From: Thiogranum longum
GTDB taxonomy: Bacteria > Pseudomonadota > Gammaproteobacteria > DSM-19610
Length of the DNA stretch: 64,000 nucleotides
Direction: 5' to 3'
Assembly (NCBI RefSeq): GCF_004339085.1
Contig: NZ_SMFX01000001.1
Span: 2,327,352-2,391,351 of the forward strand
This document shows positions 1 through 64,000 of this stretch, in pieces (positions within the stretch are counted from its first letter, which is position 1; each line of letters starts with the position of its first letter). A model generated the notes under the pieces. The model made no database searches and had not been told where the DNA came from. It was given only the letters and a program-made list of their open reading frames with translations. A program made the position numbers and the translations under genes.

Positions 1-89
1 GTGAAGACATTCGCACCCAGCTGCAACTCGCATTACCGGAACTGATTGCAAAACTTGCTCAGGAAAAGCCGGAGCGCGGGGTCACCTGA
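1..89 (+). CDS. C-terminal end of an unrecognised protein (partial)
   Basis: An open frame enters from the left edge (codons begin at base 3) and runs 28 residues to TGA at 87-89. The tail is helical and charged, ending in EKPERGVT. It overlaps the last bases of the convergent anti-sigma gene by about 8 nt. Too little is visible to name a family; it could also be a chance open frame, but its clean tail-to-tail fit with the next gene favours a real gene end. Confidence 0.45.
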   Translation, partial: EDIRTQLQLALPELIAKLAQEKPERGVT

Positions 90-843
90 ATACCGTTTGC
101 ACCGCACTGGCAACTGTCACCAGCCGCGATGCCGGCTGTGTACCAACCACAGCGTAGCCCATCTCACCATCGATCCAGTAAAACACATGCAGATCGCCCT
201 GCTCCCGGTAACGAAATTCACTGACACCCGCCGGATCATTAACACGACGGACATATACCGTCAGGCGCTGACCCTGCGTATCTTCATACATGAACTGCGC
301 AGCCATCCGGTTTGTGGATGGCAGCAAACGGCCACCGAGGAATTTCAGGTTTTCATGTGACAGGTCGGGCGCTCTGAGATCGGTATGCATTCGTTGCGAC
401 AACCAGCGATTCAGTGAAGCCTGCTCGGCAGCAGCAATCTCAACCGGGTAACGTATATCCGTGGAATAGACCTGGTGTGCGAACGCGGCGGGTTGCACCA
501 GGTCGTTCATCACGGGACCGGTTGCTATCAGTTGCGGGTCTGGCTTTAATACCCAGCCAAGCAGTCCCGATATCAGCATTAAGGCTGCAACTGCCGCCAC
601 ACGTGAAAACCCTGCAAGTGAAACCGGGCGGGCGGGTACGTGTACATCAGATCCTTGCGCCAATATGCTGTCAAAGCGGGCGTGCAGCTGCGTCTGAATC
701 TGCCGGTAATCCTGCAACCGGTCCGCTGCATCCGGATGTGTCGCCAGCCAGGCCTCAATCTGCAGGCGACGCCGTGCATCGAGTTCACCATCGACATAGG
801 CCTGTAATTCGTGCTCGCTGACGGATTTATCCCCGGGTTTCAC
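82..843 (-). CDS. Membrane anti-sigma factor
   Basis: 253 residues, GTG start overlapping the upstream ECF sigma gene stop as GTGA, which indicates translational coupling. The N-terminal ~60 residues have the anti-sigma layout (ELQAYVDGELD, then a helical LATHPDAADRLQDYR segment) but no Cys/His zinc motif of the classical ZAS domain. One membrane segment lies at about residues 81-99, leaving a short cytoplasmic sigma-binding domain and a ~150-residue periplasmic domain. Known for the family: such proteins hold the cognate ECF sigma factor inactive until a periplasmic or redox signal releases it. The signal is not visible here. Confidence 0.85.
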   Translation of the reverse strand: MKPGDKSVSEHELQAYVDGELDARRRLQIEAWLATHPDAADRLQDYRQIQTQLHARFDSILAQGSDVHVPARPVSLAGFSRVAAVAALMLISGLLGWVLKPDPQLIATGPVMNDLVQPAAFAHQVYSTDIRYPVEIAAAEQASLNRWLSQRMHTDLRAPDLSHENLKFLGGRLLPSTNRMAAQFMYEDTQGQRLTVYVRRVNDPAGVSEFRYREQGDLHVFYWIDGEMGYAVVGTQPASRLVTVASAVQTVFR

Positions 844-1355
844 TTTACACTCCGTATGTGTCTGACCTTGCCGGACTCGTGGTTTAAGGCGCTGCGCAAT
901 TTCTCCCGCGCACGATGCAGGCGCGACATCAGCGTACCCGGACGGATACCCAGTACACGCGCACTCTCGTTATAGGATAGGCCTTCCAGGCTGACCAGTA
1001 ACAATGCTGCACGTTGCGCTTCCGGCAGCAACATCAGCGCCTGTTCGATATCATGCAGGCCTGCGTGAAGCTCCGCCGTGTCAGCTGCCGCTGCTTCTGT
1101 AGTGACATCATCGAGTGCCACTGCATCGGGACGTTTTTGCGCACGTCGGCAGTCATTGGCAAACTGGTTATGCATAATGGTGAATAACCAGGCGCGCATA
1201 TCGCTACCTCGTCGCCAGAAATGCAATCTGCCAAGTGCACGCGCCAGGGTCTCCTGCACCAGGTCCTCGGCACGGTCGCTGTCGCCGAGCAAGGCATGCG
1301 CGTATCGCCGCAAGCGGGGAATATACTGGACAACCTGTTCATCCTGGCGACGCAT
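840..1355 (-). CDS. ECF-family RNA polymerase sigma factor
   Basis: 171 residues from the ATG at 1355; a TTG two codons earlier is an alternative start. Region 2 is seen in DLVQETLARAL and the following RAWLFTIMHN, and region 4 in LPEAQRAALLLVSLEGLSY followed by a helix-turn-helix ending SRLHRAREKL. No region 3 is present, as expected for ECF factors (extracytoplasmic function sigma factors). It sits between a cytochrome P460 gene (18-25 nt upstream, same strand) and its anti-sigma factor (4-nt overlap downstream), so the three probably form one transcript. An autoregulated promoter upstream of the P460 gene is plausible but no ECF promoter motif was identified. Confidence 0.93.
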   Translation of the reverse strand: MRRQDEQVVQYIPRLRRYAHALLGDSDRAEDLVQETLARALGRLHFWRRGSDMRAWLFTIMHNQFANDCRRAQKRPDAVALDDVTTEAAAADTAELHAGLHDIEQALMLLPEAQRAALLLVSLEGLSYNESARVLGIRPGTLMSRLHRAREKLRSALNHESGKVRHIRSVK

Positions 1356-1379
1356 GCGCAAAATCAGACCGTCAAACAG

Positions 1380-1904
1380 CTACTTGAACACTGTGGGAAA
1401 CATCGCTGGCGTGGTAAATACCCAGTCATTGCCTTTGACCGGGGTATGACAGGAAATACACTCCTGGCTGAAACCTGCATCCTTTCCATACGGCTTCTGC
1501 TGCGTGCCGACCCAGCGCGCCCAACCCCAGCCCGTGCCGTTGCCTGCCCATTTTTTACTATCGCGGAACATGAATTCGGCGTGCACAAATTTGTCGGGTG
1601 CAATAGCACTCGGCCAGTGCTTTTTAGCTGTTTGCTTCCATACAACCTTGCCGAGTACCGCACCATCCGGCCAGGGGTTGGTGTTACCCGCCCGCGCAGC
1701 CTCTATGGCAATGTCGTTGCCGAGAATGGTGCGCATGGAGTTGTTGTCCGTGCGATGTGATATAGAGATAACCCGCCAGTTCGGGTAGTCGGCAGGAAAT
1801 TCGATGCCGTTCGGGGCCGGTGGAATCACTGACTTGTCATCCGCGACCGATGCCAGTGAAAAAGCCAGTGAGGATGTCAGCAAGAGCACGTTGATTTTTT
1901 TCAT
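1380..1904 (-). CDS. Cytochrome P460 family protein
   Basis: 174 residues from the ATG at 1904, which has an AGGA about 8 nt upstream; the frame stays open a further 16 codons but this start gives a clean signal peptide (residues 1-22, cleavage near VA-DD). The mature part has the P460 layout, including GAVLGKVVWK and the single c-type haem motif CISCH at residues 149-153 near the C-terminus. Family knowledge: P460 proteins are periplasmic monohaem enzymes with a Lys-crosslinked haem; some oxidise hydroxylamine to N2O or NO, many have no known substrate. Its place at the head of an ECF/anti-sigma operon suggests an inducible stress or redox role; that is inference. Confidence 0.85.
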   Translation of the reverse strand: MKKINVLLLTSSLAFSLASVADDKSVIPPAPNGIEFPADYPNWRVISISHRTDNNSMRTILGNDIAIEAARAGNTNPWPDGAVLGKVVWKQTAKKHWPSAIAPDKFVHAEFMFRDSKKWAGNGTGWGWARWVGTQQKPYGKDAGFSQECISCHTPVKGNDWVFTTPAMFPTVFK

Positions 1905-2029
1905 GGGGCGATTCCTGTTCGCTAATGGGACACATGTCATCTCTGCAAACAATCGACAGCGCAGTTTATTCCCTGCACGCCCGAAAAGATTTCAACACTG
2001 CCGCCAGCTCCCGCACTGGCAGCCTGATT

Positions 2030-2440
2030 TTATTTATATGACTCCGGCTCACGTATTGCCGTGATCAGCTTGCCCGACATTAACACGGCATAGTAGTGAA
2101 GGACGGGACTACCATCTCTCGAGGTCTGTATAACCACCATGTAATGCCAGTTGTTTTCATGGTGTGGAATACGCCGCAACTGTATGTCCCTGAGTATGGC
2201 ATCTTTCAGGGCCGGATTTTTTGCCAGGTGTGACTGCACGATGTCGAGCGCGCCTGCGATTGTTATGGGCGGCGCACTTTCAAACGGTATCCAGCGCGGG
2301 TCATCGTCCAGATCTTGCTTGTTGATGTTGATAACGACCCGGGCACCATCGATTCCCTCGATCATTTCAATCGGAAACTGAAACGCCCATACCGTGCTGC
2401 TGATTAACAACAACGACCCCGTCAGTACTGCTCGAAACAT
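2030..2440 (-). CDS. Small secreted protein of unknown function
   Basis: 136 residues with a signal peptide (residues 1-19, cleavage after TVWA). The mature chain has mixed alpha/beta character with HENNWHYMVVIQ and HYYAVLMSGKLITAI, loosely like PepSY-type periplasmic domains, but no family is recognised. There is no Cys and no lipobox. It is on the same strand as, and about 125 nt upstream of, the P460 gene, so it may have its own promoter. Likely periplasmic. Confidence 0.7.
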   Translation of the reverse strand: MFRAVLTGSLLLISSTVWAFQFPIEMIEGIDGARVVININKQDLDDDPRWIPFESAPPITIAGALDIVQSHLAKNPALKDAILRDIQLRRIPHHENNWHYMVVIQTSRDGSPVLHYYAVLMSGKLITAIREPESYK

Positions 2441-2539
2441 ACCGCTCTCTCCCTTTCATGTTCACGCAATGGCACAACGCCATCCGGAACGGGAGAATAG
2501 CACGACCGGCCATCACCCGACCTTTCAGCGCCAGTGCGG

Positions 2540-2545
2540 TATAAT
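2540..2545 (+). promoter_or_regulatory. Candidate -10 box for valS
   Basis: A perfect TATAAT lies 43 nt before the valS ATG. The -35 region at the usual spacing (2517-2522) is a poor match, so the assignment rests on the -10 alone plus its position in the short gap between divergent genes. Confidence 0.4.
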
Positions 2546-2587
2546 CCCCGCCCATTCTTGCAGCCTAACCAAAGACCCCTGATTTTC

Positions 2588-5401
2588 ATGGAAAAAACCT
2601 ACGAACCCCATCAGATCGAGCAGCGCTGGTACCAGACCTGGGAAGACAAGGGCTATTTTGCCCCCCGTGGCGAAGGCCAGCCCTATTGCATCATGATCCC
2701 GCCACCCAATGTGACCGGCAACCTGCACATGGGCCATGCCTTCCAGGACACGCTGATGGACGCCCTGACGCGTTTCCATAGAATGCGTGGCGACAATACG
2801 CTCTGGCAGGCGGGCAGCGACCACGCCGGCATCGCCACCCAGATGGTGGTGGAGCGACAACTGGAGGCTGAAGGCAAAACACGCCATGACCTGGGCCGTG
2901 AAGCCTTTATCGAACGCGTATGGGAGTGGAAAAAGACCTCAGGTGGGCACATCACCCGGCAGCTGCGACGCATGGGTTCTTCACTGGACTGGGCGCATGA
3001 ACGTTTCACCATGGACGAAGGCCTCTCCGAGGCAGTCAAGGAAGTGTTTGTCCGCCTGTATGAAGAGGGCCTGATCTATCGCGGAAAGCGCCTGGTCAAC
3101 TGGGACCCGGTCCTGCACACCGCTATCTCCGACCTCGAAGTCCTCTCGCGTGAAGAGAAGGGCCACCTGTGGCACATGCGTTACCCGCTCAGTAACGGCA
3201 CCGGCCAGCTGGTCGTGGCAACCACGCGCCCCGAAACACTGCTCGGCGACTGCGCCGTTGCCGTACACCCCGGGGACGAACGCTACAAACACCTGCTCGG
3301 TGAGTTGGTGGAGTTACCCCTGACCGGACGCAAAATCCCGATTATCGCCGATGAGTATGTTGACCCTGAGTTCGGCACCGGTTGTGTGAAAATCACGCCC
3401 GCACATGACTTCAATGACTACCAGGTATGGTTACGCCACCGGGATGAAAATGCCATCAGCCAGCAGCCGCACGGAGGCCTGATCAATGTTTTCACACGTA
3501 ACGCCGCCATCCGCGAGAACGAATCGGAAGAAGACGGTCTGATTCCCGAACCCTATATCGGTATGGACCGCTTCGCGGCACGCAAGCAGATCGTGAAAGA
3601 CCTGGAAACCCTCGACTTGCTCGAAAAAATCGAGGACCACAAGCTGATGGTACCGCGTGGTGACCGTTCGGGCTCCGTGGTCGAGCCGTTCCTTACCGAC
3701 CAGTGGTATGTGCGCGTACAACCGCTGGCCGACCCGGCTATCAAGGCTGTCGAGAACGGCGATATCCGTTTTGTGCCGGACAACTGGAAGAACACCTATT
3801 TTGAATGGATGCGCAACATCCAGGACTGGTGCATCTCGCGGCAGATCTGGTGGGGCCACCGTATCCCGGCCTGGTATGACGACCAGGAGAATGTCTATGT
3901 CGGTCGTGACGAGGCCGAGGTGCGCAAGCAGCACAATCTCCCGGATGCAGTACAACTGCGCCAGGACGATGACGTGCTGGACACCTGGTTCAGCTCCGCG
4001 CTGTGGCCGTTCAGCACACTTGGCTGGCCGGAGCAGACTGACCGACTGAAAACGTTCTACCCGACCAGCGTGCTGGTTACCGGTTTCGATATTATTTTCT
4101 TCTGGGTCGCACGCATGATCATGATGGGCCTGAAGTTCATGGACGATGTACCCTTCAGGGAAGTGTATATCCATGGACTGGTACGCGATGCCCATGGCCA
4201 CAAGATGTCCAAGTCAAAGGGGAATGTACTCGACCCCATTGATCTTATTGATGGCATTGAACTGGAAGCCCTGGTGGAAAAACGTACCGGCAGCATGATG
4301 CAACCGCACCTTGCAGAAAAGATCGCCAGACAGACACGCAAGGATTTCCCTGACGGCATCCCTTCATTTGGCACCGATGCACTACGCTTTACCTTTGCTG
4401 CCATGGCCTCTACCGGGCGCGACATCAACTTCGACCTGAACCGCATCGAGGGCTACCGTAACTTCTGCAACAAGTTATGGAATGCCGCCCGTTACGTGCT
4501 GATGAATACCGAAGACAAAGACTGTGGTCAACACGGTGGTGATACCGAACTGAGCAGTGCTGACCGGTGGATATTGTCCCTGCTGCAACAAACCGAACAG
4601 CAGGTGATCGACAACATCAATAACTACCGGCTCGACCTGGCCGCACAGGCCATCTATTCATTTATCTGGGACGAATACTGTGACTGGTACCTGGAACTCT
4701 CCAAGGCTGTGCTGACCGGTGAAGTAACCAGCGAAGCCGCACAGCGCGGCACGCGACAAACACTGGTGCGTGTACTCGAAACCGTATTGCGCCTTGCCCA
4801 CCCGGTCATCCCGTTTATTACCGAAGAAATCTGGCAACGTGTTGCACCCCTGGCCGGGGTCGAGGGCGAAACCATTATGCTCCAGCCCTACCCTCAAGCG
4901 GACGATGCACTCATCAATGAAACGGCTGCAGCGGAAATAGACTGGGTCAAACAGTTCGTGCTGGGGGTACGCAAGATTCGCAGCGGCATGAACATCGACC
5001 CGCGCAAACCCCTGCCGGTACTGCTGCAAAATGGCAACACAAACGATCGACGCCGCCTTGAAACCAACCGTGACTTTGTTACCTCACTGGCGCGCGTCGA
5101 ATCCATCGAATGGCTGGGTGACAATGAGGGCCCGGAATCTGCCACAGCACTGGTCGGCGAGATGAAAGTACTGATTCCCATGGCCGGACTGATCGACAAG
5201 GACGCCGAACAGGCGCGCCTGAACAAGGAACTGGAGCGCAAGCGCAACGAACTGGAACGCACGGAAAAGAAACTGGGCAACGCCAGCTTTGTAGACAAGG
5301 CTCCTGCCGCTGTTGTGGAGAAGGAAAAAGCCAAACTCGAAGATATCCGCACCACGATCCGCCAGCTGGAAGAACAGCTGGAGAAAATTGCCAGGTTGTG
5401 A
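2588..5401 (+). CDS. valS: Valyl-tRNA synthetase
   Basis: 937 residues from the ATG at 2588 ([12 protein letters not shown]); an upstream in-frame ATG at 2534 would add residues atypical for the family and overlap the likely -10 box. Class I synthetase signatures are present: HMGH at 47-50 within [12 protein letters not shown] and KMSKS at about 539-543. A C-terminal coiled coil ([17 protein letters not shown]) matches the ValRS arm that contacts tRNA. The length is close to the ~950 of the enterobacterial enzyme. It charges tRNA-Val in the cytoplasm. It is convergent with the TusA-fusion gene, with only 18 nt between the stops. Confidence 0.98.
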
Positions 5402-5419
5402 CTGACAGCCTGCCCGTGG

Positions 5420-6154
5420 TCAGGTCCTGCAGATATAAAAGGAATAACCAAAACTCGCCTGTTCAAGCGCAACAAGACTGCCGCCAGTCTGCCGGCAGAT
5501 ATAATCAATGTCATTCAGCGCACCCGGCTCGATTGTCACAACCTCGAGCACCTGGCCGGATGACAGGCGCTTCAAGGCACGGCAGGTGTTTATGATCGGC
5601 AAGGGACACCCCATACGCCTGGCATCAAGCGTGTCCGCAATTTCTCCTGAATAATGTCGCCCTGTTTCCATAATCTCCGGAACGGCAGGCAGGAACTGAC
5701 CCTGCTCATGACGCTGGAAATCCGCATCGGCCTCTTCCATCGCCTTTAGATTGACAGGTTTCAGCCTGGAGATAACCCAGCCATGCAAGGGCGTCTTGCC
5801 GTAGATATTGCACAATGACGTCAGCGATTCCGGGTCAAAAATCTTGACCAGTGTTGGCTCGGTTACTGAATCAACATAGACAACCCCGCAATATGCTCTC
5901 TCGTGCGTGGCCCGCAGATGGGTATCGAGTGATTTGATATGGGCCTTGAATTCATCCTCGGTGGCAGTGCTACCGGCAGGCGGCTCACCTGACCGGTATA
6001 AATACCAGCCCGACCCGACATCCTCACCAACACGTTGCCAGACTTCATCAAGTTCATCCCAGCTCAATATACCGGCCAGGGAACCGGTTGCCAGCTCAAC
6101 AAACGGGAGCGTAGCAACATCCTCTGGATACGCCGTACCGGTTAATTTTGTCAT
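5420..6154 (-). CDS. TusA-domain sulfur-carrier fusion protein
   Basis: 244 residues. The C-terminal part (about 174-244) is a TusA/SirA-type domain with LDARRMGCPLPI; Cys183 is the expected persulfide-carrying residue. The N-terminal ~165 residues are not recognised; they contain two further Cys (in AYCGVVYV and SLCNIYG) and no membrane segment. Known: TusA proteins relay sulfane sulfur in tRNA thiolation and in dissimilatory sulfur oxidation; free TusA is ~80 residues, so this is a fusion three times that size. It is divergent from a LysR regulator, which may control it. Other possibility: a redox-sensing or molybdoenzyme-maturation factor built on the TusA fold. Confidence 0.8.
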   Translation of the reverse strand: MTKLTGTAYPEDVATLPFVELATGSLAGILSWDELDEVWQRVGEDVGSGWYLYRSGEPPAGSTATEDEFKAHIKSLDTHLRATHERAYCGVVYVDSVTEPTLVKIFDPESLTSLCNIYGKTPLHGWVISRLKPVNLKAMEEADADFQRHEQGQFLPAVPEIMETGRHYSGEIADTLDARRMGCPLPIINTCRALKRLSSGQVLEVVTIEPGALNDIDYICRQTGGSLVALEQASFGYSFYICRT

Positions 6155-6181
6155 GACGCCTCTTTCATCAAACCAGGTTCC

Positions 6182-6198
6182 CTTGCCGAACCGGCAAG
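6182..6198. promoter_or_regulatory. Palindrome in the TusA/LysR intergenic gap
   Basis: CTTGCCG and CGGCAAG are separated by 3 nt, a perfect 7-bp inverted repeat 28 nt upstream of the TusA-fusion start. It could be an operator for the divergent LysR regulator or a leader hairpin. The rest of the 135-nt gap is AT-rich and probably holds both promoters. Confidence 0.3.
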
Positions 6199-6289
6199 CC
6201 AGCGAGAATCTATGCTATTCTATATTCTATGATAATACACGAATCAAGCATATACTTTATTCCTTAAATGAATATATAGAACTGAATTT

Positions 6290-7192
6290 ATGGATACGTT
6301 TGTATCAATGTCAATCTTTCGGAGGGTGGTGGAAACCGGTAGTTTCTCTGCAGTGGCCCGGGAAACCCGGTTTTCTCAGCCAACTGTTAGCAAACACATA
6401 GCGGCCCTTGAGGAACGCCTTGGCATTCGATTACTCAACCGCAGCACGAGGCAGCTCAACCTTACCGAAGCCGGTCGCGAATATTATGAACACTGCGTTC
6501 GTGTTCTCGATGATCTGGCCGAAGCCGAAGCCAGTGTCGGCCGTGCAAAATCACAACCCACCGGCACACTTCGTGTCAGTACGCCCATCGCTTTCGGGCG
6601 TTTGCAGATTCTCCCTCATCTCTGGAAATTTCTAGCTGCGTATCCTGACCTGAAGATCGACTTACTGATGGACGATCACAATGTGGACCTTGTGAAAGAA
6701 GGGGTTGATGTGGTTATCCGCATGGGTCCTATGGCAAGCTCTACACTGATCGCGCAAAAAATAGGCGATTGTGCCAGGGTAACAGTGGCAAGCCCTGAAT
6801 ATCTGGCCACCCGGGGAGAACCGAAGAAACCTGCCGACCTGAAGGATCATGACTGCCTGGTATTTACATTGCTGTCAACGCGAAATGAGTGGCATTTTAA
6901 CGGCCACAAGGGTGTAGAGAAGAGTTACGTTAACGGCCGTTTCAGTACCAACAGCCCGGATGCTGTTCGTGAGGCCGTGCTGGCCGGCATGGGTATAGCC
7001 GTAACACCGTTATGGCTGATAGAGGGCTGTGTTGAGCAGGGCAGGTTAAAGGTCATTCTGGGTGACTATAAGCCGACTCCGATGGAAGTCCATGCGGCCT
7101 ATCCTGACAGGCGCTTCGTACCAGGCAAAGTCCGCTATTTTATTGACCATGTTCGCACCACACTCGATTCATCAGTTACATCTGTTCACTAG
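6290..7192 (+). CDS. LysR-family transcriptional regulator
   Basis: 300 residues. The N-terminal winged helix-turn-helix spans about residues 5-62 (SFSAVARETRFSQPTVSKHI, then ALEERLGIRLLNRSTR), followed by a type 2 periplasmic-binding-like effector domain from about 90. The sequence best resembles the broad CrgA/DmlR-like group of LysR proteins. It is divergently transcribed from the TusA-fusion gene across an AT-rich 135-nt gap, the classic arrangement for a LysR regulator and its target; the effector cannot be read from sequence. Confidence 0.93.
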   Translation: MDTFVSMSIFRRVVETGSFSAVARETRFSQPTVSKHIAALEERLGIRLLNRSTRQLNLTEAGREYYEHCVRVLDDLAEAEASVGRAKSQPTGTLRVSTPIAFGRLQILPHLWKFLAAYPDLKIDLLMDDHNVDLVKEGVDVVIRMGPMASSTLIAQKIGDCARVTVASPEYLATRGEPKKPADLKDHDCLVFTLLSTRNEWHFNGHKGVEKSYVNGRFSTNSPDAVREAVLAGMGIAVTPLWLIEGCVEQGRLKVILGDYKPTPMEVHAAYPDRRFVPGKVRYFIDHVRTTLDSSVTSVH

Positions 7193-7278
7193 AGAACACC
7201 CGGACCCTGTCCATCAAGACGTATCCAGCCCGGTCGATAGCGTATCAAGAGAACCCCACATCACCGCTGGAAACAAAC

Positions 7279-7818
7279 ATGGTCCTGGCATCACAATCTG
7301 AAAACGCTTTACCCGGTCTTGTACTCCTGCTGGTTCTTGCGGGACTGGCGGGGTGTGCCTCGACCTCCCGGGTTACAGGGCATCCGGGGGCAGAAACAAA
7401 AGCGGCACCTCCGGTATCAGTAAAACCTCACCGTCCCTCTCACGAGGCACTGACCGCAGCAGCCAACATGGTTGGAACACCCTATCGTTACGGCGGAGCA
7501 AGTCCGCGTGGTTTCGATTGCAGCGGACTGGTGTACTACGCCTACAGCAAGGCCGGCTTACAGGCACCACGCAGTACAAAAGAACAATATCGCCAGATCA
7601 AACGTATCCCGATATCACAGCTTCAGCCCGGCGACCTGATATTTTTCAATATCTCGGGGAACAAGGTTTCTCATGTCGGCATTTATGCCGGTGGTAATCG
7701 TTTCGTGCACGCACCATCAAGCGGAAAATTCGTCAGCTATGCATCACTCCGGAACCCCTACTGGAGCAAGAGGATAGTCGGCGCCGGACGGCTTCCCGTC
7801 ATTAACCGAAAAAACTGA
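7279..7818 (+). CDS. NlpC/P60 family lipoprotein (C40 peptidase)
   Basis: 179 residues with a lipoprotein signal: hydrophobic core LVLLLVLAGLAG followed by Cys26 in an LAGC-type lipobox. The NlpC/P60 domain covers about residues 53-172, with nucleophile Cys81 in RGFDCSGLVYYAY and catalytic His132 in SHVGIYAGG; His144 is the likely third residue. Family knowledge: these cleave D-Glu-to-diamino-acid bonds in peptidoglycan stems, here at the outer membrane facing the periplasm. Spr/MepS-like in size. It is convergent with the CBS gene (4 nt apart). Confidence 0.92.
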   Translation: MVLASQSENALPGLVLLLVLAGLAGCASTSRVTGHPGAETKAAPPVSVKPHRPSHEALTAAANMVGTPYRYGGASPRGFDCSGLVYYAYSKAGLQAPRSTKEQYRQIKRIPISQLQPGDLIFFNISGNKVSHVGIYAGGNRFVHAPSSGKFVSYASLRNPYWSKRIVGAGRLPVINRKN

Positions 7819-7822
7819 TTCT

Positions 7823-8221
7823 TCAAAAACCAAACCCTTTCAAAACCATATCGGTAAAACTGACAACCCCGACCACCTTCCTGTCGTCAATGACCGGAGC
7901 ACGGGAAAGGCCAAACTGCTCGAACATCCGCGCACAGTAGCGGATATCCATATCAGACCGAACCGATATTACAGGCTTGGACATGATCTCGTAGATATTC
8001 ACGCGCTCTGGCGAACGATCACACGCCAGCACACGTTTGGCGATATCCGATAGCAATACCATGCCATATTCATCATCATCGTGGCGCTTATCGACAATCA
8101 AACACTTGGTATCCACATGCTGCATAGTCTTCAGGGCATCGGCTACCGTAAGCTTTCCATCGATCATATCGAAGCCGGATTTCATAACATCACGAACCCG
8201 GGTCACCTTGTGTTCACTCAT
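7823..8221 (-). CDS. CBS-pair domain protein
   Basis: 132 residues consisting of essentially two CBS repeats (residues ~9-66 and ~75-130), with MVLLSDIAKRVL and VVGVVSFTDMVLKG as the typical repeat ends. Stand-alone CBS pairs usually sense adenine nucleotides. The gene is the last of a tight operon: its ATG overlaps the stop of the PII-like gene by 4 nt. That places it with PII as a probable second energy/nucleotide sensor for the DUF1538 transporter pair. Confidence 0.9.
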   Translation of the reverse strand: MSEHKVTRVRDVMKSGFDMIDGKLTVADALKTMQHVDTKCLIVDKRHDDDEYGMVLLSDIAKRVLACDRSPERVNIYEIMSKPVISVRSDMDIRYCARMFEQFGLSRAPVIDDRKVVGVVSFTDMVLKGFGF

Positions 8222-8568
8222 AACTCATCCTCCACACGCTCTACCAGTTCCGTCACCTGATGCTGGACTCCCACAGCATCTTCAACATCAATCTGAAACG
8301 CAATGCCGGTACCCGGAGTCTCGTCAAAACGGCCAACATCACATACGGTTTCCAGGATTTTCCGGCTCAGGTGTTCCTCTACCAGCAACAACAGGACATC
8401 ACGCTGCGTCTCCAGCGACAGGCCGAGAAAAGTCTTGCTTTTGACCATACCCTCGCCACGCGCATTACTGATAACTGTTGCGCCTGTCGCACCTGCTCCA
8501 CGTGCGGCATCCATTACCTTGTCCGTCTTGCCATCTTCCACGAAAGCAATAATCAGTTTGAAATGCAT
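8218..8568 (-). CDS. PII-like signalling protein
   Basis: 116 residues in a ferredoxin-like PII arrangement: MHFKLIIAFVEDGKTDKVMD at the start, a central T-loop-like stretch GEGMVKSKTFLGL, and LLLLVEEHLSRKILETV. The uridylylated Tyr and the KGFGRQKG-type signature of GlnB/GlnK are absent, so this is a PII-superfamily protein rather than a nitrogen regulator. Known for PII-like proteins: trimeric, binding adenine nucleotides and often gating a membrane transporter encoded next to them. Here the neighbours 3 nt upstream are two DUF1538 membrane proteins, and a CBS protein overlaps downstream. Confidence 0.82.
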   Translation of the reverse strand: MHFKLIIAFVEDGKTDKVMDAARGAGATGATVISNARGEGMVKSKTFLGLSLETQRDVLLLLVEEHLSRKILETVCDVGRFDETPGTGIAFQIDVEDAVGVQHQVTELVERVEDEL

Positions 8569-8571
8569 AAG

Positions 8572-9363
8572 CTATACGCTCCCCTCTCTGTTGCGTTTTG
8601 CACGCCGCGCACGAAGCTCTGACAACTGCGCATAGGCCATTACACTCATGATCGGAAACAGGCTGGCAAAAGCAATCAACCCGAACCCATCGATCAATAC
8701 ATTCCGGCCGGGCACAGTTTCCGCCAGACCAAGTCCCAGCGCAGCGACCAGTGGTACCGTCACAGTCGAAGTAGTAACTCCACCGGAGTCATATGCCAGC
8801 GGCACAATCATTTTTGGAGCAAACAGTGTCTGGACAACCACGATAATATAGCCAACGATAATGAAGTAGTGGATTGGATACCCCGTTACAATGCGCCATG
8901 CTCCCAGCGCAATACCAATCGCCACCCCGATGGCAACGGAAATCCTCAATCCCCACACACCCACTGATCCACCTGACACCTGGTTGGCCTTGATGGCGAC
9001 TGCCATCAGTGAAGGCTCGGCTATCGTTGTTGAAAAACCGATGGTAAAGGCAAACAGGTACACCCAGTGATATTCCGCCCAGTGTATGGCGCCGGAAAGC
9101 TGTTCCACACCATCAAATATAAATGCCGGATCGGTCAGTTGCATGGCCATTACCCTGCCCAGCGGGAACAATGCCCGCTCCAGCCCCAGCAGGAACAGCG
9201 CCAGACCGATGACGACGTACACAAAACCAATCAGCACCTGACCCAGATTCGGTACCGGACGGCGGATCACCATGAGCTGGAATACACCAATAATGATGAC
9301 AATCGGTGCCACGTCATGAAGGGTATCAAGCAACGTCTGAAGAAACTCGGCCAACAGGCTCAC
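8572..9363 (-). CDS. DUF1538 membrane protein, subunit 2
   Basis: 263 residues with about seven hydrophobic segments. It carries the DUF1538 signature [15 protein letters not shown] near residue 190 and [11 protein letters not shown] near residue 117. GTG start overlapping the preceding DUF1538 gene as GTGA. In many genomes DUF1538 proteins occur as a duplicated pair or a two-domain fusion; I recall a DUF1538 pair (UmpAB) reported as a Na+(Li+,K+)/H+ antiporter in Halomonas, which should be verified. The coupled PII and CBS genes point to a nucleotide-gated transporter. Inner membrane. Confidence 0.88.
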
Positions 9364-10097
9364 TGTATAATCATCCCGTAGAGCATGACAAAAATCATCG
9401 GCGTCAGCGAAGCCAGCGCGATCAGACCAAAACCATCCACCAGCGGACTGCGCCCACGAATTGACGACGCCAGTCCAACACCGAGTGCTGTCACCAGCGG
9501 CACTGTAATTGTAGAGGTTGTAACGCCACCTGAGTCATAGGCGATACCCACAATCTCATCAGGAGCAAAGAAAGTGATCGTCACAACCAGCACATAGCCA
9601 CCGGCGATCAACCAGTGCATGGGCCAGCCTTTGAGAATACGCACCACCCCAAGCATGATTGCGAAGCCTACGGAAAATGCGACTGTCAGCCGCAAGCCAT
9701 CAGCATACGCATTACGGTCCCGCTCAGTCGGCCCTATGGCGCCATCAGCCGATGCTACCGCAGCCGCCTCATCCGCCACGGCAATCAACGCTGGCTCAGC
9801 AACTGTAGTCCCGAAACCCAGTGCAAAAGCAAATATCAACAGCCAGGCAAGACTGCCCTTGCGCGCCAGCGCATGTGCAATCGACTCGCCAATCGGGAAC
9901 AGTGCCATTTCCAGGCCGCTGATAAAAAACGTCAACCCGGTAACAACCAGTAAAATACCAATAAAGAGTTCTAACAGGTTGGGGATTGGTTGCTGCAACA
10001 CCACCAGCTGGAAAAACACCACGACCAGCACTACCGGCAGCAAATCCCTCGAACTGCTTATCAGCGCGCCGGCAAAAGCGCGCAATGCGCTACCCAT
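9360..10097 (-). CDS. DUF1538 membrane protein, subunit 1
   Basis: 245 residues from the ATG at 10097, chosen over a TTG at 10136 because it aligns with the paralogue's start and avoids overlap with the DUF2970 gene. It has the same motifs as its partner: [15 protein letters not shown] near residue 185 and [15 protein letters not shown]. The two are clear paralogues, consistent with an antiparallel two-subunit transporter; a poorly conserved loop containing [12 protein letters not shown] is specific to this copy. It belongs to one operon with DUF2970, the second DUF1538, PII-like and CBS genes. Confidence 0.88.
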
Positions 10098-10110
10098 CAA
10101 ACAATCGGGA

Positions 10111-10341
10111 TCAAGATGGCTGAACCGCGCTGACAACCAGCTTAACGATTCCCCATACCGTTAGAACAAACAGAATTGTCGCGACAGCGCCAACTGCGAG
10201 ATAGGTGGAGATGTTGCCTTGTCTGAAATCTTCCTGGTGCTTCTTGGTACTCTGCACACCAAACATCGAGGCAAAGACACTGCCAACCACACTAAAAAGC
10301 GACTGGCCCCGTGATGATGACGGTTTTTTCTGTTGCGACAT
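10111..10341 (-). CDS. DUF2970 small membrane protein
   Basis: 76 residues from the ATG at 10341 ([14 protein letters not shown]), preceded by GGAGAG at good spacing; the longer open frame upstream lacks a ribosome site. A single membrane helix near the C-terminus (about 50-71, [19 protein letters not shown]) follows a basic, Ser-rich cytoplasmic stretch, matching DUF2970. It is first in the DUF1538-PII-CBS operon, 13 nt before the next start, so it may be an accessory subunit. Function unknown. Confidence 0.75.
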
Positions 10342-10589
10342 ATAAACTCTCCGAAACAACCTGTGACAGGCCAGACCACTGAACAAAGGTCTAATGAATT
10401 TCATTGAAATCCGGCACTTAAGTTTGCCCAAAATCCGCCGCTAGCATTAATCGACGCCCGGCTTGATGTATTTTAACTCATTTTTCAGGGTGTTAGTGAG
10501 GCAATATTACCTCGGTTGTGCGGTCAGCAGGGAAGCTCCGCAGTGAAGTTTTTCTGCTGTGACGATTTCTGGAAATTTAGGGGCACCGT

Positions 10590-11654
10590 ATGCCGACGGT
10601 CTTAATTCTCGACGGGGAGCTTTCCCGACGACAACATCTGGTCAGGCTGATCACGAATATTGATCCGCAACTCCATGTCGAAACTTTCGTCAAGGCCGAT
10701 GCTGCGCTTACCTGGTTACGCTGGCACCCGGCCGACCTCGTCATCTCCGACAGCCAGTTTACCGATATTCGGGCAACCAGCATCATTCATGGTATACGCC
10801 AGCTACCGGATTGCAGTGAACTGCCTGTTGTCATGCTCACGCCGTGTGAAGACCTCGACTGCCGTCGTGATGTGCTGAACGCTGGCGCAACCGATCTCCT
10901 GACTATCCCGCTCGATGACCTGGAGTTCGGTGTACGTTGCAAAAACCTGCTGACATGGCGCAGCCAGCAAAAGATTATCCACCAGCGCGCCCGTTGGCTT
11001 GAACGGCGCGTATCAGAAGCCACCAGTGAAATCCGTAAACGTGAACACGAAACCCTGTTACGACTGGCCAAAGCCGGTGAATATCGTGATGAATGCACAG
11101 GGAATCATGTGCTTCGCATGGCCAGGTACGCCCGCCTGATAGCCGAACAGCTGGGTCTTTCCAAAAGCGACTGCGATGCCATAGAGATGGCGGCACCAAT
11201 GCACGATATCGGAAAGATCGGTGTACCGGACCAGATCCTGCGCAAACCGGCACGACTCACGCATGCTGAATTCGAGATTATGAAGCAGCACACGCTTATC
11301 GGTTATGAGATCCTCAAGGACAGCCCTTCAAAATATCTGCAGACCGGTGCAATCATTGCCCTCAGTCACCACGAGAAGTTTAATGGCACCGGCTACCCAC
11401 ACAAGCTGGGTGGACACGAAATACCTCTGGTTGCGCGCATCGTCAGCGTTGCTGATGCCTATGACGCATTGACCTCGGAACGCCCCTACAAGGAAGAGTG
11501 GCCGGTACAGAAAGCCGTCGATTATATTAATAACCAACGCAAGAAGTTCTTTGACCCGGAATGCGTCGATGCCTTTCTTGCCGAACTCGAAAATGCACTG
11601 CGCATCAAACAGTCACTTATAGACAGGCCCCGCAAGTCAAATTCACACCGCTAG
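10590..11654 (+). CDS. HD-GYP phosphodiesterase with degenerate receiver domain
   Basis: 354 residues. Residues 1-120 are a CheY-like receiver with Asp54 as possible phosphoacceptor, but the second acidic-pocket Asp is Gly9 (ILDGE) and the conserved Lys is replaced by Ile106 (LTIPLDD), so phosphorylation is doubtful. A linker helix (about 121-155) leads to an HD-GYP domain with His205-Asp206 in MHDIGKIGVPD, HHEKFNGTGYP (GYP at 268-270) and VADAYDALTSERPY. All main metal and GYP residues are present, so c-di-GMP hydrolysis is likely. The 3' part of this gene is partly duplicated 14.8 kb away, bracketing the polysaccharide island; c-di-GMP control of that locus is a plausible link. Confidence 0.92.
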   Translation: MPTVLILDGELSRRQHLVRLITNIDPQLHVETFVKADAALTWLRWHPADLVISDSQFTDIRATSIIHGIRQLPDCSELPVVMLTPCEDLDCRRDVLNAGATDLLTIPLDDLEFGVRCKNLLTWRSQQKIIHQRARWLERRVSEATSEIRKREHETLLRLAKAGEYRDECTGNHVLRMARYARLIAEQLGLSKSDCDAIEMAAPMHDIGKIGVPDQILRKPARLTHAEFEIMKQHTLIGYEILKDSPSKYLQTGAIIALSHHEKFNGTGYPHKLGGHEIPLVARIVSVADAYDALTSERPYKEEWPVQKAVDYINNQRKKFFDPECVDAFLAELENALRIKQSLIDRPRKSNSHR

Positions 11655-11687
11655 TTTTACCGGATGCAATTGGTTTAAATCGTCCGG
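11427..11687. repeat. Left flank repeat of the polysaccharide island
   Basis: Within and just after the 3' end of the HD-GYP gene. Bases 11427-11490 match 26337-26400 at 63 of 64 positions, and 11618-11687 match 26397-26466 with a handful of differences. The middle 131 nt are absent from the right copy. The same orientation makes this a direct repeat pair with about 14.65 kb between the copies. Confidence 0.9.
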
Positions 11688-11750
11688 GGGGGTATCGCAA
11701 GTATCCGCAACCGCTGAACCTGTACATTGAAGATCTGCTATATCCGGTCG

Positions 11751-13004
11751 TCATTGCAGATCTTTGGTCAGGACTTTATCCAGATCAAAGTCCGGTTCAA
11801 GCTCACTGCAAACGTCACACAGGCGTGTGATGTTACAACTGGACTTCCAGCAACCAATCTTTCCAAACTGCGCGAAGAGAATACGTGACAGATGATCGGT
11901 GCTTCGCCCCTTGAGAAACACCAGGTCACCGGCACGCAGGGATTCTTCGAGCCATTCTGCCGCATCCCTGATATTTCTGAATTCGCGACAACACGACGCG
12001 TCCATTCCGGCGTCTGTTGCTGCTCGAACGGCATGGTGTGCATGAGCGCCCACGAATACGGCAAAATCACATAACCCGGCCGCCAGATGACCGATATTTC
12101 GCAGGCGCCGCCGGGGGGAATCCTTTGAGTCCGACTGGTCGCTAAACACCAGCCCGCGTCGCTTTGCCCTGGCGTTCCGAAGCACTTCAAGCATGGCCTG
12201 TAGCGTATCAGGAGAACCGTTCACTTCGTCGCGCATAATAATGGCGCCATTCGGCAAGGCGACAGGCTGCATCCTTCCCATGAATGGCGGCACTTGAGCA
12301 ATCCGGCGGACTGCCTCGCCGACAGGTATACCGCAGGAATCGGCAACCACCAAAGCAGCGAGGACGGAGTTCAGCCAATGTGTGCCAACGAGTTGAGTCC
12401 GCACGTCGAAACGTTGTTTGCCGGTAACGAATTCGAACCGTAATCGGTCCGGCCAGCGGGATTCTGCCTTTTCCGCCCGATAGTCGCATGCCGGCGAGGA
12501 GCCGAAAAACACTGTCCTCTGCTTACTGCCCTTGGCCATTCTACATACTCTGTCATCATCGGCGTTGAGTACTGCGATGCCGTGCCGCGGGAGAAAACTC
12601 AACAATTCTGCTTTCTCTGCGGCGGTGGTCTCCAGGTCGCCGAACTTATTGGTATGCGTTCGGGCGACCCGAAGCACCACCGCGATATCCGGTTTCAGGA
12701 GGTGCGCGAGTCTGCGCATGTATCCGGGGCCCTGGACACCAACCTCTACGACCGCAAATCGATGCCAGGGACGCATTGCGCGTATCGTTCTGGGCACACC
12801 GTAGTGATCATTCTGATTCTGGAACGTTTTCAGGACAGGTCCGTGGGATTCCAGTGCCGCGGCAAGACACTCTTTGGCCGTGGTCTTGCCAACACTGCCT
12901 GTAATAGCGATAACCGTTGTGCGTATCATCAGTCTGCGCCAGACAAAAGTCAGAAGCGCTGAAACACGTCCGCGCAGCAAGTCCAGGTGTGAGGCAATCA
13001 ACAT
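11751..13004 (-). CDS. Mur ligase-family protein lacking the MurF N-terminal domain
   Basis: 417 residues. The ATP-binding loop ITGSVGKTTAKE starts at about residue 34, so the ~90-residue UDP-sugar-binding domain that precedes it in MurF is missing; the central domain (VEVGVQGPGYM, LNADDDRV) and a C-terminal domain (MGRMQPV, RDEVNGSPDTLQA) follow. The C-terminus adds a Cys-rich tail, Cys-X4-Cys-X5-Cys-X2-Cys around GCWKSSCN and CDVC, possibly metal-binding. Known: Mur-type ligases join an amino acid or peptide to a carboxylate using ATP. In this polysaccharide cluster it probably adds an amino acid to a sugar acid or lipid carrier; that is inference. A 9-bp inverted repeat at 11730-11764 straddles its stop. 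Confidence 0.85.
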   Translation of the reverse strand: MLIASHLDLLRGRVSALLTFVWRRLMIRTTVIAITGSVGKTTAKECLAAALESHGPVLKTFQNQNDHYGVPRTIRAMRPWHRFAVVEVGVQGPGYMRRLAHLLKPDIAVVLRVARTHTNKFGDLETTAAEKAELLSFLPRHGIAVLNADDDRVCRMAKGSKQRTVFFGSSPACDYRAEKAESRWPDRLRFEFVTGKQRFDVRTQLVGTHWLNSVLAALVVADSCGIPVGEAVRRIAQVPPFMGRMQPVALPNGAIIMRDEVNGSPDTLQAMLEVLRNARAKRRGLVFSDQSDSKDSPRRRLRNIGHLAAGLCDFAVFVGAHAHHAVRAATDAGMDASCCREFRNIRDAAEWLEESLRAGDLVFLKGRSTDHLSRILFAQFGKIGCWKSSCNITRLCDVCSELEPDFDLDKVLTKDLQ

Positions 13005-13116
13005 TCTCGCATCCTTGTTACCAATAAACGCTTCCGGTAGCGGAGAATCGCCGGCGTAAGGTTCCGGTTGTAGTCACCACTGATCATCAATCCTGATATT
13101 TTCAATCTCCATATCA

Positions 13117-15006
13117 TCAAGCCTGCCTCAACTTTAGTAATTGCCCGGAAATATCCTGTGGACTGGCGTTGTCGAACCGTGTGCGCAACCAGATTTCGCA
13201 AGCCATCAGGCGAAAGTGATAGTACGGACGTTGCTTCGCCAGTTCCAGAATCTCCGACTGATCCCGGGATGGCCATTTCAGCAAGTCCGACACACGGCCA
13301 TTGCGCAGGAATTCCGCTGTGTTGGACCACATGGAAGGCGGCATCGTAAACCCTATTTTAGGTGCCTGGATTATATTTTCGGGTAGATGTTTTCGAGCCA
13401 GGCTTTTAACTATTCTCTTGGTGACGCCTCTATGATATTTGGCGCTCACGGGTAGATCCAGACCGAAGTTGATCAGATTGTTTTCAAGAAAGGGTACACG
13501 TGCCTCGATGGAATGTTTCATTGTCATTTTATCCACGCTGCTCAGGCCTTCACGCATTTGTACATAGATGTCTTCGAAGCTGCTGGATAGAAACCCCCGG
13601 TCTTCCAGCGAAAGTCCGGCCAGCTTCTTGAACAAACGGCGTTGGCGCAAGGTTCTTGATGCACCGGCAACGAACAGAATGTTTGATGAACTGGAGATGT
13701 AGTTTATGGGATGACCCCGCGTCAAGTCGTGCGCTATCTGATCCTCTATATTTACAGGTCGCAAGCCGGGCAGATACTTGCCTGCCGCCCGGGTATAGCG
13801 ATTGTCGGGTATCCACCTGGCGCGAAGTGCATTTTTATACCAGTGACGGTACGCCGCTGCATGCCAGGTATAACCACCAAACAGTTCGTCAGCCCCGTCG
13901 CCTGTCAGGACAACCTTGAACCCGTCCCTGCGCAGGGTTTTCGCAACCACCATGGCGGCGACGTGCTGGGAAAAAAACAGGGGTTGGTCATTGGCGATAA
14001 TGGCTTCGGGCAATGTGCGAAACCAGCTCTCATGGTCCACCGGAACGCGTCGCAGCTCTACCCCGAGCGAGTCTGTGATCAGTCGGGCACGTGCCACTTC
14101 CTGGCCGCGCATCCCTTCGATATCCGCAACATAAGAGACAAGATCAGGTGAATGCCTGGATGCCAGGGCGGTAACAAGACCGGAATCCAGTCCGCCGCTA
14201 CACATCGTCGCCACAGGAACGTCGCTGATGAGATGCATTTCGACACTACTGCCTAGCAAGCTCTCAAAGCGGGCGAGATGAACGGAAAAGTCCTGGCCTG
14301 CGTTGTCGCTTATCTGTTCCGGTGAGATGTCACGCAAAACGTCAAAATATGTGGTGAGCTTCTCTCTACCTCTATGAAACCGGCACAGGGTTCCGGGTAA
14401 AAAAGCCTCTACACCCTGATAGGGCGTCATGGAGCCATCGAAACGTTCATATAGCAGCAAGGAAAACAAGGCGTGATGGTCGCACTCACACGTCACCGAT
14501 GGATGTTCAAAGAGGGCTTTTTGCTCCGAAGCGAAAACAAAACCACCGCCGGTTCTGGCAATAAACAGCGGTTTTATACCGAGCCGGTCCCGGGCAAGCC
14601 ATACGGATTGATCCCGAAGATCGTGGTAAGCGAAAGCGAACATGCCATTGAACCGGGGTACGGCGCGTTCCGGCCCCCAATGGTGCAGTGCGTAAAGCAC
14701 AACTTCGGTATCCGTTTCGCTCATGAATGTGACGCCTTCCTGTTTCAGCAGGCGGCGCAATTCGCGATAGTTGTAAATTTCGCCATTGAAAACAAGCACA
14801 CCAAGGCCGTCGTTGGTAATAAAAGGCTGATGTCCCCGCTCGCTCAGGTCAATGATACTCAGGCGAGCATGTCCGAAACCGACACCCTCTTTATGCCAGG
14901 TTCCCACATCATCAGGCCCACGCCTGGATATTTGCGAGAGCATAGCCTGTAAAATACTGTCCTTGCGCTCATGGGTGTCACCCACAAATCCTGCAATGCC
15001 ACACAT
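13117..15006 (-). CDS. asnB: Glutamine-hydrolysing asparagine synthase (AsnB-like)
   Basis: 629 residues beginning MCGIAGF, so Cys2 is the N-terminal glutaminase nucleophile once Met is removed. The class II glutaminase domain covers about 1-210 (FNGEIYNY, SETDTEVVLYAL), and the ATP-pyrophosphatase domain starts near 265 with CSGGLDSGL. The standard AsnB reaction is Asp plus Gln plus ATP to Asn. In polysaccharide loci these enzymes often amidate sugar uronic acids instead; exosortase-linked clusters carry a similar amidotransferase, though no exosortase or PEP-CTERM gene is seen here. It is 112 nt upstream of the Mur-type ligase on the same strand and divergent from the GNAT gene. Confidence 0.92.
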   Translation of the reverse strand: MCGIAGFVGDTHERKDSILQAMLSQISRRGPDDVGTWHKEGVGFGHARLSIIDLSERGHQPFITNDGLGVLVFNGEIYNYRELRRLLKQEGVTFMSETDTEVVLYALHHWGPERAVPRFNGMFAFAYHDLRDQSVWLARDRLGIKPLFIARTGGGFVFASEQKALFEHPSVTCECDHHALFSLLLYERFDGSMTPYQGVEAFLPGTLCRFHRGREKLTTYFDVLRDISPEQISDNAGQDFSVHLARFESLLGSSVEMHLISDVPVATMCSGGLDSGLVTALASRHSPDLVSYVADIEGMRGQEVARARLITDSLGVELRRVPVDHESWFRTLPEAIIANDQPLFFSQHVAAMVVAKTLRRDGFKVVLTGDGADELFGGYTWHAAAYRHWYKNALRARWIPDNRYTRAAGKYLPGLRPVNIEDQIAHDLTRGHPINYISSSSNILFVAGASRTLRQRRLFKKLAGLSLEDRGFLSSSFEDIYVQMREGLSSVDKMTMKHSIEARVPFLENNLINFGLDLPVSAKYHRGVTKRIVKSLARKHLPENIIQAPKIGFTMPPSMWSNTAEFLRNGRVSDLLKWPSRDQSEILELAKQRPYYHFRLMACEIWLRTRFDNASPQDISGQLLKLRQA

Positions 15007-15256
15007 ATTATTGTTTTCCGAATCAATGTTTACGAGCTGGTCAGGCTAAAAAGCCTTTAGCCTATTCTAGTGACAATGACACAAAAGGGGGAGCCAGGAT
15101 TCTGGTTGGCCTGACGAGCGGCGTGGGCCGAATTCTGCCTCAGCACCGAATTACCGTCGGCGTGCGATACCCTGGTTCTGAATTGTTGCCTTACAGGTCT
15201 TCCTGGTCTGGTATGATCTGTTGTACAGAATTAACAGATAAAATTTCTCTAACCAG

Positions 15257-15931
15257 ATGAATTTGCCTCCAGAATATTCACCAGGCTTGCTTCGACGCAC
15301 CTTCAGCCGACTTCGGGAAATACAAAAATGGGAAGGCAACCATGGAATATTCAACCGCATACTTGCGAGCCTGGGATACCGGTGTGTCGGTTGGTACGTT
15401 CATTCACTACAGCACCCGATAAGTCCGGTTGAGGCACGCACTGAGTTCGACTTTACCGAACTATCAGGCGCTGACCTGGAGCGCTATCTCCTGTTTCGTC
15501 GAGGCGCCAGGGAAGAAGATATACTGGCCCGCCTGGCAGCAGGCAACAGATGCTACGCAGCCCTGTGTAATGGTGAAATCGCGTCTGTCAGCTGGATCGC
15601 TGAAAAACAGGGGTATCTGGAGATGATCGGGTACCGGTTCCCCCTGGAGTCGGATGAAATTTATATGTTCGATTCGTTCACAGCGAAAAGATATCGCGGA
15701 AAACGGCTTGTTCCAGCACTATACTCAAGGTTAACCGAGCATTACAGGGCGGGTGGCTACCGGACCGTCATCACGTTGATCGTTCCAGAAAACAAGTCAA
15801 ATATCACATCGCGAACACGTTCGGGTTTCAAACAGACAGGCAGTGTGACACAGCTCAAGCTGGGGTCCTTCTGCTGGTACCGCTTCCACGGCGAGTGCAG
15901 ACCGCAAGTCCCTGGACTGGACAAGCAGTGA
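15257..15931 (+). CDS. GNAT-family acyltransferase
   Basis: 224 residues. A GNAT fold is visible in the C-terminal half: IYMFDSFTAKRYRGKRLVPAL (here the pantetheine-binding RGKR loop around residues 145-155) followed by YRTVITLIVPENKSNITS and SGFKQTGSV. The N-terminal ~60 residues are of unknown type. Its stop overlaps the ATG of the FemAB-like gene (TGATG), so the two are co-translated. A likely role is N-acyl or amino-acyl modification of a sugar or peptide in the island's glycan; the substrate is unknown. Confidence 0.8.
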   Translation: MNLPPEYSPGLLRRTFSRLREIQKWEGNHGIFNRILASLGYRCVGWYVHSLQHPISPVEARTEFDFTELSGADLERYLLFRRGAREEDILARLAAGNRCYAALCNGEIASVSWIAEKQGYLEMIGYRFPLESDEIYMFDSFTAKRYRGKRLVPALYSRLTEHYRAGGYRTVITLIVPENKSNITSRTRSGFKQTGSVTQLKLGSFCWYRFHGECRPQVPGLDKQ

Positions 15932-17082
15932 TGCCGACCCTTCCTGTAAAACGGGGAATATTGTCATCAGCCGTCTGGAAATTGCTCGAATATGCTCCAC
16001 TCACGGCAGAAGCATCCATGGACAGGTTGCACTACATAGCTTCAAGCATCGCAAACTGGCGAGTACCGGTAATACGTTGCACTGGCACTCATCCTGAGAC
16101 CGGGAAAGCCGTAGCCGTCATCGTCGCCGATAATCAGCCCTCTGCCGAGCACTTTATCCGGCACATGGCAGGCATTGACTTCAGAACAGAAGAACTGGGC
16201 AAGGTTCCCGTGTGGAAACTGCCCGGTTTTTTTACTGAACATGGCAGTGATACCACCATGTCCATTGCACACATCAATAGCCGACTCGGGCACCTGCTGT
16301 TCACGGGGAAGCAGCTTCATGTTCCGGAATGCCTCGGCACGCGCCTGACTGTTCCCGATCATGGTGAAGCAACAAGCCGTGCCAGGCGTAGCCAGGCATC
16401 GAATCTGAGACGATTCCACAGGAACGGGCTTGACTGGGAAGTGAGCCGAAGTCTGGATGAATTCGACGACTTCTATCATAAAATGTATGTACCCTTCACA
16501 CTCGCGAGACATGGTGATGCCGCCACAATCCGCAGCTATTCCCGGCTGCGGAACTACATGCTTCACGGCGGTATTATCTGGGTATTGCATAACGGGCGCA
16601 GAATCTCCGGAGACCTGTTCGCAGAGTCGGGAGACACCCTGTACTGGATATGCACCGGTACCGATCATGGGCATGAGGAACCCGTGTCGTTAGGGGCTAC
16701 CAGCGCAATCTATATATTCGGGGTACAGTATGCGCGGCAGGCCGGGCTTGGTCAGCTCGATCTCGGAGTGTGCCGTCCTTCATTGCGCGATGGCATACTT
16801 GCACACAAGAAGCGCTGGGGAGCTGAGTTGCGACCCTCGACCCGTTGCCAGCACTCACTGATCATCCAATGGGAGAACTGGAGCGAAGAGTTAGCACATT
16901 TTCTCTGGCACACCGCACCCGTCATCCAGGACGAGGACGGACTGACAGGAATTGTATCTGTGCCAGACAGAAGCCCGGAACCGGAGATACTGCAGAAGGA
17001 ACTACTGGGGCCAGGAATACGGGGACTGAAAATCCTGGATGGCGAAACCACGATTTCAGTCAAAAACCGAACAGGCGTCTGA
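15931..17082 (+). CDS. FemAB-like / BioF2-type GNAT acyltransferase
   Basis: 383 residues from the ATG at 15931, which overlaps the previous TGA; a longer frame to 15895 is possible but lies inside the upstream gene. The C-terminal half contains the double-GNAT signature SQASNLRRFHRNG, FDDFYHKMYVPF and GVCRPSLRDGILAHKKRWGA typical of FemAB/BioF2-like (PF13480) proteins. FemAB enzymes transfer amino acids from tRNA to a peptidoglycan bridge; homologues in exopolysaccharide loci have unknown substrates. Together with the Mur-type ligase and AsnB it argues for amino-acid decoration of the glycan. It overlaps the convergent oxygenase-like gene by 23 nt. Confidence 0.8.
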   Translation: MPTLPVKRGILSSAVWKLLEYAPLTAEASMDRLHYIASSIANWRVPVIRCTGTHPETGKAVAVIVADNQPSAEHFIRHMAGIDFRTEELGKVPVWKLPGFFTEHGSDTTMSIAHINSRLGHLLFTGKQLHVPECLGTRLTVPDHGEATSRARRSQASNLRRFHRNGLDWEVSRSLDEFDDFYHKMYVPFTLARHGDAATIRSYSRLRNYMLHGGIIWVLHNGRRISGDLFAESGDTLYWICTGTDHGHEEPVSLGATSAIYIFGVQYARQAGLGQLDLGVCRPSLRDGILAHKKRWGAELRPSTRCQHSLIIQWENWSEELAHFLWHTAPVIQDEDGLTGIVSVPDRSPEPEILQKELLGPGIRGLKILDGETTISVKNRTGV

Positions 17083-17761
17083 CACCTCGGGTTATTGGCT
17101 TGAACCAGCGCCTGCGCCGGACAACATAGCCCAGACTGAAACGATCGGTTTCCGAGTACACCGTATGCCAAAAGGGAATACCCGGATCAATCCGGAAGGC
17201 GCGCACATTCCATTCACTATCCAGCGCAGTAACAATGCGCCCCGTGTCAGGTTCTCTGTATCTGAAGAATGACTTACCGGGCTCGCTGGCATGAGTGATA
17301 TAAACCCTCCAGCCGGGAGATGCACTGTTGGTGTGCCACCCCATGTACCCTCCCCGGGGATACCAGAAGTGGCCGCTGCATCGAACCTCAAGTGGGTAAG
17401 GTGCCTCGAAGGTCTCAAGCAACCGCCGGCTCAGCAACTCATCAACTCTGGCACGTCGAATCAATATGTCCTCGCTGGATATGGAGTGTGCATCATTGGG
17501 TATGTTGAATGAAATAACGTTGGATATCTCCCGATTCGTCGCGATGCCATGAACATCCTTTTGGCTGCCCAGTATCTGCTCAAGCGCCTGTTCACAGACC
17601 ATCTCATGTGCCTTGCCAGCATCATTGCCTGGCGCAGGTTGCCCGATTATGTGTTGCTGGGCCATAATCATGCCGTGGATCGCGTCAACAAGTGTCGGGT
17701 CATCAAGCCATCCGGGCAAATCAAAAAAAACCTGCTCTGAGCTGATCGGAATTCTTTCCAC
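17060..17761 (-). CDS. 2OG-Fe(II) oxygenase-like protein with an HxN motif
   Basis: 233 residues; GTG start with a strong GGAGGAC six bases upstream. The second half fits a double-stranded beta-helix oxygenase: GYMGWHTN (His143, Asn145) at the usual HxD position, distal His199 in IPFWHTVYSE, and Arg207 in DRFSLGYVVR as 2-oxoglutarate anchor. Asn in place of Asp/Glu is unusual for iron binding, but the GWHTN context looks like a family trait, not decay. The substrate could be a sugar, lipid or amino acid of the island's product. It is transcribed against the main gene direction. Confidence 0.65.
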   Translation of the reverse strand: MERIPISSEQVFFDLPGWLDDPTLVDAIHGMIMAQQHIIGQPAPGNDAGKAHEMVCEQALEQILGSQKDVHGIATNREISNVISFNIPNDAHSISSEDILIRRARVDELLSRRLLETFEAPYPLEVRCSGHFWYPRGGYMGWHTNSASPGWRVYITHASEPGKSFFRYREPDTGRIVTALDSEWNVRAFRIDPGIPFWHTVYSETDRFSLGYVVRRRRWFKPITRGVRRLFGF

Positions 17762-17859
17762 AATGTCCTCCGGAGAAAATCAGTCTAAAGCATAGCTGCT
17801 ATTTGAACAATTTCTCCTTAAAATAACTGCTACAGATTATAAGAAAACGCGAGACATCA

Positions 17860-18669
17860 ATGTCATATACTGATCTTTCCCTGACTTATCCGCAGTTCGT
17901 TATACAGTGCGTCAACCATGGCTATGATAATGCCAGCCTCCGCAAGGTGCGGGATGCATATGAATTCATGGAAGAGATGAGTGATGGCCTGTTTCGCGCG
18001 CAGGGCGCTCCATTTTCATGCCATCTTTTACGCACTGCGAGTATTGTCCTTTCCACAGGAGCTGCTCTGCCGGTTGTGCTGGCGGCCATGGTGCACTCAG
18101 CCTATCGCCTGCGCCTGTTTAAAAACAGTCGCAGGCGTGCATACAGACTTTCGCACCGCAGCCACTTGCAGACCATTCTCGGTTCTGATGTTGAAATGCT
18201 TGTGTATGCCTATGCACACCTGCCATGGTACAGCCCGGATACTCTTGATCAGCACCTTGCGAACCTGGAATCCGCGACTCAGTCAACAAGGAACGTCCTC
18301 ACCATCCGTTTGGCAGATGAGCTTGAAGACTGGCTGGACCTGTCACTGGCGTTCATGGACCGCGATCAGGTCGCATGCCGTATCGAAGCCTACGGTTCCT
18401 TGTGTATCCGGCTTGCAGAACGCATGGAACTGGAGGGACTTGCAAATAGCATGCGAGATGCTGCCGCGCAATACCGGAACATGGAGCTACCTGATGTGGC
18501 TCTTATGCATCGACACCGGGCCTATGAGCGTTCACGTGCTCACCTGTGGGAGATGAGCGCGCCTGAAGCATGGTTGTTGAATTTTGCCCGGCGCGTTGTA
18601 CTCGCGCTGAGGAGCAAGGATACATCACGCCGAGCCGGCAAACGGAGATCACCATCAGCTCGTTCCTGA
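17860..18669 (+). CDS. HD-like protein with incomplete metal site
   Basis: 269 residues, predicted all-helical. The stretch SCHLLRTASIVLSTGAALPV then VLAAMVHSAYRL resembles the first helices of RelA/SpoT-type HD hydrolases (His55 ... His79), but the Asp of the HD pair is Ser80, so classical HD metal chemistry is unlikely. A later LTIRLADELEDWLDLSL segment resembles the RelA VKLADRLHN region. I do not recognise a named family with confidence. It starts the rightward gene block of the island and overlaps the following CapK frame if that uses its most upstream ATG. Confidence 0.6.
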   Translation: MSYTDLSLTYPQFVIQCVNHGYDNASLRKVRDAYEFMEEMSDGLFRAQGAPFSCHLLRTASIVLSTGAALPVVLAAMVHSAYRLRLFKNSRRRAYRLSHRSHLQTILGSDVEMLVYAYAHLPWYSPDTLDQHLANLESATQSTRNVLTIRLADELEDWLDLSLAFMDRDQVACRIEAYGSLCIRLAERMELEGLANSMRDAAAQYRNMELPDVALMHRHRAYERSRAHLWEMSAPEAWLLNFARRVVLALRSKDTSRRAGKRRSPSARS

Positions 18670-19994
18670 ACAGACTGTACGGAACTGCCATCGTGGCTTC
18701 GCATCTGCCCTTCCAGAAGCAGGCCGACTATCTTCCCGCGTCACGTCTGGGCAAGATCCGCGACAGGCGGGTCCGTAGCCTCGTAAATCATGCGGCAAAG
18801 TATGTGCCCTATTACAGAGAACTGTTTCATGAACACGGTATCGATCCACGGGCAATCAGAACAGCGGCGGATCTCGAAATGCTGCCCCTGCTCGACAAGC
18901 AAACCGTCCGGGATAATCCACGAGCGTTCGTCTCCACTTCGCGCCGTGGCCAAACCGCAATTCCCTTCAAGACCAGCGGCTCGACGGGTATGCCGCTCAC
19001 TATCTACCATGACAGACGCTCCCTGCTTGCCAACATGGCGCGCACCTGGCCAGAGAAAGCGATCATTCGAAAGGTCCTGGGTAATAATCGAGCCGGGAGA
19101 CAGGCAACCATTCTCTATCCCTCCTCGACAGTACGCAGAATCTGGGAACTCTATCGCGAGTACTCGTTTGTACCCGGACCTTCCCGCCAGCTGCTGCTAG
19201 ACGTAAATGATCCTTTTGATGAGATCATCAAGGCAATCAATACGTTTAAACCGGACATTGTTTCAGGCTATGGCTCCTATCTGGAAACCTTGTTTCGCAT
19301 GGTAGATGCCAGGCAAACAGCCGTACACCTTCCCAGGGTACTGACCTACGGCGCTGACAATATGACCGAGGGCGGACGTCAGTTAATTGAAAACAAACTC
19401 GGGATTCGTGTGTTTTCGAGATACAACTCTGTCGAATCATTTCGAATCGGTTTCACCTGCGAACAGCATCATGGATTTCACATTCGGGAGGACCTGTGCT
19501 GTCTGCGGGTTGTCGACGCCCATGGAAACACGCCCGGTGATGGTGAACCCGGAGAAGTGGTGATATCCAACCTTGTCAATCGTGGTACCGTACTAATCAA
19601 TTACCGGATCGGTGATCTGGGCGTCATCACTCAAAAACCCTGCCCTTGCGGACGAACACTTCCGATGCTGGCGAGCCTCGAGGGACGCAGTGAAGATATT
19701 ATCTATCTGGCAGATGGCCGGATGGTACACCCCAGGATCATCTGGAACGTATTCAAGGGAAGAAACGACCTGCTTCAGTACCAGCTGATCCAGCACAAGC
19801 CTGACAGCTTTGAGCTGAAAATTGTACTTGCGGGCAGCCCGGGCCATGATGCTGCCACCAGGGATATTCTGACTGATCTGGGCAAACTGCTCGGGGACGT
19901 GGAAATCACCGTCTCATGCCATGAAAGCCTCTCCGTGGGTAACCGGAAATTCAGACCTGTTATTTCCCGGTGTAGCCCCACACTGATGTCATGA
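18570..19994 (+). CDS. CapK/PaaK-like adenylate-forming enzyme, copy 1
   Basis: 474 residues from the ATG at 18570, which would overlap the previous gene by 100 nt; a GTG at 18693 gives a length matching the two sibling proteins at their VPYY motif and is a good alternative. Motifs: KTSGSTGMPL (ATP loop), RYNSVESFRIG, YRIGDLG and CPCGRTLPML, the Cys pair typical of this subfamily. Relatives activate carboxylates as acyl-AMP (phenylacetate-CoA ligase), while CapK proteins of capsule loci have no proven substrate. First of three paralogues in the island; the next gene overlaps by ATGA. Confidence 0.88.
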   Translation: MVVEFCPARCTRAEEQGYITPSRQTEITISSFLNRLYGTAIVASHLPFQKQADYLPASRLGKIRDRRVRSLVNHAAKYVPYYRELFHEHGIDPRAIRTAADLEMLPLLDKQTVRDNPRAFVSTSRRGQTAIPFKTSGSTGMPLTIYHDRRSLLANMARTWPEKAIIRKVLGNNRAGRQATILYPSSTVRRIWELYREYSFVPGPSRQLLLDVNDPFDEIIKAINTFKPDIVSGYGSYLETLFRMVDARQTAVHLPRVLTYGADNMTEGGRQLIENKLGIRVFSRYNSVESFRIGFTCEQHHGFHIREDLCCLRVVDAHGNTPGDGEPGEVVISNLVNRGTVLINYRIGDLGVITQKPCPCGRTLPMLASLEGRSEDIIYLADGRMVHPRIIWNVFKGRNDLLQYQLIQHKPDSFELKIVLAGSPGHDAATRDILTDLGKLLGDVEITVSCHESLSVGNRKFRPVISRCSPTLMS

Positions 19995-21268
19995 TCGGAA
20001 AAATCGGCATGTTCTCCCGGCTGCTATACAACAGGCAGCTCTCCCCCAAGGCGCTACAGACCCTGCAGTTGCGCAAGCTGCAAGCAACCGTTGCACAGGC
20101 CTATGACCAGGTACCGTACTACCGCCATCTACTCGATGAAGCAGGCGTAACTCCCGGCAGCATAGGCAAGCTGGATGACCTGAAAAAAATTCCGGTGAGC
20201 ACCAAGGATGACCTCAGAAAAGCCGGTAAAGAGAGCCTGATAGCCCACAATACAGACCGTAAGGATCTGATCTGCGTCCGGACCAGTGGCACCAGTGGCA
20301 AGCCGTTCGAAGTTTTCATCACCGGCCGTGAGCGGAAATTACGCAGGCTCATCGATTTCCGCACGCTTCTTAATATCGGATTCCGGCCCCGCGACCATCT
20401 TGTCACACTCGGCCCCAGGATACCGATACAACGCGGGCTGCACGAGCGGCTCGGCCTGTTTCGTACAGACCAGGTCGACCCACTTGCACCCACGGCTGAA
20501 ACACTTGATCAACTCGGCAAGTTGAGACCGGGTTTTCTATGGACCTACCCCAGTGTTTTTCGTTCCCTGCTCAGAAATGCCGACCAGGAAATACTCCGGA
20601 AGCTCAGGCCGCATACACTCATCACCTCGGCCGAAACCGCGGACCCGAAACTGCTCAGAGAGTCATGGGATGGAGAAGATGTTGCTTATTACAATTTCTA
20701 TGGCTCTATTGAGTCAGGACGTATCGCATGGGAATGCCCGGAACACAACGGCCTGCATATCAATGCAGACCACGTGATTCTGGAACTCGAGCCGGTCAGT
20801 GGACTGCAGCACGGCATTGCGGCCGGACTTGGCCATGTGGTAATAACCACGTTGAATATGCGCGCAATGCCGTTTATCCGCTACCGGCTTGGCGATCTGT
20901 GTTCCTTTGTTGACAGCGACTGTTCGTGTGGCAGCACCTGGCCGACTATTTCCGCACCGATCGGCAGAGCCACCAGTCTTGCGAAACTGCCGAGCGGTCG
21001 TTACATTCCTGCATTTGAATTTACTCACATGCTTCGCCAGATCGAATGGATCGATCAGTTCCAGGTTATTCAGGAGGCATCAGGGAGCTTCACTGTAAAT
21101 CTTGTAACAACAGGTCCTGCAAGTGATAATGAGACAGCACAACTACGGTCGCGTATAACAAAGCAGCTGAAAGAGCCCGTTGAGATCAATGTGCGGATAG
21201 TAAAACAATTACAGCAAAACAATTACAAGCTCCAGGATTTTCTTGTAAGGAGTGCCGACACACCATGA
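19991..21268 (+). CDS. CapK/PaaK-like adenylate-forming enzyme, copy 2
   Basis: 425 residues, ATG overlapping the previous stop. The adenylate loop is RTSGTSGKPFEVF, the acceptor-side motif NFYGSIESGRIAWEC, then IRYRLGDLC and CSCGSTWP with paired Cys. VPYY at residue 41 aligns with the third copy. It is clearly distinct from copies 1 and 3, so the paralogues diverged before or during assembly of the island and probably activate different acids. It is followed by the pyruvyl-transferase-family gene, whose frame begins before this stop. Confidence 0.88.
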   Translation: MIGKIGMFSRLLYNRQLSPKALQTLQLRKLQATVAQAYDQVPYYRHLLDEAGVTPGSIGKLDDLKKIPVSTKDDLRKAGKESLIAHNTDRKDLICVRTSGTSGKPFEVFITGRERKLRRLIDFRTLLNIGFRPRDHLVTLGPRIPIQRGLHERLGLFRTDQVDPLAPTAETLDQLGKLRPGFLWTYPSVFRSLLRNADQEILRKLRPHTLITSAETADPKLLRESWDGEDVAYYNFYGSIESGRIAWECPEHNGLHINADHVILELEPVSGLQHGIAAGLGHVVITTLNMRAMPFIRYRLGDLCSFVDSDCSCGSTWPTISAPIGRATSLAKLPSGRYIPAFEFTHMLRQIEWIDQFQVIQEASGSFTVNLVTTGPASDNETAQLRSRITKQLKEPVEINVRIVKQLQQNNYKLQDFLVRSADTP

Positions 21269-21326
21269 CCTGTTCGATCAAAAATCCGGTATCAACCAGA
21301 CCAGCAGTGTATTGCAGTCTCATGCC

Positions 21327-22508
21327 ATGCCCGAACCACGTCACATACTGATCCTCGGCGGAGATGCCGATGGTAACCTGGGTGACCGGGCGATCCTGAT
21401 GTCGATGTGCCATGCTCTGCATTCCATCAGGCCCGATGCCACGATCACCATCATATCGAGACATCCCGGGCGCGCCCACGCAGATTACGGAGAAAGGGTT
21501 CATGTCATTTGCCCGGGAATCTCCGGATCAATCAAGCTCTGCAAGGCCGCAGCAAGAAGCGACCTGGTCCTGTGTGGGGGCGGCGGCCTGATTCAGGACG
21601 ACGACAGCCTGATAAAGGTACCCTACTGGGCAATGCGTATACTGTTGATGCGCGCCCTTTGTCCCAGGGTGGTCGGCTATGCGCTGGGCGTCGGACCACT
21701 CAAGGCCGGAATCAGCCGCTTGTTTGCAAGACTTGCATTCTCATGTATGACTCAAATCACGGTTCGGGATCCCGAGGCCCAGGCCGTGGCACAGGCACTC
21801 ACCCGGAAAGCCGTTGAGCTGGTCCCCGATCCAGCCCTGCTAGTGTCCGGGGCTGACAGCGAAAAGGATTCGAATCACCTGCAGACAGCCGGTGTTCCAC
21901 CCAATCATAAACCGGTCATCGGTATCGCACCGAGACGCTGGTTTCCACCCAAATCCCGGCTTGTTCCCCGGCGTATCGCAGCACGCTTCCGGCAACCATC
22001 CTTCGAACAATCGACACGCCTGGTGGAATTGCTGACCCAAACCCTCGGCAATCTGGTAGATAAACACGACGCCTACATTCTCTTTCTGCCGAGCTACACC
22101 CTGGCGCATGAAGGGGATGAACAGCTATGCCGCATGCTGATGGACGCCCTTCCCCCGGACAGATCCGGGATGTTGTTGATCAGCAGTCCCGGGGAGTACC
22201 GGGCTGTCTGCAAAAAGCTGGATACGCTTGTCGGAGGACGCATGCATCCGACAATATTTGCATCATCGATCGGCACCCCTGTTGTCGGACTCTCCTATAA
22301 TCACAAGTTCGAGGGCTTCTTTGAACTGCTGGGTCAGCGTGAGTCGGTACTGGATGTGCAGTCCTTCGTCCGCGATGGTCGCACAGAACAACTGACCGGT
22401 TTAATCGAGAAGGCCCTGCACGACACCACCAGCCCCAGAGACAGAGTTGACGATATGTGCGCAAGAATCAGGAAGTTTAACCAAACATTGATGCAACAGG
22501 CTTCCTGA
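21327..22508 (+). CDS. Polysaccharide pyruvyl transferase family protein
   Basis: 393 residues from the ATG at 21327, chosen because ILILGGDADGNLGDRAIL then sits at the very N-terminus as in CsaB/WcaK relatives; a GTG at 21252 would extend it by 25 residues and overlap the previous gene. Further family features are DLVLCGGGGLIQDDDS, GYALGVGPL and LVGGRMHPTIFASSIGTP. Known: the family adds ketal pyruvate from PEP to sugars of capsules and cell-wall polymers. It presumably pyruvylates the island's repeat unit in the cytoplasm before export. Confidence 0.88.
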   Translation: MPEPRHILILGGDADGNLGDRAILMSMCHALHSIRPDATITIISRHPGRAHADYGERVHVICPGISGSIKLCKAAARSDLVLCGGGGLIQDDDSLIKVPYWAMRILLMRALCPRVVGYALGVGPLKAGISRLFARLAFSCMTQITVRDPEAQAVAQALTRKAVELVPDPALLVSGADSEKDSNHLQTAGVPPNHKPVIGIAPRRWFPPKSRLVPRRIAARFRQPSFEQSTRLVELLTQTLGNLVDKHDAYILFLPSYTLAHEGDEQLCRMLMDALPPDRSGMLLISSPGEYRAVCKKLDTLVGGRMHPTIFASSIGTPVVGLSYNHKFEGFFELLGQRESVLDVQSFVRDGRTEQLTGLIEKALHDTTSPRDRVDDMCARIRKFNQTLMQQAS

Positions 22509-22510
22509 GG

Positions 22511-23770
22511 GTGCTGACACTTTACCGTACTTACCGGAGCCTGGCGCGCTCGCAGTGGCTAACCACAGAACAACTTCATCTGCTCAGGCAAAAAAAGCTG
22601 CAAGAACTTGTCTCGCATGCCTACACGCATGTGCCGTATTACCACAAACTCTTCAGGAAAGCGGGCATTCACCCAACAGATATACGAACATTCGATGATC
22701 TGTCGCACATACCCGTCACAACCAAGCGCGACTTGCTGGAGGCGGGGCCCGGACAAATCACCAGCGGGGTTTTCCCGGCCAGGAAACTCGTTGCAGAACG
22801 CACAACAGGATCAACCGGCGAACCATTCACTGTTTTCCTTGATCGCAACTGGCTCAGGGTTCGCAAGGCTCTTTTTCTACGTGCGTTACACACTGCCGGC
22901 TGGCGTCCGGGCCGGAAACTGGTGTTCGTGACTGCGGGTCGCAAACCCTGGCACCGGAGAATCATGGGATGGCATTATATTTCTTTTGCAGACTCCCCCG
23001 AGTCCATGCGGGAACAGTTGAATCGAATACGGCCAGACGTTCTGTACGGATGGGTGACGCCCCTGCGTGAACTCGCACGATACATCCGCGACACTGGCAA
23101 ACGCATACACTCACCACAGGTAACCATTACAACTGCCGAAACGCTGGTTGCGCAAGACCGGGAGCTTATCGGACGCGCTTTCAAAAGCCGATTGTGCGAA
23201 TTCTTCGGCATGACGGAGATGGGCATTATCGGCTGGGAATGCCGGGAGGCAGGCCAAATGCATATTGCAGAAGATACCTGTCACGCAGAACTCGCACCTG
23301 ACCATGACACCTCAGGCACAGGCCGCCTGGTCATGACAAACCTCGAGTTGCGAGCGACTCCGTTTATACGTTATGAAACCGGCGATCTGGCACGCTTCGG
23401 TCCTGCCACAGCATGCAGGTGCGGCCGCTCCTTGCGGACACTGGCGCGTATCGATGGACGTCTCGTTGACTGCATTCGTCTTGAAGACGGCCGTGTTATC
23501 TCGCCCTACCAGGTTACCCTTGCGCTTGAACCGCTGAAGGGCATAGGACGGTTTCATGTCATTCAGGAAAATCCCGGCAAAATCAGTGTGGAACTCGAAG
23601 CAAATCAGAAAGACGCAGACGCTCTCCAGAGCGCTGTTCGAAACGCACTCATCCCACTTACAGGCACCGGTGTGGAACTTGGCATTGTCCTGAAACAAAC
23701 TTTGGCAATGCAGCCCGGAAGGAAATTCCGTGTGGTTGAGAACCGCTGCATACAGCAGAGCACACCATGA
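22511..23770 (+). CDS. CapK/PaaK-like adenylate-forming enzyme, copy 3
   Basis: 419 residues with a GTG start 2 nt after the preceding stop. Motifs: RTTGSTGEPFTVFLD, EFFGMTEMGIIGWEC, IRYETGDLARFG and CRCGRSLRTL. It is nearest to copy 2 in length and N-terminal pattern (VPYY at residue 41). Its stop overlaps the glycosyltransferase start (ATGA). Three such enzymes in one 5-kb block is unusual and suggests several activated acyl or aminoacyl units per repeat, or a carrier-bound intermediate; both are inference. Confidence 0.88.
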   Translation: MLTLYRTYRSLARSQWLTTEQLHLLRQKKLQELVSHAYTHVPYYHKLFRKAGIHPTDIRTFDDLSHIPVTTKRDLLEAGPGQITSGVFPARKLVAERTTGSTGEPFTVFLDRNWLRVRKALFLRALHTAGWRPGRKLVFVTAGRKPWHRRIMGWHYISFADSPESMREQLNRIRPDVLYGWVTPLRELARYIRDTGKRIHSPQVTITTAETLVAQDRELIGRAFKSRLCEFFGMTEMGIIGWECREAGQMHIAEDTCHAELAPDHDTSGTGRLVMTNLELRATPFIRYETGDLARFGPATACRCGRSLRTLARIDGRLVDCIRLEDGRVISPYQVTLALEPLKGIGRFHVIQENPGKISVELEANQKDADALQSAVRNALIPLTGTGVELGIVLKQTLAMQPGRKFRVVENRCIQQSTP

Positions 23771-24885
23771 AAATCCTTACCATCTGCTACGAATACCCTC
23801 CATTGGGTGGAGGTGGCGCCCCCGTTTGCGAGGGTCTTTGCGAATCGCTGGTTGACAGGGGTCACCATGTCGATGTCGTCACTTCGCTTGCGAAGAACCT
23901 TCCAGCTGAAGAACAGCGTAACGGGGTTAGCATTTATCGCACACGCTGCCTGAGGCGCCATGTACATTACACCACCACATTCGAGCTGCTGACCGGCATT
24001 TTCCCGGCCTTGCGAAAGGCTGCAGAACTATGCAGGACAACAGACTACGACCTGATTCATTGTCATTTCATTGTCCCATCCGGGATTGTCAGCTGGCTGC
24101 TCGCCAGGCAAACCGGCACACCCTATCTGATCACCGCGCATGGCTCCGACATTCCGGGGTATAACGAGGATCGATTTAATCTCAGCCATAAACTCATTTG
24201 GCCGGTGTGGAAACGCATTGTCAACGGCAGCCGGTCTACAGTGACACCTACGAGATACCTGGGGCATCTGCTAAACAGGCAGATCGACAAAAAGGGCGAG
24301 GTAATTCCCAATGGCATTAACCTGCAGCGTCCCGGCCCTGTTCAACCGGCAAACCGGATCCTGATGGTTTCGCGGATATTCGAACGCAAAGGTGTAGACA
24401 TACTCCTGCGGGCATTTTCAGGTATGAATACTGACTGGGAGCTGGTTATTGCAGGAGACGGCCCGCTTCTGGAAAACGCAAAAGAACTGGCGGCCGAACT
24501 TGGCATTACGGTGCAATTCCTTGGACATGTAGACAAGGCACAATTACCCGACCTGTATCAATCCGCGAAAGTTTTCGTTCTACCCTCGTCACGCGAGAAT
24601 TTCCCCGTGGTACTGCTTGAGGCACTTGCTGCCGGCTGCGCCATTATCACTACACACGGATCAGGGTGCTCTGAAGTCGTCGGTGAAGCAGGTATACTGG
24701 TCGAATCAGGTTCGCCACAGGCCCTGCGCCTGGCGCTTGAGGAGCTACTTGCAGATGAAAGCCAAATAGAAATGTTGCGCCGGAAATCGCTGCAACAGGT
24801 CGAGAAATTTACCTGGCAACACATCTCGGGAAAATACGAAGCACTCTATCATCAGCTTCTTCTACAAGCTCACGAACGACCGTGA
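23767..24885 (+). CDS. GT4-family glycosyltransferase
   Basis: 372 residues, GT-B fold. The N-terminal glycine-rich loop EYPPLGGGGAPV and HCHFIVPSG precede the GT4 donor-site block: MVSRIFERKGVDILL, then VLPSSRENFPVVLLEALAAG with the E-x7-E pattern. It probably uses a nucleotide sugar and retains anomeric configuration, at the cytoplasmic face of the membrane. It is the only recognisable glycosyltransferase in the island, so other sugars must be added by enzymes encoded elsewhere or the repeat unit is very small. It overlaps the flippase gene by GTGA. Confidence 0.93.
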   Translation: MKILTICYEYPPLGGGGAPVCEGLCESLVDRGHHVDVVTSLAKNLPAEEQRNGVSIYRTRCLRRHVHYTTTFELLTGIFPALRKAAELCRTTDYDLIHCHFIVPSGIVSWLLARQTGTPYLITAHGSDIPGYNEDRFNLSHKLIWPVWKRIVNGSRSTVTPTRYLGHLLNRQIDKKGEVIPNGINLQRPGPVQPANRILMVSRIFERKGVDILLRAFSGMNTDWELVIAGDGPLLENAKELAAELGITVQFLGHVDKAQLPDLYQSAKVFVLPSSRENFPVVLLEALAAGCAIITTHGSGCSEVVGEAGILVESGSPQALRLALEELLADESQIEMLRRKSLQQVEKFTWQHISGKYEALYHQLLLQAHERP

Positions 24886-26327
24886 AGCGACGCCTGCTTG
24901 TCCATTTTTCCTATGTGACTGTTTCCCGCTATGTGGCGGAACTGTTCTTTCTTGCCCGTGGCCTTACCGTTGCCCACATCCTCGGTCCTTCGACCTTCGG
25001 CGTATGGAGTGCCATGCGCATGCTTAACCAGTTCAGCAACATAGCCAACCTGGGCGCCAGTGACGGAATGTTTCAGCGAGCACCCTATGCCGATGCAGCC
25101 GGCAATCCAAACGCGGCACAGCGCTTTCGGGAGGTCGCATCGGGAATCAACGTTGCAACGGCATTGATCGCTGCCTGTACACTCGCTGCTATTGCGGCGT
25201 TCAAGCACCCCGATGCCCCGGTCAGCTGGTGGCTGCTGTTTGCCGGTGTGGTATTCCTGACCCAGACTTACCGGTTTAACATCTGGCTATTGAACTCCTG
25301 GAGAATGTTCGGTCTTTCCAGCATTTTCACTATCCAGTTCGCTGTACTTTCAACGGCTGCAGGAATACTCGGAGCCTGGCAGTTCGGTCTTGACGGGTTT
25401 CTCGTCGCGCTGCTTCTTTCTTACGGCATTACCCTCGGAACCGCCATAGCCCTTGGGCCTCCATTCCCACGTCCAGGATGGTCGCTGGCAACCGCAAAAG
25501 AGCTGATCGGGACCGGATTCCCGATACTCGCTTCCGGCCTGCTGATGGTGCTGTTGTGGACTACTGACCGGCTACTGATCTGGATCCATCTCGGTGAAAA
25601 GGATCTCGGTATTTACACCATCCAGAGCTACTTCACGGGCGCCATGCTGCTGATACCGACCGCCATCATGAGTGTTTTACGCCCTCACCTGATGGAAGCT
25701 CTGGGCGCCCGGACCACGAAAACGCAACTCGTTCCGGTTATGGAAAAGGGTGCCATGTTGTTCGCGCAGATAATGTGGCCCCTCGTCGGCATGGCATATC
25801 TGATCATACATCTGCCGATTCGCTGGATACTGCCGGATTATGCAGGAGCCATTGAGCCGGGCAGGATACTGATGTTCCTTACCTTCGTGACAATGCTGGG
25901 TACAATACCGGCCACATTCCTGATCTCTCTTGGTCACCAGAAATCATTACTGGCAATCAGATGCACGTCGGTGGCGGTTGCGGTATTCGCAGTAACGTAT
26001 AGCCTGAACCAGGGAGGCAGCTATGAACAAATTGCAATGGCGACCGGACTTGGACTATTCACGTCGACTGCACTTGTCATGGCCGCTGTTTTTCGGGCTC
26101 TCAAGATTCCTGGTCGCAGCCGGCTGCGCTACGCCGGCTGGAACATCGGCATGCTGGTGTTGCTGGCAGCGACACTTGCGTTGGCAGAGTGGCTTCTTCC
26201 AGACAGACCTGATTCCTGGCAACAGGATCTCTCGAGTACCGCCGGGCGGTGTGCGGTGCTGTTGACTGTAGCGACGCCATTCCTTTACTTCATAATCCGG
26301 AAAACAACCACCATGCAACTTGACTAG
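24882..26327 (+). CDS. Wzx-type flippase / polysaccharide exporter
   Basis: 481 residues with roughly 12-14 hydrophobic segments and the MATE/Wzx-like start RYVAELFFLARGLTVAHILG followed by GPSTFGVWSAMRML. It would flip a lipid-linked oligosaccharide across the inner membrane. GTG start overlapping the glycosyltransferase stop. It is the last gene of the island; the HD-GYP remnant begins 10 nt after its stop. No polymerase (Wzy), initiating phosphotransferase or outer-membrane exporter is encoded inside the island. Confidence 0.9.
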   Translation: MKRRLLVHFSYVTVSRYVAELFFLARGLTVAHILGPSTFGVWSAMRMLNQFSNIANLGASDGMFQRAPYADAAGNPNAAQRFREVASGINVATALIAACTLAAIAAFKHPDAPVSWWLLFAGVVFLTQTYRFNIWLLNSWRMFGLSSIFTIQFAVLSTAAGILGAWQFGLDGFLVALLLSYGITLGTAIALGPPFPRPGWSLATAKELIGTGFPILASGLLMVLLWTTDRLLIWIHLGEKDLGIYTIQSYFTGAMLLIPTAIMSVLRPHLMEALGARTTKTQLVPVMEKGAMLFAQIMWPLVGMAYLIIHLPIRWILPDYAGAIEPGRILMFLTFVTMLGTIPATFLISLGHQKSLLAIRCTSVAVAVFAVTYSLNQGGSYEQIAMATGLGLFTSTALVMAAVFRALKIPGRSRLRYAGWNIGMLVLLAATLALAEWLLPDRPDSWQQDLSSTAGRCAVLLTVATPFLYFIIRKTTTMQLD

Positions 26328-26336
26328 TATCGACGG

Positions 26337-26466
26337 CTGGTTGCGCGCATCGTCAGCGTTGCTGATGCCTATGACGCATTGACCTCGGAACGCCCCTATA
26401 GACAAGCCCCGCAAGTCAAATTCACACCGCTGGTTTTACCAGATGCACGTAGTTTAAATCGTCCCG
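26337..26466 (+). pseudogene. Remnant of the HD-GYP 3' end (right flank repeat)
   Basis: Bases 26337-26400 repeat the coding region around VADAYDALTSERPY of the HD-GYP gene, then jump, after a 131-nt deletion, to the gene's last codons and 30-odd bases of its 3' flank. No start or complete domain remains, so it is not a gene. With the left copy it brackets the polysaccharide island as an imperfect direct repeat; the greater divergence of the second block (several differences) suggests it is not very recent. Confidence 0.88.
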
Positions 26467-26743
26467 GGTGGGGCGCCTTTAATCATACAGTCCAGGGAAA
26501 ACATTCCATGGGGACGCCAAAATTTAGCGATATTCCTCATCGATCATGGCAAATCCGGCATATTTCGCTGAACTACGATAATATTTCTGGCGAAAACAGA
26601 AAGATTCTCCTATAATGGCTGAAGCTACAGATTTTGTTATTCGCAGTTTTGGTTGTTACCTCCGCGTCACCCCATGAATTTCTCGTTTCATTACCTGTAT
26701 GCAACTCTACTATTTGTTCAATTAATTTAAGGTAAATAAAGAT
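26467..26743. other. Leader region of the cold-shock gene
   Basis: 277 nt without a gene between the island remnant and the cold-shock start. A TATAAT at 26611-26616 is the best -10 candidate, giving a leader of about 120 nt, a length usual for cspA-type cold-inducible mRNAs. An AAGG lies about 11 nt before the start. No stable hairpin was recognised by eye in the rest. Confidence 0.45.
26611..26616 (+). promoter_or_regulatory. Candidate -10 box of the cold-shock gene
   Basis: Perfect TATAAT. The hexamer 17 nt upstream, TGGCGA at 26588-26593, matches the -35 consensus at only three positions. Confidence 0.4.
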
Positions 26744-26947
26744 ATGGCTACAGGTACTGTAAAGTGGTTCAACGAGTCCAAAGGTTTTGGTTTTATCTCT
26801 CAGGATGCCGGCGGCGATGATGTGTTCGTACATTTCAACGCGATCCAGGGCTCTGGCTTCAAAACGCTGGCCGAAGGCCAGCCGGTCACCTATGAAGTAG
26901 AAAAAGGCCCTAAAGGCCTCCAGGCAGCCAATGTTACTGCTGCCTAG
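26744..26947 (+). CDS. Cold-shock protein (CspA family)
   Basis: 67 residues, a single cold-shock domain starting [21 protein letters not shown]1 (KGFGFI) and RNP2 (VFVHF) are intact. It binds single-stranded RNA/DNA and acts as an RNA chaperone. The long leader suggests post-transcriptional cold control as in cspA. Followed 33 nt later by a strong intrinsic terminator, so it is monocistronic. Confidence 0.96.
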
Positions 26948-26974
26948 GTAATACCTCATCGGGTAAACCGATAC

Positions 26975-27004
26975 GAAGAACCCCGCTCCGGCGGGGTTTT
27001 TTTT
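26975..27004 (+). terminator. Intrinsic terminator of the cold-shock gene
   Basis: A 6-bp GC stem (CCCCGC / GCGGGG, 26981-26996) with a TCCG loop is followed by eight T. The A-rich 5' side could give weaker termination for the opposite strand, where purA ends at 27073. Confidence 0.92.
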
Positions 27005-27072
27005 GGTGTGCATTCAAGTATCGGGTCAAGGCTTCCTTGCAATGACAGGGAATGGGGGAATTGACAGGGGAG

Positions 27073-28413
<1,341 letters not shown>

Positions 28414-29607
28414 TCAGGCGCCGAGCGACTGAACAACCCACTGCGAACCATCCCAGTGCAACACCCGGTCACAACCCGTTTCTGCAACATTACCTGGCTG
28501 GCCGTGTAACTGCCGAATAACGATTTCACCCGCAGTACGCAGCGACGCGATGGTTTCTGTCAATGTGGCATCGTCTTCGGCTGGCGCAAGAATCCCGCCC
28601 GCTGGTGCCGGCCATTGCCGGTTACCCAGCTCCATAAGCGAGCGCAGGTCCGTGCTGAAACCGGTGGCAGGCCGTGCGACACCGAACACCTTGCCGATGT
28701 CATCATAGCGCCCGCCACGTGCGATCTCCTGGCCACGATCGGCGACAAAGGCCGCAAACACGACACCGGTCTGGTATTGATACCCACGCAGCTCGGCGAG
28801 ATCAAAATGCAGGCTGACATCCGGTAAACGCCGTGCCGCCAGGTCCGCGATATGCTGCAGGTTATCCAGGGCAGCCATGACACTGTCGCCGCTACCCTCC
28901 AGCAGATCACGGGCGCGCTGCAGGACATCGCTGTCACCGTTCAGTGTCGCCAGCCCGGCCAGGCGTTCACGCTGTGTCGTGGACAACTCCAGTTCGGCGA
29001 GAAATTCACTGATTTCCGGAATCGCCTTGCGCTGCAGGGCATCGAACAGAAAGGCTTCCTGTTCCGTATCCAGGTTGGCATCACGCGCCAGTCCACGGTA
29101 GATGCCCACGTGCCCCAGGTCGATGTACACATCATCGATACCGGTCAGACCCAGTGTCGCCACCATCAGCTGGAGAATTTCAACATCGCTCTCCGCACCG
29201 GCGTGGCCAAACAGTTCTGCACCAACCTGCATGGGACTGCGCGAACCGGCAAACCCGTCCGGTCGTGTGTGCAGTACAGTACCGAGGTAGCACAGACGGC
29301 TGGGCGCTTCACGCTGCAAACCATGTGCATCGATGCGTGCAGCCTGTGGCGTCATATCGGCACGCAGCCCCAGCAGGCGGCCTGACATCTGGTCGATCAG
29401 TTTGAACGTCTGCAGGTCGAGGTCGTGGCCGGCACCGGTAAGCAGGGAATCGAGATAGTCGACGAGTGGCGGGATGACCAGCTGGTAACCCCAGCCACGA
29501 TACAAATCCAGAAGTTCACGACGCAACTGCTCCAGCCGCGCAGCCGGTTCCGGCAGCAGCTCTTCGATGCCCTCGGGCAGTAACCAGCGATTTTTGCCTT
29601 TCATCAC
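28414..29607 (-). CDS. hisZ: ATP phosphoribosyltransferase regulatory subunit
   Basis: 397 residues; GTG at 29607 or ATG at 29604 could start it, with AGGAAG just upstream. A class II synthetase-like core is visible (WLLPEGIEELLPEPAARLE, LRADMTPQAAR, and GGRYDDIGKVFG), but the anticodon-binding domain and tRNA-specific motifs of HisRS are absent, which defines HisZ. It forms a complex with short-form HisG (not in this window) to start histidine synthesis. It is located between a DUF2065 gene and purA. Confidence 0.95.
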   Translation of the reverse strand: MMKGKNRWLLPEGIEELLPEPAARLEQLRRELLDLYRGWGYQLVIPPLVDYLDSLLTGAGHDLDLQTFKLIDQMSGRLLGLRADMTPQAARIDAHGLQREAPSRLCYLGTVLHTRPDGFAGSRSPMQVGAELFGHAGAESDVEILQLMVATLGLTGIDDVYIDLGHVGIYRGLARDANLDTEQEAFLFDALQRKAIPEISEFLAELELSTTQRERLAGLATLNGDSDVLQRARDLLEGSGDSVMAALDNLQHIADLAARRLPDVSLHFDLAELRGYQYQTGVVFAAFVADRGQEIARGGRYDDIGKVFGVARPATGFSTDLRSLMELGNRQWPAPAGGILAPAEDDATLTETIASLRTAGEIVIRQLHGQPGNVAETGCDRVLHWDGSQWVVQSLGA

Positions 29608-29618
29608 GTTGGTACTTC

Positions 29619-29804
29619 CTAGCGAACCCAGTACAGTAAAGCCACGCCGGCCAGCATACTCACCAGCCCGGCGATGCGCAGGCTCCGGTCATCCATCTGC
29701 GCCAGCGTGGCCATCATACGCCTCACGGCACCCGGATTTACGAACGGCGCAATGCCCTCGATGACCAGCAGCAACGCCAGCGCTGCCCACAGATCATTCC
29801 ACAT
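29619..29804 (-). CDS. DUF2065 small membrane protein
   Basis: 61 residues from the ATG at 29804 with GGAG upstream; the frame continues upstream through the hflC terminator, so the shorter start is favoured. Two hydrophobic helices (about 4-22 and 42-60) flank GAVRRMMATLAQMDDRSLR, the DUF2065/YjeT pattern. It is habitually found between hflC and purA/hisZ. Function unknown; inner membrane. Confidence 0.88.
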   Translation of the reverse strand: MWNDLWAALALLLVIEGIAPFVNPGAVRRMMATLAQMDDRSLRIAGLVSMLAGVALLYWVR

Positions 29805-29814
29805 CGCACACTCC

Positions 29815-29846
29815 AAAAAAAAGCCGGACGACATCACGTCGTCCGG
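29815..29846 (-). terminator. Intrinsic terminator after hflC
   Basis: Read on the minus strand: a perfect 9-bp stem (CCGGACGAC / GTCGTCCGG, 29824-29846) with a 5-nt loop followed by eight T (29815-29822). It separates the hflKC transcript from the DUF2065-hisZ-purA genes. Confidence 0.88.
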
Positions 29847-29878
29847 ACTCTGCATTATACGCCATTCGCCGGCTGGCG

Positions 29879-30745
29879 TTAGTTACCGGCCTTGCCGAAA
29901 TAGCGGAAGAATTCGCTGTCCGGACTCAGCAGCATCATGTCACCACTGCCTCCAAGGCTTGCCCGGTACGCCTCCATACTGCGGTGGAAGTTGTAGAACT
30001 CCTTGTCCTTGCCGTAGGCCTTCGCATAAATTTCGGCAGCGGTTGCATCACCCTCGCCTCGCACCTGCTCGGCATCACGGTAGGCTTCGGCGATAATCAC
30101 CTGTCGCTTGCGGTCAGCATCGGCGCGTATTTTCTCCGCCTCCTCGAAACCGCGTGAGCGGAACTCCTTGGCAACGCGCGCACGCTCGGCCTGCATACGA
30201 CGGTACACGGAGTTGCTGACCTCAGCAGGCAAATCGATACGCTTGATACGAACATCCGCGATAGCAATACCGATTTCCTGGGCCTGTTCATTGGATTCCG
30301 CGGTCAGGGCACGCATGATTTCGTCACGTTCACCGGACACCACCTCATTGATGGTTCGTTTACTGAACTGCCCACGCATGCCGTCCTTGATGATCTGCTC
30401 CAGGCGCAGGCGCGCGTGGCGCTCATCACCGGACACCGCCGTGTAGTAACGTGTCACGTCGGCCACACGCCACATCACAAAAGAATCCACGATGACGTTT
30501 TTCTTTTCTGCTGTCAGGAAACGTTCCGGCTCGACATCCAGCGTCAGAATACGGGCATCGAACTTGCGCACGTTATTGATAAACGGAATCTTGAAGTGTA
30601 GCCCAGGCTTGAAATCCGCCTCGCGAATTTCGCCCAGACGGAACATGATCGCCTTTTCCCACTGACTGACCGTAAACATCGAGAAACTTCCGATCACCAG
30701 CGCCACCAGCGCAAGCACCAGGATAAAACCTTTTCCGTTAACCAT
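29879..30745 (-). CDS. hflC: HflC, FtsH protease modulator
   Basis: 288 residues: an N-terminal membrane anchor (about 5-22), then an SPFH/band 7 domain with GLHFKIPFINNVRKFDARI and a helical C-terminal region (RADADRKRQVIIAEAYRDAE). With HflK it forms the periplasmic cage around FtsH. Its ATG overlaps the hflK stop by one base (TAATG). Confidence 0.97.
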   Translation of the reverse strand: MVNGKGFILVLALVALVIGSFSMFTVSQWEKAIMFRLGEIREADFKPGLHFKIPFINNVRKFDARILTLDVEPERFLTAEKKNVIVDSFVMWRVADVTRYYTAVSGDERHARLRLEQIIKDGMRGQFSKRTINEVVSGERDEIMRALTAESNEQAQEIGIAIADVRIKRIDLPAEVSNSVYRRMQAERARVAKEFRSRGFEEAEKIRADADRKRQVIIAEAYRDAEQVRGEGDATAAEIYAKAYGKDKEFYNFHRSMEAYRASLGGSGDMMLLSPDSEFFRYFGKAGN

Positions 30746-31941
30746 TAGCGCGTCTCCCTGGTCGTGCGTCGAGCCGGTCGTTTCGGCGCCACGGTCTTGT
30801 CAGAATCTGTGCCGGTAAAGGCATCACTGACATTGGTCCCACTACTGCGCCTGGCGGTGCTCTGCTTCATCAACTGGTCCAGTGGAAGGTACATCAGGTT
30901 ATTGGCATTATCGCTGTCCACGAGCACCTTGTTGGTTCGCGTCAAAACGGATTCCATGGTTTCCAGGTACAGGCGTTTGCGGGTCACCTCCGGCGCCTTC
31001 TTGTATTCCTTCAGCAGCGCAGTAAAGCGGCTGGCCTCACCCTCGGCCTTGGCAATCAGCGATTCCTTGTAGGCCTGCGCTTCCTGCGTCTGACGCGCAG
31101 CCCGACCACGGGCCTTTGGAATCACTTCGTTCGCATAGGTCTCAGCCTCGTTCTTCAGGCGCTCCTTGTCCTCACGCGCCTTGATGGCATCGGAAAAGGC
31201 ACCCTGCACTTCTTCCGGTGGCTGTGCATCCTGCAGGTTAACATCGGAGACCAGCATGCCACTGTCATACTGGTTCAGAACGTTTTGCATCGATGCCTTG
31301 ACGCGGCTGACAACTTCAGCACGACCTTCCTTGAGCACAAAATCCATTTCGCTCTTGCCGATAACCTCACGCACGGCACTTTCCGCTACCTGCTTCAGCA
31401 CGGCATCCGGCTGGCGAACATTAAACAGATACTTGCCCGGGTCATCGACCTGGTACTGTACGGCCAGCTGGACGTTGACGATATTTTCGTCCTTGGTCAG
31501 CATCAAGGCTTCGCGCTCGACCGTCAGCCCGGCCTGCCCGCCGGCGCCTGAGCGATAGCCAATTTCCACGAAACGCCGCTGTTCGACATTGACAATCTCG
31601 ACCTGCTCGACGGGATACGGGATGTGCCAGTGCGGGCCGGGCATGGTGGCCTCGGTAAAGGCCCCGAAGCGCATCACTACGCCGCGCGTACCCGCATCGA
31701 CAATATATATGCCGGAAAACAACCAGACCACGAAGGCAATACCGGCAATCAGGCCGAAACCCGCCATGCCCTTGCCTGAAGCGCTGCCACCGGTGCCGCC
31801 GCTACGCCGGCCACCACCGAACAGGCCGCCCAGCTTGTCCTGCATCTTCTTTACGACCTCGTCGAGATCGGGTGGGCCCTGGTCGTTACGACCACCCCAC
31901 GGATCCTTGTTATTACCGCCTCCCGGCTCGTTCCAGGCCAT
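30745..31941 (-). CDS. hflK: HflK, FtsH protease modulator
   Basis: 398 residues. The Gly/Asn-rich cytoplasmic N-terminus (MAWNEPGGGNNKDPWGG) and basic linker precede a membrane segment at about 60-78, then an SPFH domain (GPHWHIPYPVEQVEIVNVEQ) and coiled coil (KNEAETYANEVIPKARG). It partners HflC. It is located 54 nt downstream of hflX on the same strand. Confidence 0.97.
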   Translation of the reverse strand: MAWNEPGGGNNKDPWGGRNDQGPPDLDEVVKKMQDKLGGLFGGGRRSGGTGGSASGKGMAGFGLIAGIAFVVWLFSGIYIVDAGTRGVVMRFGAFTEATMPGPHWHIPYPVEQVEIVNVEQRRFVEIGYRSGAGGQAGLTVEREALMLTKDENIVNVQLAVQYQVDDPGKYLFNVRQPDAVLKQVAESAVREVIGKSEMDFVLKEGRAEVVSRVKASMQNVLNQYDSGMLVSDVNLQDAQPPEEVQGAFSDAIKAREDKERLKNEAETYANEVIPKARGRAARQTQEAQAYKESLIAKAEGEASRFTALLKEYKKAPEVTRKRLYLETMESVLTRTNKVLVDSDNANNLMYLPLDQLMKQSTARRSSGTNVSDAFTGTDSDKTVAPKRPARRTTRETR

Positions 31942-31995
31942 GTATGACTCCGTTGTTCAAAAAATGCTGGTTTATGGTGCTCGAAACAGGGGATT

Positions 31996-33315
31996 CTAGG
32001 GAGCTTGCGCCGCGCCCGCAACATCGGCCGAATCCCGGTCGGGTTGCAGGGTATATTCCAGACCCTCGCGGCGGTACAGATCGTCCAGCTCGCGGCCGCT
32101 GATGGTCACTTCCAGCCACCAGCCGCCGGCAGGGTCCGGTTCATCCTTCAGGACCTCTCCGGTCTTGAAGATCATGGCGCGCAGCCGCCCGGCGCCGGGT
32201 GGCAGATGCAGCCAGCCGCGCACCTGGTCCGGCATGAAATACTCGCACAGGGCGCTCTCCAGCAGGTCCAGCCCTTCGCCACTGGCCGCCGAACACCAGA
32301 CCCGCGTCACTTTGCCTTCAGTATCGCGCAGCAACCGTGCCGGCTCACCGCTCAGGTCAATCTTGTTGTAGACCATCAGCTGCGGCACTGCACTGGCGCC
32401 GATATCCGCCAGCACCTCGTTGACCTGCTCGATACGCGTCTGGCGCTCCGGGTCGTGGGCATCTACCACGTGCAGCAGCAAATCCGCTTCCAGCGTCTCT
32501 TCCAGCGTGGAACGAAACGCCGCCACCAGCTCATGGGGCAGTTTGCGCACAAAACCGACTGTGTCAGCCAGTACCACCGGTCCGAATCCCGGAAGATCAA
32601 AGCGTCGCAGGGTCGGATCAAGTGTAGCGAACAACTGGTCAGCTGCGTAAACATCCGCTGCGCACAGCCGGTTGAACAGGGTGGACTTGCCGGCATTGGT
32701 ATAACCGACCAGTGACACGGTCGGCACTTCGGCCCGGTTACGTGCACGCCGGCCCTGGGCGCGCTGGCTACGGACCTTCTCCAGGCGCTTGTGAATCTGT
32801 TTAATACGGTTACCGAGTAACCGGCGGTCGGTTTCGAGCTGGGTTTCACCCGGCCCACGCAGGCCGATACCACCCTTCTGCCGCTCGAGGTGGGTCCAGC
32901 CACGGATCAATCGTGTGGAAAGGTGACGCAGTTGCGCCAGTTCGACCTGTAATTTGCCTTCAAAGGAGCGCGCGCGCTGGGCAAAGATATCCAGGATCAG
33001 CCCGGTTCTGTCCAGCACGCGCGCGCTGAACAGCTTTTCCAGGTTGCGCTCCTGGCTCGGCGACAGTTCATGGTTGAAGATAACCAGCTCGGCTTCTTCC
33101 GCCAGTAACAGTTCACGGATGGTTTCGGCCTTGCCGGAACCGACAAAATATTTTGAATCAGGCGCATTGCGACTGGCGGTGACCGTAGCCACCGGCTCGG
33201 CACCGGCGGAGCGTGCCAGGTCGGTAAATTCGAGCAGGTCTTCAGGCTCGGACTCACCGGGAAAATCGACATGAACGAGGATCGCCCGCTCACCACTGCG
33301 GGGACGTTCAAACAT
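31996..33315 (-). CDS. hflX: GTPase HflX
   Basis: 439 residues. An N-terminal HflX domain (GSGKAETIRELL, HELSPSQERNLE) and a helical linker (RGPGETQLETDRRLL) precede the G domain: G1 GYTNAGKST, G3 DTVGFVRKLP, G4 NKID. It is a ribosome-splitting factor for stalled ribosomes. It is co-oriented with hfq upstream and hflKC downstream, the conserved hfq operon. Confidence 0.97.
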   Translation of the reverse strand: MFERPRSGERAILVHVDFPGESEPEDLLEFTDLARSAGAEPVATVTASRNAPDSKYFVGSGKAETIRELLLAEEAELVIFNHELSPSQERNLEKLFSARVLDRTGLILDIFAQRARSFEGKLQVELAQLRHLSTRLIRGWTHLERQKGGIGLRGPGETQLETDRRLLGNRIKQIHKRLEKVRSQRAQGRRARNRAEVPTVSLVGYTNAGKSTLFNRLCAADVYAADQLFATLDPTLRRFDLPGFGPVVLADTVGFVRKLPHELVAAFRSTLEETLEADLLLHVVDAHDPERQTRIEQVNEVLADIGASAVPQLMVYNKIDLSGEPARLLRDTEGKVTRVWCSAASGEGLDLLESALCEYFMPDQVRGWLHLPPGAGRLRAMIFKTGEVLKDEPDPAGGWWLEVTISGRELDDLYRREGLEYTLQPDRDSADVAGAAQAP

Positions 33316-33377
33316 GGGGATATTCGAAACCGGACCTCACTACCACGAGGCCCGGTTGCGGGAACATACGAAGGAAA

Positions 33378-33632
33378 TCAGCTATTACCGGCGTCTGTAG
33401 TTTGATTCTCGTCTCCACTCGCCAGCCGCACATTTCGTGCCGGCACAACAGTCGAAATGGCATGCTTGTACACCATCTGGCTCACACTGTTCTTCAAAAG
33501 GACCACAAACTGGTCAAACGACTCAATCTGTCCTTGCAGTTTAATACCATTTACCAGGTAAATGGCTACAGGAATACGCTCCTTGCGAAGTGCATTCAGG
33601 AAGGGTTCTTGCAGTGACTGCCCTCGGGCCAT
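33378..33632 (-). CDS. hfq: RNA chaperone Hfq
   Basis: 84 residues from the ATG at 33632 ([18 protein letters not shown]). Sm1 is in the [17 protein letters not shown] region and Sm2 in [12 protein letters not shown]. The C-terminal tail is short (about 15 residues past the core). It pairs small RNAs with mRNAs. It is located between miaA and hflX, as in E. coli. Confidence 0.98.
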
Positions 33633-33758
33633 GTCATTTCTCCTTCTTATAGTAACGTGTACCAGCACGTGCTCATGCCGGGCTCCGGTGTACACGAAGT
33701 TATTGTGCCACATCCCGTGTGGTTAAATATTTTCCTGACGGGCAAAACTATAGCACGT

Positions 33759-34700
33759 TCAATTGCCTGCTGCGCCAGCGCGCTCGATGAGCGCGTGGAC
33801 ACGTACGGCTGCATCCTTGTCTGACGGATCAATCCAGTTTGTATTCCCCTCACTGCGCAACCAGGTGAGCTGCCGCTTGGCGTACTGACGAGTCGCCACA
33901 ATAGCCCGTTCGACCCATTCCTGCGCCGATAGTTTCCCGTCAAGGTGTGCCCAGGCCTGGCGGTAGCCCACCGCACGCATGGAGGGCATATCGGGTTCGA
34001 GATCGCCCCTCGCACGCAGGGCGCTCACTTCGTCCAGAAATCCTTGCCCGAGCATTATGTCAAAACGCTGGCGGATACGTGCGTGCAGCACCTCGCGCTG
34101 AGCCGGAGCCAGTACGATTTTCAGAAAACGCAGTGGCGGAGCTGTCTCACCCGAGCGCTCGAACAGCCGGGTCATGGATTCGCCGGTAATTTCATAGACC
34201 TCCAGTGCCCGCTGGATACGCTGCGGGTCATTGGGGTGGATGCGTGCCGCCGCCACAGGGTCGATACGTGCCAGCCGTTCGTGCATGGCCGCCCAGCCAC
34301 CGGCCTCTGCCTCCACTTCAAGCCGTGCCCTCACTTCCGGGTCGGCAGAGGGCAACTCGGACAGGCCTCTCTCCAGCGCCCGGAAATACAGCATGGTGCC
34401 GCCTACCAGCAAGGGCGTCCGGCCTGCCGCGTGGATGGATGCAATTTCCTGAAGCGCATCATCGCGGAACCCGGCAGCGGAATAAGGCTGCACGGGATCG
34501 CGGATATCGATCAGCCGGTGCGGCGCAATACGCAGCATTTCAGCGTCCGGTTTTGCCGTACCGATATCCATGCCACGGTAAACCAGTGCCGAGTCGACAC
34601 TGACGATATCCAGCGGCAACTGCTGCACCAGGTCGACCGCCACACCGGTCTTGCCGGACGCAGTGGGCCCCATCAAACAGATGACCAGGGGTTGTGTCAC
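33759..34700 (-). CDS. miaA: tRNA dimethylallyltransferase
   Basis: 313 residues, GTG start 3 nt after the mutL stop. It has the P-loop [25 protein letters not shown] and [11 protein letters not shown]. It adds an isopentenyl group to A37 of tRNAs reading U-starting codons. The mutL-miaA-hfq order is conserved. Confidence 0.98.
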
Positions 34701-34703
34701 GGA

Positions 34704-36527
34704 TTACTGGCCGCGCATGAACAGGGCATCCAGCTCGCCAAGACTGAAACGAACCCAGGTGGGCCGACCATGATTGCACTGACCGGAACGTTCGGTACGT
34801 TCCATGTCACGCAACAAGGCATTCATTTCCTCGAGGGTCAAACGCCGGTTGGCGCGCACCGAACCGTGGCAAGCCATGGTGGACAAGAGCTCGTTGATGG
34901 CCTCCTCGATACGCTGGCTGCTGCCGTGGGTATTGAGGTCGGACACTACATCGCGCACCAGTGCTTCGACATCTCCACCGGCCAGCAGTGCCGGTGCCTG
35001 ACGGACGACCAGTTGCTCCGGGCCCTGGCGGTCTATATCGAAACCCAGCGCGGCAAACCAGTCGCGTCGTGTTTCAGCCAACTCCGCCTCGGCCTGGCTG
35101 ACCGCCAGACTCAAGGGCACCAGCAGCGGCTGGGAACGAATACCCTGCTCCGCGAAACCGGCTTTGAGGTGCTCGTAGGTAATGCGTTCGTGGGCAGCGT
35201 GCATATCCACCAGCACCAGACCCTGCGCGTTTTCGGCCAGGATATAAATACCTTTCAGTTGCGCCAGTGCAAATCCCAGCGGAGGGATATCCACGGCTTC
35301 ATTCTCGTGAACCGCATGCGGTGGGCGCCGGGTATCGCCATACAGCGACGAAACGGATGCCACCACCGCGCTATTGCCCGTTGTTCCGTGTAGTCGGTCG
35401 TACTGCCCAACCTGTTCGGCAACCTGTAAGGGGAATCCGCCCTGACGGGGCGCTGCCGCACCACCATAGCCCTGCCCCGACCCGGGCAGCGGCCGCATCG
35501 GTTGCGGCGCCAGCTGGTCGTCAGCCGGACGCAAGTCGGAAAGGACGTTATGCAAGGTACGAAACAGAAAATCGTGTACCAGCCGCGATTCACGGAACCG
35601 CACCTCGGACTTGGCCGGGTGCGCATTCACATCGACCATCCTGGGGTCCAGTTCCAGGAACAGCACAAAGGCAGGATGGCGCCCGTGGAACAATACATCC
35701 TGGAAAGACTGCCGCACCGCGTGCGCCAGCAGCTTGTCGCGTACAGCTCGCCCGTTAACAAAAAAGAACTGCAAATCCGCCTGGCTGCGGGAAAAAGTCG
35801 GCTGCGCAATCCAGCCGGACAGGCGCAATCCGGCCGCTTCATGTTCGATGCGTAAAACCTGGTCGGCAAAGGCGCTACCCAGCAGGCTACGCAGACGCTC
35901 CAGCTGTGCTGAATCACCGTTACCGGCACGCAGGTGATATTGCGGTTTGCGGTTTTTGTGCACGGTCAACTCAACATCCGGCCGACTCAGTGCAATACGC
36001 TGGATCACCACATCAAGATACTTCTGTTCGGTATTTTCCGTACGCAGAAACTTGCGTCGCGCGGGTACATTGAAAAACAGGTCACGCACTTCAATGGTGG
36101 TCCCGGGCGGGTGCGCAACCGGCTCCGGCGCCTGCGTCGTCTCACGACCATCGCCACGCACCTGGTAGCCAGTGTCGCTATTGCCCGTACGTGACTGAAC
36201 AAGCAGACGCGATACCGAAGCAATACTGGGCAATGCCTCACCACGGAAACCCAGGCTCATCACCTGTTCAAGATCCTCCAGTGAAGCGATCTTGCTGGTT
36301 GCATGGCGCGACAGGGCCAGCCCCAGGTCATCGGGGTGTATACCGCGCCCATTGTCACGCACACGGATCAGGCGCTTGCCGCCTTCCTCGATATCCACTT
36401 CAATACGTGTCGCACCGGCATCGAGACTGTTTTCCAGCAGTTCCTTCAATACCGAAGCCGGGCGTTCGATAACCTCGCCGGCGGCGATCTGGTTGATTAA
36501 CTGGGGTTCGAGGGCATGAATACGCAT
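34704..36527 (-). CDS. mutL: DNA mismatch repair protein MutL
   Basis: 607 residues. The GHKL ATPase has [28 protein letters not shown] and [13 protein letters not shown]; a variable linker (about 340-420) precedes the dimerisation domain with [13 protein letters not shown] and ending [15 protein letters not shown]. The DQHA(X)2E(X)4E endonuclease motif is replaced by MHAAHERI, as in methyl-directed (MutH-type) gammaproteobacterial MutL. Confidence 0.97.
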
Positions 36528-36581
36528 GCCGGGATGGTACCGTGAAATACGCCGCCGGGGCGAACCGTAGCAGCTCGCAGG

Positions 36582-37892
36582 CTAACCGCCCCTGGAAGGT
36601 ATCTTCAGTACATTCCCGACCAGCAGGCGGTCACCCTTGAGTCGGTTGCTGTTGCGCAAGGAATTCATACTAACCCCGTAGCGCTGCGCGATATGGCTCA
36701 GCGTGTCGCCACGGCGCACCACGTGACGACGCGGTGTTTTACCGGCTGCCAGTCGTGTACCCGCCGGCGGGTTGGAAGTGAAATAACGGCGCACACCCCT
36801 GAAAATCGCATTCGCAACTTTTTGCTGATGCTTGCGGTTGCGCAGGCGGTTTTCCTCGGAAGGGTTGGAAATAAATGCGGTTTCAACCAGCATGGAAGGA
36901 ATATCGGGCGATTTCAGCACCACGAAACCGGCGTGCTGAACCTGCCGCTTGTGCACCTTGCCAAGTTTTTTTAGCTCCGACAGCACGTTACTGGCTGCTC
37001 CGGTACTGGTCTCCAGTGTCGCGGTCTGCGCCAGATCCAGCAACACCTCGGCCAGCAGATCATCCTTGTCGTCCAGGCTGACGCCACCGACCAGATCAGC
37101 CGCATTTTCACGTGCCGCCAGCCAGCGCGCCATCTCCGACGAGGCACCGCGCCTTGACAGCACATATACCGAAGAACCGTGTACACGACGGTCGCGGAAC
37201 GCATCGGCATGAATGGAAACAAACAGGTCGGCACGGTGCTTGCGCGCCTTGTTGATGCGCTTGCGCAGGCCCACGTAATAGTCGCCAGTACGAACCAGCA
37301 CCGCTTTCATGCCCGGCTCTTTGTCAATCAACGCGGCCAGTTTTCGCGCGATGCCCAGCACCACGTCTTTCTCGCGTGTCCCCTTGCGACCGCGCGCACC
37401 GGGATCATCACCACCGTGACCGGCATCGACAGCAATCACCAGGTCACGCAAGCGGGTGGGCTCGGTAACAGCCTTGACCGTTTTGGGTTGACGTTTGCTC
37501 GCTTCTCCGGCACCAAACAGATCAATGACCAGCCGGTGGCCATATTGATCGTTGGGTTTTAATACAAAACTCTTCGGTTTAACCGGGCTGGCGAGATCCA
37601 GCACCAGGCGCAGGTCATCCTTGTTGCGCGGACCGCTGCGTAACCCCTTGACCACGCCGCTCGCCTGAAGCTGTTTCACCAGTGCCTGGTCGATGCCGGC
37701 ATGTTTCAGGTCAATAACCAGCCGGTCCGGTCCCTTGAGGGTAAATAACTGGTGCTCAACAGGGCCGGTTACGTCAAAAACAACACGCGTACTGTCAGGT
37801 GCCGCCCATAGCCGCACGCCATTGACCTGCAATGAACCGGCATTCGCGACAGATGTCAGTAGCAAAAACAGCAGCAGGCCGAAGCGCTTCAC
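36582..37892 (-). CDS. amiC: N-acetylmuramoyl-L-alanine amidase with AMIN and LysM
   Basis: 436 residues, GTG start preceded by an AAGGA site. Order: signal peptide (1-19), AMIN domain (about 20-130), amidase_3 catalytic domain (about 150-365) with DAGHGGDDPGA, FVSIHADAF and MLVETAFISN supplying the zinc ligands and catalytic Glu, then a C-terminal LysM (VVRRGDTLSHIAQRYG). It splits daughter-cell peptidoglycan in the periplasm. The AmiB/AmiC subtype is uncertain, and a LysM tail fits AmiB-like members as well. Confidence 0.92.
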   Translation of the reverse strand: MKRFGLLLFLLLTSVANAGSLQVNGVRLWAAPDSTRVVFDVTGPVEHQLFTLKGPDRLVIDLKHAGIDQALVKQLQASGVVKGLRSGPRNKDDLRLVLDLASPVKPKSFVLKPNDQYGHRLVIDLFGAGEASKRQPKTVKAVTEPTRLRDLVIAVDAGHGGDDPGARGRKGTREKDVVLGIARKLAALIDKEPGMKAVLVRTGDYYVGLRKRINKARKHRADLFVSIHADAFRDRRVHGSSVYVLSRRGASSEMARWLAARENAADLVGGVSLDDKDDLLAEVLLDLAQTATLETSTGAASNVLSELKKLGKVHKRQVQHAGFVVLKSPDIPSMLVETAFISNPSEENRLRNRKHQQKVANAIFRGVRRYFTSNPPAGTRLAAGKTPRRHVVRRGDTLSHIAQRYGVSMNSLRNSNRLKGDRLLVGNVLKIPSRGG

Positions 37893-38218
37893 TTTTCTTT
37901 TTCCTTCCGGTTAATAAACGCCATGGTGAAAGATATAGCGCATTCTATGATAAATTTCAACAAATCTCTTTAAATCTCACCGGGATAGACCCGATACTTG
38001 GGAATTCAAGTGAAGCATTGGTTGGGGCTGTGTATATGAGTTGATTTTTTGCTATGGAATAACCTGGAGAGTCTCTGGTTAATGCGCTTTCCGTCATACC
38101 GGCGCAGGCCGGTATCCATCTTATTGAAACCACTGGATTCCGGCCTACGCCGGAATGACGGATCGTATGGGTATGACAGATTAATGGGTATTACGGATTA
38201 ATGTGTACGATGTATCGA
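37893..38218. other. Intergenic region with a palindromic repeat
   Basis: 326 nt without a gene between amiC and tsaE. The left part (37925-38060) is AT-rich with nothing recognised; the right part contains the dispersed repeat at 38092-38160 and, after it, short GGGTAT/TTAATG direct repetitions (38165-38205). Confidence 0.6.
38092..38160. repeat. REP-like dispersed palindromic repeat, copy 1
   Basis: About 69 nt with outer CGTCAT / ATGACG ends, and two inner hairpins, ATACCGGC...GCCGGTAT and ATTCCGGC...GCCGGAAT. A second copy lies at 59010-59079. Such elements are usually extragenic and multicopy; this one sits between amiC and tsaE. Confidence 0.8.
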
Positions 38219-38683
38219 TCAGAGGCTCCCGAGACAGCGGGCAACTTGTTCTCCGCGGGGTGAGAGTGCTTCCAGCATCAGTCGCCTGCCCTGCCCTTCT
38301 GCGCTCAGGCGAATATCCACATCCGGCTCCGGCAACACCCCCTCACCACGCTGCGGCCACTCGATCAGGCACACACTCTCACCGTCGAACAGATCTCGCA
38401 GCCCGATCCACTCCAATTCATCAGGGTCGGACAGACGGTAGAGATCAAGGTGATACACCCTTCCGTGTTCGGTCTGGTAGGGCTCGATCAGGGTATAGGT
38501 CGGACTCTTTACCCGACCCTGGTGACCCAGGCCTCGCAGGTAGCCGCGCACCAGTGTGGTCTTGCCGGCGCCAAGGTCGCCGTACAGGTATACCAGTAGC
38601 CCCGCCTGCTGACAGCTTGCCAGGCGGCGGCCAAAGACTTCGGTCGCTTCGGGATTTTCCAGGCGGACATCAAGTGCGGCCAT
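38219..38683 (-). CDS. tsaE: tRNA threonylcarbamoyladenosine biosynthesis protein TsaE
   Basis: 154 residues from the ATG at 38683, which overlaps the end of nnr by 14 nt. Walker A GDLGAGKTTLVRG and SPTYTLIEPY followed by HLDLYRL are diagnostic. It is the ATPase of the t6A37 complex with TsaB/TsaD. The nnr-tsaE-amiC order is common. Confidence 0.97.
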   Translation of the reverse strand: MAALDVRLENPEATEVFGRRLASCQQAGLLVYLYGDLGAGKTTLVRGYLRGLGHQGRVKSPTYTLIEPYQTEHGRVYHLDLYRLSDPDELEWIGLRDLFDGESVCLIEWPQRGEGVLPEPDVDIRLSAEGQGRRLMLEALSPRGEQVARCLGSL

Positions 38684-40154
38684 TGAGCCCCTCGCGCAAC
38701 AGCGGCATGAGATCACCGGCCAGCAGCCCCCGCTCGCCGCCCGCTGCGGCGGCCCGGTCTGCGGCCTGCGCATGAAGGCAGACCGCAGCACGCGCCGCAT
38801 CACCCGCCATAAGCCCCTGCGCAAGCAGTGCACCAATCACACCGCTGAGCACATCGCCCATACCACCGCTGGCCATGCCGGGGTTGCCGGCAGCACAAAT
38901 CGCGGGCAGACCACCATCGCCAATCAGCGTTCCTGCACCTTTCAGTACAATGGTTCCGCCATACTTTGCACGCAGTGATTCGAGTGCAGAAAATCGATCC
39001 TGCTGGATGGCTTTTGTACTGCTACCGAGCAAACGTGCAGCCTCACCGGGATGCGGCGTGAGTATCCAGTTATCACGCTTCAGGGGATCACGTGCAAGCA
39101 AATTGAGGGCATCGGCATCCAGTACCAGCGGCAATGCCGTTTCCAACACCCTTTCAAGTAACTGCCTTGACCAGGGTGATTGTCCAAGGCCGGGGCCGAT
39201 CACTACCACACTGGCATGTTGCAGTAATGGCGCCAACTCATCGGTATGCATGACAGCCCGCACCATGAACTCCCAGCGACCGGCATTCAGTCCATTTGCG
39301 TTATCACGGTGAGTTGCAACGGAAACCAGTCCGGCACCACAGCGGGCTGCGGCCTCGGCAGCGAGACGCGGTGCACCTGGCATGCCGGCGCCACCACCAA
39401 CAACCAGTACATAACCAAAATCACCTTTATGACTACTACGTGCGCGGGGCAGAGCAAGTGGACCGAGTGGTGGCTGTTGCAGCAGGCAGGCATGTGCCGG
39501 CTGGCGCTCGTAGACAGCTGCCGGAACGTCCAGGTCAGAAAAATCGACAGCGCCCGTACAATCCACGCCGCGTGCGGTATACAGACCACGTTTGCGGCCA
39601 ATAAAGGTCAGGGTCCGCTGCGCACGCACGGCGATACCGCAGATGTCTCCGCTGTCCGCGTCCAGGCCGCTGGGGATATCGACAGCCAGCACCGGGGCCG
39701 ACCGGGCATTCAGCACCTCGATGGCTTGCCGCCAGCGCCCTTCCACGACGCGTGTCAGCCCGGTGCCAAGCATGGCGTCGACGTGTAAGGACGCCGCTAT
39801 CAGCTCACCTTCAAAAGCCGTCGCTTCACCACCTGCGGCTGTAAAATCTGTGAAAGCCTTTGCCGCATCACCTTTCAACAGCCCGGGATCACCGAGGTAC
39901 TGCACACTGACCGCGCGCTCCGCCTCACGCAGCAGGCGCGCCAGCACATAACCGTCACCGCCGTTGTTGCCTGCACCACACAAAATATTGATTTGTGTGC
40001 AGGCAGGCCAGTTTGTGGCAATGCTGTTGAACAACGCCTGTCCGGCCCGGCACATCAGGGTATAGCCGGCAATCCCCTCCCCTTCGATGGCGAGGCGATC
40101 CAGCTCACGTACACCGGCTGCAGTATAAAGCGGCAATGCGCCGGATTCCGTCAT
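38670..40154 (-). CDS. nnr: Bifunctional NAD(P)H-hydrate epimerase / dehydratase
   Basis: 494 residues from the ATG at 40154 (MTESGALPLYTAAGVRELDR). The YjeF_N epimerase half (about 1-220) has CGAGNNGGDGYVLAR; the C-terminal ribokinase-like dehydratase half (about 225-490) has GGMGDVLSGVIGALLAQG. It repairs hydrated NAD(P)H. Divergent from queG with 43 nt between starts. Confidence 0.97.
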   Translation of the reverse strand: MTESGALPLYTAAGVRELDRLAIEGEGIAGYTLMCRAGQALFNSIATNWPACTQINILCGAGNNGGDGYVLARLLREAERAVSVQYLGDPGLLKGDAAKAFTDFTAAGGEATAFEGELIAASLHVDAMLGTGLTRVVEGRWRQAIEVLNARSAPVLAVDIPSGLDADSGDICGIAVRAQRTLTFIGRKRGLYTARGVDCTGAVDFSDLDVPAAVYERQPAHACLLQQPPLGPLALPRARSSHKGDFGYVLVVGGGAGMPGAPRLAAEAAARCGAGLVSVATHRDNANGLNAGRWEFMVRAVMHTDELAPLLQHASVVVIGPGLGQSPWSRQLLERVLETALPLVLDADALNLLARDPLKRDNWILTPHPGEAARLLGSSTKAIQQDRFSALESLRAKYGGTIVLKGAGTLIGDGGLPAICAAGNPGMASGGMGDVLSGVIGALLAQGLMAGDAARAAVCLHAQAADRAAAAGGERGLLAGDLMPLLREGLNGRT

Positions 40155-40197
40155 ACAATGTCCTTTCCAGATAGGCATTGGCAAACCATACCGCACC

Positions 40198-41304
40198 GTG
40201 ACGCTTTCACCCAAATCCAACATTTCACCGGGTCGTGACAGTATCGACTTCGTGCAGCTTGCGCGGGACATAAAAACCTGGGCCCGGGATCTGGGCTTCC
40301 AGCAAGCCGGTGTTGCCGATACAGACCTGGATAAAGACGAAGCACACCTGCTGAGCTGGCTGGGTGAGAATCTTCACGGCGAAATGAACTACATGGCAGC
40401 TCACGACGGCAAACGCAGCCGCCCACAGGAACTGGTGCCGGGTACACTGCGCGTTATTTCCGTACGCATGGACTACTGGCCGGGCCAGGCCGACCAGGCC
40501 GACACGGTGCTGGATGACCCTGCGCGCGCCTATGTCTCGCGTTACGCACTCGGGCGCGACTACCACAAGGTATTGCGCAAGCGCCTGCAGAAGCTCGCGG
40601 AGCGCATTGCAGAACAGGTCGGTCCGTTTGGCTTCCGCGCCTTTACCGACAGCGCACCGGTGCTGGAAAAAGCCCTTGCGCAAAAAGCCGGGCTGGGCTG
40701 GATCGGCAAGCACACCAACCTGATCAACCGCCGTGAAGGCTCGTGGTTTTTCCTCGGGGAACTGTTCACTGACCTGCCCTTACCGGTCGATGATCCCTCG
40801 GAAAACCATTGCGGCAGTTGTCAGGCCTGTATCGACATCTGTCCAACGCAGGCCATTATCGCGCCCTACCGACTGGATGCACGACGCTGCATCTCTTACC
40901 TGACCATCGAACTGCATGGCAGCATCCCGGAAGCGCTGCGCAAGGGCATAGGCAACCGCATCTACGGGTGCGATGACTGCCAGTTAATCTGCCCCTGGAA
41001 CCGTTTTTCACGACCGAGCGAAGAATCCGACTTCACCCCGCGCCACCGGCTCGACAGCCGTACCCTGATCGACCTGTTCAAATGGGACGAAGCCGAATTC
41101 CTGCGTGTTACAGAAGGAACAGCCATTCGCCGCATCGGGCATATCAGCTGGCTGCGGAACATTGCTGTTGCGCTGGGAAACAGCAGCCGGAGTGAAGCGG
41201 TTATCGAGGCGCTGCAGTCACGCAGCAACCACCCATCGGAGCTGGTACGTGAACATGTACAGTGGGCGCTGGGGCAGCATAACCCGGGAGACAAAACAGC
41301 CTAA
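40198..41304 (+). CDS. queG: Epoxyqueuosine reductase
   Basis: 368 residues, GTG start. The two ferredoxin-type 4Fe-4S motifs are visible: CGSCQACIDICP and later CDDCQLICPW. The cobalamin-dependent fold includes SRYALGRDYHKVL and GWIGKHTNL. It performs the last step of queuosine formation in tRNA. A HEAT-like C-terminal tail follows the clusters. Confidence 0.97.
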   Translation: MTLSPKSNISPGRDSIDFVQLARDIKTWARDLGFQQAGVADTDLDKDEAHLLSWLGENLHGEMNYMAAHDGKRSRPQELVPGTLRVISVRMDYWPGQADQADTVLDDPARAYVSRYALGRDYHKVLRKRLQKLAERIAEQVGPFGFRAFTDSAPVLEKALAQKAGLGWIGKHTNLINRREGSWFFLGELFTDLPLPVDDPSENHCGSCQACIDICPTQAIIAPYRLDARRCISYLTIELHGSIPEALRKGIGNRIYGCDDCQLICPWNRFSRPSEESDFTPRHRLDSRTLIDLFKWDEAEFLRVTEGTAIRRIGHISWLRNIAVALGNSSRSEAVIEALQSRSNHPSELVREHVQWALGQHNPGDKTA

Positions 41305-41306
41305 CC

Positions 41307-41390
41307 CCCGTCATTGTGAGCCACGCGAAGCAATCTCCCGAACCTGGCACTACCTGTGGGAGATTGCTTCGCGTGGCTCACAATGACGGG
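41307..41390. repeat. Perfect 33-bp inverted repeat between queG and rsmI
   Basis: Arms 41307-41339 and 41358-41390 are exactly complementary over 33 nt, around an 18-nt loop; each arm contains GTCATTGTGAGCC and GAAGCAATCTCCC. It fills the 96-nt gap between two convergent genes and is followed by a G run. It would fold into a very stable hairpin on either strand and may act as a bidirectional transcription barrier; the motif resembles a dispersed repeat found in many genomes. Confidence 0.93.
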
Positions 41391-41400
41391 AAGGGGGGGG

Positions 41401-42273
41401 TTAATCGGTCTTTTTGAGCTCAACACCCCGCTCATACAAATCCCGCTTGTTCAGCCCGGTCAGGCGTGCAGCCAGTTTGGCGGCTGTCTTGACCGGCAAT
41501 TCTTCAAGAAGCACCTGTAATATCCTTTCTGCTTCAGCATTAAGCACATCGTCGTCAGGCTGAGACCAGCCTTCCACCAGCACCACGATTTCACCCTTCT
41601 GCTGGTTGCTGTCTGCTTCCACCCACTGTTGCAAGGCGCCCAGCTCATCCTGGCGAATGGTTTCGAATTGTTTGGTCAATTCACGCGCCAGCACGGCGCG
41701 GCGCGAGGCACCAAAAACGGCCACCATGTCGGCAAGACAATCCACAATGCGATGGCTGGATTCATAGAACACCAGGGTGCGTGGTTCGCGCACCAGCTGT
41801 TCGAGCCTGTTACGACGCGCTGTGGACTTTGACGGCAGGAAGCCCTCGAACACAAAACGGTCGGTCGCCAGACCAGCCGCCGACAGTGCACAGATCAATG
41901 CACTGGGACCCGGTATCGGCACCACCCGCACACCGGACTGACGCGCCAGCCGCACCAGGTTAAAACCGGGGTCACTGATGAGGGGGGTCCCTGCATCAGA
42001 AATCAGCGCAATCGACTGACCGGCCTGAAGCTGTTCGATGAGTAATGGTGCGCTATTGCGCTCATTGTGTTCATGCAGCGCCAGCATGGGGGTCTGGATC
42101 GCGAAATGCTGTAAAAGCCTGCCGCTGTGGCGGGTATCCTCGGCGGCAATCCGGTCGACCTGCTTCAGCACCTCGATAGCACGCGCACTGATATCACCCA
42201 GGTGCCCGATCGGTGTAGCTACCACATACAAGGTTCCACCATCAACTTTCTTGTCCGGTTCCGTCAGGCTCAT
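41401..42273 (-). CDS. rsmI: 16S rRNA (cytidine1402-2'-O)-methyltransferase
   Basis: 290 residues from the ATG at 42273 (MSLTEPDKK); an ATG five codons earlier is also possible. The tetrapyrrole-methylase fold is seen in LYVVATPIGHLGDISARA, the SAM-site SDAGTPLISDPGF and PGPSALICALSAAGL. Divergent from lpoA, as in E. coli. Confidence 0.97.
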   Translation of the reverse strand: MSLTEPDKKVDGGTLYVVATPIGHLGDISARAIEVLKQVDRIAAEDTRHSGRLLQHFAIQTPMLALHEHNERNSAPLLIEQLQAGQSIALISDAGTPLISDPGFNLVRLARQSGVRVVPIPGPSALICALSAAGLATDRFVFEGFLPSKSTARRNRLEQLVREPRTLVFYESSHRIVDCLADMVAVFGASRRAVLARELTKQFETIRQDELGALQQWVEADSNQQKGEIVVLVEGWSQPDDDVLNAEAERILQVLLEELPVKTAAKLAARLTGLNKRDLYERGVELKKTD

Positions 42274-42306
42274 ATATATGCGCCACAACGGCTACGGTAA
42301 AAGAAC

Positions 42307-44298
42307 ATGCACATCCACTCCCACCTCATTTACAATGGGCACTCACCAAAACAGGTATCGCCCTTCGTGTTTGTATCCAGATTATACGTGCTTCTTACGC
42401 TGGTGCTGCTGGTACTTGCCGGCTGCGGCGGTTCGCCCGTGCAACCCACCAGGCCAACTGACCAGGGCGTGGATGCCCGGATCCAGTCGTACATCGAACA
42501 GGGAGACTATCTCTCCGCTGCCCGACACTACCTCGAAGCTGCACGCACGGCACCGTCAGACCAGCGTCCTGCCCTGCGCCTCAAGGCCGCAGCGGTGTTG
42601 GAACAGGGCGAACTGTGGGATCAGCTTGAACCCGTGCTGGCCAGCATCGACACACGCACACTGAACGAGCAGCAACGCATCCAGCACCTGCTGCTCAGTG
42701 TACGCCTGGATCTCGCCGAAGGCCGCAGTGAAGAAGCACTACAGAAGCTGCAAACTATCAGTAACCCGGAATTACTTCCCGATCACGGTTACCGCTATTA
42801 CCAGCTTCGTGCCATGGCCTACGCCATGCGCGGCAATACCCTGGAAGCCGCCCGTCAGCTGATCTGGCTTGACGGCCTGCTTGATGATCCACAGCAAAAA
42901 CTCGAAAACCAGTACCGTATCTGGGAGCAGCTCTCCACGCTCACTGACCATGCACTGGAAAACCTGCGCGTAAACCCGCCACCCGACCCGCTGAGCGGCT
43001 GGATGGAACTCTTGCAAATCACCCGGCAATCGAGCGGCGACCGACAGGCATGGATGCAACAACTGGCCGGCTGGCGTGCCCGCTACCCGGGGCATGCTGC
43101 AGAAAGCGCCCTGCTGCCCGACCTGCTCGGGCAACTTGAGCAGCTCACCGCACGCCCACAACACATTGCCGTTCTGCTGCCATTCAGCGGCCGTGCGCGC
43201 GAATCGGCTGCCGCGCTGCGCGACGGCATGCTCGCGGCCTGGTACGAGGAACAACCTGTCGAGACAACACTGCGTTTCTACGACACCGGCGGTGACGCCA
43301 TGCTGCTGTGGTCGGTCTACCAACAGGCGGTTGACGATGGTGCAGACTTCGTCATCGGCCCGCTGCTGAAAGCGTCTATCGATCAACTGTCGCAATCCGG
43401 GTTGCTGCCGGTTCCGGTCATGGCCCTGAACCAGACAGGTGGTGAAACTGACAATGAGTTGCCACTCTATCAGTTCGGACTGGCACCGGAAGACGAGGCA
43501 CGCCAGGCGGCACAACGCATCTTCAATGACGGGCATCAGTATGTGATTTCACTGATTCCTGACAATCCGTGGGGCGAACGGGTTTTCAATGCCTTCGCCA
43601 GGGCCTATGGTGATCTGGGCGGGGAAGTTCTGGAAACCGGGCGCTACCCGCCCAAAACAGCCGACTTCAAGAAACCGATCGAAAGTACGCTGAACCTCGA
43701 TGGCAGCAAGCGGCGACATAATGCATTACAGCGACTGCTCGGTGAGAGGCTCAACTATGAACCGCGCCGCCGGCAGGATGTTGAAGCGATCTTTATACTG
43801 GGCTTTCCCCGGCAGGCACGACAGCTGCGACCACAACTTCGCTTCCACCATGCCGGCGATCTGCCGGTGTATAGTACATCGCATGTATATGCAGCGACAT
43901 CCGACCCCGGACTGGACCGCGACATGGACGGTCTGATGTTCTGCGATATCCCCTGGGTACTGGACAAGGCGGGACGCTGGGCCGAAAAACGCGAGATGCT
44001 GGCCCGTGTCTGGCCGGTACGCAGTAAACGCTTTCAGCGACTGTTTGCACTGGGCTACGATGCCTGGCAGGTGACACCGTGGCTTGGCACACTGAACATG
44101 CCCGGTTTCGCAAATTACCCGGGCGCTACCGGCATCCTGACCCTGGATGAACAAAAACGCCTGCACCGCACGCTGGAATGGGCGCAGTTCTACAGGGGCG
44201 TACCGAAAAAACTTACTCACAGTGAAACATCCGTGTCCATGGAGGGACGCAATGAATCGCAAAAAGACCGGGGACCAGGCAGAAGTCCTGGCCTGTAA
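42307..44298 (+). CDS. lpoA: Penicillin-binding protein activator LpoA
   Basis: 663 residues. The lipobox LVLAGC places the mature N-terminus at Cys40; a GTG at 42367 would give a more typical 20-residue lipoprotein signal and may be the true start. A TPR-like N-terminal domain (about 45-270) is followed by a periplasmic-binding-like domain beginning IAVLLPFSGRARESA. It activates PBP1A from the outer membrane. It overlaps yraN by 47 nt. Confidence 0.93.
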   Translation: MHIHSHLIYNGHSPKQVSPFVFVSRLYVLLTLVLLVLAGCGGSPVQPTRPTDQGVDARIQSYIEQGDYLSAARHYLEAARTAPSDQRPALRLKAAAVLEQGELWDQLEPVLASIDTRTLNEQQRIQHLLLSVRLDLAEGRSEEALQKLQTISNPELLPDHGYRYYQLRAMAYAMRGNTLEAARQLIWLDGLLDDPQQKLENQYRIWEQLSTLTDHALENLRVNPPPDPLSGWMELLQITRQSSGDRQAWMQQLAGWRARYPGHAAESALLPDLLGQLEQLTARPQHIAVLLPFSGRARESAAALRDGMLAAWYEEQPVETTLRFYDTGGDAMLLWSVYQQAVDDGADFVIGPLLKASIDQLSQSGLLPVPVMALNQTGGETDNELPLYQFGLAPEDEARQAAQRIFNDGHQYVISLIPDNPWGERVFNAFARAYGDLGGEVLETGRYPPKTADFKKPIESTLNLDGSKRRHNALQRLLGERLNYEPRRRQDVEAIFILGFPRQARQLRPQLRFHHAGDLPVYSTSHVYAATSDPGLDRDMDGLMFCDIPWVLDKAGRWAEKREMLARVWPVRSKRFQRLFALGYDAWQVTPWLGTLNMPGFANYPGATGILTLDEQKRLHRTLEWAQFYRGVPKKLTHSETSVSMEGRNESQKDRGPGRSPGL

Positions 44299-44614
44299 CT
44301 TCCTTCAGGGTCATGGACTGACGCTGATCACCCGTAATTTTCATTGCCGGGGCGGCGAAATAGACCTTGTCATGCGGGACCGCGGTGTTCTGGTGTTCGT
44401 GGAAGTGCGCTACCGGCGACAGACGCGATTTGGTCGCGCGGCAGAAACTGTCGTCAGAAGCAAACAGGTGCGCATCATACGCTGCGCGCAGTATTATATG
44501 CACTGTCGTCACGCATGGAACGATGCGGCGCGGTTCGATGTCGTATCCATCGAGGGGGAAGCAGACCATCCCGCAATAGACTGGCTAAGGGATGCATTCC
44601 GGCTCGATGCCTGA
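44252..44614 (+). CDS. yraN: YraN family protein (UPF0102)
   Basis: 120 residues from the ATG at 44252 with GGAGGG upstream. The endonuclease-like core is GDQAEVLACNFLQGHG, GGEIDLVMRD and VFVEVRYR, a PD-(D/E)XK-like pattern. Biochemical role unproven. It begins inside the lpoA end, so the two are coupled. Confidence 0.95.
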   Translation: MNRKKTGDQAEVLACNFLQGHGLTLITRNFHCRGGEIDLVMRDRGVLVFVEVRYRRQTRFGRAAETVVRSKQVRIIRCAQYYMHCRHAWNDAARFDVVSIEGEADHPAIDWLRDAFRLDA

Positions 44615-44648
44615 TCAAACAGACCAATACAGAAAACTGGAGAACAAG

Positions 44649-45236
44649 ATGATAAATAATCGCTGGCTGGCCCCTGTTGCACTACTGGCAACAACATTAC
44701 TGCTCAATGCCTGCGCACCCCTGATCGTTGGCGGCGCCGCGACAACGGCTTCGGTAGCGCATGATCGTCGAACAGCCGGCACGGTGGTTGAAGACCAGTC
44801 CATCGAATTACGCATCCGCAGCGCGCTGAACAAGGACCCGGAACTTGGCAAGCAGGCGCATATCAACATAACCAGTTACAACGGTGTTGTATTGTTGTCC
44901 GGTGAAGCACCAACCAGCGCCATGCGGGAACGCGCCGGGGCGATCGCACGTCGTGACAAGAAAGTACGACGGGTGCATAACGAAATACAGGTTGCAGCAC
45001 CCAGTTCGATGATGACGCGCTCCAGCGATTCCTGGATCACCACCAAGGTCAAGACCGCCATGCTTTCCGTCAAGCTGAAAGGTTTTGACCCGACACGGAT
45101 CAAGGTGGTTACGGAAAATGGCACGGTCTTCCTGCTTGGGCTGGTGACTCACAGCGAAGCCGATGCCGCTACTGAAAAAGCCCGTCAGGTCAAGGGTGTG
45201 CAGCGTATCGTCAAACTGTTTGAATACCTCGACTAG
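44649..45236 (+). CDS. dolP: BON-domain lipoprotein (DolP/YraP)
   Basis: 195 residues from the ATG at 44649; signal ending LLLNAC gives lipidated Cys about residue 21. Two BON domains follow (about 50-115 and 125-195), with VLLSGEAPTSAMRERAG and VFLLGLVTHSEADAA. It supports outer-membrane integrity. In E. coli diaA lies between yraN and dolP; here it is absent. Confidence 0.93.
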   Translation: MINNRWLAPVALLATTLLLNACAPLIVGGAATTASVAHDRRTAGTVVEDQSIELRIRSALNKDPELGKQAHINITSYNGVVLLSGEAPTSAMRERAGAIARRDKKVRRVHNEIQVAAPSSMMTRSSDSWITTKVKTAMLSVKLKGFDPTRIKVVTENGTVFLLGLVTHSEADAATEKARQVKGVQRIVKLFEYLD

Positions 45237-45266
45237 CGCAGCTTGCCTGACGCCGTGTGAGGCCAT

Positions 45267-46649
45267 ATGTCGCAGGACATAACTGAAGCACTACGCGCCT
45301 CACTGGGTGACAGCCTGTTAACCGACCCGGCCGACTGCCATACCTACGGCTACGATAACAGCAAGCTGCAGGGACAACCCATGGCGGTTGCACTGCCGAC
45401 CACACACGAGCAGGTAGTCGCCGTTGTACGCGCCTGTTATGAGCATGATACTCCGCTGCTGGCACGCGGTCAGGGTACCGGGACCACCGGCGCCACAGTA
45501 CCACTGGACCGGCAATCGGTTATCATCTCGATGCACAGGATGAACCGCCTGATTGAACTCGACCGGGACAACCGGCTGGTAGTGGTCGAGCCCGGTATCA
45601 CCAACCAGCAGGTACAACAAACTGCTGCCGGGCAGGGGTTCTTCTGGCCACCCGATCCAACCAGTGCTGCCGTCTGCACCGTGGGCGGTAACCTTGCCTA
45701 TAACTCGGCAGGACCACGCGCCGTCAAGTATGGAACACCACGCGAAAACACGCTGGGACTTTGTATTGTCACCGGCGACGGGCGCACCCTGCGCACCGGT
45801 GTACGCACTACTAAGGGCGTGGTCGGTTATGACCTGACACGCCTGATGATCGGTTCCGAAGGCACGTTGGGCATCATCACTGAAGCTACGCTCAAACTCA
45901 CCCCGCTGCAGCCCGCCAAACGCACCCTGCGCGCGGAATACCGTGATATGCACAGCGCGGCCAAAGCCGTTGCAAATATCATGGCCAGCCCGGTCACACC
46001 CTGCGCGCTGGAATTCATGGATGGTAACGCTATCGATATGGTGCGCGACGAACTGGCGGGCAGACTGGCCAGTGACACAGGTGCGCTGTTAATTATTGAA
46101 GTTGATGGGCTTGCCTCCCAGATCGATGAGCTTGCCGAACAGGTTTCCGACAGCGCAAAAACTACCGGCTGCCTTGCTGTACACCAGGCAAGCAATGAAG
46201 CAGAAGTGGCTGCACTCTGGGATGTCCGCAAAGCGCTGTCACCCGCCCTGCGACGTGTGGCGCCGAAAAAGATCAATGAAGATGTTGTGGTGCCGGTATC
46301 CTGCATCCCGGTACTGGTCGACAGATTGTCTGAATTTTCTAAAACACATGGCATTCATATCGTTAACTTCGGGCACGCCGGGAATGGCAACCTGCACGTC
46401 AACCTGCTCTACAATCCTGATGATGCAGGCCAACAAAAGCGGGCAGAGGCCTGTCTTGAAGATGTCTTCAGCACAGTACTCGAACTGGGCGGTACATTGT
46501 CCGGTGAGCACGGCATCGGCCTGGTGAAACGCGACTGGGTGGCAAAGGAAATCGGGCCTGACAGTCTGCAGCTCATGCACGCTATCAAGCGACAGTTCGA
46601 TCCGAAAGGCATACTCAACCCGGGAAAAGCACTACCGCCTATCGATTGA
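45267..46649 (+). CDS. GlcD-type FAD-linked oxidase
   Basis: 460 residues. FAD_binding_4 domain (about 40-180) with GQGTGTTGATVPL, then the FAD-oxidase_C domain with GHAGNGNLHVNLLY and GGTLSGEHGIGLVK. Likely oxidises a 2-hydroxy acid (glycolate or D-lactate); no GlcE/GlcF partners are adjacent, so a D-lactate dehydrogenase role is equally possible. It overlaps the convergent SDR gene by 11 nt. Confidence 0.9.
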   Translation: MSQDITEALRASLGDSLLTDPADCHTYGYDNSKLQGQPMAVALPTTHEQVVAVVRACYEHDTPLLARGQGTGTTGATVPLDRQSVIISMHRMNRLIELDRDNRLVVVEPGITNQQVQQTAAGQGFFWPPDPTSAAVCTVGGNLAYNSAGPRAVKYGTPRENTLGLCIVTGDGRTLRTGVRTTKGVVGYDLTRLMIGSEGTLGIITEATLKLTPLQPAKRTLRAEYRDMHSAAKAVANIMASPVTPCALEFMDGNAIDMVRDELAGRLASDTGALLIIEVDGLASQIDELAEQVSDSAKTTGCLAVHQASNEAEVAALWDVRKALSPALRRVAPKKINEDVVVPVSCIPVLVDRLSEFSKTHGIHIVNFGHAGNGNLHVNLLYNPDDAGQQKRAEACLEDVFSTVLELGGTLSGEHGIGLVKRDWVAKEIGPDSLQLMHAIKRQFDPKGILNPGKALPPID

Positions 46650-47580
46650 CTGATGACCAGCCAGGTGTTTTCAGCAAACCTTCCCTGAGCTGCACGCGCG
46701 GCTGCCAGCCAAGCGCCTCACTCAACCCTGCATTATCGCAAACCCAGTCCATATGACGCAGTTCGCGCAGCTTCTCCGGTGTCAGCATTGGCGCATAACC
46801 AAACCAGCGTGACATACGGGTATTCAGCCAGGCGGGAATATCCAGCAACAGTGAAGGTATCTCGACCGGACGGACGGTACGGTGACAAATTTCTGAAGCA
46901 ATCTGGCATACATCACTCCAGTTATATCCGCCTGTTCGGCCATCGTGTAACGTATAGATACCTGGCGCCACAGTCTCCCGCTCCAGCCAGGCGGCAACCA
47001 GCTCGGCAATGTCATCGACAAAGACCATCGAGAAGCGTGAGGCCTTGTTACCCGGCACCGGTGCAAACCCTTTTGCCATAGCACGAAACAATGGCAGCAT
47101 TTCACGGTCACCGGGGCCGTACACTGCAGGTGGTCGCAGCGCAAACCAGTCAAGCCCTGTACCCTGTTGCTCAAGCAACGCTTCACCGCGTCGCTTGCTG
47201 GCTGCATAGAAAGATAACGCCGGCTCACGTGCAGCAAGTGAGGACAACGCGAAAAGGCGCGGTGCTTTTTCAGCACGCTGTATGGCATCCAGCAGACGGG
47301 ACAACCCGCCCACATTAACGCTGTCGAAGTCCTCCTGGCTGGCACCGCGCACAACGCCGGCGCAATGAATGACGGCACTGACGCCATCAACAAGGCGCGC
47401 CAGGGCAGCTTCATCATGAACATCGCCACGAATGATTTCAGGATTGATTTTGTCGAACCCGGTATCGCCTGCCGGTGAACGCATCAACAGGCGTAACTGC
47501 CAGCCTTGTGCATGGAGGTGTCTGCAAATACTGCGGCCGATGAAACCGCTGGCACCGGTAACGGCGATTTGTTTTGTCAT
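46639..47580 (-). CDS. NAD-dependent epimerase/dehydratase (CerR-like reductase candidate)
   Basis: 313 residues, extended SDR: nucleotide loop TGASGFIGRSI, the pair YAASKRRGE (catalytic Tyr and Lys) and LRPPAVYGPGDREM. Nothing in the sequence fixes the substrate. Its place beside a fatty acyl-AMP ligase and a GNAT-like acyltransferase recalls Caulobacter CerR, a reductase in ceramide synthesis; this link is by context and recall. It is 122 nt downstream of the ligase on the same strand, beyond a hairpin terminator. Confidence 0.85.
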   Translation of the reverse strand: MTKQIAVTGASGFIGRSICRHLHAQGWQLRLLMRSPAGDTGFDKINPEIIRGDVHDEAALARLVDGVSAVIHCAGVVRGASQEDFDSVNVGGLSRLLDAIQRAEKAPRLFALSSLAAREPALSFYAASKRRGEALLEQQGTGLDWFALRPPAVYGPGDREMLPLFRAMAKGFAPVPGNKASRFSMVFVDDIAELVAAWLERETVAPGIYTLHDGRTGGYNWSDVCQIASEICHRTVRPVEIPSLLLDIPAWLNTRMSRWFGYAPMLTPEKLRELRHMDWVCDNAGLSEALGWQPRVQLREGLLKTPGWSSVNR

Positions 47581-47649
47581 CAGCGCTTCACTCTGGAAAA
47601 GATTCCATTCCCGGAAAAACTTCGGTCATTTCAATTTTTCTGTCTTCCT

Positions 47650-47679
47650 GAAACGAAATAACCGGCCGAAGCCGGTTAT
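47650..47679 (-). terminator. Hairpin terminator after the fatty acyl-AMP ligase
   Basis: A perfect 9-bp stem (ATAACCGGC / GCCGGTTAT, 47658-47679) closed by a CGAA tetraloop, followed on the minus strand by TTTCGTTTC. The U tract is imperfect, so termination may be partial and allow read-through into the SDR gene. Confidence 0.5.
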
Positions 47680-47702
47680 GTTATCTCGGGATGACACACA
47701 AA

Positions 47703-49529
47703 TCAGACTGAACCCTGTTTCAACTCCGGCTCACTGGTTGCAGCCTCCAGATTACTGATGTCATGAGACTCAATGAAGTTCTGGCGCGCCTTGGAGCGCG
47801 ATAACTTGCCGGACGAAGTCCGCGGCAGGGTATGCAACGGCACCAGTTCGACAAATACATCAATACCCAGCTCCATGTGCACCAGACGGTTCAGCCGGTC
47901 AGCCAGGTCAGCGCGCTTGACGGGATCAGACTCACGACACTGGACGACCAGTATGCAAAGTTCATCGTTACCAACGCCCGGAACTGAAAATGCCAGTGCA
48001 TCGCCAATACGAACTTCCGGCTGGTGTTCGGCCAGGTACTCAAGATCCTGCGGCCAGATGTTGCGGCCATTGATAATAATCAGGTCCTTCTTGCGGCCCG
48101 TGATAATCAGGTTACCGTTCACGCGATAGCCTATATCGCCGGTATTCAACCAGCCATCATCGGAAAGACAGGCTTCGGTTTCTTCAGATGCATTGAAGTA
48201 ACCGGACATCACGCTCGGACCACGCACGAAGATGGAACCACTCAGGCGATCCGATAAAACCTTGCCTTCTTCATCACGAATCTCGACTTCGTATTCGGGC
48301 AGGGGCTGTCCACAGTCTACAAAGCAACGCGCACGACCGGGATTCTCGGAGAGATGGATCGGCAGGGCTTCCTGATGATCGGAATGGTGATCTCCGTCAA
48401 CACAGTCTGTCGAGTGTTTTTCAAACAGGGGAGCGAAACTGATCGCCAGAGAACACTCGGCCATGCCATAGCAGGCGAGGAAGGCCCTGTCGTCAAAACC
48501 TGCCGGAGCCAGTGCCTTGGCAAAACGTGTCAGTGTTTCGGAACGAATCATTTCCGCTCCAACGCCTGCAACGCGCCAGTTACTCAGGTCATATTTTTCC
48601 GCCTCGCCCGGACGCAAACGGCGGGTGCACAGCTCGTAACCGAACGGAGGCCCGAATGAAATAGTCGCTTTCGTCTGCGTCATCAGGTTCAGCCACTGAC
48701 GGGGGCGCATGGCGAATTCACGCGTATCGAGGTAATCGACAGAAATCTGTGAGGCAACCGGCACCAGCACCAGACCCACCAGGCCCATGTCGTGGTAGAA
48801 CGGCAACCAGGAGAAACAGCGATCACCCGGGCCGATGCAAACGCCATGGACGATAATACCCGCCAGATTGCTCATTACCGCACCCTGCTTGATGACAACG
48901 CCGCGCGGGAATCTTGTGCTGCCTGATGTGTACTGGATGTAGGCAGTGTCGCCCGGCTGGATAGACGGAAAGTCGATATCCGTTTCCGGCAATGCATCGA
49001 ACACATCGGGTGAACCAATCAGCTTCAGGCCCAGACCTTCACCGGCTTCCTCAAGGAATGAGGCGTAACCTTCCGGCGCCATCGCAACGGAAGCCATGCT
49101 GCTCTCGAGCAGGCCACGCAACTGGGTGACATATACCGTGTGACCGCCAAGGTTTACCGATGCCGGTAATGCAACGGGAATCAGCCCGGCATACTGGCAG
49201 GCAAAAAAGAATCTCAGGAAATCCGGGTTGGTTTCTGCCACCAGTGCAACGCGATCGCCCTTCTGCAGGCCCATGCCGAGCAGCTTGCGAGCGAGTACGC
49301 GAGATGCTTCGCGCAACTCGGCGTAAGGCATGGTCGCATACAGCTTGCCCCGACCCGTGTAGAAGTTAGCACCCGTATCGCCCCTGGCAGCATAGTCGAG
49401 TGCTTCGGGCAGGGTTGCAAAATCAGCGGCACGAAACGGCAGATTGTGTAAAGTTGGTGTCGATTCAGCGCCCAAAAGTCTTTTCCCTGTTTGAGGATTG
49501 TGTTCGGTCCCCGTCACAGACAGGAACAC
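47703..49529 (-). CDS. Fatty acyl-AMP ligase / acyl-ACP synthetase
   Basis: 608 residues, GTG start. The adenylate loop is YIQYTSGSTRFPRG, followed by SWLPFYHDMGLVG, ACYGMAECSLAIS and WLNTGDIGY, typical of fatty acyl-AMP ligases (FAAL), which load fatty acids onto carrier proteins and not CoA. In Caulobacter a similar acyl-ACP synthetase serves ceramide synthesis. No ACP gene is adjacent. It is divergent from the GNAT-like acyltransferase across a 475-nt regulatory gap. Confidence 0.9.
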   Translation of the reverse strand: MFLSVTGTEHNPQTGKRLLGAESTPTLHNLPFRAADFATLPEALDYAARGDTGANFYTGRGKLYATMPYAELREASRVLARKLLGMGLQKGDRVALVAETNPDFLRFFFACQYAGLIPVALPASVNLGGHTVYVTQLRGLLESSMASVAMAPEGYASFLEEAGEGLGLKLIGSPDVFDALPETDIDFPSIQPGDTAYIQYTSGSTRFPRGVVIKQGAVMSNLAGIIVHGVCIGPGDRCFSWLPFYHDMGLVGLVLVPVASQISVDYLDTREFAMRPRQWLNLMTQTKATISFGPPFGYELCTRRLRPGEAEKYDLSNWRVAGVGAEMIRSETLTRFAKALAPAGFDDRAFLACYGMAECSLAISFAPLFEKHSTDCVDGDHHSDHQEALPIHLSENPGRARCFVDCGQPLPEYEVEIRDEEGKVLSDRLSGSIFVRGPSVMSGYFNASEETEACLSDDGWLNTGDIGYRVNGNLIITGRKKDLIIINGRNIWPQDLEYLAEHQPEVRIGDALAFSVPGVGNDELCILVVQCRESDPVKRADLADRLNRLVHMELGIDVFVELVPLHTLPRTSSGKLSRSKARQNFIESHDISNLEAATSEPELKQGSV

Positions 49530-49678
49530 CCCAAAAAAGTTTCAGTAATTACCGACCGGTAGATTGTGGTGCCATGTAGTACACGCCATAAGCGCAAACA
49601 CTCACTCTGCCTGGCGGCGTTGTTTTTTCACAACAACAAAGCCTGTGCCTGACCGTTCAGTCAACCGGTTGTGAATTA

Positions 49679-49693
49679 TTCCTACAATAGGAA
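49679..49693. promoter_or_regulatory. Palindrome overlapping a -10-like box
   Basis: TTCCTA and TAGGAA are separated by CAA; the spacer side reads TACAAT on the + strand. A repressor bound here could block the promoter. The match is by eye only. Confidence 0.3.
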
Positions 49694-49749
49694 GAAAACA
49701 CAATACTTTTTCAACGTTTTTTCGGCACTTGTTGGACATATTTCATAAA

Positions 49750-49767
49750 TGTCGCCAATTCGCGACA
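49750..49767. promoter_or_regulatory. Operator-like inverted repeat
   Basis: TGTCGC and GCGACA are separated by CAATTC. The 18-nt symmetric site is the size expected for a dimeric helix-turn-helix regulator. No regulator gene is adjacent. Confidence 0.35.
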
Positions 49768-50004
49768 GAAATAATACAACACTTTGGGTTAAACCCTGTA
49801 AACGCGGGGGTTAGCATACCCAACAAATACCGGTTGGTTACTTAAGCAAAATTCAGACCATATCTTCACGGCCATTTTTGCGATTCGCGAGTATAAGTGA
49901 TGACGCATAAAGAAAATGTGACGCCCACCCCATTATACCTCAAGTAGCGACGCACCCGCTGGCCCGGTATGATCAGCGCCCCAAATACCAATTAGCGAAG
50001 CTCG

Positions 50005-51150
50005 ATGCAAGCTGACAAGGATGATCTCGATGTCCGCTGCGTGGACAACAAGGCCCGGCTCAAGGACTTCATTCAATTGCCATGGTCCGTCTACCGTAAC
50101 GACCCCCACTGGGTTGCCCCGTTACTGATCGAGCAGAAACAGCGCTATAGCCGAAAAAACCCGTTTTTCGACCACGCGCGCTGGCGTGGCTGGGTCGCGT
50201 ATCGAAACAACAGCCCTGTTGGCCGCATCAGCGCACAAATCGACCAGCTGTTCCTGGATCGGTATAAAGATCCGGTCGGCTATTTCGGCAGCCTTGAGGC
50301 CGAAGACGACCCGGCTGTTTTCAGCGCATTGTTCCAGGCTGCAGAGGCCTGGCTGGCGAATGAGGGCATGTCGCACGTCACGGGGCCATTTACCCTGTCC
50401 ATCAACGAGGAAGCCGGCTTGCTGGTTGACGGCTTTGATACACCACCCTGCATCATGATGGGGCACAACCCGCCCTACTATGGCGCGCATGTCGAGGCCA
50501 ACGGTTATACACCGGCCCGCGACCTGCTGGCCTACCATCAGCCACCCACCTACCAGTTCACACCTACCGTGAAACGCCTGCTGGAGCGGTTATCCGGCCG
50601 CATACGGCTGCGCCAGCTCAACCGAAAGAAACTCGACGAGGAACTGGCCATCCTGCGGCATATCTTCAACGATGCCTGGTCGGAAAACTGGGGCTTTGTC
50701 CCTTTCACCGAGGCAGAGTTCAGGGAAGTCGGCAAAGCCATGACCCTGTTGCTGGATGATGACTTTGTACAGATCGCCGAAGTCGACGGCGAACCCGCGG
50801 CGATGATTATTGGTCTGCCCGATATCAACCAGGCCATCAAGGATCTGAACGGCCGATTGCTGCCACTGGGCTGGTTGAAGCTGCTCTGGCGCATCAAGGT
50901 GCGCTACCCTGACCGCGCACGCATCCCGCTGATGGGCGTGCTGAAAAAATACCAGCATACCCGGCTCGGGCCGGCACTTGCCTTTGCGGTAACCGAGGCA
51001 TTGAGAACGCCTTTCATACGCCGCGGTATCAAAGAGGTGGAAATGTCATGGATACTCGAAAACAATCAGGCCATGCGTAATATCATCGAAAAACTGGGTG
51101 GCGTCGAATACAAACGCTACCGCCTGTATGAAAAGAACCTGCATGACTGA
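50005..51150 (+). CDS. GNAT-like N-acyltransferase (YghO/bCerS-type candidate)
   Basis: 381 residues. The N-terminal part has PWSVYRNDPHWVAPL and RISAQIDQLF, the middle GPFTLSINEEAGLLVDGFD and PPYYGAHVEANGY, and the C-terminal GNAT-like end WILENNQAMRNIIEKLGG. I associate this family with E. coli YghO and, less firmly, with the bacterial ceramide synthase that N-acylates a sphingoid base. Next to an acyl-AMP ligase and a lipid kinase that assignment is attractive but unproven. It overlaps the nucleotidyltransferase gene by 8 nt. Confidence 0.75.
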   Translation: MQADKDDLDVRCVDNKARLKDFIQLPWSVYRNDPHWVAPLLIEQKQRYSRKNPFFDHARWRGWVAYRNNSPVGRISAQIDQLFLDRYKDPVGYFGSLEAEDDPAVFSALFQAAEAWLANEGMSHVTGPFTLSINEEAGLLVDGFDTPPCIMMGHNPPYYGAHVEANGYTPARDLLAYHQPPTYQFTPTVKRLLERLSGRIRLRQLNRKKLDEELAILRHIFNDAWSENWGFVPFTEAEFREVGKAMTLLLDDDFVQIAEVDGEPAAMIIGLPDINQAIKDLNGRLLPLGWLKLLWRIKVRYPDRARIPLMGVLKKYQHTRLGPALAFAVTEALRTPFIRRGIKEVEMSWILENNQAMRNIIEKLGGVEYKRYRLYEKNLHD

Positions 51151-51937
51151 TACCGGGTTTACTGCCATCATTCTCGCTGCTGACCGTCACCGCGACGATC
51201 CGCTGATACGGCACGCCGGGGTATGTACCAAGGCGCTGGTCGATATTAATAACCGCCCCATGATCCAGCATGTTGTCGATGCGTTGACCAATACCCGGCA
51301 GGTCAGGGACATTGTGCTGTGCGGCCCGGCCAGAGCCTGTCTTGAGCAATCCCCGGTGCTGATAGAGATGATCGAGTCAGGTGTCGTACGCTGGCTTGAA
51401 CCCGCCGACAGCCCGGCGAGCAGTGCCTACCAGGCCCTGAAGCAATTACCGGAAGGTCAGCCGGCACTGATCACGACAGCCGATCACCCGCTGCTGCGAC
51501 CGGATATTCTCGACGACTTTCTGCAACGCGCCAGCGCAACCGGCGCCGATGTGGCGGCGGGTGTCACCACCATCGACGAAATTCACAGGAAATTCCCGGG
51601 TGCACGCAAGACCGTGATGCGTTTCAGCGACGACGGCTACTGCGGCTGCAATCTGTTCGCCTTCCTGACACCGCGCTCACACCGGGTCGCCAATGCCTGG
51701 CGCAGCGTGGAGAAACAACGCAAGAACCCGCTGTACATCATTCGGCAACTGGGGCTGGGCTCGGTACTGCGATACAGCCTCGGCATGCTGCGCATGGAAA
51801 CGGCGGCAAGACGTCTGTCGGAAAAGCTGGATGTCGATATCAAACCGGTACTGCTACCGTTTCCGGAAGCCGCCATCGACGTCGATACCGTCGAGGATCA
51901 GCGTTTTGTAGAAAGTATCCTCGGCAGCGACAAATGA
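51143..51937 (+). CDS. MobA/GlmU-like nucleotidyltransferase
   Basis: 264 residues from the ATG at 51143. GT-A-type nucleotidyltransferase features: IILAADR near the N-terminus, TKALVDINNRPMIQHVV (Lys of the sugar-nucleotide site) and ITTADHPLL (metal-binding Asp). The usual GxGxR loop is reduced to LAADRHRDD. Caulobacter ceramide loci include such an enzyme (CpgD, recalled as a phosphoglycerate cytidylyltransferase). It overlaps the convergent phosphoesterase by 40 nt. Confidence 0.82.
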   Translation: MTDTGFTAIILAADRHRDDPLIRHAGVCTKALVDINNRPMIQHVVDALTNTRQVRDIVLCGPARACLEQSPVLIEMIESGVVRWLEPADSPASSAYQALKQLPEGQPALITTADHPLLRPDILDDFLQRASATGADVAAGVTTIDEIHRKFPGARKTVMRFSDDGYCGCNLFAFLTPRSHRVANAWRSVEKQRKNPLYIIRQLGLGSVLRYSLGMLRMETAARRLSEKLDVDIKPVLLPFPEAAIDVDTVEDQRFVESILGSDK

Positions 51938-52860
51938 TGTTCATGCGCCAGTGAAAAGCCATGCTGCTCGCGCTGGTATGCCCTTACCTGCACATCGAGA
52001 CGCCACTGATGTTCTTCCGGCCGAACCTCGTAAAGATAATATTGCGCCGCCCGCCCGGGCTTGCGCCCGATGGCAGAGGCCGACGGTATGCCGAATACCG
52101 GGATATCGCCACCCGCACGCTGAATATGACCCTGCAGGGCACGGTGACTGTGTCCGTGCAGCACCAGTTCGGCACCGTATTCCGACAGAACCTCACCCAG
52201 CGCAGTCGTATCGGTCAGCCGCTTGCGCCATTTCTCCGCGCCCTCCACGGCAGGATGGTGCAGCAACACAACCCGGAACAACCCCTGCGATCCGGTTTCG
52301 CGCAACACCACCTCCAAGCGTTCGATTTGCGCAGCACCCAGCTTGCCGGTCGCCAGAAACGGTGCTGTGGTCACCGCACTCGACAATCCGATAAAGGCCA
52401 CACCCTGGCGAATACGCAGGCTGGGAAACAGCAACCTGTCGCCGCCCTGCGACGGCTGTCCGGCTGTCGCGTCCGAGCGCATCCACGGCTCCCAGAGTGC
52501 AAACGTATCTGACCAGGTATGGCGTGCGTAGGCATCATGGTTTCCGGGCACAATGGTCACATCACCGCCCTCACCCAGCCGCTCCAGCCAGTGACGCGCC
52601 TGGCGGAATTCATCCGGCAGACCGATATGCGTCAGGTCGCCGGTCACCACGATGTGTTGCGGGTGCAGGCCGCGCATATCCTCGACCAGCGCATCGAGTA
52701 CCTCGCGACGGTGCTCGGCACGCCGGCCACGCCGCCATGACAGGTAGCCCAGTATCCGCTTGCTCAGCAACTGGTTCCAGCGCACGGCTTCGAGCGTGGT
52801 GAGATGGGGGTCCGACAAGTGCGCAAACCGCAGACCAGCAGGTGGGGAAACATCATTCAT
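51898..52860 (-). CDS. Calcineurin-like metallophosphoesterase
   Basis: 320 residues. Dimetal motifs are complete: HLSDPHLT (I), VVTGDLTHIG (II), VPGNHDAYA (III), LLHHPAVEG (IV) and VLHGHSHRA (V). It resembles UDP-diacylglucosamine or cyclic-nucleotide phosphodiesterases in size; the substrate is unknown. In this setting it may hydrolyse a nucleotide-activated or phospholipid headgroup intermediate. It is transcribed opposite to its neighbours. Confidence 0.92.
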   Translation of the reverse strand: MNDVSPPAGLRFAHLSDPHLTTLEAVRWNQLLSKRILGYLSWRRGRRAEHRREVLDALVEDMRGLHPQHIVVTGDLTHIGLPDEFRQARHWLERLGEGGDVTIVPGNHDAYARHTWSDTFALWEPWMRSDATAGQPSQGGDRLLFPSLRIRQGVAFIGLSSAVTTAPFLATGKLGAAQIERLEVVLRETGSQGLFRVVLLHHPAVEGAEKWRKRLTDTTALGEVLSEYGAELVLHGHSHRALQGHIQRAGGDIPVFGIPSASAIGRKPGRAAQYYLYEVRPEEHQWRLDVQVRAYQREQHGFSLAHEHHLSLPRILSTKR

Positions 52861-52954
52861 GGCAGAAAATTATATCGTAAAGGTACTTATCCCGGGTTTG
52901 CTGGGTTAGGATGCCGTTCAGGAAATAGTACCCTATTCAGACCGACGAATACGC

Positions 52955-53953
52955 TTGAATCCCACACACACTTTCAATGATCGCCCGCGCATCGGCCTGA
53001 TCTCCAATCCGCACAGTCGCCGCAACCGCGCTGCACTGGCAGATATCGAGGCCATGATTGCTGCAAAAGGCAGCATTCTTCATCGCATCACGCCATCCAT
53101 TGAGGATATCCCTGCCGCATTAAAAGCGTTTGCCGAACAGGACATCAACGTCGTTGCGATCAATGGCGGCGATGGCACCACCGCGCAAGTCCTTGCCGCG
53201 TTACTCAACGCCTCGCCTTTTCAGAAGCAGCCCGCCGTGGTGCTGCTGCCAGGTGGCACCACCAACATGAATGCGGCTGATGCAGGCATGCACGGCCGCC
53301 TCGACAAACAGATCGGGAAGCTCTGTCGCTGGTCCGATGGTGAAGCACTCTCCGTCGAGCCTCTGACGCGACCGGTGCTGCGTATCGATGGCGCAGTCGG
53401 TCAGGACACCCTGTACGGCATGTTTTTTGGCGCCGGCTCGATCATCATCAATGGTATCGAACACTGCACAAGCCATATTCACAACGTCGGGCTTACCGAT
53501 GAAATCGGTCCCGGCGTAACACTGCTGCGAGCGGTCTGGGGCGTGCTGCGCGGAGATCCGCAATTCACCGCACCGATCAATGTCAGCCAGCGATCTGACG
53601 GCCAGGACGAGGCGGAGGAAAAGCAACTTGCTATACTGCTGGTCACCGGCCTGGAACGACTTTTCCTCGGCATACACCCCTGGTGGGGACGGGAACAACG
53701 GCCCCTGCACTGCACCTGTATAGAGAAGCCCGCCAAAGGACTGCTGAGAAAACTGCCGGGACTGCTACGCGGGAAGCCCGGCAAGGACGCCACACCGGTA
53801 AACGGCTATGTCAGCCACAATATCCGACAACTCGAACTGTACATGGACACAACCTTCACCATCGACGGGGAACTCTACCAGGCAAGCCGCGAGCACGGGC
53901 CAATCCGTGTCAGCCACGGTGGCGATATTGAATTTCTGAAGATCGGCTCATGA
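52955..53953 (+). CDS. Diacylglycerol kinase-family lipid kinase
   Basis: 332 residues, TTG start; no ATG precedes the first conserved strand IGLISNPHSRRN. The ATP-site INGGDGTTAQVLAALL and LPGGTTNMNAADAG are clear. The family phosphorylates diacylglycerol, sphingoid bases or ceramide; the Caulobacter ceramide kinase CpgB belongs to it. Stop and next ATG overlap (ATGA), so it is coupled to the following gene. Confidence 0.9.
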   Translation: MNPTHTFNDRPRIGLISNPHSRRNRAALADIEAMIAAKGSILHRITPSIEDIPAALKAFAEQDINVVAINGGDGTTAQVLAALLNASPFQKQPAVVLLPGGTTNMNAADAGMHGRLDKQIGKLCRWSDGEALSVEPLTRPVLRIDGAVGQDTLYGMFFGAGSIIINGIEHCTSHIHNVGLTDEIGPGVTLLRAVWGVLRGDPQFTAPINVSQRSDGQDEAEEKQLAILLVTGLERLFLGIHPWWGREQRPLHCTCIEKPAKGLLRKLPGLLRGKPGKDATPVNGYVSHNIRQLELYMDTTFTIDGELYQASREHGPIRVSHGGDIEFLKIGS

Positions 53954-54909
53954 TGCCATCCGACACAGGCAAACCGGGGCAACACCTCGCCGACCTCACG
54001 CCAGTCCCTGAACATCCGGCACTGCAAACGCTGATCGATGCACTGCGCAGACGTTACGGTGAAAATCTTGTCGCTGTCCTGTTCTATGGTTCCTGCCTGC
54101 GCAGCGGAGATCCCTACGACGGACTGGTCGACCTCTACCTGATTGTCGACAGCTACCGCGAGGCCAACAGTTCCTTACCCCGTGCGATATGGAACTGGCT
54201 GCTGCCACCCAATGTGTTTTATACCGAGGTGGCCCACGAAGACCACACCGTACGCTGCAAGTATGCCGTGCTGACACTCGCCGACCTGCAGCGTGGCACC
54301 TCGCGCCGCTGGTTTCATTCCTACCTGTGGGGGCGTTTCTGCCAGCCCGTGGCCGTTGCCTGGCAACGTGATAACGACAGCCGGGAAAAGATCGACCACT
54401 GCCTGCTGCAGGCCGTCATCACTTTCCTGCGACGTGCCCTGCCGGCACTGCCGCCCGAAGGCGACCTGCTGTCCCTGTGGCGCGATGGTCTGACACTCAG
54501 TTACCGCACCGAACTACGGCCGGAATCTGCAAACCGCGCCGGCGAACTGGTCAGTGCAAACCTGCACTATTACGAAACCGTCACGCAGTATGCGGCGGAT
54601 ACATTGACCCCGAACTTCCTGCTGGAACCTTCAGCAACCGGCCTGCGCTATCGCACAAACTATACTGCAATCACCCGTCTGGTGACTGGCTTCGCCTGGA
54701 AGCTTCGCACGGTTCAGGGCAAACTGCTGTCCGTCGCGCGCCTGCTGAAAGCCCTGTTTACTTTTGATGGCGGACTTGATTACATCGCCTGGAAACTGGA
54801 ACGTCATTCCGGCGTCAGCGTGGAAATTCCCGATCGTGTACGCCGCTGGCCACTGATTTTTATCTGGGGCATGTTCTGGGACCTGTACCGACGCGGAGCC
54901 TTTCGCTAA
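53950..54909 (+). CDS. Nucleotidyltransferase-fold protein of unknown function
   Basis: 319 residues. Near residue 43 LFYGSCLRSGDPYDG then DLYLIVDSY reads as a pol-beta-type nucleotidyltransferase motif (GS-x-D...D-x-D), similar in outline to the mitochondrial CDP-DAG synthase TAM41, but the D-x-D is D-L-Y here. The C-terminal half is helical and Arg-rich. Between a lipid kinase and an ELM1 protein it might activate a phospholipid with CTP; that is inference. Confidence 0.6.
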   Translation: MMPSDTGKPGQHLADLTPVPEHPALQTLIDALRRRYGENLVAVLFYGSCLRSGDPYDGLVDLYLIVDSYREANSSLPRAIWNWLLPPNVFYTEVAHEDHTVRCKYAVLTLADLQRGTSRRWFHSYLWGRFCQPVAVAWQRDNDSREKIDHCLLQAVITFLRRALPALPPEGDLLSLWRDGLTLSYRTELRPESANRAGELVSANLHYYETVTQYAADTLTPNFLLEPSATGLRYRTNYTAITRLVTGFAWKLRTVQGKLLSVARLLKALFTFDGGLDYIAWKLERHSGVSVEIPDRVRRWPLIFIWGMFWDLYRRGAFR

Positions 54910-54911
54910 CC

Positions 54912-55979
54912 ATGGAAAATGAAATGTCAAAACAGACGCCGCGCATCTGGCTGGTGACTGGTGACAAGCCGGGCGATAACGCACAGATCGAGATTATTGC
55001 CGAGGCACTGGGGCTGCCCTGCGAAATCAAACGCATGCTCCCCAGGCCAGAGTATGTACTGGGAAAACCCCGCTTCAAGGCATCGCTCTACCATCTCGAC
55101 CCGGAACGTTCCGATTCACTGGAACCCCCCTGGCCAGACTTGATAATTACCATTGGACGGCGACCCTCAATGGCGGCGCTGTGGATTCAACAACAATCCG
55201 GAGGCCACAGTAAAATTGTGCTGCTGGGAAGACCCAAGCGTTGGATGAACCGCTTCTCGCTGATCATCGTGCCATCACAGTACCGGATGCCCGACGACCC
55301 AAAAGTCCTGCAGCTGGACTTTCCGCTGATGCGCAGCAACGAACAAGCCATTGCCAGGGCCTCACAAGAGTGGGCAAAACGCTTCGCGGAACTGCCTCGT
55401 CCCATTACTGCACTGATGGTTGGTGGACAAACCAAACCTTTCCGCTTTGATGCAGACGCCGCCCGGCAATTACTGGCACAGACAAGCACCCTGTCGGATA
55501 ACGGCTTCCTGTACATCACCACCAGCCGGCGCACACCGGAGGCAGTAATCCAGGTATTTCGGGAAAATCTCCCTTCCAATGCAAAACTGTACTGTTGGTC
55601 GCCGGACAATACGGACAACCCCTACCTGGCATTGCTGGGCCTGGCCGACCGCTTCATCGTCACTGGTGACAGCATGTCGATGATGATTGAAGTGGCCCGC
55701 CTGGGTAAGCCACTGGCGATATACCCCCTCCCTGTCCAGCGCAATATATTCAGAAAACTCCAGCACAGGCTGGGTAACTGGCTGCGCGGAAAAAAAGCGG
55801 GCGAACTCCTGTACAAAACAGGGATGGTTGGATATACACGCGACCTGACGGCTATACATCAATTGCTTTACGACAAGGGCCTGGCTGTACCGCTGGGACA
55901 GACGCTTCCCTCACCCGGCAAAAAACCCGAGGATGAACTGCAACGTGTCGTAGTATCTATCAACAAGCTGATAAACTGA
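54912..55979 (+). CDS. ELM1-family protein (predicted glycosyltransferase-like)
   Basis: 355 residues. The family signature ALLGLADRFIVTGDSMSM followed by EARLGKP-type ...VARLGKPLAIYPL is present, with the N-terminal WLVTGDKPGDNAQIE. PF06258 proteins have a GT-B-like fold; bacterial ones have no defined function. ATG 2 nt after the preceding stop, so it ends the same transcript. A role in adding the headgroup to a phosphorylated lipid is possible. Confidence 0.85.
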   Translation: MENEMSKQTPRIWLVTGDKPGDNAQIEIIAEALGLPCEIKRMLPRPEYVLGKPRFKASLYHLDPERSDSLEPPWPDLIITIGRRPSMAALWIQQQSGGHSKIVLLGRPKRWMNRFSLIIVPSQYRMPDDPKVLQLDFPLMRSNEQAIARASQEWAKRFAELPRPITALMVGGQTKPFRFDADAARQLLAQTSTLSDNGFLYITTSRRTPEAVIQVFRENLPSNAKLYCWSPDNTDNPYLALLGLADRFIVTGDSMSMMIEVARLGKPLAIYPLPVQRNIFRKLQHRLGNWLRGKKAGELLYKTGMVGYTRDLTAIHQLLYDKGLAVPLGQTLPSPGKKPEDELQRVVVSINKLIN

Positions 55980-56006
55980 CCGCCGGCACACTGAGCGATT
56001 TTCCAA

Positions 56007-56924
56007 ATGACACTAGTTTCAACCAAGACATTACGCTCCCTGCTACAACGCGCGCTTTTTCTTTTCCCCAGGTCAACAAGAGTTTCCGTTGACCGCTGGA
56101 TGCGCGGAAAGAAAGAACACAAGAAGCTGAAAAAAGCCGACTTTGCCGTGGTTTCATTGCCCAAAAGCGGAAGAACCTGGCTAAGGGTCATGCTGTCCAG
56201 GTATTACCAGCAGAAATTCGACCTTCCGGAACACTCCGTAATCGGCTTTGATAATTTCTACCAGGAAAATCATGCAGCACCGCGCATCCTGTTTTCCCAC
56301 GACAATGTATTACGCGATTTCACCGGCAACCTGGACAACAAGAAAGATTATTATCAAACAAAAACCATTCTGATGGTACGTGACCCGAGGGACCTGGTCG
56401 TTTCACAGTTCCACCAGTGGCGTTACCGCACCAACCCCTCCAAACGTCGCCTCCATTCCGAACTGAACATTGAAGATAACGTGGAAGTATTCGACTTCGC
56501 CATGAACAGCTTCCACGGAATTCCTCGAAATATACGTTTCCTGAACAGCTGGCAAAGAGAACTGGGGAACATGAAGGAGGTACTCGTCGTCCGCTACGAG
56601 GATATGCGCAGGAACCCTCAGGAAGCTATGGCGCATATTCTGTCCTTTCTCGGGGAAACACCCAAAGCGGAACAGGTCAGGGATACTGTCGAGTACGCAA
56701 AATTCGAAAACATGCGCAAAATGGAAGAAAAGCAGACTTTCCGCACAGACAGCAAACAACTGTTTGCCAGAGACACTTCGAACCCCGACTCACTCAAGAC
56801 GCGTCGTGCAAAGATTGGTGGTTTTACAGACTACCTGAGCCAGGAGCAGATCAACACCATCAATGCAATGATTGACAGTCAGCTTTCACCGGAGTTTGGC
56901 TACAACCAGAACCAGGACACCTGA
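56007..56924 (+). CDS. PAPS-dependent sulfotransferase, paralogue A
   Basis: 305 residues. The 5'-phosphosulfate loop is LPKSGRTWLRVM and the 3'-phosphate site MVRDPRDLVVSQF, with RYEDMRRNPQEA further on, the standard sulfotransferase layout. Paralogous to the gene at 57993 (shared VDRWMRGK start region and HDN motif). It transfers sulfate from PAPS to a hydroxyl group, perhaps on a lipid or surface glycan. Confidence 0.93.
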   Translation: MTLVSTKTLRSLLQRALFLFPRSTRVSVDRWMRGKKEHKKLKKADFAVVSLPKSGRTWLRVMLSRYYQQKFDLPEHSVIGFDNFYQENHAAPRILFSHDNVLRDFTGNLDNKKDYYQTKTILMVRDPRDLVVSQFHQWRYRTNPSKRRLHSELNIEDNVEVFDFAMNSFHGIPRNIRFLNSWQRELGNMKEVLVVRYEDMRRNPQEAMAHILSFLGETPKAEQVRDTVEYAKFENMRKMEEKQTFRTDSKQLFARDTSNPDSLKTRRAKIGGFTDYLSQEQINTINAMIDSQLSPEFGYNQNQDT

Positions 56925-56926
56925 GT

Positions 56927-57814
56927 CTAACCGGCATCACTCATCGTATAACCGAATTTACGAAGTGGCAGGTTATAAGTTTCTTCAAGCTGCCTGTTAC
57001 CTTCGGCACACAAGGTCCGTACCAGTGCCCTGGACTGCTCACCTATATCGATTTTTGCCGGACGCCCTTTACTGTTATCCATTCTCAATGCCAGCTTCTG
57101 CGCCAGCCGGTAAGGCAACCACGGCCCCCACCTATGCCAGAATTCGATATAGTCCTGGGATATGGTCGGATTCTGCCTGTCCATCTTCAGCAGTTTCTCG
57201 AATTGAGCTGTATCCACATCCAGAAAGCTCGACATATCGCTGGCAAAACGACCGCTATCCTCCCGCAGTTCCTCAAACAGGAAAATACGGATATTTTCCC
57301 TCCCGAACAGCCCGGCATAAAAATCGATGATCGGGTAAAAATTCAGGTCGTCCAGAATCGAGCGATGTCGGGCTTTCAGCTTTAGCTTGAGCCAGCGGTC
57401 GAATGATATGAAGTTGTTTCCACGAATATATTTGGCCAGTTTCTGCAGATACCACGAAGCCAGAATTTCCTCCTGCCGTCGCAAGGTAAAAAAAACCTTC
57501 GCATCGGGAATGAGTTCACGCAGGCGTTGCGCCAGCATCCCCTTGTCCTTGCTTTCGTACAGGGCAAAATTCTCGTGCGACAGGATCACGCTCTTTCCAT
57601 CGGGTGCAGACTCAAGAGCAGCACTGAATATCTCCCTGACCCGGTCACGTTCGTAGTACACGGAATCCGCACGGCAGATATGCCTGATCGCCCAGGTCAT
57701 GTCTGTGGATTTCGCCGGCATCCCAAGGTAGTGAATATCGGGATGATTGGAAAACACCTGCACCTGTAACGAGCTGGTTGCTGTCTTAACAAAGCCGGGA
57801 TGTATAAATTGCAT
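56927..57814 (-). CDS. Sulfotransferase-family protein, divergent type
   Basis: 295 residues. The loop HPGFVKTATSSLQ replaces the canonical PKTGTTSLQ, with Ala-Thr in place of Gly-Thr, and LRRQEEILASWYLQKL supplies the 3'-phosphate site. Not closely related to the two flanking sulfotransferases and on the opposite strand. It ends 2 nt from paralogue A. Confidence 0.82.
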   Translation of the reverse strand: MQFIHPGFVKTATSSLQVQVFSNHPDIHYLGMPAKSTDMTWAIRHICRADSVYYERDRVREIFSAALESAPDGKSVILSHENFALYESKDKGMLAQRLRELIPDAKVFFTLRRQEEILASWYLQKLAKYIRGNNFISFDRWLKLKLKARHRSILDDLNFYPIIDFYAGLFGRENIRIFLFEELREDSGRFASDMSSFLDVDTAQFEKLLKMDRQNPTISQDYIEFWHRWGPWLPYRLAQKLALRMDNSKGRPAKIDIGEQSRALVRTLCAEGNRQLEETYNLPLRKFGYTMSDAG

Positions 57815-57992
57815 GTCCTGTATTCTTTATTTAGTCCTGATCAACCGGGGCAGTGTACACCCGGCATAAATCTGGTTTGGCCGGCCCTCCAGGGGCACAC
57901 CCTGAAAACACTTAAATACAGGCTGCGCGGGGTGATTTGAATGTGTTAAAGTGCGCGCCTTACAGCATACCAAATGTTCAACACCCCGACAC

Positions 57993-58928
57993 ATGCATAC
58001 TTTCATCAAGAAACTTACCAGATTCATAGTCTTAGGTCTTGTTTTCTTTCTTCCGAAAGAAAAGAAAATCCGCATCGACCGCTGGCTGCGCGGCAAGGAA
58101 GAATACCGCAAGCTGAAACAGGCCGATGCCGTCATCGTGTCATTCGGCAAAAGCGGGCGCACCTGGGTGCGTGTGATGATATCGCGCTTCTACCAGGTCA
58201 AACACGGCTTGTCTGAACGGCACCTGATCGGCTTCGATAACCTGCACAAAAAGAACCCGGCGATTCCGAAGCTGTTCTTTACCCACGACAACTACATCAA
58301 GGATTACACGGGCAACACGGACAGCAAGGCGGACTTCTACAATAAAAAGGTCGTACTGCTGATTCGCAACCCGCTGGACGTGGCCGTTTCCCAGTTTTTC
58401 CAGTGGAAGTACCGCATGCGACCGGGCAAGAAAGCGCTGAACGACTACCCGGACCACGGTACGGATATCTCTATTTACGATTTCGTCATGCACCCTGCCG
58501 GTCTGCCGAAAATCATCGACTACCTGAACCTCTGGGCACGGGAAGCGGAAAACGTCGGCCAACTGCTCATCGTACGCTACGAAGACCTGCGCTCCGATAC
58601 CGAGGGTGCCTTGCGACGCATTGTCGAGTTCATCGGCACACCCGGCAGCGACGAGGAAATCCGTGAAGCCGTGGAATTCGCCTCGATCGACAACATGCGC
58701 AAAATGGAACAAAAACGTACTTTCTGGTTGTCCGGCAGCCGCATGGTGCCGAAAGACCGCAAAAACCCGAACTCCTACAAGGTTCGCAAGGCCAAGGTCG
58801 GCGGCTACCGCGACTATTTCGACGACGGGCAAATTCGTGCGATGAATGAACTACTTGGCGAACGCCTGGACCCTGTTTTTGGCTATAAAGCACAGACAGA
58901 AACCCCGGACGAAGCCTCCAGCGCGTGA
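57993..58928 (+). CDS. PAPS-dependent sulfotransferase, paralogue B
   Basis: 311 residues from the ATG at 57993 (MHTFIKKLTRF). The 5' loop is FGKSGRTWVRVM, with Gly where Pro is usual, and the 3' site LIRNPLDVAVSQF. It shares IDRWLRGK, THDN and KVGGYRDYF with paralogue A, so the pair arose by duplication and now flanks an unrelated sulfotransferase. Confidence 0.92.
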   Translation: MHTFIKKLTRFIVLGLVFFLPKEKKIRIDRWLRGKEEYRKLKQADAVIVSFGKSGRTWVRVMISRFYQVKHGLSERHLIGFDNLHKKNPAIPKLFFTHDNYIKDYTGNTDSKADFYNKKVVLLIRNPLDVAVSQFFQWKYRMRPGKKALNDYPDHGTDISIYDFVMHPAGLPKIIDYLNLWAREAENVGQLLIVRYEDLRSDTEGALRRIVEFIGTPGSDEEIREAVEFASIDNMRKMEQKRTFWLSGSRMVPKDRKNPNSYKVRKAKVGGYRDYFDDGQIRAMNELLGERLDPVFGYKAQTETPDEASSA

Positions 58929-59009
58929 ACTGCAGCACACTAAGCCGCTGGAATTCCTGAATAAATCCGCTACAATAGCGGCACTATATCGATGGCAGCT
59001 CTGATGTGT

Positions 59010-59079
59010 CGTCATACCGGCGTATGCCGGTATCCATTGTCGTTGAAACCCCTGGATTCTGGCATGCGCCAGAATGACG
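59010..59079. repeat. REP-like dispersed palindromic repeat, copy 2
   Basis: CGTCATACCGGCGTATGCC... to ...AGAATGACGG, the same two-hairpin layout as at 38092-38160 with compensating changes in the second stem (TTCTGGC / GCCAGAA). It sits in the 204-nt gap between sulfotransferase B and the first GT-A-like gene. Confidence 0.8.
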
Positions 59080-59132
59080 GGGAATAAATCAGAGTTTCCT
59101 TAACAGTAACGGGTACGAGGCCAGGCGATTTC

Positions 59133-60071
59133 ATGGATCATTGTGTTTTTATACAGACCAACCACAAACAGATTGTCGGCGCCCTGGTGGCCGAGTATGC
59201 GTTGCGCCGCAACTCGCAGAACAATGACAAATTCGATGTGCGCATCGTCAACACCAACGACTACCCGTTCTTCAAGGCGCGCGAAGGCCAGCTGTACCTG
59301 CGTGACGGCGTCAAGCGTACGTGGCTGAACGATGACCTGCAGTCCTTCACCCCGACCCGTTTCATGCCGCCCGAACTGATGGGCTACAAGGGCCGCGCCG
59401 TGGTCATCGACCCGGACATCTTCGCCATTGCCGATATCTGGGAACTGCTGTCACGCGACATGCAGGGCAAGGCCATCATGTGCCGCCCGCGTTCCGGCAC
59501 CAAGGGCATCATCGACCGCTGCCTGGCTTCCAGCGTCATGCTGCTGGACTGCGAAAAACTGCCGCACTGGAAAGTAGAAGAATCCTTCAACGAAATGTTC
59601 GAGTTCAAGCGTGACTACATGCCGTGGATCTGCCTGCGCATGGAAGACCGCGATACCATCGGGCTGTTCGAGAATGTCTGGAACGACTTCGACAAGCTGA
59701 CGCCGGAAACGAAAATGCTGCACGTCACACGGCGCAAGACCCAGCCGTGGAAAGCCGGCCTGCCGATCGACTGGCGCCCCGCCGAACGTTTCCGCCTGTT
59801 CCCGCCGGTGGCCTGGGCCATGCGCGCACGCCGCAAGATCTTTGGTGAATATGGCCTGCTGGGCAAGTACAAGGAACACCCGGACACCAACCAGACCCAC
59901 CTGTTCTTTGGCCTGCTCAAGGAATGCCTGGAGAAGGGTATTGTGACGGAAGACATGCTGCGCGAAGAAATGAAGCACAATCATGTGCGTCACGATGCCT
60001 TTGAAGTGCTGGAAAGAACACCGGACCTGGCCCCGCCAGGTCACTCACCGCTGAATCTGTCTGCCGCCTGA
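59133..60071 (+). CDS. GT-A-like glycosyltransferase, tandem copy 1
   Basis: 312 residues, no signal peptide or membrane span. AVVIDPDIFAIADIWELL (DPD at 93-95) resembles the DxD strand of GT8-type enzymes, and DLQSFTPTRFMPPEL precedes it. The N-terminal VFIQTNHKQIVGALVAEYAL is distinctive. I do not recognise a characterised family. A close paralogue follows; nearby sulfotransferases and a GT4 gene suggest a glycan or glycolipid role. Confidence 0.7.
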   Translation: MDHCVFIQTNHKQIVGALVAEYALRRNSQNNDKFDVRIVNTNDYPFFKAREGQLYLRDGVKRTWLNDDLQSFTPTRFMPPELMGYKGRAVVIDPDIFAIADIWELLSRDMQGKAIMCRPRSGTKGIIDRCLASSVMLLDCEKLPHWKVEESFNEMFEFKRDYMPWICLRMEDRDTIGLFENVWNDFDKLTPETKMLHVTRRKTQPWKAGLPIDWRPAERFRLFPPVAWAMRARRKIFGEYGLLGKYKEHPDTNQTHLFFGLLKECLEKGIVTEDMLREEMKHNHVRHDAFEVLERTPDLAPPGHSPLNLSAA

Positions 60072-60074
60072 TTT

Positions 60075-60116
60075 ATTGACGTAGATCAAATAATTTTCGA
60101 CAACTGACCGCTAGGA
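60075..60116 (+). promoter_or_regulatory. Putative FNR/Anr-type class II promoter
   Basis: TTGAC-GTAG-ATCAA at 60075-60088 differs from the FNR consensus TTGAT-N4-ATCAA at one base. Placing it at -41.5 puts the -10 hexamer at 60111-60116, which reads TAGGAT, and the start near 60123, 30 nt before the ATG of copy 2. Copy 1 has no such site. Confidence 0.55.
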
Positions 60117-60152
60117 TGTCGCGATCCCGTACCGCACCCGGAGATCGCGCAC

Positions 60153-61100
60153 ATGGACCATTCGGTTTTTATCCAGACCAATCACAAACAGATCACCGGC
60201 GCCTACGTCGCCGAACACGCCATCCGTCGTTATTCACAGCATAACGACAAGTTCGACGTCCACATCATCGAAAAAAAAGATTACCCGTACTTCGACAAGC
60301 GCGAAGGCCAGTTGTACCTGCGCGACGGTGTAAAACGAAAGTGGCTTAACGATGACCTGCAGTCCTTTACGCTGACTCGCTTCATGCCTCCCGAACTGAC
60401 AGGCTACAAGGGCCGGTCGGTGGTTATTGACCCTGATATTTTCGCCGCCAGTGATGTGTGGGACCTGTTATCGCGCGACATGCAGGGCAAGGCTGTCATG
60501 TGCCGCCCGCGTTCCGGCTCCAAGGGTATTATCGATCGCTGCCTGGCATCCAGCGTGATGCTGCTGGATCACGAGAAACTGACGCACTGGAATGTGGAAC
60601 AGTGGTTTGACGAACTGTTCAGTTTCAAGCGCGATTACATGCCGTGGATCTGCCTCAAGTACGAAGACCGCGAGACAATTGGCCTGTTCGAGAACCAATG
60701 GAATGATTTCGACAAATTTACGACCGAAACCCGCATGCTGCACACCACCCGGCGAAAAACCCAACCCTGGAAAGCCGGTCTTCCGATAGACTGGCGTCCA
60801 GCGGAAAAATTCCGCCTGTTCCCGCCGGTTGCATGGCTGATGCGCGCCAGGCGCCGCTTCTTCGGCGAATACGCCCTGCTGGGCCACTACAAGGTTCACC
60901 CCGACCCGAACCAGGAAGCCTTTTTCTTCGGCTTGTTGAAGGAATGCATCAACGAGGGCAAGGTGAGTGAAGCGTTCGTCCGCGAGCAAATGGCACAGAA
61001 CCATGTGCGTCATGATGCCTTTGAGGTACTGGATCGTACGCCGGACCTGCCACCCGCACCGACTCATCCACTTTCTGTCCCACTGGTCAAAGCCGCCTGA
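60153..61100 (+). CDS. GT-A-like glycosyltransferase, tandem copy 2
   Basis: 315 residues, closely similar along the full length to copy 1 (same start MDHxVFIQTNHKQI, same DPD and MCRPRSG motifs), so a recent duplication. Differences cluster at FEVNQ-type surface stretches and the C-terminus (HPLSVPLVKAA). GGAG 10 nt before the ATG. Preceded by its own FNR-like promoter, so the copies may be expressed under different oxygen conditions. Confidence 0.7.
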   Translation: MDHSVFIQTNHKQITGAYVAEHAIRRYSQHNDKFDVHIIEKKDYPYFDKREGQLYLRDGVKRKWLNDDLQSFTLTRFMPPELTGYKGRSVVIDPDIFAASDVWDLLSRDMQGKAVMCRPRSGSKGIIDRCLASSVMLLDHEKLTHWNVEQWFDELFSFKRDYMPWICLKYEDRETIGLFENQWNDFDKFTTETRMLHTTRRKTQPWKAGLPIDWRPAEKFRLFPPVAWLMRARRRFFGEYALLGHYKVHPDPNQEAFFFGLLKECINEGKVSEAFVREQMAQNHVRHDAFEVLDRTPDLPPAPTHPLSVPLVKAA

Positions 61101-61282
61101 CCAACCGGCATCACTGCAGGAATTTTCATTTGCCTTGGCAGGGCTGCGAATGTAGAGTTTGTGGTAATAATGCAAGGAGAGCCGGGTCGGGGCGCACTTC
61201 AGCGCTCTGACAAGACCCTGATAAGTTGCAACACTCCAACATACAATCGATCACATCCGGCAGGGACGCCTTCGCAGATTCG

Positions 61283-62533
61283 ATGCCTGCGTTGCAGGAA
61301 ATCACACAGCGGCAACGCCTGGCCTTCCTTCTACCAAACCTTGGCGGCGGCGGCGTGCAGCGTAATGCGCTGATTACGGCCTCCTCATTGCGTTCGCGTG
61401 GTTACCAGGTGGAAATGGTGCTATGCAGCGAAAAAGGCCCGCTGTTCCAGATGATACCGGACGCCATCACCCGAACCATACTGGACAGGGCGGCGGGTTG
61501 GCAGGGGCGCATACACGCCCTGCTGGGGAATCCATCGCTACTGCCGTCGCTCGGCCTGCCAGTACTGGCTGCCGGCAAACCGTCCCGCACACTGCGCTAC
61601 CTGCCGGCGCTCACAGAATACCTGAGGCGTTCGCAACCGGATGTACTCTTCTCCGCAACCACCTACCAGAATATCGAAGCCATACTGGCGCGCAACGCCG
61701 CCAGGGTGAACACACGGATTGCCGTTACCCAGAGCACCAATTTTTCCAGCTGGCACCAGGTATCCGGTGAATGGCGGCGACGCCATCTGTTGCCGCTTTT
61801 GCGTCGCAGTTATACCCGTGCTGACGCCATTATCGCAGTGTCGAATGCAGTTGCCGACGATCTTGCCAGCTACGCGCAACTCGATCGCCGGAGCATATCG
61901 ACGATTTACACACCGCTGGTCCCTTCTAATATAAAAGACCGTGCAGCGGAACCGGCCGAACATTCCTGGTTCGACAATCAGGACATCCCGGTCATTCTCG
62001 CCGTTGGTCGCCCTGGGCGAGCCAAGGACTACCCTACCCTGCTACGTGCCTTTGCACTGCTTCACAAAAAACGTCGCGCACGCCTGATTATCCTTGGCGA
62101 AGCACGCGATCCGCACAAGAGCCAGGAGCGCATGGGAAAACTTCAGACCCTGATCAGTGAACTGGGCGTATCTGAAGATGTGGACATGCCGGGTTACACG
62201 CATAACCCGTATCGCTACATGGCCCGCGCCTCTCTCCTTGTCCTGTCATCCGTGTACGAAGGCTTTCCGAGCGTTGTACCCGAAGCCCTCGCTTGTGGCT
62301 GCCCTGTTGTCAGCACGCGCTGCCCGGGCGGCGTCGCCGAGGCACTCGATGAAGGCCGCTACGGAAAACTGGTCCCGGTGGGCGATGATCGCGCCATGGC
62401 AGATGCCATCCATGCAACACTCGAGGAATCGCCGCAACGCGACAGGCTTATGGAACGTGGATCATCATTTTCTATCCAGCGCAGCACCGATGCCTATGAA
62501 TCGCTTGTTTCATCTCTGACGGCTTCCTGCTGA
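61283..62533 (+). CDS. GT4-family glycosyltransferase
   Basis: 416 residues from the ATG at 61283; a TTG at 61226 adds 19 residues without a recognisable ribosome site. Features: FLLPNLGGGGVQRNALI, VGRPGRAKDYPTLL and SSVYEGFPSVVPEALACGCP (the donor-site E-x7-E region). Likely adds a sugar in the glycan locus extending to the right. Its 3' end overlaps the convergent O-antigen ligase gene by 40 nt. Confidence 0.92.
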   Translation: MPALQEITQRQRLAFLLPNLGGGGVQRNALITASSLRSRGYQVEMVLCSEKGPLFQMIPDAITRTILDRAAGWQGRIHALLGNPSLLPSLGLPVLAAGKPSRTLRYLPALTEYLRRSQPDVLFSATTYQNIEAILARNAARVNTRIAVTQSTNFSSWHQVSGEWRRRHLLPLLRRSYTRADAIIAVSNAVADDLASYAQLDRRSISTIYTPLVPSNIKDRAAEPAEHSWFDNQDIPVILAVGRPGRAKDYPTLLRAFALLHKKRRARLIILGEARDPHKSQERMGKLQTLISELGVSEDVDMPGYTHNPYRYMARASLLVLSSVYEGFPSVVPEALACGCPVVSTRCPGGVAEALDEGRYGKLVPVGDDRAMADAIHATLEESPQRDRLMERGSSFSIQRSTDAYESLVSSLTASC

Positions 62534-63675
62534 CTGATCCCGACAAACAACGCGAGCGGAAACCAGAAAAACAACCACAGCTCCTTGGGCCGAACAATCA
62601 GGCGATCTATATCGGGAGCAATCACGACAAACGCAAATACCAGTAATGGCACAATATATTTTGCCCGCTTGCACCCGTAACGGATTATGTGCCTGAAAAA
62701 TCCGGCGACCATAACAAGAAATATCGCCGCACCTGCAATCCCGCCATCGCGCAAAAAACCCAGGTAACTGCTGTGGGCATGCTGAAACATCCTCCGCCCT
62801 ACCGGCACCGTCGTGTCAGACAAATACCCATGCCCGAACCACGGCGCTTCTGCAATGTGTGCCAGCACGTTTTCCCAGATCAGTGGGCGCCAGTGCAAAT
62901 CCATATAAAAGCGATCAAACACGCCGGGAAAAGCGCTGAGTGCCACCACCATGATCATGCTCAACAGCACAAGCATGGCCAGCGCAGCCCTGCGACCAAA
63001 ACAGAAAGGCATGGCAATGAAGGCCGCCAGCAAGCCCAGCATGGCTGTGCGACTGTGGGTTAGCAGAATTGCGGCCGCCAGAACAAGGAAAGCCGCACCG
63101 TATAGGACACGCACCGGCAAAACCCGTGACACTACGGCAAAGTGCAATGCCAGCAAGGCAAATGCCCCATAGGCGCAACCGGCCAAAATAGCATTATCGA
63201 TGCGGCCAATCGGCTCCAGTCTGGACATGGGGAATGGACGGGTGGCGTACCAGCTGAATATAGAAACAACCGCCAACAATGCGATGCCTGCCACGAGCAC
63301 TCTCATCAGGAAATCAAATTCTTCCGGGTACCGGCGCACCAGGCTCGCTGTGACAATAATAAAGGTGACAACCTGCACCCACCATCCTGCCAGGGTGGAA
63401 AAATCAGCCCGCGTCAGGTTGTCACTCCATAGGCCACTCAACAACTGGTAAGACAACCACACCAGCAATAATTTGAACAGGCCGTTTTTCCAGAGCAGCG
63501 GGAGCTCCCTGTATGCCATAAACAGGCCGGGCAACAGCACAGCTGCATAGTAGAACTTGTAGTGCAGTGGACGATCCGGGAAAAAGAAAAAACCCAGCAG
63601 GAAAACGCCATAGCTGACAAAAACCCACAAACTCAGTCGATCAGAAAACAACGCTCTCTCACTCAAGCCCGTCAT
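62494..63675 (-). CDS. O-antigen ligase / Wzy-like membrane protein
   Basis: 393 residues with about 10-12 membrane helices. The Wzy_C/WaaL region includes LTHSRTAMLGLL, and the periplasmic loop WRPLIWENVLAHIAEAPWFG to HAHSSYLGFLRDGG holds the conserved Arg and His. It could ligate O-antigen to lipid A core or polymerise a capsule; the two families cannot be separated by sequence alone. ATGA overlap with the upstream gene. Confidence 0.9.
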   Translation of the reverse strand: MTGLSERALFSDRLSLWVFVSYGVFLLGFFFFPDRPLHYKFYYAAVLLPGLFMAYRELPLLWKNGLFKLLLVWLSYQLLSGLWSDNLTRADFSTLAGWWVQVVTFIIVTASLVRRYPEEFDFLMRVLVAGIALLAVVSIFSWYATRPFPMSRLEPIGRIDNAILAGCAYGAFALLALHFAVVSRVLPVRVLYGAAFLVLAAAILLTHSRTAMLGLLAAFIAMPFCFGRRAALAMLVLLSMIMVVALSAFPGVFDRFYMDLHWRPLIWENVLAHIAEAPWFGHGYLSDTTVPVGRRMFQHAHSSYLGFLRDGGIAGAAIFLVMVAGFFRHIIRYGCKRAKYIVPLLVFAFVVIAPDIDRLIVRPKELWLFFWFPLALFVGISQQEAVRDETSDS

Positions 63676-64000
63676 ACCTTATCCGTCTTTTCACGATTCA
63701 TCATTTGTCTGACGCCTTCCACGGCATAATCAAGTCCCTTCCCCCCCGAAGCCTGTACTTCCTGCACAACGGATTGCCCGGCCCAGGCCGCAACGCCGGA
63801 CTGTACGAGTGCAGACTGAATACGCGTTATGTCCCTGCGCATCCGTTCCGGGGCGATCAGCATGGCAAGACGGTGCGTCAGCGGTTTGAAGCGGAAGTTA
63901 TGCGCGACCAACCACCACGGCCTGTCGACAGACTGGCTTGCATCGGCCGGACTATCCGACAGATCGAAGATATAAAGTGGTCTTTGCGCCGCCGCCGCTT
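63672..64000 (-). CDS. C-terminal part of an unrecognised protein (partial)
   Basis: The open frame enters from the right edge and runs about 108 residues to TGA at 63672. Visible stretches include PLYIFDLSDSPAD, RPWWLVAHNFRFKPL and a helical tail ending MNREKTDKV. No motif identifies the family. Its ATGA overlap with the O-antigen ligase-type gene suggests a role in the same glycan pathway. Confidence 0.7.
   Translation of the reverse strand, partial: AAAAQRPLYIFDLSDSPADASQSVDRPWWLVAHNFRFKPLTHRLAMLIAPERMRRDITRIQSALVQSGVAAWAGQSVVQEVQASGGKGLDYAVEGVRQMMNREKTDKV

Follow-up and report, generated by a model that had tools for sequence, protein, structure and literature searches.

Several described systems resemble parts of the gene cluster considered here. 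The polysaccharide pyruvyl transferases CsaB and WcaK belong to the PF04230 family, in which a GRMH motif is linked to PEP binding. Among the Mur ligases, MurT works with GatD in Gram-positives, where an AsnB-type amidation of diaminopimelate is also found. A two-domain GNAT fold is common to the FemABX and other tandem-GNAT enzymes (WvFemX, BD-12 Orf11/Sbb17, aaPGS/MprF); FemAB-like folds occur in natural-product pathways as well (PMC12945691), and one FemX-like GNAT, HfsK, belongs to the Caulobacter holdfast, its acyl donor not being established (PMC5362036).

Results

The window, a stretch of 64,000 nucleotides of the Thiogranum longum genome, was analysed by open reading frame and profile searches, and at 11751-26327 it holds a block of 12 genes with open frames throughout (Table 1). 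The original prediction gave exactly this interval, and every gene class it named is present there by open frame and profile match, the FemAB class being weak by sequence and backed by fold; it overlooked the genes for the small protein and the DUF6817 protein. From CapK1 through CapK2, PST, CapK3 and GT4 to Wzx, gene ends and starts overlap or abut, as they would in one operon. The GNAT and FemAB-like genes also overlap, and the AsnB-Mur pair lies on the opposite strand, divergent from GNAT.

Table 1. Genes of the block, in window coordinates
Product	Position	Strand	Remarks
Mur-type ligase, Cys4 clade	11751..13004	-	middle and C-terminal domains, no N-terminal UDP-MurNAc domain, C-terminal C-x4-C-x5-C-x2-C
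AsnB-type glutamine-dependent amidotransferase	13117..15006	-	GATase and Asn_synthase
GNAT acyltransferase	15257..15931	+	overlaps FemAB-like gene; relative precedes FemAB in G030
FemAB-like tandem-GNAT transferase	15931..17082	+	start 15931 or earlier; assigned by fold
Small protein	17060..17761	-	no Pfam/NCBIfam match
DUF6817 (HD-like) protein	17860..18669	+	domain match
CapK1, PaaK-like adenylate-forming ligase	18570..19994	+	separate lineage; true start probably inside frame
CapK2, PaaK-like	19991..21268	+	long-branched sister of core CapK clade
PST, pyruvyl-transferase-family protein, core gene	21327..22508	+	distinct clade, GDADGNLGD / CGGGGLxQDDDSL; frame opens at 21252
CapK3, core PaaK-like ligase of cassette	22511..23770	+	core CapK clade
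GT4 glycosyltransferase, core gene	23767..24885	+	>130 bits
Wzx-type flippase	24882..26327	+	40% identical to flippase closing Phycisphaeraceae cassette

The complete 12-gene set was not found a second time among the genomes searched, but a core of it was, in unrelated bacteria. The order PST-CapK-GT4 is kept in the window and in L037/L091, L090, L092 and L094, that is, in three further loci of Pseudomonadota and one of Planctomycetota; another locus, L093, has PST-CapK without GT4. One of the named strains carrying the core is Marinimicrococcus flavescens. Near the PST loci lie a FemAB/Acetyltransf_6 gene (five of six), a flippase (four of six) and a Mur ligase of the Cys4 clade (three of six). 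The closest locus, L092 from a Phycisphaeraceae genome, runs FemAB-Mur-Mur-PST-CapK-GT4-flippase, seven consecutive homologues of block genes, and a GT4-GNAT-FemAB run in genome G030 was found independently through the FemAB search. The predicted compact set, in which enzymes that handle acids or amino acids accompany a flippase and just one glycosyltransferase, recurs in unrelated bacteria; the other two CapKs, AsnB, GNAT and the genes for the DUF6817 and small proteins are accessory to its core. A Phycisphaerae sample yielded no cassette genome beyond the one already known, viral contigs searched with the GT4 alignment gave no match, and plasmid-borne relatives were set aside as distant PST matches only (<=30% identity).

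PST itself is a clear member of its family (PF04230, 107.6 bits against a cut-off of 25.3); no further member of its clade turned up in a sample of 368 genomes of the class, and a PDB sequence search with it gave no match. The flippase (PF13440, 44.4 bits against 23) matches polysaccharide flippase families. Neither the 12 block genes nor the seven-gene cassette of L092 includes an initiating sugar-phosphate transferase, a Wzy polymerase or a sugar-nucleotide enzyme, so that a lipid carrier is an assumption, which weighs against the reading we prefer below; a gene of the Wzy_C/O-antigen-ligase family stands at 62494-63675, about 36 kb from the block.

The P-loop and GD motif of adenylation and the C-terminal lysine are conserved in all three CapK/PaaK-like proteins, which are mutually about 28-32% identical and all fall far under the cut-offs of the NCBIfam PaaK-type models. 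The core CapKs form one clade (support 95/98), from which CapK1 and CapK2 are excluded; CapK1 branches with the three tandem CapKs that G024 has in an unrelated cluster, beside an aminotransferase and a cupin. Three CapKs headed the original prediction, and as a hallmark of the system we rejected them because each related locus has only one.

The FemAB-like protein falls under the Pfam cut-off (PF13480, E=0.1, 13.2 bits against 22), and a PDB sequence search with it gave no match. Its model (pLDDT 74) has a tandem-GNAT fold whose top matches in structural comparison are FemX, Sba18/Sbb17 and aaPGS, at a VIA Z of about 13 over some 240 residues and 11-17% identity, a likeness at the level of fold only. 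The predicted assignment to the FemAB/BioF2-like class is weak by sequence and finds support in the fold, which is nearest to FemX and to peptide synthases that depend on aminoacyl-tRNA. Lys293, within a KKxWG-type motif, is invariant in all nine members of the family. Plain single-domain GNATs match the second half of the model at Z 10-11, nearly as high, which counts against our preferred reading below. The neighbouring GNAT scores just above its cut-off (PF00583, 21.6 bits).

The Mur ligase has strong middle and C-terminal domains (PF08245, 126.5 bits; PF02875, 44.2 bits), the middle domain beginning at residue 33, and scores under the murF cut-off (TIGR01143, 206.8 against 288.6 bits). With its relatives it forms a separate clade (100/100) marked by a motif C-x4-C-x5..8-C-x2-C, whose four cysteines are invariant in nine of nine aligned members; the motif is present in five more and missing from the 12 MurF sequences compared. 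In the AlphaFold model this tail has pLDDT <50, too unreliable for a possible metal site to be judged. Although the Cys4-Mur was detected in just six of 369 genomes of the class, it lies near the cassette far oftener than that rarity predicts. Two genomes carry it as a fusion with an additional peptidyl-tRNA hydrolase (Pth) domain, in opposite domain orders, and in Gemmobacter aquarius it adjoins another pyruvyl-transferase-family gene and glycosyltransferases. No paper on a Mur ligase paired with a pyruvyl transferase or a peptidyl-tRNA hydrolase was found in the open-licence literature, and we found the Cys4-Mur clade described nowhere in the part of it that we searched.

AsnB (Asn_synthase, 202 bits; over the TIGR01536 cut-off) had been counted as part of the set, yet it does not recur with the cassette: in G002, a genome of the same genus, a Mur and an AsnB (each 77% identical to ours) stand paired, without CapK or FemAB. 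Another genome, G018, has two tandem Cys4-Murs and no AsnB. The window Mur branches with those of G002 and G018, and the Murs of L092 and L094 occupy a different sub-branch; to judge from the tree, the association of Mur and cassette may have been gained twice, a further point against our preferred reading.

The small protein had no Pfam or NCBIfam match, no homologue in 114 relatives or in 369 genomes of the class, and no solved structural relative in our search; two phage records match it weakly (34% and 33%), and it has an HxN...H...R pattern suggestive of an oxygenase motif that has degenerated. A reading of the block as a defence system was dropped after nine of its proteins gave no PADLOC match.

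Discussion

We suggest, with confidence that is about evenly balanced for the proposal as a whole, that the block is an elaborated version of a cassette scattered by horizontal transfer, whose product would be a short sugar unit assembled on a lipid carrier, acylated or aminoacylated and probably pyruvylated as well, and that Wzx flips this unit to the surface. Of the original interpretation, the recurrent core survives; the three CapKs as its defining feature and AsnB as a recurrent member do not. Gene identities, the core order in distant bacteria, clade membership and the folds of the FemAB-like and Mur proteins are established, and the chemistry we infer from them would run as follows. CapK3, joined here by CapK1 and CapK2, would adenylate a carboxylic acid, and the FemAB-like protein with GNAT would move an aminoacyl or acyl group onto an amino sugar. 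The Cys4-Mur, using ATP, could then add to the growing unit one more amide bond, to an amino acid, with AsnB amidating a carboxylate. GT4 would attach the sole sugar encoded here, PST would add a pyruvate ketal from PEP, and the flippase would translocate the unit through the inner membrane so that it can be attached to the surface. The modelled FemAB-like fold and the Mur clade would fit amino-acid attachment.

The block could also encode an ordinary acyl-CoA route, in which CapK makes acyl-CoA, the FemAB-like protein and GNAT are both plain acyl-CoA N-acyltransferases whose target is a single amino sugar in an O-antigen or exopolysaccharide, neither aminoacyl-tRNA nor a peptide bond is involved, and Mur is a bystander. 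Solved PaaK-like relatives are annotated as CoA ligases, single GNAT domains come close to the FemAB-like scores on one half of the model, and HfsK is a FemX-like GNAT whose acyl donor is not established (PMC5362036). Three of the six PST loci lack a Cys4-Mur, an observation that tells against our preferred reading. We nevertheless consider this route unlikely, given that over both domains the best matches are FemX, the streptothrisamine peptide synthases and aaPGS, all users of aminoacyl-tRNA, and that the Cys4-Mur accompanies the cassette beyond what its rarity predicts.

The Mur-AsnB pair standing alone in a genome of the same genus, which also weighs against our preferred reading, raises the possibility of two unrelated neighbours: a pair acting on precursors of peptidoglycan or on some other compound of the cell wall, by analogy with MurT/GatD or with the AsnB-type amidation of diaminopimelate in Gram-positives, and a glycan cassette running from GNAT to Wzx. 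The tandem Cys4-Murs without AsnB, the grouping of the window Mur apart from those of L092 and L094, and the divergent orientation of the pair are all in keeping with such a division. Against it, L092 and L094 independently have Cys4-Mur genes within the cassette or close to it, and another adjoins a pyruvyl-transferase-family gene in Gemmobacter; the family has no UDP-MurNAc-binding domain and is far from the MurT model (NF052464, 16.2 bits against a cut-off of 800); we think the division doubtful. It strikes us as improbable that the genes instead form a biosynthetic cluster for a small molecule to be secreted, an amino-acid compound bearing sugar and acyl groups, with the adenylate-forming enzymes assembling it and the MATE-like transporter as its exporter. 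The transporter matches polysaccharide flippase families, PST and GT4 are what one typically finds in glycan loci, and the same window contains a gene of the O-antigen-ligase family, even if CapK1 groups with the CapKs beside the aminotransferase and cupin, FemAB-like folds are known from natural-product pathways, and the block encodes no polymerase.

If the preferred reading is correct, the block represents a small cassette, mobile and devoted to glycan decoration, whose fixed PST-CapK-GT4 core would allow it to be found by gene order. We also entertain, as a very long shot, the idea that the Cys4-Mur acylates the amino group of an aminoacyl-tRNA with a carboxylic acid, or works in relay with a FemAB-like transferase, and that the dedicated Pth domain frees the N-acylated amino acid, so that ATP chemistry of the Mur type would be coupled to tRNA in glycan or envelope modification. 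The opposite-order Mur-Pth fusions offer a cheap handle on whether Mur-type ligases act with tRNA chemistry.

In related genomes, loci that we read as XrtA/PEP-CTERM exopolysaccharide loci also have a CapK-like gene together with an AsnB-like amidotransferase, but their CapKs fall in another clade, the PST-CapK-GT4 order is absent there, and our AsnB scores 309.6 bits against the 816.9 of TIGR03108; we rejected that assignment. PST shares the PF04230 domain and GRMH motif of CsaB and WcaK, yet lies in a distinct clade and under the CsaB equivalog cut-off (TIGR03609, 147.7 against 213.1 bits). The FemAB-like protein has the two-domain fold of the FemABX enzymes and an invariant lysine whose motif resembles the catalytic lysine region of FemX, and differs from them in lacking a FemAB/Acetyltransf_6 match above cut-off. 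HfsK, compared by description, is similarly a FemX-like tandem GNAT in polysaccharide synthesis, for which the account consulted reports no CapK/PST/Mur cassette (PMC5362036). Where MurT has GatD, the window Mur is partnered by a complete AsnB that brings a synthetase domain of its own. The structural model of the Mur is closest to MurF (TM 0.76 to the Acinetobacter baumannii enzyme), with which it shares the middle and C-terminal ligase domains; it differs from MurF in having no N-terminal UDP-MurNAc domain, in its Cys4 tail and in its separate clade.

Results

The predicted block at 11751-26327 exists, and part of it recurs elsewhere. All the gene classes named in the original prediction are present in it, together with two genes that had been overlooked. 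The window runs from base 2327352 to base 2391351 of a complete genome of 2.9 Mb. From DUF6817 to the flippase, consecutive plus-strand genes overlap or abut end to start, and the G+C content of the block does not differ clearly from that of the upstream flank. The 17060 gene has no relative in the 114 relatives searched or in 369 genomes of the class; its product is weakly similar (34%) to a protein on an uncultured phage record.

Features of the window and of the loci compared with it
Feature	Position	Strand	Remark
Mur ligase, AsnB	5' end of block	minus
GNAT, FemAB-like	overlapping pair	plus
Gene without family match (17060 gene)	17060-17761	minus	overlooked
DUF6817	after 17060 gene	plus	overlooked
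CapK1, CapK2, PST, CapK3, GT4, flippase, in that order	downstream of DUF6817	plus
Second envelope-related region	47706-63675
Tandem similar proteins (MDHxVFIQTNHKQI...)	59133-60071, 60153-61100
PST locus, G009/HyVt-541	L037/L091
PST locus, Marinimicrococcus flavescens	L090
PST locus, Phycisphaeraceae MAG	L092
PST locus, gammaproteobacterial MAG	L093
PST locus, alphaproteobacterial MAG	L094
GNAT between GT4 and FemAB, G030	L083:977-3690
Three tandem CapKs, G024	L022:1003-6868
Cys4-Mur tandem pair, G018	L081:16024-18698	minus
Plasmid glycan cluster, Gemmobacter aquarius	L130:11319-19778
Stand-alone Cys4-Murs	L131-L134
Cys4-Mur/Pth fusion	L121:12155-14065	minus
Cys4-Mur/Pth fusion	L122:19621-20000 joined to L123:1-1531	plus

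Among the 369 sampled class genomes, the clade of the pyruvyl-transferase-family gene (PST) was found only in T. longum itself (637 bits; second-best match, 116). It also occurs in G009, a genome of the same genus that is not part of that sample. When an alignment of these two PSTs was used to scan 84,980 species genomes, five loci emerged, the G009 locus among them, giving six distinct loci with the window; because the patterns were short exact motifs, the scan will have passed over more distant loci. In tblastn searches with the window proteins, a CapK lies immediately 3' of PST at all six loci, and GT4 follows it at five, window included. At the Phycisphaeraceae locus, seven genes in a row are homologous to genes of the block (FemAB-Mur-Mur-PST-CapK-GT4-flippase); GT4 and flippase there are 54% and 40% identical to those of the window. 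Two FemAB-family genes lie downstream of GT4 in M. flavescens; two FemAB_like (PF04339) genes, an ATP-grasp gene and a flippase occupy the facing strand at L091; an Acetyltransf_6 gene lies downstream of CapK at L093; and a flippase, a lipid-A-acyltransferase-like gene and a Cys4-Mur are found in the vicinity at L094. The co-occurrence sought for the predicted gene set is thus partial: the PST-CapK-GT4 core recurs, but AsnB, DUF6817 and the 17060 gene were seen in no other cassette among the six PST loci. Wide taxonomic range coupled with rarity suggests spread by horizontal transfer. A FemAB search of the 114 relatives led to G030, where a contig ends in GT4-GNAT-FemAB of the same families; the GNAT looks split across frames, which could be sequencing error or decay.

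The three window CapKs share about 28-32% mutual identity, and all keep the adenylation motifs. In a tree of 23 CapKs, the six cassette CapKs form one clade (support 95/98) to which CapK2 is a long-branched sister (99/97), CapK1 groups with the G024 tandem trio (100/99), and the exopolysaccharide-locus CapKs of relatives branch elsewhere. The three enzymes of the original prediction therefore resolve into one core CapK and two additions. The G024 CapKs, the closest relatives of CapK1, adjoin an aminotransferase and a cupin.

The window Mur ligase starts at the middle domain and ends in C-x4-C-x5-C-x2-C. These four cysteines are common to all nine aligned relatives, and the motif was seen at five further loci and in none of the 12 MurFs in our tree, where 13 such proteins (Cys4-Murs) form one clade against MurF (100/100). 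Same-genome profile scores were 500-667 bits for Cys4-Murs and at most 203 for MurFs, a gap that is partly by construction, since the profile was built from the same Cys4-Murs; the tree is free of this. With E<=1e-72 as the limit, 6 of 369 class genomes have a match (two of them, at 246-249 bits, without a motif check), as do 5 of 209 phylum genomes. In Gemmobacter aquarius a Cys4-Mur adjoins another pyruvyl-transferase-family gene, GT25 and GT4, in a plasmid cluster that also holds a formyltransferase and more glycosyltransferases. Neither AsnB nor a CapK cassette adjoins the tandem pair of G018, and the stand-alone Cys4-Murs, from four genomes of one genus in the same phylum, lie near genes of central sugar metabolism and an SDR gene.

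Two genomes, G303 and G338, encode a Cys4-Mur fused to a peptidyl-tRNA hydrolase (Pth) domain, N-terminal in one and C-terminal in the other. Each also carries a separate canonical Pth; 13 other genomes tested have a single Pth each. The catalytic positions Asn10, His20 and Asp93 (E. coli Pth numbering) are conserved in the fused domains, but these have Arg or Lys where the canonical copies have Asn114. The fusions sit on separate branches of the Cys4-Mur clade, which suggests that they arose twice independently.

Discussion

We suggest that the block would build a short glycan on a lipid carrier, acylated or aminoacylated through the CapK, FemAB-like, GNAT and Mur products and possibly pyruvylated by PST, and that the flippase would flip the finished unit. 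Neither a polymerase nor an initiating transferase is present in the window block or the Phycisphaeraceae cassette, which points to a short unit or to dependence on genes elsewhere. At 56-64 kb of the window, sulfotransferase genes and another GT4 accompany an O-antigen-ligase-family gene; these, we conjecture, could serve final attachment of the glycan. The second envelope-related region contains an AMP-binding ligase, a GNAT, a MobA-like nucleotidyltransferase, an Elm1-like protein, a sulfotransferase, GT4 and a Wzy_C/O-antigen-ligase-family gene; its tandem similar proteins have no Pfam match.

Modification by acyl-CoA alone seems to us less likely, though far from remote. The FemAB-like protein has no Pfam match above cut-off; the best matches of its structure model (pLDDT 74) are W. 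viridescens FemX, the streptothrisamine peptide synthases Sba18/Sbb17 and aaPGS/MprF, with Z of 12-13 over 220-250 residues and a high rmsd (7-11 Å) that is probably due to domain orientation. Plain GNATs rank next (Z 10-11), with one domain matched. Lys 293 is invariant in all nine family members, and the FemX-like enzyme Orf11 uses Gly-tRNA on streptothrisamine (PMC12945691). There is, then, evidence at the level of fold, short of proof, that the FemAB-like protein may use aminoacyl-tRNA. That the product is a secreted small molecule we consider quite improbable.

We also hold it to be less likely, to a similar degree, that Mur and AsnB constitute a unit separate from the glycan cassette. 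The genome G002 speaks for such a unit: AsnB stands beside Mur there, each 77% identical to the window copy, and there are no CapK or FemAB matches. Cys4-Murs lie near three of the six PST loci, and the chance of one near a given PST locus is about once in ten thousand, a rough estimate for loci that are not fully independent; it takes Cys4-Mur to be present in some 2% of genomes and compares a 20-kb window with about 3 Mb. Returning to the glycan assembly system that we propose, we found no described system matching the block in the literature and databases searched; what appears to be new is chiefly the PST-CapK-GT4 core, along with the Cys4-Mur clade and its fusions to Pth.

Follow-up and report, generated by a model that had tools for sequence, protein, structure and literature searches.

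A probable sphingolipid synthesis and export locus in a gammaproteobacterium, with a candidate glycosyl-extended head group

The head groups of bacterial sphingolipids vary widely in their chemistry. Among the closest described systems to the one reported here is the ceramide/CPG2 cluster of Caulobacter crescentus, CC_1168-CC_1152 (PMC11324152; PMC12275187). The Azotobacter vinelandii cluster was published as orthologous to that of Caulobacter (PMC11324152); sphingolipid clusters in gammaproteobacteria are known already, and the part that differs in the present locus is its head-group end. CpgA is a CDP-alcohol phosphatidyltransferase and CpgD a phosphoglycerate cytidylyltransferase; CpgC, according to literature that includes 2025-26, turns ceramide-1-phosphate into CPG by a mechanism called unidentified; an InterPro CDP-DAG-synthase domain in the protein was pointed out in one paper. 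A further point of reference is KdoT of Acinetobacter baumannii, an ELM1 protein and a proven CMP-Kdo transferase that requires the second Arg of its SRRT motif (PMC12856342).

The stretch of DNA analysed (the window) was 64,000 nucleotides long and corresponds to C1:2327352-2391351 of a complete 2.92-Mb genome. The sphingolipid locus covers about 25 kb: CerR (46639) stands at one end, and the other end, with Spt (window-equivalent 71504), lies beyond the window edge (Table 1). Eight of its genes had been described in a sequence-only reading as a ceramide/ceramide-phosphoglycerate-like lipid locus. All eight are intact ORFs, and profile searches returned the families assigned to them in that reading; the 319-aa protein itself matched no Pfam family, PF09139 included. 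Relatives of each of the eight proteins sit in spt-containing loci, that of A. vinelandii among them, in support of the original description. Its view that such a locus would be notable in a gammaproteobacterium is weakened by the clusters already published for A. vinelandii and P. luteola.

Table 1. Features of the sphingolipid locus, in window coordinates; positions above 64000 are window-equivalent and lie outside the window
Feature	Position	Strand	Basis
CerR-like SDR reductase, 3-oxo-sphinganine reductase candidate	46639-47580	-	PF01370 (NAD-dependent epimerase/SDR), E 7.5e-25
Fatty acyl-AMP ligase (FAAL) / acyl-ACP synthetase, AasR counterpart	47703-49529	-	NF006624, 794 bits (cut-off 600)
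GNAT-type bacterial ceramide synthase candidate, CerS, CC_1154 counterpart	50005-51150	+	PF00583, 9e-7
MobA/IspD-like nucleotidyltransferase, CC_1153 counterpart	51143-51937	+	PF12804 (MobA-like NTP transferase)
Calcineurin-like metallophosphoesterase, CC_1158 counterpart	51898-52860	-	PF00149
DAG-kinase-family ceramide kinase candidate, CpgB counterpart	52955-53953	+	PF00781 (DAGK_cat)
CpgC counterpart, 319 aa, Tam41-like CTP:ceramide-1-phosphate cytidylyltransferase candidate	53950-54909	+	Tam41 fold; PF09139 in orthologs
ELM1a, ELM1/KdoT-family GT-B glycosyltransferase candidate	54912-55979	+	PF06258, E 7e-57; SRRT motif
Sulfotransferase 1 (variable/decorating region)	56007-56924	+	PF00685; 42% relative in Roseovarius locus
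Sulfotransferase 3	57951-58928	+	PF00685; 51% relative in Roseovarius locus
X1, GT8-like glycosyltransferase candidate, DPD motif	59133-60071	+	Fold model, low confidence
X2, tandem paralogue of X1	60153-61100	+	77% identical to X1; 70% to Roseovarius gene
ELM1b	63672-64000 (3' end in window); gene runs to 64787	-	PF06258
LptF2, beyond ELM1b	64895-65962		
LptG2	65835-67034		
MsbA-like ABC exporter	67114-68844		
ELM1c	68845-70035	-	PF06258
ACP	70063-70311		ACP family search; PF00550
Spt	70314-71504		Genome-wide search for fold-type I aminotransferase family

All locus proteins were compared by tblastn with the loci of congeners, other proteobacteria and A. vinelandii (the A. vinelandii genes were matched by tblastn only), and the comparison with Caulobacter was based on its published gene order, on three genomes with that order (G440, G349 and G101) and on A. 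vinelandii. A constant core emerged, consisting of FAAL, CerR, ACP, Spt, CerS, the cerS-linked nucleotidyltransferase, the phosphoesterase, the DAGK-family kinase and the 319-aa protein; the order FAAL-CerR-ACP-Spt / CpgC-CpgB / phosphoesterase / CerS-nucleotidyltransferase recurs in other genomes. Since the same gene set is found beside spt in nearly all examined congeners and in many other proteobacteria, the arrangement is not a product of chance. G440, G349 and G101 share the CC_1165-CC_1152 order published for Caulobacter, and on that basis the kinase is matched to CpgB (CC_1160), the 319-aa protein to CpgC (CC_1161), the phosphoesterase to CC_1158, the GNAT protein to CerS (CC_1154) and the MobA-like protein to CC_1153.

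Identities between window genes and the published A. vinelandii cluster ranged from 35 to 59%. CerR was 45% identical to the A. vinelandii gene lying between ACP and FAAL, and the values for FAAL, CerS, CpgB and CpgC were 52%, 55%, 35% and 44%, respectively; in the Caulobacter-order locus of G440, the FAAL and phosphoesterase counterparts matched at 47% and 46%. This protein-by-protein comparison, which the sequence-only reading had proposed for the Caulobacter set and which was made for Caulobacter through the published order, upheld the description: judged by sequence, the eight genes are orthologous to, and largely syntenic with, the Caulobacter/Azotobacter ceramide-phosphoglycerate clusters. 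A survey of 398 Pseudomonadota genomes found CerS in 43, where its neighbours often included spt, CerR and FAAL; it was also present in 16 of 17 congeneric genomes (in two of these as fragments only). We place the genome in a Thiohalobacter-like genus: the nearest named match of its CerS (89%) came from a MAG labelled Thiohalobacter sp., and a further congener carries the label Thiogranum. Thiohalobacter is a gammaproteobacterial genus. Sequence searches of the PDB with CerS, CpgC and ELM1a as queries returned nothing useful.

The sequence-only reading had considered Spt and ACP to be missing here, so that either they would lie elsewhere or the base would be a different amino lipid. Neither gene is inside the window, and a search of the FAAL-CerS gap for a hidden short ACP found no ACP-type ORF. 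The apparent absence is an artefact of the window edge. A genome-wide search for fold-type I aminotransferases, in line with that reading's own suggestion to look for an AONS-family Spt and its ACP, located an AONS-type enzyme at C1:2397797; it and an ACP lie in the same locus 14 kb downstream of ELM1a, preceded by second copies of LptF and LptG and by an MsbA-like ABC exporter. The ACP gene is directly upstream of spt (gap 3 bp) and its product keeps the Ser in a GLTSLQ motif. A ceramide-like locus fed with a non-sphingolipid base, having no Spt or ACP of its own, would fit the window contents, both genes being outside it, and is refuted by their position just beyond the edge, so that we give this reading practically no weight.

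The enzyme itself was compared with solved structures by sequence. Its best PDB match was the SPT of Sphingomonas wittichii (434 bits, E 4e-129), and eight SPT sequences led the list, each above 400 bits, with all Sphingomonas SPT entries among those above 400; the best non-SPT member of the AONS family scored 224 bits, a cysteate-C-fatty acyltransferase 197 bits, and the genome's other AONS paralogue was 31% identical to Spt. Specificities within the AONS family can shift, and other members take other substrates, as the solved cysteate enzyme among the matches illustrates; an enzyme condensing acyl-ACP with a non-serine amino acid would yield a non-sphingoid base. Both the gap in score between the SPT sequences and the cysteate enzyme and the complete CerR/CerS/ACP/FAAL context, like that of published ceramide clusters, make this very improbable. 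The locus is a genuine sphingolipid-making gene set in a gammaproteobacterium, and ceramide is very probably what it synthesizes.

Beyond ceramide, the locus departs from the Caulobacter plan. The CpgB-type kinase adjoins CpgC in nearly all loci, and CpgA where CpgA is present, and activation to ceramide-phosphate is a probable function of the locus. CpgA had no match in this genome or in any of 15 congeners searched; the best hit here was a PssA-like protein (E 0.01), and the only CDP-alcohol transferases in the genome are PgsA, a PgsA-like gene beside hda (hda assigned by eye) and PssA. The locus contains no CpgD ortholog, and the best match elsewhere in the genome is partial (109 of 242 aa at 35%). 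One point of the sequence-only reading is corrected: the MobA-like gene, beside cerS, corresponds to CC_1153 and not to CpgD, and the locus contains no counterpart of CpgD or CpgA. This gene probably starts at ATG 51143, within the 3' end of cerS (its ORF is longest when read from GTG 51098), and is cerS-linked in most examined loci; it was rejected as CpgD because other loci have a CpgD-type gene apart from the cerS-linked one. Because CpgA is absent and no CpgD ortholog lies in the locus, we propose that conversion to ceramide-diphosphoglycerate does not take place; the lipid would stay at the ceramide-phosphate/ceramide-phosphoglycerate stage.

The next protein, CpgC, is predicted to resemble Tam41. 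Its AlphaFold model is confident (pLDDT 89.5), and the top four PDB folds matched were all Tam41 CDP-DAG synthases (E about 2e-9 to 1e-8, TM 0.5-0.6), the best being 7ecd and 6ig2 (E about 2e-9); three of the four are mitochondrial, and the top one is bacterial with CTP-Mg. PF09139 (Tam41) was matched weakly by 16 of 27 CpgC orthologs at E<0.1 (best 3e-6), and the YGS motif and D61 of the active site are invariant across 27 sequences. CpgC and Tam41 (PDB 6ig2, 6ig4, 7ecd) are alike in predicted fold, whereas identity is about 15% and the presumed substrate of CpgC is ceramide-1-phosphate, that of Tam41 being phosphatidic acid. The modelled fold supports a CTP-dependent activation step, with ceramide-1-phosphate as the likely substrate. 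No transferase using CDP-ceramide was identified here or in Caulobacter, which counts against the model.

Between ELM1a and Spt lie the sulfotransferases, X1, X2, a GT4, an O-antigen ligase, ELM1b, LptF2, LptG2, the MsbA-like ABC gene and ELM1c. All three ELM1 proteins matched PF06258 (E 7e-57, 2e-55 and 3e-66). In a phylogenetic tree, ELM1a, ELM1b and ELM1c each cluster with their own congener orthologs and with one protein of Roseovarius autotrophicus (group support 96/100, 99/97 and 100/97). The motif is SRRT in ELM1a and SART in the other two, the second Arg being kept throughout. X1 has no Pfam hit; its low-confidence model (pLDDT 59.6), with GlyE, LgtC and glycogenin as best folds (best E 1.2e-3), suggests weakly a GT8-like fold, and it is 67% identical to a gene of the Roseovarius locus. 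In three Nitrospirota loci, X1-like and ELM1 domains are fused in one protein of 741-760 aa beside spt, and the fused X1 homologue matches PF01501 weakly. Together, the ELM1 orthology, the Roseovarius locus, the kept KdoT arginine and the X1-ELM1 fusions point to sphingolipid glycosylation, short of proof.

ELM1 proteins are no simple replacement of the CPG2 branch, because they also occur in spt loci having CpgA/CpgD (Stutzerimonas, Nitrospirota). Strict exclusivity with CpgA/CpgD was rejected: among loci of at least 13 kb, 13 had ELM1 alone and six had both, and in those six no member of the a, b or c ortholog groups was seen. Genome-wide, ELM1 co-occurred with CerS, being present in 17 of the 43 genomes with CerS and in 60 of the 355 without it (p 0.0016), a statistic confounded by phylogeny and kept out of the main evidence for that reason.

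Alternatively, this may be an ordinary CPG/CPG2 locus in which unrelated enzymes perform the CpgA and CpgD steps, the ELM1, glycosyltransferase and sulfotransferase genes being a neighbouring LPS or capsule cluster. The kinase, CpgC and the CC_1153-like and CC_1158-like genes are all there, as this would require; a neighbouring polysaccharide cluster, to which the O-antigen ligase and the GT4 would belong, may account for some of the variable region, and ELM1 is common in LPS contexts, occurring in 60 of the CerS-negative genomes counted above. Set against it are the absence of CpgA from the 16 genomes searched for it, the position of the ELM1 genes (ELM1a directly after cpgC, ELM1b against lptF2 and ELM1c directly against acp-spt, the latter two between sphingolipid genes), and the same three ELM1 orthologs accompanying the same sphingolipid genes in Roseovarius. 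We regard this explanation as rather unlikely, and predict, in place of ceramide-diphosphoglycerate, a ceramide-phosphate lipid bearing glycosyl groups that may be sulfated. The glycosylation itself has about an even chance of being right; that the locus as a whole is a complete synthesis-and-export system is, in our judgement, quite likely. The literature searched gave no lipid data for the organism or genus.

The order of steps we infer is as follows: FAAL would charge the dedicated ACP with a fatty acid, Spt would condense the acyl-ACP with serine, CerR would reduce the ketone, and CerS would N-acylate the base to (dihydro)ceramide. The DAGK-family kinase would convert ceramide to ceramide-1-phosphate, from which the Tam41-like CpgC, with CTP, would form an activated intermediate, either CDP-ceramide or a compound close to it. 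The three ELM1-type (KdoT-family) glycosyltransferases and the GT8-like enzyme would then extend the lipid, possibly with sulfation. Finally, flipping of the lipid and its transport to the outer membrane would fall to the MsbA-like ABC protein and LptF2/LptG2; as a separate LptF/LptG pair is encoded at 2.31 Mb, the pair in the locus is an extra copy.

More tentatively, the locus may define a second class of phosphosphingolipid pathway in proteobacteria, transferable and common to Thiohalobacter-like gammaproteobacteria and Roseovarius, in which three ELM1 proteins and a GT8-like enzyme would build a (sulfated) oligosaccharide on ceramide-phosphate, giving an LPS-like sphingolipid served by a dedicated flippase and Lpt permease. 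If so, the conserved ELM1/X/sulfotransferase module would be a second branch comparable with the CPG2 branch; it would extend the known role of the ELM1 family from LPS core to sphingolipids and connect this enigmatic family, whose name comes from mitochondrial fission, with the glycosylation of lipids.

Among known systems, the Caulobacter crescentus cluster has in common with this locus FAAL/AasR, CerR, AcpR, Spt, CerS, the CpgB kinase, CpgC, the CC_1153- and CC_1158-type proteins and a second LptF/LptG pair. It differs in having CpgA and CpgD, whereas the present locus adds ELM1a, ELM1b and ELM1c, the GT8-like X1 and X2, sulfotransferases and the MsbA-like exporter, and has spt-acp at its far end. 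The A. vinelandii and Stutzerimonas clusters are likewise gammaproteobacterial, with core genes at 30-61%, an MsbA-like ABC gene at 48% and ELM1 near the cluster end, but they have CpgA and CpgD and, in the stretch compared, at most one ELM1 and no phosphoesterase, X1 or sulfotransferase matches. The R. autotrophicus locus is the same variant (Spt, ACP, CerR, FAAL, CerS, nucleotidyltransferase, phosphoesterase, kinase, CpgC, ABC, ELM1a/b/c, X-type glycosyltransferase and sulfotransferase), with identities of 70% for the X-type gene, 51% for the sulfotransferase and 56% for the ABC exporter. As here, it has no CpgA or CpgD within the 21 kb compared; it differs in belonging to an alphaproteobacterium, in gene order, and in having no LptF2/LptG2 within that distance. 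KdoT (PMC12856342) shares its family and the R180-equivalent Arg with all three ELM1 proteins, two of which differ from it in carrying SART; its context is the LPS core, whereas theirs is a sphingolipid locus.

Between ELM1a and X1/ELM1b (ELM1-family paralogues and a GT8-like glycosyltransferase candidate; window 56007-63675), gene content differs among congeners (loci L073-L079): sulfotransferases, a GT4 and a Wzy-type ligase are present or absent by congener, and the flanking sphingolipid genes stay constant. The candidate ceramide synthase CerS was absent from two genomes of another genus in the same family (G018 and G019); the locus was therefore gained or lost within the family.

Relatives of CerS at ~52-58% identity were found in MAGs labelled Nitrospirota, Desulfobacterota, Rokubacteria and Methylomirabilota. 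Because a full spt locus often accompanies them, these relatives suggest that this ceramide pathway is widespread beyond Proteobacteria, although the MAG labels may reflect binning errors.

In three Nitrospirota spt loci, a single protein of 741-760 aa carries an X1-like domain at its N-terminus and an ELM1 domain at its C-terminus, a natural fusion that ties the two families together. Two highly divergent ELM1 proteins encoded elsewhere in the T. longum genome (stretch L202) are candidates for KdoT-type LPS enzymes. Judged by eye, the neighbours of this pair resemble WaaA/Kdo transferase and lipid A acyltransferase.

ELM1 proteins, X1-ELM1 fusions and CerS relatives by DNA stretch (L-handles; C1, the window's contig)
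Feature	Position	Remarks
ELM1-like gene, Azotobacter vinelandii	L172:20833-21120	end of CPG2-type cluster, just beyond cpgC
ELM1-like gene, Stutzerimonas kunmingensis	L137:19912-21018	end of CPG2-type cluster, just beyond cpgC
X1-ELM1 fusion, Nitrospirota spt locus	L126:1571-3796 (-)	
X1-ELM1 fusion, Nitrospirota spt locus	L128:897-3179 (-)	
X1-ELM1 fusion, Nitrospirota spt locus	L152:1357-3624 (-)	
ELM1 protein, highly divergent, SRRT motif	L202:7665-8837 (-)	C1 ~2.776-2.779 Mb
ELM1 protein, highly divergent, SRRT motif	L202:10607-11515 (-)	C1 ~2.776-2.779 Mb
CerS relatives in MAGs with non-proteobacterial labels	L126-L132, L138-L139, L142-L144, L146, L148, L150-L152	

The ceramide diphosphoglycerate (CPG2)-type clusters, Caulobacter-like with CpgA and CpgD, carry an ELM1-like gene in A. 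vinelandii and S. kunmingensis that lies outside the published 17-gene set as read here.
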